This document shows, one piece after another, positions 1 through 37,658 of a stretch of DNA of 37,658 nt. Below the pieces are notes generated by a model that saw only the letters and a program-made list of their open reading frames with translations, was not told where the DNA came from and did not search any database. Numbering within the stretch: position 1 is the stretch's first letter; every line of letters begins with the position of its first letter. A program made the translations under genes and the position numbers. This DNA is from Paracoccaceae bacterium (GTDB lineage Bacteria > Pseudomonadota > Alphaproteobacteria > Rhodobacterales > Rhodobacteraceae). Location: the NCBI GenBank assembly GCA_011389955.1, contig JAABTI010000002.1:1-37658 (forward strand), given 5' to 3'.

Positions 1-51
1 TTTGTTTAGCTTAGACTGGATTCATGTTGTGACGCGGTTTATACGCCCGCC

Positions 52-885
52 ATGAGAGACGCGACAGGCACAGGGCTGCCCTTCATGAAGATGCACGGGC
101 TGGGCAACGATTTCGTTGTCCTGGATGCGCGTGCGGGGGCGGTGGATCTATCGGTTGCAATGGTGCGGGCGATCGCGGATCGGCACAGGGGCATTGGCTT
201 TGATCAGTTGGCAGTGGTCATGGAAGATGAGGCAGATGGGCACCTTGTATTCTACAATTCGGATGGCTCAGAGTCGTCGGCGTGCGGAAACGCGACGCGG
301 TGTATCGCGCGCTACCTGATGGACCAGACCGGCAAGGCGGAACTGACGCTGTCCACAGGGCGTGGCAGGCTGCGTGCGCGCGACGCGGGCGGGGGGCTTA
401 CTTCGGTCAACATGGGGCCGCCGCAGCTTGATTGGCGCGGCATCCCGCTGGCGCGAGAGGTTGATACGCTTGCATTGCCGATCCAAGGCGCACCGGTGGC
501 AACGGGCATGGGCAACCCGCATTGTACCTTTTTCGTCGAGGATGCCGAGGCAATCGACCTGGCCGCGCGGGGGCCGGAGATCGAGACACATGCGTTGTTT
601 CCCGAGCGCACCAACGTCCAGTTCGCTTCACTCCTGGGGCCGAATCATCTTCGCCTGCGCGTGTGGGAGCGCGGTGCAGGCATAACACTTGCGTCGGGCT
701 CGTCGTCCTGTGCTGTGGCAGTGGCAGCCGTGCGATGCGGCTTGGCGGATCACGAAGTTCGGATCGAACTTGATGGTGGCACCCTGGATGTTGCCTGGCG
801 CGAAGATGGCGTTTGGATGACAGGTCCGACGATGCATGTGGCCGATGGCCGGTTTACTGCCGAGTTCCTGGAGACCGTGAAATGA
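52..885 (+). CDS. dapF: diaminopimelate epimerase (start could be 52 or the internal ATG at 85)
   Basis: Translation has [16 protein letters not shown], the active-site region SACGNATRC and [12 protein letters not shown], typical of DapF. Confidence 0.95.
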
Positions 886-2141
886 CCTCCGCTCCGCCGA
901 AATTCTCGACCCTCGGGTGCCGCTTGAATACCTACGAGACGCAGGCGATGCAGGATCTCGCTGAACAGGCCGGCATCAAGGACGCGGTGGTCGTCAATAC
1001 TTGTGCGGTCACGGCGCAAGCTGTGCGCAAGGCCCGACAGGAAATCCGTCGCTTGCGGCGCGAGCATCCGCAGGCACGTCTGATCGTGACGGGCTGCGCA
1101 GCACAGACCGAGCCCGAGACCTTCGGCGCGATGGATGAGGTCGATCACGTGATCGGCAATTCCGAAAAGATGGACGCGGCTACCTGGGCGCGCTTCGCGC
1201 CGGACTTCACCGGACAGACAGAGCGCGTGCAGGTCGACGATATCATGAGTGTGCGCGAAACCGCGGGCCATTTGATCGACGGGTTCGGCACGCGGTCCCG
1301 GGCTTATGTTCAGGTGCAGAACGGATGCGATCACCGCTGCACCTTCTGCATCATTCCCTATGGTCGCGGGAACTCGCGCAGTGTGCCCGCCGGGGTCGTG
1401 GTAGACCAGATCAAACGCCTTGTCGGGCGCGGCTATAACGAAGTGGTGCTGACCGGCGTTGACCTGACGAGCTGGGGGGCCGATCTGCCCGGGCTGCCGC
1501 GATTGGGCGACCTTGTGATGCGGATACTGAAATTGGTGCCGGACCTGCCGCGCCTGCGCATCAGCAGCATCGATTCCATCGAGGCCGACGAGAACCTCAT
1601 GCAGGCGATCGCCAGTGAGCAGCGCCTGATGCCGCATTTGCATCTGTCCTTGCAGCATGGCGATGACTTGGTTCTCAAGCGGATGAAGCGCCGGCATCTG
1701 CGCGACGACGCCATCAGCTTTTGCGAAGAGGCGCGTCGCCTGCGCCCGGAGATGACGTTCGGCGCCGATATCATCGCCGGCTTCCCGACGGAGACAGAAG
1801 AAAGGTTTGAGAATTCACTCAAGCTGGTCAAGGACTGTGGCCTGACCTGGCTGCATGTTTTCCCCTTCTCGCCCCGCAAGGGCACGCCCGCCGCGCGTAT
1901 GCCGCAGGTGGACGGGGCGACCGCAAAAAAGCGCGCGTCGCGGTTGCGCGCGGCCGGAGCGGATCAAGTGGCACGCCACCTGTCAGAGCAAGTGGGGCGG
2001 CGGCATCGGGTTTTGATGGAGAATCCCACGATGGGGCGGACGGAACAGTTTACCGAGGTGGACTTCGCCGCGCCGCAGGTGGAGGGGACGATCGTCGAGG
2101 TGACGATCGGTGGCCGAACGGCGGAGCGCCTGACGGTGTGA
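882..2141 (+). CDS. mtaB: MtaB-type tRNA t6A37 methylthiotransferase (radical SAM)
   Basis: Starts [23 protein letters not shown] with ATGA overlap with the dapF stop; radical-SAM motif [15 protein letters not shown]; MiaB/MtaB-like architecture. The ORF track start at 813 is an extended frame. Confidence 0.92.
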
Positions 2142-2162
2142 CCGTCATATTGGAGTTGGTCG

Positions 2163-2786
2163 ATGCATCCGAATCCAGGGTTTCGCAAGGCGACACGCGC
2201 GCAGAACATTGATTTTGCTTCACGTATCGGATTCGGAACGGTTGCCCTGGCCGATGGGCTGGCTGCGCCGCTGCTTAGCCACGTGCCCTTCGTGCTGGAT
2301 GGGGAGGATGTGCTTTTCCATCTGGTCCGGTCCAACCCGATGGTGCCGCTCCTGTCGCGGCGCCGGGTCGCGCGGTTGGCCGTTAACGGACCGCACGCGT
2401 ACGTTTCGCCCGATTGGTACGGCATTTCCGTACAGGTGCCGACCTGGAACTACATCGCCGTGCACCTGACCGGCGCGTGCGAGCTGCTGCCGCAGGAGCG
2501 GTTGCGCGCGATCCTCGATGCCACGTCGCACCGGTTCGAAGCCAGGCTTGCGCCCAAGCCCGTGTGGAAGATGAGCAAGATGCCCGATGATCTCGTCGCG
2601 CGGATGATGCGCCAAATCGTGCCATGCAGGATCAGGATCGAGGATGTTGATGGCACGTGGAAACTGAGCCAGAACAAATCCGAGCAGGTGCGCCTGGCCG
2701 CGGCCGACGGGGTGGCGGGGTCGACCATCGGGTCGGAGCTGGACGCGCTGGCGGACTGGATGCGCGCACCCCCCGACGAGGGCTGA
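2163..2786 (+). CDS. FMN-binding negative transcriptional regulator-like protein (PaiB family)
   Basis: MHPNPGFRK...VPFVLDG...FHLVRSNPM...VNGPHAYVSPDWY...VPTWNYIAVHLTG...KLSQNKSEQVR match the PaiB pattern. Confidence 0.85.
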   Translation: MHPNPGFRKATRAQNIDFASRIGFGTVALADGLAAPLLSHVPFVLDGEDVLFHLVRSNPMVPLLSRRRVARLAVNGPHAYVSPDWYGISVQVPTWNYIAVHLTGACELLPQERLRAILDATSHRFEARLAPKPVWKMSKMPDDLVARMMRQIVPCRIRIEDVDGTWKLSQNKSEQVRLAAADGVAGSTIGSELDALADWMRAPPDEG

Positions 2787-2851
2787 GACACCTGGCTTGC
2801 GCCCCGCGATTTGCGCGATAGTGTAGCGGGGACCGCATGAAAGGACCGCGC

Positions 2852-3457
2852 ATGAAACTCGTATTCTCCCCCGCCTCGCCGTTCGTTCGCAAGGTGCTGA
2901 TCTGCCTGCACGAGACGGGGCAGTCCGACGACGTCGAGATGGTGCAGGTCAAGACCTCGCCGGTGGCAACTGCCGACGACGTGGCCGCCGCCAACCCGTT
3001 GGGGAAGATTCCCGCCTTGCTACGCACGGATGGGCCGGCGATCTATGACAGCCGGGTCATTACCCGGTTCCTCGATGCTCGTGTCGAGGGCGGGCTGTAT
3101 CCCGAAGCGCGGATATGGGAAACGCTGACGCTGGAGGCGACGGCGGACGGTATCATGGATGCCGCCGTGGGCATGATTTACGAAGTTCGGCTGCGCCCTG
3201 AGGACAAGGTTTTCGATGGCTGGATCGATGCGCAATGGGCCAAGGTGATCCGGGCCCTCGATGCGCTTGAAAACCGCTGGATGAGCCACCTGTCCGGACC
3301 GTTTGACATGGGCCAGGTCGCCGTCGCCTGTGCGCTGGGGTATCTTGATTTCCGCCATGCCACGCGCGACTGGCGCAGCGGCCACCCCGCCCTGGCCGAT
3401 TGGCATGCCGGCTTTTCGGAGCGCCCCGCAATGGTGGCGACGCAGCCGCGGGATTGA
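2852..3457 (+). CDS. glutathione S-transferase family protein
   Basis: N-terminal MKLVFSPASPFVRKVLICLHETG thioredoxin-like GST fold, with NPLGKIPALLRTDGPAIYDSRVITRFLD. Confidence 0.9.
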   Translation: MKLVFSPASPFVRKVLICLHETGQSDDVEMVQVKTSPVATADDVAAANPLGKIPALLRTDGPAIYDSRVITRFLDARVEGGLYPEARIWETLTLEATADGIMDAAVGMIYEVRLRPEDKVFDGWIDAQWAKVIRALDALENRWMSHLSGPFDMGQVAVACALGYLDFRHATRDWRSGHPALADWHAGFSERPAMVATQPRD

Positions 3458-3531
3458 TTCCGCGGCGCGCTGCGCACATTTCCGGCTGCCGGCATCCCGG
3501 GCGCAGTGATTGCCGAACGGTCGCGTGGCGT

Positions 3532-4188
3532 TCAGAACTTGTAGGACAAGCCGAAATTCAGGGCGTTGGTGATAAGCGTGGTCTCCATCGATCCGCCACC
3601 GTTCAGATCGACATCATTGTCGGAGTAGGTGAACTGGTATTCGCCGAACACCGCCCATTTCTCGTTCAGGTCGTATTTCGCACCTGCCGTCAGCCGCGCG
3701 GCGGGGCCGGTCAACTGGTAGCCATAGGTGCGCGACGCGCCAACGGTCGCATCCACATGCGGCACCGCTACCCCGAGGCCCGCGCCAGCGTAGGGCGTGA
3801 AACCGCCCCACCTGTCGGGCCAGCGTTTCATCACGTTGAGCGTGACAAGGTTGTGCCCGTCTGTGAACTCCAGGCTGGTGAACCCGAGCGCGGTCATGTC
3901 GGCGTTCGAGGCATAGGCCTTTGCATGGGTGAATTCGACGCCCCAGCCGATATTGCTGGGCCGCCACCACATCGCCCGGGCGCCGTAATAGGGCGGCGCG
4001 GCGAAGGATTCGCCGCTCCATTTGATGCGGCGGGAAAACGTCCCGCCGGCCGGATAGGTGCCCGAAAGCTTGCTGTGGGGGACTTCCTGCACGCCGGAAT
4101 AGATGCTGAGTTCCATCTCGGCGGCGGCTGGTCCGGCGATCGCGGCGGTCAGGGCGGCCGCGGCGATCCGGCAGTTGAAGGCTTTCAT
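3532..4188 (-). CDS. outer-membrane beta-barrel protein, LpxQ-like (lipid A oxidase family candidate)
   Basis: Signal peptide (MKAFNCRIAAAALTAAIAGPAAAEM), alternating hydrophobic strands, terminal aromatic LSYKF; motifs ELSIYSGVQEVPHS, PPYYGARAMWW, FTDGHNLVTLNVMKRWP recall the LpxQ family. Confidence 0.65.
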   Translation of the reverse strand: MKAFNCRIAAAALTAAIAGPAAAEMELSIYSGVQEVPHSKLSGTYPAGGTFSRRIKWSGESFAAPPYYGARAMWWRPSNIGWGVEFTHAKAYASNADMTALGFTSLEFTDGHNLVTLNVMKRWPDRWGGFTPYAGAGLGVAVPHVDATVGASRTYGYQLTGPAARLTAGAKYDLNEKWAVFGEYQFTYSDNDVDLNGGGSMETTLITNALNFGLSYKF

Positions 4189-4408
4189 GGCAAATTCCCG
4201 GCATGGATTGAGTTTCCCGGCACTTTAGCCGTGCTGTTACCGCGACTCAAGCGCGACACTTCAGCACCTTCGGTGTTTCGTGACCGCCTGCGCGGCATTG
4301 TCCGCTGGACCTGAGGGGAATCCCCCGCTAAATACCCGTCTGATAGGTCGTGTACGCACGGACGTCATACGCAAGGGCCCTCATCGGCCGAAGAATGGAG
4401 AAACCCTC

Positions 4409-4969
4409 GTGTCCCACGCAGAAGATCACGAAGGCACCCGCAGAGATTTCCTCTACTACGCCACGGCTGGCGCAGGTGCCGTAACCGCAGGTGCAGCAGT
4501 CTGGCCACTTGTGAATCAGATGAATCCTTCGGCAGACGTTCAGGCGCTGTCATCCATCCGTGTCGATGTGGCCGGCATTGATCCTGGCACACAGCTGACC
4601 GTGAAATGGCTGGGCAAGCCGGTGTTCATCCGTCGCCGCACCGAGGCGGAGATCGAAACGGCCCGCCAAGTAGAGCTGTCACAGCTTATCGACACGAACG
4701 CGCAAAACCGCAACGACATGTCCCTGCCGGCCACGGACCAGAACCGGTCGCTGGACGAGGCGGGCGAATGGTTGGTGATGATCGGGGTGTGCACGCATCT
4801 GGGCTGCGTTCCGATCGGCAACGGAGCGGGTGAATTCGGCGGCTGGTTCTGCCCCTGCCACGGTTCGCACTACGACACCGCCGGGCGTATCCGCAAAGGC
4901 CCCGCGCCAGAGAACCTCTGGATTCCCGTGGCTGAATTCGTCGACGAAACGACGATCAAACTGGGCTGA
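4409..4969 (+). CDS. petA: ubiquinol-cytochrome c reductase iron-sulfur (Rieske) subunit, probable GTG start
   Basis: TAT-like [15 protein letters not shown], Rieske motifs CTHLGC and [12 protein letters not shown] start preceded by GGAG; the ORF track start at 4280 is an extension. Confidence 0.95.
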
Positions 4970-4980
4970 GGAGACGTATC

Positions 4981-6306
4981 ATGTCTGGAATTCCACACGA
5001 TCACTATGAACCGAAGTCCGGCGGCGCCAAGTGGCTGCACCGCCGTCTGCCCATTGCGAGCCTTTTGTATGACACGGTCACGATTCCCACGCCCAAGAAC
5101 CTGAACTGGATGTGGATCTGGGGTATCGTCCTGACGTTCTGTCTGGCGCTTCAGATCGTGACCGGCATCGTTCTGGCGATGCATTATACGCCGCATGTGG
5201 ACATGGCCTTCGCCAGTATCGAGCACATCATGCGCAACGTGAATGGCGGGCACATGCTGCGCTATCTGCACATGAACGGTGCGTCGCTGTTCTTCTTTGC
5301 GGTGTATCTGCACATTTTCCGCGGCCTTTATTACGGCTCGTACAAGGCGCCGCGCGAAGTGACCTGGATCATCGGGATGCTGATCTACCTGCTGATGATG
5401 GGCACGGCGTTCATGGGGTACGTGCTGCCCTGGGGGCAGATGTCGTTCTGGGGCGCCACGGTAATCACCGGGCTGTTCGGCGCGATCCCGTTCATCGGCG
5501 AACCGATCCAGACGTGGCTTCTGGGTGGTCCGGCGGTGGGCAACGCCACGCTGAACCGCTTCTTCTCGCTGCACTATCTGCTGCCCTTCGTGATTGCCGC
5601 GCTGGTGGCCATTCACATCTGGGCGTTCCATACCACCGGCAATAACAACCCCACCGGTGTCGAGGTGCGGCGCGACTCCAAGGCGGTGGCGGAGAAGGAC
5701 ACGGTTCCGTTCTGGCCCTACTTCGTCATCAAGGACCTGTTCGCTCTCGGCTTAATCCTGGCGGTGTTCTTCGCGATTGTCGGGTTCATGCCCAACTATC
5801 TTGGACACCCCGACAACTACATCGAGGCGGACCCGCTGGTCACGCCGGCGCATATCGTGCCCGAATGGTACTTCCTGCCGTTCTACGCGATCCTGCGGGC
5901 CTTTACCTCGGACGTATGGGTGGTGATGTTCACAAGCTGGATCACCGGCGGCATCATCGACGCCAAGTTCTTCGGCGTTCTGGCCATGTTCGGCGCGATC
6001 GCCGTGATGTTCGTGGCGCCGTGGCTGGACACGTCGGGCGTGCGCTCGGGCCGGTACCGGCCGATGTTCAAGTGGTGGTTCGCCTTGCTTGTGATCGATT
6101 TCATCGTGCTGATGTGGGCCGGGGCCATGCCGGCCGAGCCGCCCTATTCCACGATATCGTTGATCGGATCGGCGTATTGGTTCGCGTACTTCCTCGTCAT
6201 CTTGCCGCTTCTGGGCGTCATAGAGAAGCCGAACTCGGCACCGGCGACGATCGAGGACGACTTCGAATCCCATTACGGCAAAGCCTCCGGCACGCCTGCC
6301 GAATAA
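4981..6306 (+). CDS. petB: cytochrome b
   Basis: Multi-TM protein with [44 protein letters not shown] and [13 protein letters not shown]. Confidence 0.97.
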
Positions 6307-6322
6307 GAAAGGAAACGGGACG

Positions 6323-7111
6323 ATGCTCAAGAAACTTAGCCTTGCCGCAGTTGCCGCCCTGACCCTTTCGGGTGGGGCAGCCGTGGCCGCCGGCGGCGCG
6401 GGCCATGTCGACGATGTGGCGTTTTCCTTCGAAGGGCCGTTCGGCACGTTCGATCAGAACCAGCTTCAACGCGGTTTGAAGGTATACACTCAGGTGTGTT
6501 CTTCGTGCCACGGCATGAAATACGTGCCGCTGCGCACCCTCAGCGACGAGGGCGGGCCGCACCTGCCGGTTGATCAGGTGCGCGCCTATGCCGAGAACTT
6601 CGAGGTGTTCGACGAGGACCTGGGGGATTACCGGCCGGCCAAGCCGACCGATCACTTCCCCGAGTCGATGGACCCCAACGCGCCGGACCTGTCGTTGATG
6701 GCAAAGGCGCGTGCCGGGTTCCACGGACCCTACGGCACCGGCCTGAGCCAGCTTTTCAGAGGTATGGGCGGGCCGGAATACATCACCGCGCTCCTGACCG
6801 GCTATACCGGTGAGGACAAGATGGAGGCGGGTACGCTGTTCTACGAGAACACGGCCTTTCCCGGAGGCTGGATATCCATGGCGCCGCCGCTGTATGGCGA
6901 GGATGTGGATTTCGACGATGGCGCGCCCAACGACATGCAAAGCGAAGCGGAGGACGTGGCAGCGTTCATGATGTGGGCGGCCGAGCCCAAGATGATGGCG
7001 CGCCAGCACGCCGGTTTCGTCGGGGTGCTGTTCCTGTCCGTTCTGACGGTGCTGCTGTATCTGACGAACAAGCGGCTCTGGGCCCCGATCAAAGGCAAGA
7101 AATCCGTTTGA
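6323..7111 (+). CDS. petC: cytochrome c1
   Basis: Signal peptide, [13 protein letters not shown] heme-binding motif, C-terminal TM anchor; third gene of a bc1 operon. Confidence 0.96.
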
Positions 7112-7137
7112 TCGATCCGGCATCACGCCACGGATAC

Positions 7138-7170
7138 AAACCCCGCCCGTTCATTCGGGCGGGGTTTCTT
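7138..7170 (+). terminator. Rho-independent terminator of the petABC operon
   Basis: 12-bp perfect stem AAACCCCGCCCG / CGGGCGGGGTTT (7138-7149, 7156-7167), loop TTCATT, then CTT. Confidence 0.9.
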
Positions 7171-7181
7171 CATGTCCGCGA

Positions 7182-7877
7182 TCAGGTGCCGAGATAGAGG
7201 CGCAGCGCCTCGGGTGGAGTGGCAAGCAGGGTTTCGGTGTTCTGCGGCCGGGTGGCGCGCCCCTCGGCGACGAGGATGGTCTGCGGTGCGATCCGGCGCG
7301 CATCGGTGGGATCATGACTGACCATCAGGAGGGTTGCGCCGGTCTCGTCCATCAGGTCGTGGACAAGGTCAAGCATTTCGGCCTTGAGCGCGGGTCCGAG
7401 GGCGGCGAATGGCTCGTCCAGCAGCACCAGCGGCTTGCGCTGCACCAGCACGCGGGCCAGCGCCACGCGAACCTGCTGGCCGCCCGATAGCTGCGCGGGT
7501 TTCCGATCTCCGAGGCCGGAAAGGCCGACGCGATCAAGGGCTCGCGCCACCGTCCGGTGATCGTCCGCCGAGAGGCGCAGGTCGGGGCGGATGCCCAGGC
7601 CGACATTGCGTTTCGCCGTGAAATGGGGAAGCAGGTTATTGTCTTGGAACAGGATGCCGCATTTGCGTTGGGCGGGCGGCAGGGCGGTGATGTCCTGCCC
7701 GTCCCACAGGACGCGCCCCGAAACCGGGGGGAAAAAGCCGGCAATGACGTTCAGCAGCGTGGATTTGCCCGCGCCACTGGGTCCGATCAGGGCGACGCGC
7801 GCGCCGGTCTCGACGGTGAAATCGGCGCTGAGATGGAATTCGTCCTGCCGGATCTCGATGGCGTCAAGCGTCAGCAT
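7182..7877 (-). CDS. thiQ: thiamine ABC transporter ATP-binding protein
   Basis: Walker A GPSGAGKST, signature LSGGQQVRVALARVL, Walker B LVLLDEPFAALGP; downstream of thiP and thiB. Confidence 0.9.
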   Translation of the reverse strand: MLTLDAIEIRQDEFHLSADFTVETGARVALIGPSGAGKSTLLNVIAGFFPPVSGRVLWDGQDITALPPAQRKCGILFQDNNLLPHFTAKRNVGLGIRPDLRLSADDHRTVARALDRVGLSGLGDRKPAQLSGGQQVRVALARVLVQRKPLVLLDEPFAALGPALKAEMLDLVHDLMDETGATLLMVSHDPTDARRIAPQTILVAEGRATRPQNTETLLATPPEALRLYLGT

Positions 7878-9417
7878 CGGCGCGCCCCCCTTGGTCAAGC
7901 AGCCAGAATACCGTCAGTGACAGTACCAGCAAGAGCAGGCCCGCGCCGGCTGCGTCGGTCATGCGGTAAGCCCCCATCAGGCGCAGGATCTGGAGGGGCA
8001 GCGTGGCGATCTCGGGATCGGCGAACAGGGCTATCACCCCGAGATCCCCGATCGACAGGGCTGCGGCCAGCCCTGCGGCAAAGCCGATCTGCCGGCGCAG
8101 GCGCGGCAGGATGACCAAGCGCAACTGATCGCGCGGGGACATCCCCAAGCTGTCGCAGAGGCGTCCGAAATCGCATCTGATATCGATGAGTTGCGGCGTC
8201 ATCACCCGCAGGGCGAAGGGCAGTGCCATGACCGCGTTGACAAGTGCGGTCACCGCCAGCGCCAGCCGCGTGGGATCGGTCCAGGGGTTTATCAGGACAA
8301 ACAGGCCCACGCCGATGACCAGCGGGGAGGCGGCAATGCCCAGCAGGGCGACCGCCTCGATCATCGGGCGGCGCAAAGCGGCGAGCGCCATGGGCAGGGC
8401 CAGCGCCAGCGCCAGCGCCGTGGATGCCGCCGCCACCGCCAGCGACACCGCTGCCGCGCGCCAGACCGAGCCGGGCAGATCCAGCACCGCGCCGCCGCCG
8501 CGCAGGACGATCGCCACCATGGGTGTCAGCAGGAACAGCGCCACCAGCAACAGCACCGTGCCATCAAGCAGGCGCAGCGCAGGCGTTTCGGCATCGAAGC
8601 GCCGCAGGCTGCGATCCAGCCCCGCGCCAAAACCGCCGGTTTGCGCCACGCGCAGGGCCACGATCGCCGCCATAGTGACCAGCGCCAGCTGGATGCACGC
8701 CAGCACGGCGGCGCGGCCAAGGTCGAAATCGAAGCGGAACGCCTGGTATATGGCCAGTTCCACCGTGGTGGCGCGCGGCCCGCCGCCCAAGGTCAGCGCC
8801 ACCGCGAAGCTGCTCAGGCAGATGGCGAAGATGACCATCAGCGCGCCGGGCACTACCGCGCGCAGCATCGGCCATTCAAGGTGGCGCATGACCTGCCCGG
8901 CGTTCATCCCAAGGCTGGCGGCGAGGCGAAAACGCTCGGCCGGGATGGATTGCCAGCCTTGCAGGATGATGCGCGTCGCCAGCGGCAGGTTGAAGAACAC
9001 ATGCGCCAGAACGACGCCGTGCAAACCGTAGATCTGCACCGTTGGCAGGCCGGCCGCGTCAAGCGCGGCGTTGAGCGTGCCGGCCCGCCCGAACACCGCC
9101 AGCAGCCCGAGCACCGCCACGATCACCGGCAGGATGAACGGCGCGCCAAGCGCTGTGATGAGCAGGCGCCGCCCCACGAAGCGCCGCCGCGCCAGCGCGC
9201 GGGCGGCGGGAACGGCAAGCGCCACGCTGATGAGGGTCGAAAGTGTGGCTTGCGTCAGGGTAAAGCGCAGCGCCGCCCAGTCCGCAGGGCCGGGCCAGCC
9301 GCCACCGCCCGCGCGCCACAGAACGGCGGCGACGGGCCCCAGGATCACCGCGGCGACCAGTGCCGCCGCGACGAAACCGGGACCGCCGCGCCTTATTGCG
9401 AAAGCGCGCGCAGCCAC
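7864..9417 (-). CDS. thiP: thiamine/thiamine pyrophosphate ABC transporter permease
   Basis: 517-aa double-domain ABC permease with two EAA-like loops; located between thiB and thiQ. Confidence 0.9.
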   Translation of the reverse strand: MAARAFAIRRGGPGFVAAALVAAVILGPVAAVLWRAGGGGWPGPADWAALRFTLTQATLSTLISVALAVPAARALARRRFVGRRLLITALGAPFILPVIVAVLGLLAVFGRAGTLNAALDAAGLPTVQIYGLHGVVLAHVFFNLPLATRIILQGWQSIPAERFRLAASLGMNAGQVMRHLEWPMLRAVVPGALMVIFAICLSSFAVALTLGGGPRATTVELAIYQAFRFDFDLGRAAVLACIQLALVTMAAIVALRVAQTGGFGAGLDRSLRRFDAETPALRLLDGTVLLLVALFLLTPMVAIVLRGGGAVLDLPGSVWRAAAVSLAVAAASTALALALALPMALAALRRPMIEAVALLGIAASPLVIGVGLFVLINPWTDPTRLALAVTALVNAVMALPFALRVMTPQLIDIRCDFGRLCDSLGMSPRDQLRLVILPRLRRQIGFAAGLAAALSIGDLGVIALFADPEIATLPLQILRLMGAYRMTDAAGAGLLLLVLSLTVFWLLDQGGRADADA

Positions 9418-10370
9418 TCTTCAAGCGCCTGGTCACGCAGCTCGACGGCCTTCTCTGCGGGGACGAGCAGGGATTTCTCCGGCTCGATCAGGGTGTCGAA
9501 CGCATCGGGCAGGCCGGCCTCCGGCATGATGGCGGGATACATCCAGTTGGTCGTCGGGATAATCGACTGGAAGGTGTCGCTGGTCATGAACTTCAGGAAC
9601 GCGTCGGCCAGTTCGGGCTGCTCGGTGCCCGCGAGCTTGCCCGCTACCTCGATCTGCATGTAGTGGCCCTCTTCGAAGGGCACGGCGGTCTTGCTACGGT
9701 CGTCCTCGGCGATGATGTGGTAGGCGGGCGAGGTCGTGTAGGACAGCACCATGTCGGATTCGCCCTCCTGGAACAGGCCGTAGGCCTCGGACCAGCCCTT
9801 GGTGACGGTGACGATATTGTCGGACAGGCCGGCCCAGATTTCCTCGGCCTCGTCGCCATAGGCGGTCTTTACCCACATCAGCAAGCCCAGCCCCGGCGTG
9901 GACGAGCGGGGATCCTGGATCACGATGCTGGTGTCGCTGTCGGCCAGTTCGCGGAAATTGCCGGGCGCGTCGAACTGCGCATCCGCGACAAAGGCGAAAT
10001 AGCCCCAGTCGAATGGCACGAAAAGGGGGTCGTCCCACGCGATGGGCAGATCGTACTCGGCGCTGACGGAGTGCGGCGTGAACAGCCCGGTTTCGGCGGC
10101 GGCAGCCGTCAGGCCGGTATCGAGACCCAGCACGATGTCGGCATCGGTGCGCGCGCCCTCAAGACGCAGTCGCGCCAGCAGCGAGGCGCCATCGCCCGCG
10201 CCCACGAATTGCAAGTCGCATTCGCAGGTCTTTTCGAACGCTTCCTCCACGGCGGGGCCGGGGCCCCAATCGCTGACGAAGCTGTCATAGGTGTAGATGG
10301 TCAGAGTGGGTGTCTCGGCCACCGCGGTGGTGGTGGCAAACAGTCCCGCGGCAAGTGCAAGATACTTCAT
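9393..10370 (-). CDS. thiB: thiamine-binding periplasmic protein
   Basis: Signal peptide then TLTIYTYDSFVSDWGPGPAVEEAFEKTCECDLQFVGAGDGASLLARLRLEG, typical TbpA/ThiB; preceded by a TPP riboswitch. Confidence 0.93.
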   Translation of the reverse strand: MKYLALAAGLFATTTAVAETPTLTIYTYDSFVSDWGPGPAVEEAFEKTCECDLQFVGAGDGASLLARLRLEGARTDADIVLGLDTGLTAAAAETGLFTPHSVSAEYDLPIAWDDPLFVPFDWGYFAFVADAQFDAPGNFRELADSDTSIVIQDPRSSTPGLGLLMWVKTAYGDEAEEIWAGLSDNIVTVTKGWSEAYGLFQEGESDMVLSYTTSPAYHIIAEDDRSKTAVPFEEGHYMQIEVAGKLAGTEQPELADAFLKFMTSDTFQSIIPTTNWMYPAIMPEAGLPDAFDTLIEPEKSLLVPAEKAVELRDQALEEWLRALSQ

Positions 10371-10418
10371 GGCAGCCTCCTGTCTGCGACGGGCGGAGCA
10401 AGTCAGGAGCCGTGTCCA

Positions 10419-10503
10419 AACCTTCCCTCCGCCGGTCTTAACCGGTTCAGGTTCAACGGGTTCACGCACGCGCATCTCAACCTCGCCTTGGCGAAGCACC
10501 CCG
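10419..10503 (-). promoter_or_regulatory. TPP (THI-box) riboswitch in the leader of thiBPQ
   Basis: Minus-strand sequence GGGGTGCTTCGCCAAGGCGAGGTTGAGATGCGCGTGCGTGAACCCGTTGAACCTGAACCGGTTAAGACCGGCGGAGGGAAGG matches the THI-element architecture (GGGGTGC, TGAGA, GAACCTGA, GGTTAA, ACC, GCGGAGGGAA). Confidence 0.95.
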
Positions 10504-10602
10504 AGGTATCGCGCAACGTAAGGTGCCCGGCAGAGCGCTTCAAGGCAAAACCGCTTGAGCGGACCCGGCGCGGCGGCTAATGGGGGGACAAAGGAGTGCG
10601 CC

Positions 10603-11706
10603 ATGAGCATGAACACCTTCGGCCATCTTTTCCGTGTCACCACCTGGGGCGAAAGCCACGGTCCCGCCCTTGGGGCGACGGTGGATGGCTGCCCCCCCGG
10701 CGTCGCGATTACCGAGGCCACGATCCAGCACTGGCTGGACCGGCGCAAGCCGGGACAGAACAAATACACCACGCAGCGCCGCGAGGCCGACGCGGTGCGC
10801 ATCCTGTCGGGTGTATTCGAGGGGCAGACCACCGGCACGCCGGTGCAGCTGATGATCGAGAACACCGACCAGCGGTCCAAGGATTACGGCGATATCGCCG
10901 AGAAATTCCGCCCCGGCCATGCCGACATCACCTATTGGCAGAAATACGGCATCCGCGACTATCGTGGCGGTGGCCGGTCCAGCGCCCGCGAAACGGCGGC
11001 GCGGGTGGCCGCCGGCGGGCTGGCGCGGGCGGCGATCGAGACGCTGGCGCCGGGGGTCGAGATCAAGGGCTACATGACACGGATCGGGGCGCACGAGATC
11101 GACCGGGACCGTTTCGACTGGAGCCAGATCGACGCAAACCCGTTCTGGACCCCGGACGCGCAAGCGGCGCAGAGATGGGCGGAATACCTCGACGGGCTGC
11201 GCAAGTCGGGCAATTCCGTGGGCGCGGTTGTCGAGGTGGTGGCGCGCGGCCTGCCCGCCGGGCTGGGCGCGCCGGTTTACGGCAAGCTCGACACCGACCT
11301 GGCCGCCGCGATGATGAGCATCAACGCGGTCAAGGGTGTCGAGATCGGCGAGGGCATGGCGGCGGCCACCCTGACCGGCGAGGACAATGCCGACGAGATA
11401 TTCATGGGCAATGACGGGCAGCCCGTCTATTCCAGCAATCATGCCGGCGGCATTCTCGGCGGGATATCGACCGGGCAGGACGTGGTGGTGCGCTTTGCCG
11501 TGAAACCGACCAGTTCGATCCTGAAGACCCGCCAGACCATCACCAGGTCGGGCGAGGCGACCGACATCGTCACCAAGGGCCGCCACGACCCCTGCGTGGG
11601 CATCCGCGCGGTCCCGGTGGGCGAGGCGATGATGGCCTGTGTGATCCTGGACCACCTGCTGCTGCATCGCGGGCAGGTGGGCGAAAATCGAGGCGCGATC
11701 GGCTGA
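10603..11706 (+). CDS. aroC: chorismate synthase
   Basis: [52 protein letters not shown] and KPTSSI signatures. Confidence 0.97.
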
Positions 11707-11718
11707 GCGGGCACGGGG

Positions 11719-12573
11719 TCAGGTGGCGCGGCGCTGGAAGGCGATCATCATCAGCGCCAGCAGGCTGGACCCCAGCATCAGCAAAAGCGACACCGCGTTC
11801 AGCAGAGGGGTGGAGCCCTCCTTGAGCCGGTCGAACATGGCGATGGTCAGCGGCGCGTCGGATCCGACCAGCATCAGCGTGGTGTTGAAGTTCTCGAAGC
11901 TCATCAGGAAGGCCACCACGAACGCCCCCACCAGCGCGGGGGCAAGGAACGGCAGGGTAACGGTGCGCACCGCCGTGAGCCGGCCGGCGCCGAGGTTCAT
12001 GGCGGCCTCTTCCAGGGTGCGATCGAATTTCTGGAGCCGGGCGGAGATGACCAGCGTGGCGATGGTGGCGATGAACGAGAACTGGCCAAGTACCACCAGC
12101 GTCAGGCCGGGGCGCAGCGCCACGATATCCCATTTCAGGCCGTCCCAGGCAGCGTTGGCCAGGGTCGAGGAAAACACCAGGATCGAGATGCCCAGCACGA
12201 TGCCGGGGATCACCAGCGGCATCAGCATCAGCACGTAGAGAACCCCGCGTCCGCGGAACTGGTAGCGGTTGAAAAGGAAGGCGTTGGATGTGCCCACGGC
12301 CACCGACAACGCCGAGACGCAGACGCCCACGAAAACCGATGTGCCGATCGCGCCCAGGATGGCGCGATCGTGGAACACGCCGATCATCGGGTCGCTGTCG
12401 CCGAAAAACCAGTTCCAGGTGAAGCCTTCCCACGGCAGCGAGGGGAACTGGCTGTCGTTGAACGCGAACACGGCGACCACGGTAAGCGGCAGCGCAAGGT
12501 AGATGAAGAACAGCGCCACGTAGGCGCCATAGGCGGCCCGGATCGCGCGGGGTTGCGGTATGGTGGGGATCAT
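11719..12573 (-). CDS. ABC transporter permease, spermidine/putrescine type (PotC-like)
   Basis: Six-TM permease with an EEAAMNLGAGRLTAVRTVTLPFLAP EAA loop; adjacent to PotB/PotA/PotD-like genes. Confidence 0.88.
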   Translation of the reverse strand: MIPTIPQPRAIRAAYGAYVALFFIYLALPLTVVAVFAFNDSQFPSLPWEGFTWNWFFGDSDPMIGVFHDRAILGAIGTSVFVGVCVSALSVAVGTSNAFLFNRYQFRGRGVLYVLMLMPLVIPGIVLGISILVFSSTLANAAWDGLKWDIVALRPGLTLVVLGQFSFIATIATLVISARLQKFDRTLEEAAMNLGAGRLTAVRTVTLPFLAPALVGAFVVAFLMSFENFNTTLMLVGSDAPLTIAMFDRLKEGSTPLLNAVSLLLMLGSSLLALMMIAFQRRAT

Positions 12574-12587
12574 CGCGCCGTCCTTTC

Positions 12588-13445
12588 CTAGCCCATGGTC
12601 TTTTCAAGGGTTTGACCCGTCAGGCGCAGCATGGCCCAGACGATTACCGAGGACAGGATCAGCAGCATGAAGCCGAACGCGGCGCCCAGTTCCCAGTTGA
12701 AGCGCACTATGAACTGCGAATAGATAAGTTCCGTGAACCACAGGCTGTCCTTGCCGCCCAGCATGGTCGGGGTCAGGTAATTGCCCAGCGACAGCATGAA
12801 CACCACGATACTGCCCGACACGATGCCGGGGGTGGCGTGGGGAATGATGATCTCGCGCAGGATGGACGGGCCGGAGCCACCCAGATCGTAGCCGGCCTCG
12901 ATCACGGAATCATCGAGGCTTTCGAGGGTGGTCACCAGCGGCACCACCATGAACAGCATCGAGGTGTAGACCAGGCCCACCATGATCGCGGCGTCGTTAT
13001 ACAGCATCTCCACCGGGCCGGAAACCAGGCCCGACCATTGCAGCAGGCTGGAAAATACCCCGGTCTCGCGCAGCAGGATCATCCAGCCGAAGGTGCGCAC
13101 CAGTTCAGAGACCCAGAACGGCACAAGGCACATCAGGAACAGTGCCGATTGCGTGCGGCCCTTGACCATCTTGGCGATGTAGTAACTGACGGGAAAGGCG
13201 ATCAGAAGGGTGATGAAGGTCGCCGCGACGGCCATGATCGCGGTCCGCGCGAAGGTCATCAGGTAGAGTGGCTCGTTCAGGAACGTGCGGTAGTTGGCGG
13301 TGCTGGTGGCGTATTCGCCCACGCCGACGCGTTCGCGCAGCGAGATCAGGAACATGTCGACATGCGGGATCACGATCAGCGCCGTGAGCCACAGCAGCAG
13401 CGGCATCAGCAGCAGGATGAATCCCAGTTTGGCCTGTGCGCGCAT
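12588..13445 (-). CDS. ABC transporter permease, spermidine/putrescine type (PotB-like)
   Basis: Multi-TM, EAGYDLGGSGPSILREIIIPHATPGIVSG EAA loop; LGNYLTPTMLGG. Confidence 0.88.
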   Translation of the reverse strand: MRAQAKLGFILLLMPLLLWLTALIVIPHVDMFLISLRERVGVGEYATSTANYRTFLNEPLYLMTFARTAIMAVAATFITLLIAFPVSYYIAKMVKGRTQSALFLMCLVPFWVSELVRTFGWMILLRETGVFSSLLQWSGLVSGPVEMLYNDAAIMVGLVYTSMLFMVVPLVTTLESLDDSVIEAGYDLGGSGPSILREIIIPHATPGIVSGSIVVFMLSLGNYLTPTMLGGKDSLWFTELIYSQFIVRFNWELGAAFGFMLLILSSVIVWAMLRLTGQTLEKTMG

Positions 13446-13448
13446 CGC

Positions 13449-14552
13449 TCAGGCCCCCGTGCCGGCGGCGAAGCAGTTGCCATGTGCCCCGGACCATCCG
13501 ATGTGCATGCGCGCGCCCTTTTCCAGCATCGCGAATTCACCCGATTGCGGCAGGGTCACCTCGATTTCGCCGCGCCCTTCGTCGTCGCGAAACAGGATGC
13601 GGCTGGCAGCGCCGTTGAACAGGATCGAAGTGACCTGCCCTGACAGGCGATTGTCGAAATGGATCAGTTCTTCGCCGGTGTGCGCGACGCGGATCGCCTC
13701 GGGGCGGACGTAGATATCGGCGCGGTCGCCGGCCGACAAGGCACGCCCGTGCGAGGCGCCGTGCAGCGTCAGGCCACTGTCGGTGCGCAGTTGCAGCGCG
13801 TCGCCCTCGGCACGAACGACGATGGCCGGCCAGCGGTTGGTGTCGCCGACGAACCCGGCGACGAAGGCGGTTTCGGGGCGGTAATACAGGTCGCGCGCGG
13901 CGCCCAGTTGTTCGAACCGGCCATTGTTCATCACCGCGATCTGGTCGGACATGACCAACGCCTCGGACTGGTCGTGGGTGATGTAGACGAAGGTGGTGTC
14001 GAACGCGGCCTGAAGCGCCTTGAGCTCGATCTTCATGTGTTCGCGCAGCTTGAGGTCAAGCGCGCCCAGCGGCTCGTCCAGCAACAGCACGTCGGGTTCG
14101 AGCACCATGCAGCGGGCGATGGCGATGCGCTGTTTCTGCCCGCCAGACAGTTCATGCACCTTGCGCTTGCCCACGCCGGGCAGGCCGATGCGGTCCAGCA
14201 CCCCGTCCACCTTGCGGGCGATGTCCGCCCGCGGCAGGCCAGCGCGGCGCAGGCCGTAGCCGATATTGTCCTCGATATTCATCATGGGAAAAAGCGCGAG
14301 GTGCTGGAACACCATGTTCACCGGGCGCTTGTTGGGCGGCACGTTCAGCATCGACCGGCCCTTGATGCGGATATCGCCGCTGGTAGGGGGCAGGAACCCC
14401 GCGATCATGCGCATGATCGTGGTCTTGCCGCAGCCCGACGGGCCGAGAACGGAAAAGAATGACCCCTGGGGCACGGCAAAGTCCACGTTGTCGACGGCGG
14501 TCGCATCGTCGAACCGCTTGGTCAGAGCGACGCATTCCAGATCGGGGGTCAT
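13449..14552 (-). CDS. ABC transporter ATP-binding protein, spermidine/putrescine type (PotA-like)
   Basis: Walker A GPSGCGKTT, LSGGQKQRIAIARCMVLEPDVLLLDEPLGALD, C-terminal TOBE-like domain. Confidence 0.92.
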   Translation of the reverse strand: MTPDLECVALTKRFDDATAVDNVDFAVPQGSFFSVLGPSGCGKTTIMRMIAGFLPPTSGDIRIKGRSMLNVPPNKRPVNMVFQHLALFPMMNIEDNIGYGLRRAGLPRADIARKVDGVLDRIGLPGVGKRKVHELSGGQKQRIAIARCMVLEPDVLLLDEPLGALDLKLREHMKIELKALQAAFDTTFVYITHDQSEALVMSDQIAVMNNGRFEQLGAARDLYYRPETAFVAGFVGDTNRWPAIVVRAEGDALQLRTDSGLTLHGASHGRALSAGDRADIYVRPEAIRVAHTGEELIHFDNRLSGQVTSILFNGAASRILFRDDEGRGEIEVTLPQSGEFAMLEKGARMHIGWSGAHGNCFAAGTGA

Positions 14553-14582
14553 CGGATATCCTGCAATGGATGAAACGGAGTA

Positions 14583-14607
14583 CGGCACCCGCGCTTGGCG
14601 GGTGCCG
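14583..14607 (-). terminator. intergenic hairpin between the binding-protein gene and potA-like gene (attenuator or RNA stabiliser)
   Basis: 10-bp perfect stem CGGCACCCGC / GCGGGTGCCG (14583-14592, 14598-14607) with 5-nt loop; no strong U tract. Confidence 0.6.
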
Positions 14608-14630
14608 CGAATCGTCACGCGTGTCGCGTA

Positions 14631-15710
14631 TCAGTTGGCCGCCTTGACACGGTCCAGAACGCCGCCTTCGATCGCCTCGAGGCCGGCGGGAACGGGCGGA
14701 TACCACTTGATGTTATCGACGTCCTCGGGCGGGAAGCTGTTCTGATACTTCGCCTTGAGCGCGTCCGAAGCATAGGCATCCGCGCCCTTGGAGGCGGTGA
14801 AATTGCCTGCCGAGGCGGTAATCATCGCCGAAACTTCGGGCTGCATCACGAAGTTGATCCAGTCATAGGCGGCCTGATCGGCGCGGCCCTTGGCCGGCAG
14901 AACGAACGTGTCGATCCAGCCCAGCGCGCCGGACCCGGGCGCAACGAAGGTGATATCGGCGTTATCGTCGTTCAGTTTCCAGCCGCCTGTATCCCATGCC
15001 ATGGCCGCGACAACTTCGCCCGAGCGGACGAGATTCATCAGCTCGTCACCGCCGCCCCAGTATGTTTTGACGTTGGGCTTGCAATCCTTCAGCTTGGCTT
15101 CGACCTCTTCCATGATCTCGGTATAGGCGGCCGCGTCGCCATAGGCGGCGAACGGGTCCATCCCCATGGAAAACGCGAACCCGATCAGCGTTGGGCGCTT
15201 GAGCCGGTAGGAGACCTTCCCGGCAACTTCGTCATTGCACAGATCGGTGTAGTCGGCGACGCCGGCCGCCTTGGTGGTGTCCAGCACCAGGCCGCTGGTG
15301 CCCCAGACATGCGGAACGCCGTAAACCTCATCACTGACGGTGGTATTCTTCTTGGTCGCTTCCAGCATCGAGGGGATGAACAGGCTGCTGTCTATCCGAG
15401 ACAGGTCGATGGGCTTGTAGATGCCGAACTCGGCCTGCGGGCCGGCGATGCGGTCCTGGCTGGGCTGGGCCAGGTCGAAACCGCCGCCGCCGGTGGCGCG
15501 CAGCTTGGCGATCATTTCCTCGTTGTTGGACTTGGTCACCTCGACGATGTGGCCGGTTTCCGCCTCGAATTTCTCGATGACGTCCTGGGGCGCGTAGCCG
15601 CCCCATGTCAACAGGCGCAGCGTTTCGGCGCTGGCGCCCTGGGCCATGGCGATCAGGCCGATTACCCCGGCCGAGCGGGCCAGGTTGATCGTGAAGGAAT
15701 TTCGTCTCAT
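14631..15710 (-). CDS. extracellular solute-binding protein, spermidine/putrescine type (PotD/F-like)
   Basis: Signal peptide, LRLLTWGGYAPQDVIEKFEAETGHIVEV and LDTTKAAGVADYTDL; first gene of a four-gene ABC operon. Confidence 0.88.
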   Translation of the reverse strand: MRRNSFTINLARSAGVIGLIAMAQGASAETLRLLTWGGYAPQDVIEKFEAETGHIVEVTKSNNEEMIAKLRATGGGGFDLAQPSQDRIAGPQAEFGIYKPIDLSRIDSSLFIPSMLEATKKNTTVSDEVYGVPHVWGTSGLVLDTTKAAGVADYTDLCNDEVAGKVSYRLKRPTLIGFAFSMGMDPFAAYGDAAAYTEIMEEVEAKLKDCKPNVKTYWGGGDELMNLVRSGEVVAAMAWDTGGWKLNDDNADITFVAPGSGALGWIDTFVLPAKGRADQAAYDWINFVMQPEVSAMITASAGNFTASKGADAYASDALKAKYQNSFPPEDVDNIKWYPPVPAGLEAIEGGVLDRVKAAN

Positions 15711-15985
15711 TTCAGTCCCCTGTTTTCAGCTATGGTGTGCATCCGATCAACTGCCACCTAAGTGAAACAGATTTGCGACGATGTCGGACATTCCGTTTTC
15801 GTTTTTTATCGGATAGTAAAATAAAGATCGTCAGTTTTGGTGAAAGTCAACATCGACGATCATAATTCGCGTCCGGACGCGGCGGCCCGTGGGATTGGCA
15901 GTGCCGATATCGCATGGTCATCGGGGCGTCCGTGGCCCCTTGCGGCCCGCTTCGCGCGCCGTTCCGGAAAACGAGGAGCAACCAA

Positions 15986-17680
15986 ATGACCGAACTGAGC
16001 GACCTGATAGACCAGGGGCGCGGCATCGTTCCGGCCGACCTGGTGTTGCGCGGTGGCCAGGTGTTCGACCTGACCACCGGCGAGATGATCGCGGGCGATG
16101 TGGCGATCTGCGGTGATACCATCGTCGGGGTTGGCGAAGCCTACGAGGGACAGCAGGTGATCGACGCGACCGGCCAGATCCTGGTGCCCGGTTTCATCGA
16201 CACGCACCTGCATATCGAAAGCTCGCTGGTTACGCCGTTCGAGTTCGATCGCTGCGTCGGGGCACGCGGGGTGACCACCGCGATCTGCGACCCGCACGAG
16301 ATTGCCAACGTGATCGGGGTCGATGGCATCCGCTATTTCCAGCAGGCGTCGGAGCATACGCTGATGGACATCCGCGTGCAACTCAGTTCCTGCGTGCCGT
16401 CCACGGAGATGGAAACATCGGGCGCGCGGATCGAGGCGGCGGATCTGGCCGGCCTGCGCGGCCATCCGTCGGGCATCGGCCTGGCCGAGTTCATGAACTA
16501 TCCCGGCGTGCTGGGCAGGGGCGCGGGCGCCATGGCCAAGCTGGAGATGTTCCGTGGCGGGCATATCGACGGGCACGCGCCGATGCTGTCGGGGCGTGAC
16601 CTGTGTGCCTATGTCGCCGCGGGTATCCGCACCGAACACGAGGCGACCACCGCCGAGGAGGCGCGCGAGAAACTGCGCAAGGGGATGCGGGTGCTGATCC
16701 GCGAGGGATCGGTGTCGAAGGACATGCACGCGCTTGCGCCGGTTCTGACCGACGTGACGGCGCCCTACATGGCGCTTTGCACCGATGACCGAAACCCCCT
16801 GGATATCGCCGAGCATGGCCATCTGGACTACATGATCCGCAGCCTGATCGCGCTGGGATGTTCACCGCTGGCGGTTTACCGCGCGGCCAGCTTGTCGGCG
16901 GCGGAGGCGTTCGGCCTGCGCGACCGCGGCTTGATCGCGCCGGGGCGGCGGGCGGATATCGTGATGCTGGACAGCCTTGAAGAGTGTCGCGCGACGCGGG
17001 TGCTGTGTGCCGGGAAGGAGATGACCGTGGCGGCATTCGCCGCGCGCGGCACGGTCGCGCCGGTGGGGCGCGGATCGGTCGATGCGCCGGCGGTAACGGC
17101 GGCAAGTTTTCGCACCAGCGGCAACCGCGAACAGACGGACGTCATCGGGATACTCGATGGCAAGATCATCACCGAACATCTGCACGAGGTGATCCCGATT
17201 ACCGAAGGCGACAAGCGCGCGGACATCGCGCGTGACCTTATCAAGATCGCGGTGGTCGAGCGGCACGGCCGCAACGGCAACATCGCCACGGGGTTCGTGC
17301 GTGGCTTTGGCCTGAAGGCGGGGGCGATCGCGTCGACGGTGTGCCACGATCACCACAACATCGTGGTGGTGGGCGCGGATTACGATGACATGGCCCGCGC
17401 GGTGACCCGCCTGGGCGAGATCGAGGGCGGGTTCGTCGTGGTGCGCGACGGCGAGGTGCTGGCCGAACTGGCATTGCCGGTGGCCGGCCTGATGAGCCTG
17501 GAGCCATTCGAGGTGGTGCGCGACCGGCTGTCGGAATTGCGCGCGGCGGCGACGTCGCTTGGCGTCACGCTGGAAGAGCCGTTCCTGCAACTCGCCTTCC
17601 TTGCGCTGCCGGTGATTCCCGCGCTCAAGATCACCGATCGCGGGCTGGTCGACGTGATCCGGTTCGAGATCATCGGATAG
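15986..17680 (+). CDS. ade: adenine deaminase
   Basis: Amidohydrolase metal motif [56 protein letters not shown], typical of Ade. Confidence 0.92.
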
Positions 17681-17715
17681 TGGATTTTCTGCACTGCGAA
17701 ACGTATTTCCATTTA

Positions 17716-17744
17716 TTGACGTGCTTTGCCGAACGCTCTACCTT
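17716..17744 (+). promoter_or_regulatory. candidate sigma70-type promoter upstream of the fadJ-like gene
   Basis: TTGACG followed after 17 nt by TACCTT, about 80 nt upstream of the start codon. Confidence 0.4.
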
Positions 17745-17825
17745 GCCCCGTCAAACGGGTGAGGCGAGGAACGCGCGCGCCGTCGTCCCGAAAACGTCCC
17801 ATGATCTGCAAAAGGAAGGCCGCAA

Positions 17826-19928
17826 ATGTCCGATACCCATCAGGTAAACGATCTGATCTCGATCGAAATGGAGGGCGACACCGCCCTGATTCGCATCGAC
17901 AATCCGCCGGTGAACGCCACGGGACAGGTCGTGCGACAGGGGCTGGACGAAGCGGTGGCCAGGCTCGACGCCGATGCGGCGGTCAAGGCGATTGCGATTT
18001 ACGGGGCCGGGCGCACCTTCGTCGCGGGCGCGGATATCAAGGAATTCGGAAAACCCCCGCAGCCGCCGGCGCTGCCCGAGGTCTACGACCGGATCGAGGC
18101 CTGCGAAACGCCCGTGGTCACCGTGATGCACGGCACCGCGCTGGGCGGGGGGCTGGAACTGGCGCTGGCGACCCATGCGCGCGTCGGCATCGATGGGTTG
18201 CGCGTGGGCCTGCCAGAGGTCGCGCTGGGCCTGCTGCCGGGGGCTGGCGGCACGCAGCGCCTGCCGCGCCTCACCGGGATTCCCTTTGCTCTGGATGCCT
18301 GTCTGTCCGGCCGGCACGTGCCCGCGCAGGAGGCGCTGGAGGCCGGCGTGATCGACCGGCTGGAAGCGGGCGAGCCGCGCGACGTCGCATTGAAGACGGC
18401 ACAGGACGCAGCCAGCGGCGTGCTGAAGACGCGGCGCACCGGCGATCTGGAGGTGACGCCTGACGAGGCGGCGTTGCGCGAAACGGAGGAGAAACTGCGC
18501 CAGACGCAGCCGCTGTTGTTCTCGCCCCACAAGATCGTGGAATGCATCCGCGTCGCAAGCGAGACACCGCTGGCCGAGGGCCTGAAATTCGAACGCGCGG
18601 CATTCATGGAATGCATGGACACGCCGCAGCGCGCCGGGCTGATTCATGCCTTTTTCGGAGAACGCGCCGTCAGCAACATCCCCGAGGCCAAGGGCGAAGC
18701 GCGCCCCATCGACAAGGTCGGCATCATCGGCGGCGGCACGATGGGATCGGGGATTGCCACCGCATGCCTGCTGGCCGGTCTGCCGGTTCGCATGGTCGAG
18801 GTGGCGCAGGAAGGCCTGGATCGCGGCATCGCCACGATAACCGGAAACATCGACGGCGCCGTCAAGCGCGGCAAGCTGCCCGCCGACAAGCGCGACGCGA
18901 CGCTGGCGATGCTGGAGCCATCCCTGCAGATGGAGGATCTGGCCGATGTGGACCTGGTGGTCGAGGCCGTGTTCGAGGACATGGACGTGAAGAAGGAAAT
19001 CTTCGGCAAGCTCGACAAGATCTGCAAACCCGGCGCGATCATGGCGTCGAACACCTCTTACCTCGATGTCAACGAGATCGCCGCCGCTACATCGCGCCCC
19101 GCCGACGTGCTGGGCCTGCATTTCTTCAGCCCCGCGCACGTGATGCGCCTGCTGGAAATCGTGGTGGCCGACAAGACCGCGCCGGACGTGGTGGCGACGG
19201 GCTTCGCCCTGGCCAAGCGGCTGAAGAAGGTCGGCGTGCGTGCCGGGGTGTGCGACGGATTCATTGGCAACCGCATCCTGTCGCATTACGGCAAGGAGGC
19301 GGCCTATCTGGTCCTCGACGGGGCTTCGCCGCAACAGGTGGACAGTGCCCTTGAAGGGTTCGGGTTCGCCATGGGGCCGCACAAGGTGGGCGACCTGGCC
19401 GGGCTGGATATCGGCTGGGCCAACCGCAAACGGAAAGCGGACAACCGCGACCCGAACGAACGCTACGCCGGGGCGGTGGCCGATCGCATTTGCGAACAGG
19501 GCTGGTTCGGGCGCAAGACCGGCAAGGGCTACTACGTCTACGAGGGCAAGGATGTCCGGCCGAACCCGGATGTCGCCCCCATCATCGAGCGGGAGCGGCA
19601 AGAGGCCGGCATCACTCCGCGTGAATTCACCGACCAGGAGATCGTGGATCGCTACATGACGGCGATGATTTCCGAGGCCGCGCGCGTTGTCGAGGATGGC
19701 ATCGCAAAGCGCCCGCTGGACGTGGATATGGTGCTGCTGTTCGGCTACGGATTCCCGCGGTTCCGGGGCGGGCCACTGCACTATGCCGACACGATCGGAG
19801 CAGCCGAACTGGTGCGCCGGATCGAGGGCTATGCGCAGGAGGATCCGCACTATTGGCAGGTTCCCGACATTCTGCGCCGCATGGCCGCGGACGGCACGAC
19901 ATTCGCAGACATGAACAAGGGGGCCTGA
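17826..19928 (+). CDS. bifunctional enoyl-CoA hydratase / 3-hydroxyacyl-CoA dehydrogenase (FadJ-like)
   Basis: N-terminal crotonase domain (GAGRTFVAGADIKEFG, HGTALGGGLELALA), then a Rossmann HAD domain (VGIIGGGTMGSGIATACLLAG, FFSPAHVMRLLEIV). Confidence 0.93.
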   Translation: MSDTHQVNDLISIEMEGDTALIRIDNPPVNATGQVVRQGLDEAVARLDADAAVKAIAIYGAGRTFVAGADIKEFGKPPQPPALPEVYDRIEACETPVVTVMHGTALGGGLELALATHARVGIDGLRVGLPEVALGLLPGAGGTQRLPRLTGIPFALDACLSGRHVPAQEALEAGVIDRLEAGEPRDVALKTAQDAASGVLKTRRTGDLEVTPDEAALRETEEKLRQTQPLLFSPHKIVECIRVASETPLAEGLKFERAAFMECMDTPQRAGLIHAFFGERAVSNIPEAKGEARPIDKVGIIGGGTMGSGIATACLLAGLPVRMVEVAQEGLDRGIATITGNIDGAVKRGKLPADKRDATLAMLEPSLQMEDLADVDLVVEAVFEDMDVKKEIFGKLDKICKPGAIMASNTSYLDVNEIAAATSRPADVLGLHFFSPAHVMRLLEIVVADKTAPDVVATGFALAKRLKKVGVRAGVCDGFIGNRILSHYGKEAAYLVLDGASPQQVDSALEGFGFAMGPHKVGDLAGLDIGWANRKRKADNRDPNERYAGAVADRICEQGWFGRKTGKGYYVYEGKDVRPNPDVAPIIERERQEAGITPREFTDQEIVDRYMTAMISEAARVVEDGIAKRPLDVDMVLLFGYGFPRFRGGPLHYADTIGAAELVRRIEGYAQEDPHYWQVPDILRRMAADGTTFADMNKGA

Positions 19929-19929
19929 C

Positions 19930-21117
19930 ATGGACCTGAGCTATTCACCCGAAGACCGCGCCTTCCAGGAGGAGGTGCGCGGATGGCTGGCCGACAACCT
20001 GCCCGCCCATATTTCCGATGCCGTGCGTTCCGGCGGCGAGCTGACCAAACCGATGATGGAGGAGTGGCACGTGCTGCTCAATTCCCGGGGGTGGCTGGCC
20101 ACGACATGGCCGGAGGAATTCGGCGGCCCGGGCTGGACCCCGGTGCAGAAGCACATCTTCGAAGAGGAGTGCTGCCGCGCCTATGCGCCGCGCATCGTGC
20201 CTTTCGGCGTCAACATGCTGGGGCCGGTCCTGATAAAGTTCGGGACCACCCAACAGCAGGAGCACTACCTGCCGCGCATCCTTGATGGCACCGACTGGTG
20301 GTGCCAGGGCTATTCCGAGCCGGGCGCCGGTAGCGATCTGGCCAGCCTGAAAACCCGCGCTGTGCGCGATGGCGACGAGTATGTCATCAACGGGCAAAAG
20401 ACCTGGACGACGCTGGGCCAGCACGCGAACAAGATCTTCTGCCTGGTGCGCACCGACCCGGATGTCAAACAGCAGGAAGGCATTTCCTTTGTCCTGGTAG
20501 ACCTGGACACACCGGGGATCGAGATGCGCCCGATCCGCCTGATCGAGGGCGGACACGAGGTCAACGAGGTGTTTTTCACCGATGTGCGCGTGCCTGTCGC
20601 CAACCTGGTGGGCGAGGAAAACAAGGGCTGGACCATCGCCAAGTTCCTGCTCAGCCATGAACGCACGGGCATCGCCGGCGTGGGCTTTTCCATGCAGGCG
20701 CTGGAAGAGGTCAAGGCGCTGGCGCGCAAGGTGCGGCGCGGGTCGGGGCGGTTGATCGACGATCCGCTGTTCGCCGCGCGCATCGCGCAGGCCGAGATCG
20801 ACCTGGAGGCGATGAAGATCACCAACCTGCGGATGCTGTTCAAGGCGCAGGAACAGGGTGCGCCCGGCCCCGAAACCTCGATCCTCAAGATCAAGGGCAC
20901 CGTGATCCACCAGGAAATGAAGGATCTGGCGCGCCGGGCGCTGGGGCCTATGGCGGCACCGTTTCCCGGCCATGTCAGCGATGGCAACATCCTGTTCGGG
21001 CCCGAGGACACGGCGAACAACGCGGCGCGCTATTTCAACAACCGCAAGACCTCGATCTTCGGTGGATCGAACGAGATCCAGCGCAATATCCTGACCAAGA
21101 CCATGCTGGAGCTGTAA
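19930..21117 (+). CDS. acyl-CoA dehydrogenase, large-type subunit of an adjacent ACAD pair
   Basis: WCQGYSEPGAGSDLASL, LLSHERTGIAG, C-terminal SIFGGSNEIQRNILTK. Confidence 0.93.
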   Translation: MDLSYSPEDRAFQEEVRGWLADNLPAHISDAVRSGGELTKPMMEEWHVLLNSRGWLATTWPEEFGGPGWTPVQKHIFEEECCRAYAPRIVPFGVNMLGPVLIKFGTTQQQEHYLPRILDGTDWWCQGYSEPGAGSDLASLKTRAVRDGDEYVINGQKTWTTLGQHANKIFCLVRTDPDVKQQEGISFVLVDLDTPGIEMRPIRLIEGGHEVNEVFFTDVRVPVANLVGEENKGWTIAKFLLSHERTGIAGVGFSMQALEEVKALARKVRRGSGRLIDDPLFAARIAQAEIDLEAMKITNLRMLFKAQEQGAPGPETSILKIKGTVIHQEMKDLARRALGPMAAPFPGHVSDGNILFGPEDTANNAARYFNNRKTSIFGGSNEIQRNILTKTMLEL

Positions 21118-21120
21118 GCG

Positions 21121-22194
21121 ATGGATTTCAATCTGACCGATGATCGCCGGATGCTGGCCGACACGCTGGCGCGCTACCTGGCTGACAAGTACACCATCGA
21201 GCACCGCAACGCGGTGGCCTATGACCTGCCATGCCATGACCCGGCGAAGTGGGACGAACTGGCCGAACTGGGCGCGCTTTATGCGCTGGCCCCGGAGCAG
21301 GCTGGCGGTTTTGGCGGGACCGGCTTCGATATCTCGGTGGTATTCGAAGCTCTGGGGCGCGCGCTGTGCCCCGAGCCGGTATTGGCGGCATTGCTGTCCT
21401 CGCGCCTGCTGGGCGCGGCGGGGGCAGATCAGGAACCGCTGCTGACCGGCGCGACGAAATACGCCGCCGCCCTGTCCGAGCCGGACGCGCCCTACGAGAT
21501 TGCCGATATCGCCTGCACGGCCGAGCCCCGCGGCGAAGGGCACGTCCTGTCGGGGCGCAAGACGGCCGTCTATGGCGGACAGGTGGCCGATAAGTTTCTG
21601 GTCGCGGCGCGGCTGGACGGCAAGATCGCGTTGTTCGAGGTGCAGGCCCGCGATGCGCAGGTGGTCGGCTATGCCATGATCGACGGCGGCGGCGCGGCGG
21701 AACTTTTGCTGGATGACACGTCCGCCCGGCTTCTGATCGCGGATGCCGCGGCACCCATCGAGGCGGCGCAGAATGCCGCGATCGTGGCGCTTTGCGCCGA
21801 GGCCGTGGGCGCCATGGAGGTGACCCACGACACGACGGTCGATTACATGCGCCAGCGTAAGCAGTTCGGCGTGCCGATCGGCAAGTTCCAGGTGCTGCAA
21901 CATCGCGCGGTCGACATGTTGACCGAGATCGAGCAAGCCCGCTCCATCACCATCAAGGCGGCGGCGGAACTGGACGGCCCGCAGGCTTCGCGCTTTGCCG
22001 CTATGGCCAAGAACATGATCGGTCGTGCCGCGCGGCTGGTGTCCGAGGAATCGATCCAGATGCATGGCGGCATCGCGATGACGTGGGAATACCCCGTGTC
22101 GCACTACGCCAAGCGTCTGGTGATGCTGGATCATCAGCTTGGCGATACGGATCATCACCTGTCTAGGGTGATGGCGGAAAACGCGGCCGCCTGA
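21121..22194 (+). CDS. acyl-CoA dehydrogenase family protein, small-type partner
   Basis: Weak ACAD core with RQRKQFGVPIGKFQVLQHRAVDM and QMHGGIAMTWEYPVSHYAKRLVMLD; lacks the GGSNEIQ-like C-terminal motif. Starts 4 nt after its neighbour ends. Confidence 0.88.
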   Translation: MDFNLTDDRRMLADTLARYLADKYTIEHRNAVAYDLPCHDPAKWDELAELGALYALAPEQAGGFGGTGFDISVVFEALGRALCPEPVLAALLSSRLLGAAGADQEPLLTGATKYAAALSEPDAPYEIADIACTAEPRGEGHVLSGRKTAVYGGQVADKFLVAARLDGKIALFEVQARDAQVVGYAMIDGGGAAELLLDDTSARLLIADAAAPIEAAQNAAIVALCAEAVGAMEVTHDTTVDYMRQRKQFGVPIGKFQVLQHRAVDMLTEIEQARSITIKAAAELDGPQASRFAAMAKNMIGRAARLVSEESIQMHGGIAMTWEYPVSHYAKRLVMLDHQLGDTDHHLSRVMAENAAA

Positions 22195-22272
22195 TCAGTC
22201 ATGCGGGGGCGCCACTCGCGCGGAGCCCCCCGTGCTGCCGATGGCCGACCGGGCGATCCCGTTGCCGGCGGC

Positions 22273-22770
22273 CTAGGCGATATCGCCGGCATCGGCGCTA
22301 CTGGCATTAAGCAACCCGTAGCGTTCCGCGCCGAGGTTCTCGTAGAGTTCAAGCTGCGTTTCGAGGTAGTCAATATGGCCTTCCTCGTCGGCGATCAGTT
22401 CCTCGAACAGGTTCTTGGAGACGTAATCGCCCACCGAATCGCAGTGGTCGCGCGCCGTGATGTAAAGGTTGCGCGCGTCGTGTTCGGCGGCGAGATCCGC
22501 CTCGAGCGTTTCCTTCAGCGTTTCGCCGATCCTGAGGCTGTCCAGCTTTTGCAGGTTCGGATGACCCTCCAGGAAAATGATGCGTTCGATCAGCTTGTCG
22601 GCATGATGCATCTCTTCGATGCTTTCCTCGCGCGACTTCGCAGCGGTCTTGCCGTATCCCCAGTCCTCTTGCAGGCGGTAGTGCAGCCAATACTGGCTGA
22701 CGGCTGTCAGTTCACTGCGCAGCGCCTGATTCAGATAATCGATGACTGTCTTGTCGCCTTTCATTTGCAT
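22273..22770 (-). CDS. bfr: bacterioferritin
   Basis: [43 protein letters not shown]...[21 protein letters not shown]...[14 protein letters not shown]: four-helix ferroxidase motifs. Confidence 0.95.
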
Positions 22771-23011
22771 CTCCTGCGTTTGAGGCGCGGCGCGCCCTGA
22801 CGCCGCGCGAAAGGATGGGCACCTCAAGACTATCGCATGAGCGCATCGTGTCTAGGAAAAGAGGCAGACACCCGCCGCAATCCGCCTTCTTGCCGAGCGC
22901 GTGGTAGATCTTGCCGGGCGTGATCAGGGCATGGGAATCGGACCTGCGCATCCAGTCGACGGCGGCGCGGATGTCGTGATCGGTGATCGACATGCAATGA
23001 CAGACAATCAT
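22712..23011 (-). CDS. bfd: bacterioferritin-associated ferredoxin-like [2Fe-2S] protein
   Basis: [18 protein letters not shown]...[22 protein letters not shown] gives CxC...CxxC typical of Bfd; directly upstream of bfr, with a 59-nt overlap. Confidence 0.85.
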
Positions 23012-23074
23012 TGGCGAACTCCTGAACGTGTGGCCATGACCGATTGTGGTGCTGGCCGGTGAGTCCCATATAGT

Positions 23075-23089
23075 TGACTAAAAATATCA
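23075..23089. promoter_or_regulatory. candidate iron-responsive operator (TGA-N9-TCA) upstream of bfd-bfr
   Basis: TGACTAAAAATATCA, 64 nt upstream of the bfd start, lying between minus-strand promoter-like boxes TTATCT and TATATG. Confidence 0.5.
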
Positions 23090-23124
23090 GATAAAGTGTA
23101 AAATTCCCGTATCGGCGTGATTTC

Positions 23125-23156
23125 GAAAAAACGGCGCCCGGCGGGGCCGGGCGCTT
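23125..23156 (-). terminator. Rho-independent terminator of the minus-strand catabolic operon
   Basis: 9-bp perfect stem GCGCCCGGC / GCCGGGCGC (23134-23154), followed on the minus strand by CGTTTTTTCG. Confidence 0.92.
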
Positions 23157-23181
23157 GATGGTCGCGAAGGGCAGGGAAGGC

Positions 23182-24222
23182 TCAGACCAGCTTGACGATC
23201 TGCTTGCCGAAGTTGCGGCCCTTCAGCATCCCGATGAAGGCGTCGGGCGCGTTTTCCAGGCCCTCGGCGATATCTTCCTGGATGCCGATCTCGCCCGCCG
23301 CGACCTTGGGGCCGATTTCCGACAGGAACTTCGGGTAGTGGTGGAACTGGTCCGAGATGATGAAGCCGTGCACATGCAACCGGTTCACCAGGATCGTGCG
23401 CCACAACTTGGGCAGGTTGTCCTTGTCCCCGCCGGCATTGGCGCCAAGGCCGCCAGCGTTGTACCAGCTTATCATGCCGCAAACCGGGATGCGCCCGCCC
23501 ACGTTCATCAGCGGCAGCACGCCCTCCAGAACCTTGCCACCGACGTTTTCGAAATAGATGTCGATGCCGTCGGGGCAGGCTTCGGCCAGCGCCGCGCGCA
23601 TTTCCTTGCCGTCCGCGTATGCGCGGTGATCCAGGCAGGCGTCAAATCCGAACTTGTCGGTGGCCAATGCGCATTTTTCCGGGCCGCCCGCGATGCCGAC
23701 CACGCGACAGCCCTGCGCCTTGGCGACTTGCCCGACCATCGAGCCCACAGGGCCGGTGGCGGCGGCAACGACAACGGTTTCGCCCTTTTGCGGCTTGCCG
23801 TATTCGGTCAGGCCGAACCACCCGGTGAAACCGGGCATGCCCAGCACGCCCAACGCGGCGGTCAGGGGGCCGTGCGCGGGGTCGAGCTTGCGCAACTCGC
23901 GCGCGGGAAGGCATCCGTGGCTGGCCCAGCCGAACATGCCGAAGGCGTAGTCGCCCGGTGCGAAGGCATCCGATTTCGACGCGATCACCTCGCCCACGGC
24001 GCCGCCTTCCATGGTGCCGCCGACGGGCACCGGCGTGGCATAGGACTTTGCGTCATCCATACGCCCCCGCATGTAGGGATCAAGCGACATGAAATGCACC
24101 TTGACCAGAACCTCGCCCTCGGCGGGTTCGGGCATGGCGATCTCTTCGAGGCGGAAATCATCGGGCACTGGCGCGCCATCGGGACGGCGGGCCAGGGCGA
24201 TCCGTTGCATCGTGTCGGTCAT
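23182..24222 (-). CDS. NADP-dependent MDR-family oxidoreductase (CurA / prostaglandin-reductase-like)
   Basis: RRPDGAPVPDDFRLEE, MSLDPYMRGRM, GVLGMPGFTGWFGL, VAAATGPVGSMVGQVAKAQGCRVVGIAGGPEKC, YFENVGGKVLEGVL. Confidence 0.9.
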   Translation of the reverse strand: MTDTMQRIALARRPDGAPVPDDFRLEEIAMPEPAEGEVLVKVHFMSLDPYMRGRMDDAKSYATPVPVGGTMEGGAVGEVIASKSDAFAPGDYAFGMFGWASHGCLPARELRKLDPAHGPLTAALGVLGMPGFTGWFGLTEYGKPQKGETVVVAAATGPVGSMVGQVAKAQGCRVVGIAGGPEKCALATDKFGFDACLDHRAYADGKEMRAALAEACPDGIDIYFENVGGKVLEGVLPLMNVGGRIPVCGMISWYNAGGLGANAGGDKDNLPKLWRTILVNRLHVHGFIISDQFHHYPKFLSEIGPKVAAGEIGIQEDIAEGLENAPDAFIGMLKGRNFGKQIVKLV

Positions 24223-24252
24223 GTCGTTTCCTTCTCTGTTGCGGTGTCGTGT

Positions 24253-24663
24253 TCAACTCCGGTACCGGAACACGCCCGTGCCGGTCGCGACGACGGTTCC
24301 GTCCTCGTCGGTAATCTTGCCTTCGGCGAAGAATGTCTTGCGCCCCCCGCCGGTGCGGTGCCCCGCGGCAAGCAACAGACCGCCACGCGCCTGCCCCAGG
24401 TAGTTGACGTTGAGCGACAGCGTCATCGCCAGCCGCGGGGCTTTCTTGTCGCCGGTGTAGCAGCCGGCAAAGCCCATGGCCGAGTCCAGCATCGCGGCGT
24501 GGACCCCGCCGTGAGGAATGCCGTAGCGGTTCATCAGCTCGGGCGAGAGGGGCAATTCCAGGCGGCAGTAATCCGGGCTCCATGCCGCGAAGGAAAACCC
24601 CAGGTGACTCTGGAACGGGTAGGGGGCCTCGACGATGTCGGGGTCAAGCTCGGACGTGGTCAT
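24253..24663 (-). CDS. PaaI-family hotdog thioesterase
   Basis: 136 aa; NRYGIPHGGVHAAMLDSAMGFAG...SLNVNYLGQARGGLLLAAGHRTGGGRKTFFAEGKITDEDGTVVATGTGVF. Confidence 0.87.
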   Translation of the reverse strand: MTTSELDPDIVEAPYPFQSHLGFSFAAWSPDYCRLELPLSPELMNRYGIPHGGVHAAMLDSAMGFAGCYTGDKKAPRLAMTLSLNVNYLGQARGGLLLAAGHRTGGGRKTFFAEGKITDEDGTVVATGTGVFRYRS

Positions 24664-24673
24664 TGATGCCTCT

Positions 24674-25708
24674 TCATACGGTCTTGGCGGCCTTCAGGCC
24701 GGCCTCGGCAAACTGGGGAACGAAACTGCCCAGCTTGCGGGCGCGTTCGGGATTCGAGGCATTACCGTCAAGCGCGCGTTTCAGCACGCCCTGCAAAATG
24801 CCGCCCATGCGGAAGAACGCAAAGGCAAGGTAGAATCCGAAACCGTCGATTCCGGGAATGCCGCGCCGGGCGCAATAGGCCTCGATGAATTCCTCGTCGG
24901 TCATCAGCCCCTCGGCCTTGCGGTCCACACCGGCCAGTCCGCGCCCCTCGGCGCCCGGCGGCATCGCCCATTGCATGATGACGGCGGCCAGGTCGGCATA
25001 GGGATGGCCGGTGGTGGACAGTTCCCAATCCAGCACCGCGGCACAGCGGGGGGCATCGGTGGCAAACAGCATGTTGTCGATGCGGTAGTCGCCATGCACC
25101 AGGGTGCGCTGCCCGTCATCGGCGGGCACGTTGGCGTCAAGCCACGCGATCAACTCTTCCATCGCCTCGATATGCTGGGTTGCGCTGGCGCGGTATTGCT
25201 TGGTCCAGCGGTCGATCTGGCGGCGGTAATAGTTCCCGCCCGGCCCGTAGTCATCAAGCCCGGTTTCGACCAGATCGACATCGTGAATCGCACACAGGAC
25301 GCGGTTCATCTCGTCCATGATCGGGCGACGGTCGGGCAGCGGCAGATCGGGCAGGCGGGGGTCGTCGAAATGCCGCCCCGGCACCTCGTCCATCACGTAG
25401 AAGGGCGAGCCGATCACGCTGTCGTCTTCGCAAAGAACGTGCATCTTCGGCACCGGGACGTCGGTTTCAAACAGGGCCTTCTGCACGCGAAATTCCCGTT
25501 CCACCGCATGTGCGGATTTCAGAAGCACGCCCGGCGGCTTGCGCCGCAGCACGTAACGCCCCGAGGGCGTTACCATCCGGTAGGTGGGGTTGGATTGCCC
25601 GACTTCGAATTTCTCCGCTTCTATGGGGCCGGAGAATCCGGGCATGTGCTGTTCGAGCCACGTGGCAACCGCGTCGGTATCGAGCCGGGAAGAAGGGGTA
25701 TCGGTCAT
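24674..25708 (-). CDS. phosphotransferase-family protein, standalone ACAD10/ACAD11 N-domain-like kinase
   Basis: GQSNPTYRMV, VLRRKPPGVLLKSAHAVEREFRVQKALF, VPVPKMHVLCEDDSVIGSPFYVMDEVPGR, LVHGDYRIDNMLF, AVLDWELSTTGHPYADLA: APH-fold catalytic HGDxxxxN and D(W)E motifs. Confidence 0.92.
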   Translation of the reverse strand: MTDTPSSRLDTDAVATWLEQHMPGFSGPIEAEKFEVGQSNPTYRMVTPSGRYVLRRKPPGVLLKSAHAVEREFRVQKALFETDVPVPKMHVLCEDDSVIGSPFYVMDEVPGRHFDDPRLPDLPLPDRRPIMDEMNRVLCAIHDVDLVETGLDDYGPGGNYYRRQIDRWTKQYRASATQHIEAMEELIAWLDANVPADDGQRTLVHGDYRIDNMLFATDAPRCAAVLDWELSTTGHPYADLAAVIMQWAMPPGAEGRGLAGVDRKAEGLMTDEEFIEAYCARRGIPGIDGFGFYLAFAFFRMGGILQGVLKRALDGNASNPERARKLGSFVPQFAEAGLKAAKTV

Positions 25709-25718
25709 GTCGGGCCTT

Positions 25719-26384
25719 TCAACTGTATGTCAGCAGGATATCGGCATTGGAGGCGTCGATATGCGGGGTTTCGTTGAAACCGTTCAGATAGAAATTGCGC
25801 GGGGAATGAACAAAGCGGTTCACCGCGCAGTTCTTCATTTGCAGTTGCAGCCGGATCTGCTGTTCCGGCGGGGCATTCAGCGATGCCGCCAGCATCTGGC
25901 CGATGGCGCCACCGGAACTGACCGCGAGGACGTGATCGCCACCCGCGGCCATGGCGCGGCGGGCATCCTCGACACGGGCGATGAACTCGGCCCATGTCTC
26001 GGGCGGGTCGGGCACCTCGTCGCGTTGCCATGCCAGAACCGTGTCGCGCAGGGTGCGGAAATGCGTCTTGCGGTCCCCGTGCAGGTTGTCGGGCGGCGTG
26101 CCATCGCGAAAGCGCGCGTCCAGCAACGCCTTGAAATCAAATTCGTTCAGGCCGGGATGGACCTGCGCCGCGCGCGCCGGCACGCCCATGCCATCGAGAA
26201 TACCCTCAAGGGTTTCGCGGTGCCGCCGCTGCGCGCCGGTAAACAGCGCTTCGGGCTGCACCCCCTGCCGCGCCAGTGCCTGACCGAGCGCGCGCGACTG
26301 GGCATGGCCGGTGTCCGACAACACGTCGTAATCCGCCGCCCCGAAAGAGGCCTGCGCATGACGGATGAGAAACAGCACGGCCAT
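25719..26384 (-). CDS. histidine phosphatase family protein
   Basis: MAVLFLIRHAQASFGAADYDVLSDTGHAQSRALG: RHxQ/RHG-type phosphatase motif; VSSGGAIGQML. Confidence 0.9.
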   Translation of the reverse strand: MAVLFLIRHAQASFGAADYDVLSDTGHAQSRALGQALARQGVQPEALFTGAQRRHRETLEGILDGMGVPARAAQVHPGLNEFDFKALLDARFRDGTPPDNLHGDRKTHFRTLRDTVLAWQRDEVPDPPETWAEFIARVEDARRAMAAGGDHVLAVSSGGAIGQMLAASLNAPPEQQIRLQLQMKNCAVNRFVHSPRNFYLNGFNETPHIDASNADILLTYS

Positions 26385-26386
26385 GC

Positions 26387-27370
26387 TCAACCCCGCCCGA
26401 TCAGCGCTGCGGTTGCGTCCTTGGCAGCCTCGTATTCCCGTGCCAGGCGTTCCACGAGATCGGCGGCGGGCGCGACCTCGTGAACCGCGCCGACGCCCTG
26501 GCCGGCACCCCATATTTCCTTCCACGATTTGGGTTTCTCGCGGTTGTCGCCGAAATTCATCGCCGACGGGTCGGACTCGGGCAGGTTGTCGGGGTCAAGT
26601 CCCGCGCGGCTTATCGAAGGCTTGAGGTAATTGCCGTGCACCCCGGTAAACAGCGAGGAATAGACGATATCCTCGGCCCCTGAGTCGACAATCATCTGCT
26701 TGTAGTCATCGGCGGCGTTCGCCTCGTTGGTGGCGATGAAGGGCGACCCGACATAGCCCAGGTCGGCGCCCATGACCTGCGCCGCCAGCAACGCGCGCCC
26801 GGTCGCGATCGACCCCGACAGAAGCAACGGACCATCGAACCACTCGCGGATTTCCTGCACCAGGGCAAAGGGCGATTGCGACCCGGCATGCCCCCCCGCC
26901 CCGGCGGCCACCGCGATAAGGCCATCGGCGCCCTTTTCGATCGCCTTTCTGGCGAAGCGGTTGTTGATGATGTCGTGAAGGGCGATACCGCCGCAGTCAT
27001 GGGCGGCGGCATTGACCTCGGCACGGGCACCCAGCGAAGTGATCCAGATCGGTACGCGCCACTTGTGGCAGATCTCCAGGTCGCGCTCCAGCCGCCCGTT
27101 CGAGCGGTGCACGATCTGGTTGACCGCGAAGGGCGCGGCGGGTGTGTCCGGGTTGGCCTGGTTGTGACGGTCGAGTTCCTCGGTAATGCGCTTGAGCCAT
27201 GCCTCCAGCATGATCGGCTCGCCCTCGGCCTCGCGGGCGTTCAGCGCGGGAAATGATCCCACGATTCCCGCCTTGCACTGCGCGATCACCAGATCTGGGT
27301 TCGAGATGATGAACAGGGGCGATCCCACGGCGGGAATGCGCAGGTTCTGCAATTGCTTGGGTAGGGTCAT
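26387..27370 (-). CDS. nitronate monooxygenase-family flavoprotein
   Basis: TIM-barrel NMO/NPD features: IAVAAGAGGHAGSQSPFALVQEIREWFDGPLLLSGSIATGRALLAAQVMGADLGYVGSPFIATNEA. Confidence 0.9.
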   Translation of the reverse strand: MTLPKQLQNLRIPAVGSPLFIISNPDLVIAQCKAGIVGSFPALNAREAEGEPIMLEAWLKRITEELDRHNQANPDTPAAPFAVNQIVHRSNGRLERDLEICHKWRVPIWITSLGARAEVNAAAHDCGGIALHDIINNRFARKAIEKGADGLIAVAAGAGGHAGSQSPFALVQEIREWFDGPLLLSGSIATGRALLAAQVMGADLGYVGSPFIATNEANAADDYKQMIVDSGAEDIVYSSLFTGVHGNYLKPSISRAGLDPDNLPESDPSAMNFGDNREKPKSWKEIWGAGQGVGAVHEVAPAADLVERLAREYEAAKDATAALIGRG

Positions 27371-27401
27371 CGGTCATCCGTTTGCTGTGGGGCATGGGAA
27401 A

Positions 27402-27441
27402 CCACGCCCGCCGACGCGCGCGCGGCGCGTGACGGGCGTGG
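27402..27441 (-). other. large intergenic hairpin between the thiolase and NMO genes
   Basis: Outer 9-bp perfect stem CCACGCCCG / CGGGCGTGG (27402-27410, 27433-27441) with an inner GC-rich stem ACGCGC / GCGCGT. Confidence 0.6.
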
Positions 27442-27457
27442 CGTTTTCTGGCGAGGT

Positions 27458-28660
27458 TCAGAGCACTTCGAACAGGCCCGCCGCACCCATGCCGCCGCCA
27501 ACACACATGGTGCAGACCACGTAGCGAGCACCGCGGCGTTTGCCCTCGATCAGGGCATGACCGACCATGCGTGCACCCGACATGCCATAGGGGTGGCCGA
27601 TCGAGATGGCGCCGCCATCGACGTTGAGCAGGTCGTTCGGGATACCGAGCTTGTCGCGGCAGTAGAGAACCTGGACCGCGAACGCCTCGTTGAGTTCCCA
27701 AAGGCCGATATCGTCCATGCCCAGCCCGTGCTTTTCCAGCAGCTTGGGCACCGCGAAAACCGGCCCGATGCCCATTTCGTCGGGTTCGCACCCGGCCGCC
27801 ATCATGCCCATGTAGCGGCCCAGCGGTTGCAGCCCGCGGCGCTCGGCCTCTTGCGCCTCCATCACCACCGAGGCCGATGCGCCGTCGGACAGTTGCGAGG
27901 CATTGCCGGCGGTGATGAACCCGCCCTCGGCGATTTCCAACCCGCCCTTGTGCACCGGTTGCAGCGATTGCAGCCCGTCCAGCGTGGTCGAGGGGCGGTT
28001 GCCCTCATCCTTTTCCAGCGTCACTTCGCGGCGGCTGATTTCCTTGGTTTCGCGGTCCTGCACCAGCATCGTGGTGGGCAGCGGCACGATCTCGTCGTCG
28101 AACCGGCCTGCCTCCTGTCCGGCGGCGGTGCGCTGCTGCGATTGCAGGGCGTATTCGTCCTGGGCGTCGCGGCTGATGCCATAACGTTGCGCCACCATCT
28201 CGGCGGTTTCCAGCATCGACATGTAAAGCGCGGGCTTGTGTTCCTTGATCCAGGGATCGGCAAGGCGGTCGGTGCGCATCTTGTCATTCTGGACAAGGCT
28301 GATGGATTCCACGCCGCCGCCAATGGCGACATCCATGCCATCATGGATCACCTGCTTGGCCGCGGTGGCGATGGCCATCATGCCCGACGCGCACTGCCGG
28401 TCCAGCGACATGCCGGCGACAGATACCGGCAGGCCGGCGCGGATGACGCCCTGCCGGGCGATGTTGCTGCCGGTCGAGCCCTGCTGCAAAGCCGCGCCGA
28501 CGATGCAATCCTCCACGTCGTGGCCTTCCAGCCCGGCGCGCGCCACGGCATGGCGGATGGCATGCCCGATCAATTCCTGTGCCTGGGTGTCGTTGAACGC
28601 CCCGCGATAGGCCTTGCCGATCGGGGTGCGGGCGGTTGATACGATGACGGCGTCACGCAT
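27458..28660 (-). CDS. acetyl-CoA C-acyltransferase (thiolase)
   Basis: [77 protein letters not shown]. Confidence 0.95.
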
Positions 28661-28680
28661 TGGTCTGATCCTTCCTGAGT

Positions 28681-29610
28681 TCAATCTTGCCACGGCAGCG
28701 GCAGGCCACGGGCCTCGGCCGCCATTCGGGCATATTTTCGGGTCTGCGCAAAGGCGTTTTCCACCTGCGCCTGGCCGGAGGGGTCGCGGATGCGATCCAT
28801 GGCCGCCAGCACCCCTTCGGGACTGAGTTCGTCACCCTGCAAGGCGACGCCTTCGGTTTCGTATATCCTCGTTTCGGCAAAGCACCCCGCCCCGGCGCCA
28901 AGGATCATCCCGGTCGGGGCCTCGTCGCTGACCAGCGCCAGCAGGCCGGGCGTGATCGTCTCGGGCGCGAGCAGGTCCAGTGCCTCTGGCGGCAGCAGGT
29001 TCTCGGTCATGCGTGTGGCGGCCGTAGGGGCCAGCGTGTTGACGCGGATGTCGTATCTTGCGCCCTCCTGCGCAAGCACGTTCATCAGGCCCAGCATCGC
29101 CGCCTTGGCCGCTCCGTAGTTGGATTGCCCGAAATTGCCGTAAAGACCGCTGGCGGAAGTGGTGAACGCGATGCGGCCATAACCGCGCCCGGCCATGTAA
29201 GGCCAGATCGCATGGGTGCAGTTGACCGTGCCCATCAGGTGCACGTCAAGCACCCCCCGAAAATCCGCCAGCGACATCTTCGAAAAGGTCTTGTCGCGCA
29301 GGATACCGGCGTTGTTTACCACGATGTCCACTTGGCCGAATTCGGCGATGGCCTCATCCACCATCTGCTGCACCTGGCCTGAGTCGGTGACGTTGGCGCC
29401 GTTCGCGATGGCCCGGCCGCCACGTGCGCGGATCTCCTCGACCACCGTGCGCGCGGCGTCCGAACTCCCCCCGGTGCCATCGGTATTGGCCCCCAGGTCA
29501 TTGACGACCACATGCGCGCCGCGCGCCGCCAGCCCCAATGCATGACTGCGGCCCAGCCCCACGCCTGCCCCGGTCACGACGGCGACGCGTCCCTTGAAAT
29601 CGACGGTCAT
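28681..29610 (-). CDS. short-chain dehydrogenase resembling the MFE-2/HSD17B4 (3R)-hydroxyacyl-CoA dehydrogenase domain
   Basis: [36 protein letters not shown]...[14 protein letters not shown]...[29 protein letters not shown]. Confidence 0.9.
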
Positions 29611-30077
29611 TGCGTTCCTCCGAAATACCTGCGGCCCAACCAGCGCGCGACCAGAGCGGGTTTCTCCGCGCCTTCGATCTCGACAATAACGTCGAGTGTT
29701 TTCTGCACCTCGTTCGGCGTGATCGCATCGAACGCCGCCAATGTGAAGCTGCCGCGCACGCGTGTGTCCACCTTCACCGGGCTGACGAAGCGAACCCGGT
29801 CGAAGCCGTAATTCACGCCCATGGTGACCCCCTCGATCGCGGGAACCGCATCATAGACCATCGCCGACAGCAGCGACAGCGTCAGGAATCCGTGGGCGAT
29901 GGTGCCGCCAAATGGCGTTTGCGCCGCCGCCACGGGATCGACATGAATGAACTGGTGGTCATGGGTTATGTCGGCGAACCCGTCGATCATGGACTGGTCC
30001 ACGGTGAACCAGCGCGAGATGCCCACGGATTGGCCCACGCGGGCGGCCATGTCGGCGCGGCTGATAAGTCCGGGCAT
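29607..30077 (-). CDS. MaoC-family hotdog dehydratase ((R)-hydratase-like)
   Basis: FADITHDHQFIHVDPVAAAQTPFGGTIAHGFLTLSLL hydratase-2 motif; 4-nt overlap with the downstream SDR. Confidence 0.92.
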   Translation of the reverse strand: MPGLISRADMAARVGQSVGISRWFTVDQSMIDGFADITHDHQFIHVDPVAAAQTPFGGTIAHGFLTLSLLSAMVYDAVPAIEGVTMGVNYGFDRVRFVSPVKVDTRVRGSFTLAAFDAITPNEVQKTLDVIVEIEGAEKPALVARWLGRRYFGGTQ

Positions 30078-30080
30078 GTC

Positions 30081-30905
30081 TCACAGGTCCTCGTTGAAAA
30101 GGTTGCCCGGCGCGTTGGATTGCATCCCCCCCGACAGCGGCAAGATCGCCCCCGAGACATAGGCGCCGCCGCGCCCGCACAGGTAAAGCAGAGCACCGGC
30201 AATGTCCTCGGCCTGGCCGACACGGCCCAGGGGCACACCCTGCGCGGCCTTTTCCTGGCCCTCCTCGGTGCCGATCGCAAAGGCCGTCATGTTCGACACG
30301 AAAGGCCCCGGCGCGATGGCGTTCACGGTGATGCCCTCGGGCGCAAGGTCGTTCGACAGGACGCGCGTCATGTGATGCACCGCGCCCTTGGAGGTGGCAT
30401 AGGAATAGGTCAAGGTGCCCTTCGGGATGTCACCCATGACGCTGCCGACATTGACGATGCGCGCCGGATCACCGGGCGCGCTGGCCGCGCGCAGCAGCGG
30501 CAGCAGCGCCTGGGTGAGGTGGAACATGCCGGTGACGTTTACCGACAACAGCTTTTCCCACGCCTTGTAGGGGTGCTGGCCCAGCGGATCGCCCCAGGTT
30601 CGGCCGGCGTTGTTCATCAGGATATGCAGCTTGTCGGTGCGCGCCGCGACCTCGGTTGCGAGCGCCTCGACGCCGGCCTCGCTGCCGACATCGCCGCCGA
30701 ATCCCTCTGCTTTCCCCTTCAGGCCCATGGCGTTCAGCTCTTGCGCCACGGCCTCGCAGGCGTCGGCCTTGCGACTGGCGATCAGAACGTGCGCACCGGC
30801 GGCCATCAGCCCCTCGGCGGCCATGCGGCCGATACCCGTGGCCCCGCCAGTGACCAGCGCAACCTTGCCGGTCAGGTCGAACAACTCGTTCGGTGTCATG
30901 GTCAT
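30081..30905 (-). CDS. SDR family oxidoreductase
   Basis: LTGKVALVTGGATGIGRMAAEGLMAAGAHVLIASRK, NNAGRTWG, YATSKGAVHHMTRVLSNDLAPEGITVNAIAPGPF. Confidence 0.92.
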   Translation of the reverse strand: MTMTPNELFDLTGKVALVTGGATGIGRMAAEGLMAAGAHVLIASRKADACEAVAQELNAMGLKGKAEGFGGDVGSEAGVEALATEVAARTDKLHILMNNAGRTWGDPLGQHPYKAWEKLLSVNVTGMFHLTQALLPLLRAASAPGDPARIVNVGSVMGDIPKGTLTYSYATSKGAVHHMTRVLSNDLAPEGITVNAIAPGPFVSNMTAFAIGTEEGQEKAAQGVPLGRVGQAEDIAGALLYLCGRGGAYVSGAILPLSGGMQSNAPGNLFNEDL

Positions 30906-30920
30906 CTCGTGTTTCCTCCC

Positions 30921-32054
30921 TCAGAACCCGCGCGCAGATGCGACTCGCGCGGCATGGTACCCGTAATCGCCCAGCCATTCCGCCCCGACGCGGGCGCGTT
31001 TCATGAAAAATCCGGCGTCGTGGTCATCGGTCATGCCGATGCCACCGTGCATCTGGATGCCTTCGCGCACGGCCAGGTCGGCGGTTTTCGCGGCGCGCGC
31101 CTTGGCCAGCGACACCGCCAGCGTGGCGTCGTCCGGCGTTTCGTCCAGAACCCGACCCGCATTGGCAATGGCCGAGGTGGTAACCTCGATCTCGGCCCAC
31201 AGATGCGCGGCGCGGTGCTGTAGCGCCTGGAAGCTGCCGATCGCGCGATCGAACTGGCGCCGTTCCTTGAGATAGCCCAGCGTCATGGCGCTGACGCCGT
31301 TGGCAAGCCCGGCCAGTTCCGCCGCCAATGCGGCCTGACCGGCATCAAGCGCGGGGCGCAACAGGCGCATGGCGTCGTCCACCTCGCCCAGCAGGTCATC
31401 GCCGATCGCCTCGACCCCGTCGAAGTCCAGGCGCGCGTGATCGCGCGCATCCACCGTATCAAGGCGCGCGCGGCTCAGCCCGGCACGCTCGGCATCGATG
31501 TCGAACAGGCTCAGCCCCTCCGCCTCGCCCGGCACACCGCCGGTGCGTGCCAGCACCAGTACGCGCGTTGCCGTGGTGCCATCGGCGACAAAGGTCTTGC
31601 TGCCCGACAGGCGGTAGCCATTGCCGGCGCGCTCGGCCCTCAGCGCGGTGTGCTCGGGCAAGTGCCTGGCGCCTTCATCCAGCGCCAGCGCGTAGGTCGT
31701 CTCGCCCGCTGCGATGCCCGCCAGCGCATCGCGCGCCCGTGCTCCGGCGGCGTGGCGCAGGGCCGTGGCGGCGATCACCGCGGTGGACAGAAACGGCGAC
31801 GCGGCCAGCGTGACGCCCATTTCGTGCGACAGGATGCCGGCCGCACGGTGACCCATCTCCGCGCCGCCGGCGTCTTCGGGAACCAGCACGCCCGCCCATC
31901 CCATTTGCGCCATTTCCCGCCACAGGCCGGGATCGCAGGGGCGGCCCGCGTCACGATTGGCGCGCAGGGCCGATACCGGCGCGGCCCCGTCCAGAAAGCC
32001 GCGCGCCGCGTCGCGCAGCATGATTTCCTCTTCGGTGTCCAGCAGGCTCGTCAT
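30921..32054 (-). CDS. acyl-CoA dehydrogenase family protein, small-type partner (start 32054 or 32066)
   Basis: MTSLLDTEEEIMLRDAARGFLDG...LKERRQFDRAIGSFQALQHRAAHLWAEIE...IQMHGGIGMTDDHDAGFFMKRARV; no C-terminal GGT/GGS motif. Confidence 0.88.
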   Translation of the reverse strand: MTSLLDTEEEIMLRDAARGFLDGAAPVSALRANRDAGRPCDPGLWREMAQMGWAGVLVPEDAGGAEMGHRAAGILSHEMGVTLAASPFLSTAVIAATALRHAAGARARDALAGIAAGETTYALALDEGARHLPEHTALRAERAGNGYRLSGSKTFVADGTTATRVLVLARTGGVPGEAEGLSLFDIDAERAGLSRARLDTVDARDHARLDFDGVEAIGDDLLGEVDDAMRLLRPALDAGQAALAAELAGLANGVSAMTLGYLKERRQFDRAIGSFQALQHRAAHLWAEIEVTTSAIANAGRVLDETPDDATLAVSLAKARAAKTADLAVREGIQMHGGIGMTDDHDAGFFMKRARVGAEWLGDYGYHAARVASARGF

Positions 32055-32062
32055 CGTGGTCC

Positions 32063-33241
32063 TCATGCGCTTGGCAGTTCAAGCACCCGCTTGGCGATGA
32101 TGTCGAGCATCACCTCGGATGTGCCGCCTTCGATCGAGTTGGCCTTGGTGCGCAGCCATTCCGCCGCCAGCGTCCCGTGCGGCCCGTCCCATTCCAGCGC
32201 GTCGCTGCCCGCCGCGGACATGAGCAGCTCGTAACGGCGCTTGTTCAGTTCGGTGCCGTAGTATTTCAGCATCGCGCTGGCATTGCCGACGCCGCCGCCT
32301 GCCTCGGCATGATCCTTGTAGCGTTCCATCGTCATGGCAAAGGCGAGCGTGTCCACCTCGGCCGCCATGGCCTCGGTGCGAATCACCGGGTCATTCAGGG
32401 CGCCATCGTCCAGATCGTCGATGAACGCCCCCAGGGATCGTCCGCCCAGCAGCCCGCGCGCGCCGCCACCGATCATTTCACGCTCATGCGTGAGCAGGTA
32501 TTTCGCGATGTCCCACCCGCGGTTCACCTCGCCCACCAGGTTTTCCTTGGGCACCTTGACGTTGTCGAAGAACGTCTCGCAAAACGGCGACTTGCCCGAG
32601 ATCAGGCGAATTGGCCGCGTGGTGATGCCCGGCGTTTCCATGTCCATCAGCAGAAAGGAAATGCCCTTGTGCTTGGGCGCGTCCCGATCCGTGCGCACCA
32701 GTGCGAAGATCCAGTCGGCCTTGTCCGCGTAAGAGGTCCAGACCTTCTGCCCGTTGACCAGGTAATGGTCGCCCATGTCTTCGGCCCGGGTCTGCACATT
32801 GGCAAGGTCGCTGCCGGCGCCGGGTTCCGAGTAACCCTGGCACCAGCGGATTTCGCCTTGCGTGATCGGGGGCAGGTGACGCGCCTTTTGCGCCTCGTTG
32901 CCAAAGGCCAGAAGCGCCGGTCCCAGCATCCACAAGCCGAAGCTTTCCAGGGGTGGCGGCGCGCCGAGGCGGGCCATTTCCTCGCGCAGGATCTTTTCCT
33001 GGTCGCGCGTCATGCCGCCGCCGCCATACTCGGTCGGCCAGCGCGGCGCCGTCAGCCCCTCTTGGCGGGCGCGCTCCAGCCAGAGGCGTTGATCGTCATC
33101 GCGGAACGTCCAGCGGCGCCCGCCCCAGACGATGCTGTCCTCGCTCATGGGCCGGTTGCGCAGGCTTGCCGGGCAATTGTCCATGATCCAGTCGGATATC
33201 TGCGTTCTGAACTGCTCGGGTTCGATGGCGGGTGCAGGCAT
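32063..33241 (-). CDS. acyl-CoA dehydrogenase, large-type subunit of an adjacent ACAD pair
   Basis: RWCQGYSEPGAGSDLANVQTRAED, YLLTHEREMIGG, C-terminal NSIEGGTSEVMLDIIAKRVLELP. Start placed at MPAPAIEPEQF. Confidence 0.92.
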   Translation of the reverse strand: MPAPAIEPEQFRTQISDWIMDNCPASLRNRPMSEDSIVWGGRRWTFRDDDQRLWLERARQEGLTAPRWPTEYGGGGMTRDQEKILREEMARLGAPPPLESFGLWMLGPALLAFGNEAQKARHLPPITQGEIRWCQGYSEPGAGSDLANVQTRAEDMGDHYLVNGQKVWTSYADKADWIFALVRTDRDAPKHKGISFLLMDMETPGITTRPIRLISGKSPFCETFFDNVKVPKENLVGEVNRGWDIAKYLLTHEREMIGGGARGLLGGRSLGAFIDDLDDGALNDPVIRTEAMAAEVDTLAFAMTMERYKDHAEAGGGVGNASAMLKYYGTELNKRRYELLMSAAGSDALEWDGPHGTLAAEWLRTKANSIEGGTSEVMLDIIAKRVLELPSA

Positions 33242-33253
33242 GGTCGCTCCGTT

Positions 33254-33270
33254 ATTTCGCTTAGCGGAAT
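33254..33270. promoter_or_regulatory. 17-bp near-palindrome in the divergent promoter region (candidate operator)
   Basis: ATTTCGCTTAGCGGAAT: its reverse complement ATTCCGCTAAGCGAAAT differs only at the mirrored T/C position and the centre. Confidence 0.55.
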
Positions 33271-33285
33271 AGTATTTCACAGCTA

Positions 33286-33314
33286 TTGACATGCAAGCAA
33301 TATCATCTTTTGAT
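33286..33314 (+). promoter_or_regulatory. candidate sigma70-type promoter for the ABC importer genes
   Basis: TTGACA, 17-nt spacer, TTTGAT; downstream start codon at 33369. Confidence 0.45.
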
Positions 33315-33368
33315 CCGGGTCAAGGAGGGCGTGCCCGCTTGGCCGCTTTTCGACATGGGAGGAAAAAC

Positions 33369-34604
33369 ATGAAACTAGTGAAATCCGCTGCACTCGCGGC
33401 AGCAATGGGGTTCGCCGCGATGGGCGCATCCGCAGAAACCGTCAAGATCGCCTTCATCGATCCGTTGTCAGGTCCGTTCGGGCCGACCGGTGATGCGGGC
33501 TTCAAGCAGTTCAAGCACGCCGCCGCCGAGGTCAACGCCGCCGGCGGCATGAACGGCATGGAATTGGAGATCGTGCCGTTCGACAACAAGGTCAGCCCCA
33601 AGGAATCGCTGGTGCAGCTGCAAAAGGCGATCGACCGCGGCATCCGGTTCATCGCGCAGGGCAACGGCTCGTCCGTGGCTTCGGCGATCATCGACGCGGT
33701 CAACAAGCACAACAAGCGCAACCCCGGCGACGAGATCCTGTTCCTGAACTACGCCGCGGTCGATCCGGCCTTCACCAACGACAAGTGCTCGTTCTGGCAT
33801 TTCCGGTTCGATAGCCATGTCGACATGAAGATGTCCGCCGCAACCGACTGGATCGCCGATCGTGATGAGATCGAGAAGGTTTATGTCATCGGGCAGGACT
33901 ATTCCTTCGGCAAGGCCGTGGCGGATGCCGCCGTCGGCCAGCTCGCGGAAAAGCGCCCCGATATCGACATCGTCGGCAACGAACTGCATCCGCTGGGCCG
34001 GGTAAAGGATTTCACCCCCTACATCCAGAAGATCATCAGCTCCGATGCCGATGCGGTCATCACCGGGAACTGGGGCGCCGACATGGTGCTTCTGGTCAAG
34101 GCGGCGATCGATTCGGGCCTCGAAGCGCCGATCCTGACCTACTATGGCGGCTCGCTGGGTGCGGCGACGGCCATGGGCGAGGCGGCCGTCGGCCAGGTGC
34201 GACAGATTTCCGAATTCGTGGAAAACTATCCCACCACCGACGCGCAGATCGCCCGCATCGAGGATTTCGAGGAAACCTATCCCGAAAACGATTACTACTT
34301 CCACCGGGTCTACAACGCGGTGCATTTCCTGGACCGGGCAGCCGAAAAGGCGGGGAGCAACGATCCCGTCGGGATCGCCTTCGCGCTGGAGGGGATGACC
34401 CATGACGGCCCTTACGGCAAGGTGACGATGCGGGCCGAGGACCACCAGGTTCTCCAGGATCTGTTCGTCTCGACCTTCTCCGCGGATGTGGAGCGTGACG
34501 TCGAGGATACCGGCCTTGGCTGGACCGCAAGCGACGCGGACCGCATCGAGGCCAGCGCGACCGCGCCGCCGACCACCTGCGAAATGGATCGTCCCTCGCG
34601 CTGA
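33369..34604 (+). CDS. branched-chain-amino-acid-type ABC transporter substrate-binding protein
   Basis: Signal peptide MKLVKSAALAAAMGFAAMGASAETVKIAFIDPLSGPFGPTGDAGFKQFKHAAAEVNAAGGMNGM, type-I periplasmic binding fold. Confidence 0.93.
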   Translation: MKLVKSAALAAAMGFAAMGASAETVKIAFIDPLSGPFGPTGDAGFKQFKHAAAEVNAAGGMNGMELEIVPFDNKVSPKESLVQLQKAIDRGIRFIAQGNGSSVASAIIDAVNKHNKRNPGDEILFLNYAAVDPAFTNDKCSFWHFRFDSHVDMKMSAATDWIADRDEIEKVYVIGQDYSFGKAVADAAVGQLAEKRPDIDIVGNELHPLGRVKDFTPYIQKIISSDADAVITGNWGADMVLLVKAAIDSGLEAPILTYYGGSLGAATAMGEAAVGQVRQISEFVENYPTTDAQIARIEDFEETYPENDYYFHRVYNAVHFLDRAAEKAGSNDPVGIAFALEGMTHDGPYGKVTMRAEDHQVLQDLFVSTFSADVERDVEDTGLGWTASDADRIEASATAPPTTCEMDRPSR

Positions 34605-34622
34605 TCCGGCAAGATGTCTAGG

Positions 34623-34645
34623 CGGGCGGCTTCGGCCGCCCGTTT
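34623..34645 (+). terminator. hairpin between the substrate-binding protein and permease genes (attenuator)
   Basis: 8-bp stem CGGGCGGC / GCCGCCCG with TTCG tetraloop, followed by TTT. Confidence 0.75.
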
Positions 34646-34700
34646 CCTCCCGTGCAGCTTGGATGCAGCGGTGCGGAATCCCTTCTGACAAGAGGTCCTT

Positions 34701-35633
34701 ATGGAAACGATCGTATTCTCACTCCTCAACGGGGTGATTTACGGGCTGCTGCTGTTCATGTTGTCCAGTGGCCTGACGCTGATCTTCAGCATGATGGGCG
34801 TGCTGAACTTCGCCCATGCCAGTTTCTACATGCTCGGGGCGTATTTCGCCTACTCTATCATGGGGGTCACGAATTTCTGGATCGCGCTGATCTTTGCGCC
34901 CGTCCTGGTCGGGCTGGTTGGTGCGGCGGTCGAGAAATGGGGCCTGCGCAAGGTGCACGCCAACGGGCATGTGGCCGAGCTGCTGTTTACCTTCGGATTG
35001 GCATACCTGATCGACGAGGTGGTCAAGATCCTCTGGGGGCGCAACGCGGTGGATTACCGCGTTCCCGAAGTGCTGGATTTCCCGCTGTTCGAACTGTTCG
35101 GCGCGCAATACCCGGCCTACCGGGTTTTCATTCTTCTGGTGTCGGTGGCGATGCTGGCGGCGTTGTGGTTCATCCTGAACCGCACGCGCGCCGGTCTGAT
35201 CATCCAGGCCGCGCTGACCCATCCGCATATGGTCGGACACCTCGGGCATAACGTGCCGCGGATCTTCATGACGGTTTTCGGTGTGGGTTGTGCGCTGGCC
35301 GGTCTGGCCGGTGTCATCGGCGGCAACTACCTCGTGACCGATCCGGCGATGGCCGTTCAGATGGGGCCGATCGTTTTCGTCGTGGTCGTGGTCGGCGGCC
35401 TCGGTAGCCTGACCGGCGCCTTCCTTGCCGCGATGCTGCTGGGTCTGATGCAGACATTCGCCGTGGGTATCGACGCCTCTTTCGCCGACATGTTCGGTTG
35501 GCTGGGCCTGAGCGCAACCTCCGAAGTGGGAAGCATAACGATCGCGTCGCTGGCGCCGATGATCCCGTTCCTGATGCTGGTGCTGATCCTGATGATACGC
35601 CCGCGTGGCCTGATGGGGGACCGTGAGCTGTGA
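34701..35633 (+). CDS. branched-chain-amino-acid-type ABC transporter permease (LivH-like)
   Basis: SLLNGVIYGLLLFMLSSGLTLIFSMMGVLNFAHASFYMLGAYFAY; MIRPRGLMGDREL C-terminus. Confidence 0.93.
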   Translation: METIVFSLLNGVIYGLLLFMLSSGLTLIFSMMGVLNFAHASFYMLGAYFAYSIMGVTNFWIALIFAPVLVGLVGAAVEKWGLRKVHANGHVAELLFTFGLAYLIDEVVKILWGRNAVDYRVPEVLDFPLFELFGAQYPAYRVFILLVSVAMLAALWFILNRTRAGLIIQAALTHPHMVGHLGHNVPRIFMTVFGVGCALAGLAGVIGGNYLVTDPAMAVQMGPIVFVVVVVGGLGSLTGAFLAAMLLGLMQTFAVGIDASFADMFGWLGLSATSEVGSITIASLAPMIPFLMLVLILMIRPRGLMGDREL

Positions 35634-36901
35634 GTGAGAATTCCATGCAAAGCTATGAACACCTGGCCCCGTCGCGGGCGGTGAAGATCCGTCAGCGGTT
35701 CGTGCCATTCGTCGTCATGGCGCTGGTGCTGGCGATGATCCCTGTCTTCGATCCGTCGCGCACGATGTATTCGCTGATGGCGGCGATGGGGATAAACATC
35801 GTCTTCGCGCTTTCTTACAACATGCTGCTGGGGCGCGGTGGGCTGCTGTCGTTCGGACATGCGGTGTATTTCGGCCTGGGGGGCTACGCGGCCCTGCACG
35901 CCATGAATGCCATCGATGCAGGCGAGTCCGCGTTCTGGAGCAACTATCCCGTTTTCATGCTGCCGGTCGTGGGCTTTGCCATGGGCGCGCTGGCTGGGGC
36001 CGTCATCGGTTGGCCCTCGTGCAAGCGGTCCGGCGTGCCGTTCGCCATGATCTCGCTCGGGGTGGCCGAACTGGTCGCCGCGGCGGGGTACATGTTCGGG
36101 TCGTTCTTCGGGGGCGAAATGGGGGTCACCGGCGACCGCATGGTCGGACCGCAGCTTTTCGGTCTGTCGATGGGGCCGGTCGAGGATGTCTACTGGTTCA
36201 TCGCGTTCTGGACCTTCGTCGGCACGCTGGGCATCTACGCCTTCACCCGCACGCCTCTGGGCAAGATGTCCGAGGCCACGCGCGACAACCCCGAGAGGGT
36301 TCAGTTCGTCGGCTACGATCCAAACCGCGTGCGCTATCTGGTGTTCATCTTCGCCGGTGCCTTTGCGGGGCTGGCCGGTGGCATGGCGGCGGTCAATTAC
36401 GAGATATTCACCCCCGAATCCGTTTCGCTGATCCCGTCGGGGCTGGTGTTGCTGATGGCATATATCGGCGGCATCCGCTACTTCACCGGGCCCATCATGG
36501 GGGCGATCCTGCTGACCTACATGCAATCGATGCTGTCGGACTATTCCGAGGCGTGGCTGCTGTATCTGGGCCTGCTGTTCATCGCCATAGTGATGTACGC
36601 CCCCGGCGGTGTGGCCGGGATCGTCTTCGGCCTTCTGGACATCTTCCGCCATGACGGCGCCCGCGAGGTGCTGACCCGGCGTGTCAAACAGGCGGTCGGC
36701 GTGGCGCTTGCCTTTACCGGGCTCGTCATCCTGACCGAGGTCGCCGTGCGCTGGTCGAACGGGTATGGCGAGGTATTCGAGCCATTCGGCCTCCACCTGG
36801 GAATTGATACGCCGCTCAGTTGGGTTCTGATCGTCGGGTTCTTCGCGGCCGGGTACGTCACGTTGCGCCTGGCGCGCAACAAAGAGGAGGAAACCGCATG
36901 A
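35630..36901 (+). CDS. branched-chain-amino-acid-type ABC transporter permease (LivM-like)
   Basis: YNMLLGRGGLLSFGHAVYFGLGGYAALHAMN; 4-nt overlap with the upstream permease. Confidence 0.92.
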   Translation: MSENSMQSYEHLAPSRAVKIRQRFVPFVVMALVLAMIPVFDPSRTMYSLMAAMGINIVFALSYNMLLGRGGLLSFGHAVYFGLGGYAALHAMNAIDAGESAFWSNYPVFMLPVVGFAMGALAGAVIGWPSCKRSGVPFAMISLGVAELVAAAGYMFGSFFGGEMGVTGDRMVGPQLFGLSMGPVEDVYWFIAFWTFVGTLGIYAFTRTPLGKMSEATRDNPERVQFVGYDPNRVRYLVFIFAGAFAGLAGGMAAVNYEIFTPESVSLIPSGLVLLMAYIGGIRYFTGPIMGAILLTYMQSMLSDYSEAWLLYLGLLFIAIVMYAPGGVAGIVFGLLDIFRHDGAREVLTRRVKQAVGVALAFTGLVILTEVAVRWSNGYGEVFEPFGLHLGIDTPLSWVLIVGFFAAGYVTLRLARNKEEETA

Positions 36902-37658
36902 GCACGCCCGCGCTTTCAATCAATGGCCTCAAGAAGAACTTCGGCCCGGCCGAGATCATCTGCGGCGTGGATCTGGACCTGACGGCGGGTGAACGTCACG
37001 CCATCATCGGGCCGAACGGGGCAGGGAAGTCCACGCTGTTCAACCTGATATCGGGCCTCTACACCCCCACGGCCGGCAGCGTGAAGCTCAAGGGCGAAGA
37101 GATCTCGGGCCGGTCGCCCCACGCGATCAACCGCATGGGGCTGTCGCGCAGTTTCCAGGTCTCCAACATCTTCGCCAACATGACGGTCCGGGAAAACGTG
37201 CGTTGCGGCGTGCTCTATTCGCTCGGATACGGCTACAGCTTCTGGCGCAACGTCGGCAACCTGCGCGAGGTGCAGCAAATGACCGGCGAGGTGCTCGAGC
37301 GTGTGGGCCTTCTGGACAAGGCCCACCTGCCCGCCGCCCTTCTTCCCTATGCCGATCAGCGCACGCTGGAGATCGCCATCACCATCGCCGGCGGTGCCGA
37401 TGTCATCCTGCTGGACGAGCCGACAGCGGGGATGAGCCATTCCGAAACCGACAGGGCCGTGGCCCTGATCGAGCAGGCAACCGCGGGCAAGACCCTGATC
37501 GTGGTCGAGCATGACATGGGCGTGGTTTTCAACCTGGCCGATCGCATCTCGGTTCTGGTCTACGGCCAGATCATCGCCACCGGAACGCCCGAGGAAATCC
37601 GCGGCGATTCCCGCGTGCGCGAGGCGTATCTGGGCGACGAGGACGAGCAACTGGCGCT
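36898..37658 (+). CDS. branched-chain-amino-acid-type ABC transporter ATP-binding protein (LivG-like), truncated by window end
   Basis: Manual translation from ATG at 36898 (ATGA overlap with the permease stop): MSTPALSINGLKKNFGPAEIICGVDLDLTAGERHAIIGPNGAGKSTLFNLISGLYTPTAG...; open to the end, hence absent from the ORF track. Confidence 0.93.
   Translation, partial: MSTPALSINGLKKNFGPAEIICGVDLDLTAGERHAIIGPNGAGKSTLFNLISGLYTPTAGSVKLKGEEISGRSPHAINRMGLSRSFQVSNIFANMTVRENVRCGVLYSLGYGYSFWRNVGNLREVQQMTGEVLERVGLLDKAHLPAALLPYADQRTLEIAITIAGGADVILLDEPTAGMSHSETDRAVALIEQATAGKTLIVVEHDMGVVFNLADRISVLVYGQIIATGTPEEIRGDSRVREAYLGDEDEQLA

Follow-up and report, generated by a model that had tools for sequence, protein, structure and literature searches.

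The window, that is, the whole stretch of 37,658 nucleotides that was analysed, is contig C114 (JAABTI010000002.1) of a Paracoccaceae MAG, from a marine bacterium, that is 58.6% complete. It carries a compact minus-strand operon of eleven beta-oxidation-type genes, which runs from a large-type ACAD subunit to a CurA-type reductase and includes the sole copy of the kinase found in this MAG. Translation of the open reading frames places the kinase (24674-25708) on the minus strand, with an ATG start and 344 amino acids; a plus-strand reading of the same interval was rejected, and codon-position GC backs the kinase and its neighbours as real genes. The genes of the operon and the divergent genes beside it are given below, the residue numbers of the phosphatase following alignment A1.

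23182..24222, minus strand: CurA-type NADPH-dependent MDR (alkenal/one or curcumin reductase family); NF058644 above cut-off
24253..24663, minus strand: hotdog (4HBT/PaaI-like) acyl-CoA thioesterase, 10 nt downstream of the kinase
24674..25708, minus strand: predicted standalone ACAD11/LvaA-type hydroxyacyl-CoA kinase (APH fold), 344 aa, with D207 (HGDYRIDN) and N212; Pfam, PDB matches, tree, AlphaFold2
25719..26384, minus strand: atypical histidine phosphatase, 221 aa, with R9, H10, R55 and E82 kept and S158 (SSGG) in place of the second catalytic His; Pfam, alignment, fold
26387..27370, minus strand: nitronate-monooxygenase-like flavoprotein (NMO); profile match
27458..28693, minus strand: thiolase, acetyl-CoA acyltransferase type, its true start maybe downstream of 28693; profile match
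28681..29610, minus strand: SDR 2, multifunctional-enzyme/17beta-HSD4-like; best NCBIfam model PRK07791
29607..30077, minus strand: MaoC-type enoyl-CoA hydratase; profile match
30081..30905, minus strand: SDR 1, candidate ketone/hydroxyl dehydrogenase
30921..32066, minus strand: ACAD small-type subunit, PimD-like, without the LvaC/ACAD11 residues
32063..33292, minus strand: ACAD large-type subunit, PimC-like, without the LvaC/ACAD11 residues; start probably internal to 33292
33291..37658, plus strand: divergent branched-chain-type ABC transporter genes (binding protein, two permeases, and an ATPase reaching the window end)

The phosphatase gene extends from its ATG at 26384, the end coordinate given in a preliminary description of this DNA made from the sequence alone, to a TGA at 25719-25721. 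The gap between this stop and the kinase ATG is exactly 10 nt, the spacing also given in that description. The stop of the NMO gene lies 2 nt upstream of the phosphatase ATG. The surrounding unit with two ACADs, SDRs, MaoC and thiolase is also as described there. The called starts of the large ACAD and of the oppositely oriented transporter binding protein overlap at 33290-33293; the ACAD start probably lies further in, the Sulfitobacter homologue having 391 aa against 409 aa here. A Pim-like set (17826-22194, plus strand), comprising a PimF-like ECH/HCDH fusion with PimC-like and PimD-like ACADs, converges on the kinase operon. A set of this kind is also found beside six related loci (L079, L095, L176, L195, L196 and L214), a recurrence that hints at a pathway shared with the kinase operon. 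A ferritin-like gene of bacterioferritin/Dps type follows the operon (22273-22827, minus strand) and is probably unrelated, as it is missing from the same position in related loci.

The kinase matches the Pfam APH family (PF01636) at 1.6e-51. Its PDB matches include the standalone protein 3dxp of Cupriavidus (C. necator), at 1.8e-105, and, at 1.8e-79, the cryo-EM chain of mouse ACAD11 (8v3v). Identity reaches 41% over 348 aa with the kinase domain of mouse ACAD11 (E = 1e-95) and 50% with 3dxp. All of the kinase motifs quoted in the preliminary description are present. D207 and N212 of HGDYRIDN are the counterparts of D220 and N225, the catalytic Asp and Asn of ACAD11 (PMC12440821), and are invariant in 22 relatives. 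R163 and E72 are invariant in the kinase alignment as well: R163 aligns with R176 of ACAD11, a CoA contact (RQxxxWTKQY), and E72, the alpha-C Glu, adjoins R71, the published ACAD11 number (R86) differing from the residue count here. The AlphaFold2 model has a mean pLDDT of 92.6. In a tree of 119 kinases the window kinase groups with ACAD11, 3dxp and the Burkholderia kinases (SH-aLRT 100), while pseudomonad and related kinases form a separate clade; this was a quick tree with several long branches, that of ACAD11 among them, and fine placement is unsure. The proposed resemblance to the N-terminal phosphotransferase domain of ACAD10/11 is thus borne out by sequence, residues and tree, and by these marks the protein is classed as a standalone ACAD11/LvaA-type hydroxyacyl-CoA kinase. 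Published work shows that the domains of ACAD10 can be replaced by a kinase and an ACAD from Burkholderia (PMC11342911). In one genome a second kinase copy lies in two adjacent pieces (G009:C3:43828-44780), probably a frameshift or a decayed paralogue.

The ACAD domain of ACAD11 requires R626, H634, R637 and D753 (PMC12440821). This set is absent from each of the four ACADs in the window, and none of the four contains the DGPDxVH motif, a lack already recorded in the preliminary description; lacking these residues, they were rejected as the phosphate-eliminating partner. In many relatives, an LvaC-type ACAD with RLGPGRIHHCMR and ADGPDxVH directly adjoins a kinase 60-69% identical to that of the window. 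With the LvaC of a relative as query, contig C231 of this MAG yielded a 71% identical ACAD (4373-5599); the protein carries the equivalents of R626, R631, H634, R637 and D753 and matches ACAD11 structures at about 1e-123. This gene is solitary, with unrelated neighbours such as a MoaA-like gene. The suggestion of an eliminating partner possibly encoded elsewhere is borne out by what the MAG contains, and the C231 protein is the probable partner, acting in trans. Since the LvaC gene is unlinked and the MAG is 58.6% complete, the assembly may lack a second partner.

The two genes keep company across genomes. Within the family, LvaC is found in 58 of 61 kinase-positive genomes and in 0 of 13 kinase-less ones (Fisher 5e-12), and within the phylum in 58/58 against 1/19 (Fisher 1e-16), tests that ignore the shared ancestry of the genomes; at the level of genomes the kinase is linked to LvaC-type ACADs. 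In five relatives that are 99% complete (G041, G070, G044, G073 and G031) exactly one kinase is present, adjoining the phosphatase, and a single LvaC is encoded in trans, so that the trans arrangement looks normal and not an artefact of assembly. Gene fusions of kinase and LvaC were not found among the fetched loci. A divergent LvaC-like group (L058, L059, L052; 33-35% identity) keeps the key residues, has TQMRLGxARLTHCMRWLG and DGADEVH, and pairs with kinases of 41-47% identity, possibly for a different substrate class. Three LvaC-like copies are reported with an in-frame stop codon (G250:C7:7120-8277, G292:C3:301197-302408 and G299:C1:2852428-2853645).

Far from being a random neighbour, the phosphatase is conserved alongside the kinase over a wide range of bacteria. 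In Rhodobacteraceae, where a check of this adjacency had been proposed, phosphatase orthologues of 45-63% identity adjoin the kinase in every genome that has one above that level. By comparison of coordinates, about 20 of 76 kinase-positive genomes of Proteobacteria have the two genes within a single operon, where chance predicts about 0.07. Operon sharing spans Alpha-, Beta- and Gammaproteobacteria and plasmids of Deinococcus and Streptomyces. Of the 80 best phosphatase loci from named genomes, a kinase lies within 8 kb in 56, the linked ones belonging to Rhodobacteraceae, Burkholderia, Paraburkholderia, Caballeronia, Alteromonas, Microbulbifer and others. Gene orders vary: phosphatase-kinase, LvaC-phosphatase-kinase, phosphatase-LvaC-kinase, LvaC-kinase-phosphatase and phosphatase-SCP2-kinase. 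On plasmids the two genes adjoin in Sulfitobacter, Azoarcus, Pseudoalteromonas, Streptomyces and Deinococcus, overlapping on the D. radiodurans plasmid, and an LvaC-type ACAD with both motifs lies near the pair in the last four genera. Gene fusions of kinase and phosphatase were not found among the fetched loci. Six window-like loci (L074, L075, L079, L086, L089 and L090) are without the phosphatase, which is therefore not essential.

In the family of the window, LvaC accompanies the kinase in cis at 41 of 53 loci that lack the phosphatase and at 1 of 15 that have it (p = 9e-7; p = 5e-4 for close kinases only), whereas outside this family phosphatase and LvaC coexist in one operon. The contrast, which is a correlation only, fits a phosphatase whose role matters when kinase and eliminating enzyme are made apart.

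Two of these arrangements bring further genes into view. In four pseudomonad-type loci (L184, L186, L187 and L188) a 104-aa protein is encoded between phosphatase and kinase; its identification as LvaB was rejected for its SCP2 sterol-carrier domain, and it is possibly an acyl-CoA carrier. The Sulfitobacter plasmids, of about 176 kb, bear a window-like operon (L276, S. pontiacus NZ_CP049345.1, 47424-72434) with an IclR regulator, an ABC transporter, a ligase annotated as acetoacetate--CoA ligase, a thioesterase II and a beta-lactamase-fold hydrolase. This gene set is compatible with the use of lactones or hydroxy acids, and is no proof of it.

The phosphatase matches His_Phos_1 (PF00300) at 2.9e-21, and its AlphaFold2 model (pLDDT 92.8) finds RosC, PGAM5, 9mmh and PhoE as fold matches in the PDB. 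Like these members of branch 1 of the histidine phosphatase superfamily, it has the fold, the RHG/A nucleophile motif, a second Arg and an acid Glu. R9, H10, R55 and E82 are invariant in all of the 117 aligned relatives. The second catalytic His of branch 1 enzymes usually stands in xHGG; in contrast, the corresponding position is Ser throughout this subfamily (117/117), and S158 aligns with the second catalytic His of the solved phosphatase 9mmh. The intact nucleophile, Arg pair and acid Glu argue for catalysis, and hence for an active but altered enzyme, while the fixed Ser means that the phosphatase is possibly not a normal one and that it may have a regulatory role. Ser-type phosphatases unlinked to a kinase are also found in some genomes, and S158 was rejected as a marker of kinase-linked members alone. 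The preliminary description had called a role for this protein speculative; its companionship with the kinase is now plain, and the role put forward below is a presumed one.

The kinase type and its pathway are already known. Mammalian ACAD11 and ACAD10 (PMC12440821, PMC11342911) share with the window full-length kinase homology (41% to ACAD11) and the catalytic Asp and Asn, and the MAG encodes an ACAD domain matching that of ACAD11 at R626, H634, R637 and D753. ACAD11 is, however, a single fused protein, while here two genes lie on separate contigs; and ACAD10 has a fused degenerate HAD domain where the window has a separate histidine phosphatase. With the lva system (Rand et al. 2017, described here after PMC6692424) the window shares the logic of an LvaA-type kinase, an LvaC-type ACAD and an SDR. 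The full set of lvaA, lvaB, lvaC, lvaD and lvaE is not encountered in the window, which has no LvaC-type ACAD in cis and no recognised LvaB or LvaE, and whose SDRs may or may not correspond to LvaD; instead, its operon adds beta-oxidation genes and the histidine phosphatase, and its kinase is nearer to ACAD11 and Burkholderia kinases than to those of pseudomonads. The levulinic-acid cluster of Pseudomonas citronellolis LA18T contains a kinase, a histidine phosphatase with a suggested dephosphorylating role, LvaC and LvaD (PMC6692424). It resembles the window in having an LvaA-type kinase near a histidine phosphatase, and differs in that LvaC and LvaD belong to the cluster; here the operon is a full beta-oxidation set to which the LvaC gene is not linked. 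As this cluster is already published, what the window shows is a known pathway in a broader variant. Among the searchable open-licence literature, PMC6692424 alone mentions a histidine phosphatase beside an LvaA kinase. As far as searchable papers show, what is new is the linkage over three phyla, the fixed change of His to Ser, and the trans-encoded LvaC of the Rhodobacteraceae version.

The explanation favoured here, with a probability of about 0.6 as a whole, is a split ACAD11 system, in which the kinase would work with the C231 LvaC in trans and the phosphatase would clear stalled phospho-acyl-CoA. The activities and substrate that it assigns are predicted from the gene identities, residues, co-occurrence and linkage observed. 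The kinase would move a phosphate from ATP onto a hydroxyacyl-CoA that the operon makes or carries, at its 4-hydroxyl or at a hydroxyl close by. The C231 enzyme would eliminate phosphate from the 4-phosphoacyl-CoA to give a 2-enoyl-CoA, which could enter a round of beta-oxidation by the MaoC, SDR and thiolase of the operon. Stalled or misplaced phospho-acyl-CoA, or the freed phospho-acid, would be hydrolysed by the phosphatase to the alcohol, preventing the trapping of CoA when the kinase outpaces LvaC. The thioesterase and the CurA-type reductase may handle stalled thioesters or enones.

Two of the other explanations differ in the part given to the phosphatase. It may be a regulatory pseudo-enzyme that binds the kinase or phospho-acyl-CoA and restrains the kinase, by analogy with the HAD domain of ACAD10, which misses one catalytic Asp, has negligible phosphatase activity and, when mutated, increases kinase activity (PMC11342911). 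This precedent, the Ser found in 117/117 relatives and the close linkage to the kinase across three phyla lend the idea weight, but a pure pseudo-enzyme would not need an invariant nucleophile His, two Arg and an acid Glu, members exist without a linked kinase, and fusions are missing from the fetched loci; on balance we regard it as unlikely, though a serious contender. The phosphatase might also be a forward enzyme that dephosphorylates 4-phosphoacyl-CoA in place of LvaC or alongside it, as suggested for P. citronellolis LA18T from a matching gene set (PMC6692424). The tendency of the phosphatase to replace LvaC beside the kinase in the family of the window would agree with this, yet hydrolysis gives back the alcohol and no alkene, LvaC is still found in trans wherever checked, and the two genes are adjacent in many operons, all of which make a forward role very doubtful.

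Two further explanations concern the kinase. It could act on a different acyl-CoA of the operon, such as a cyclic or dicarboxylic one that bears a hydroxyl, with one of the PimC/PimD-like ACAD pairs of the window eliminating the phosphate, as the preliminary description had allowed for an atypical ACAD pair. The operon does hold a heteromeric-type pair, often beside a Pim-like operon; with the four ACAD11 residues missing from every window ACAD and a bona fide LvaC in the same genome, the proposal is not supported and appears improbable. That the kinase is a generic APH-family enzyme for aminoglycosides or other small molecules, its neighbours being coincidental, is suggested by the names given by Pfam and NCBIfam, which are APH names only. 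The NCBIfam aminoglycoside models score far under their cut-off (31.9 against 205 bits), the ACAD11 match is far better, and the tree and the co-occurrence with LvaC also speak against such an identity, which is hardly credible.

Returning to the split ACAD11 system, a wider reading is offered tentatively. In at least three phyla, bacteria may carry out the phosphorylation-dependent catabolism of hydroxyacyl-CoAs through a triad of kinase, LvaC and atypical histidine phosphatase. The Ser-type phosphatase would then be dedicated to control or proofreading, fixing how much phospho-acyl-CoA is present, and would be the bacterial, non-homologous counterpart of the HAD domain of ACAD10. For a widespread family that is still named aminoglycoside phosphotransferase the annotation is corrected, and a kinase operon with no visible LvaC may have its complement in a solitary LvaC gene at another place in the genome. 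That mammalian ACAD10 and ACAD11 give 4-hydroxy fatty acids a route that depends on phosphorylation is a recent finding. How cells avoid a build-up of phospho-acyl-CoA becomes a testable question through a phosphatase that spans three phyla with a fixed change in its active site, and the kinase-phosphatase pair would provide an easy bacterial system for the control of these intermediates.
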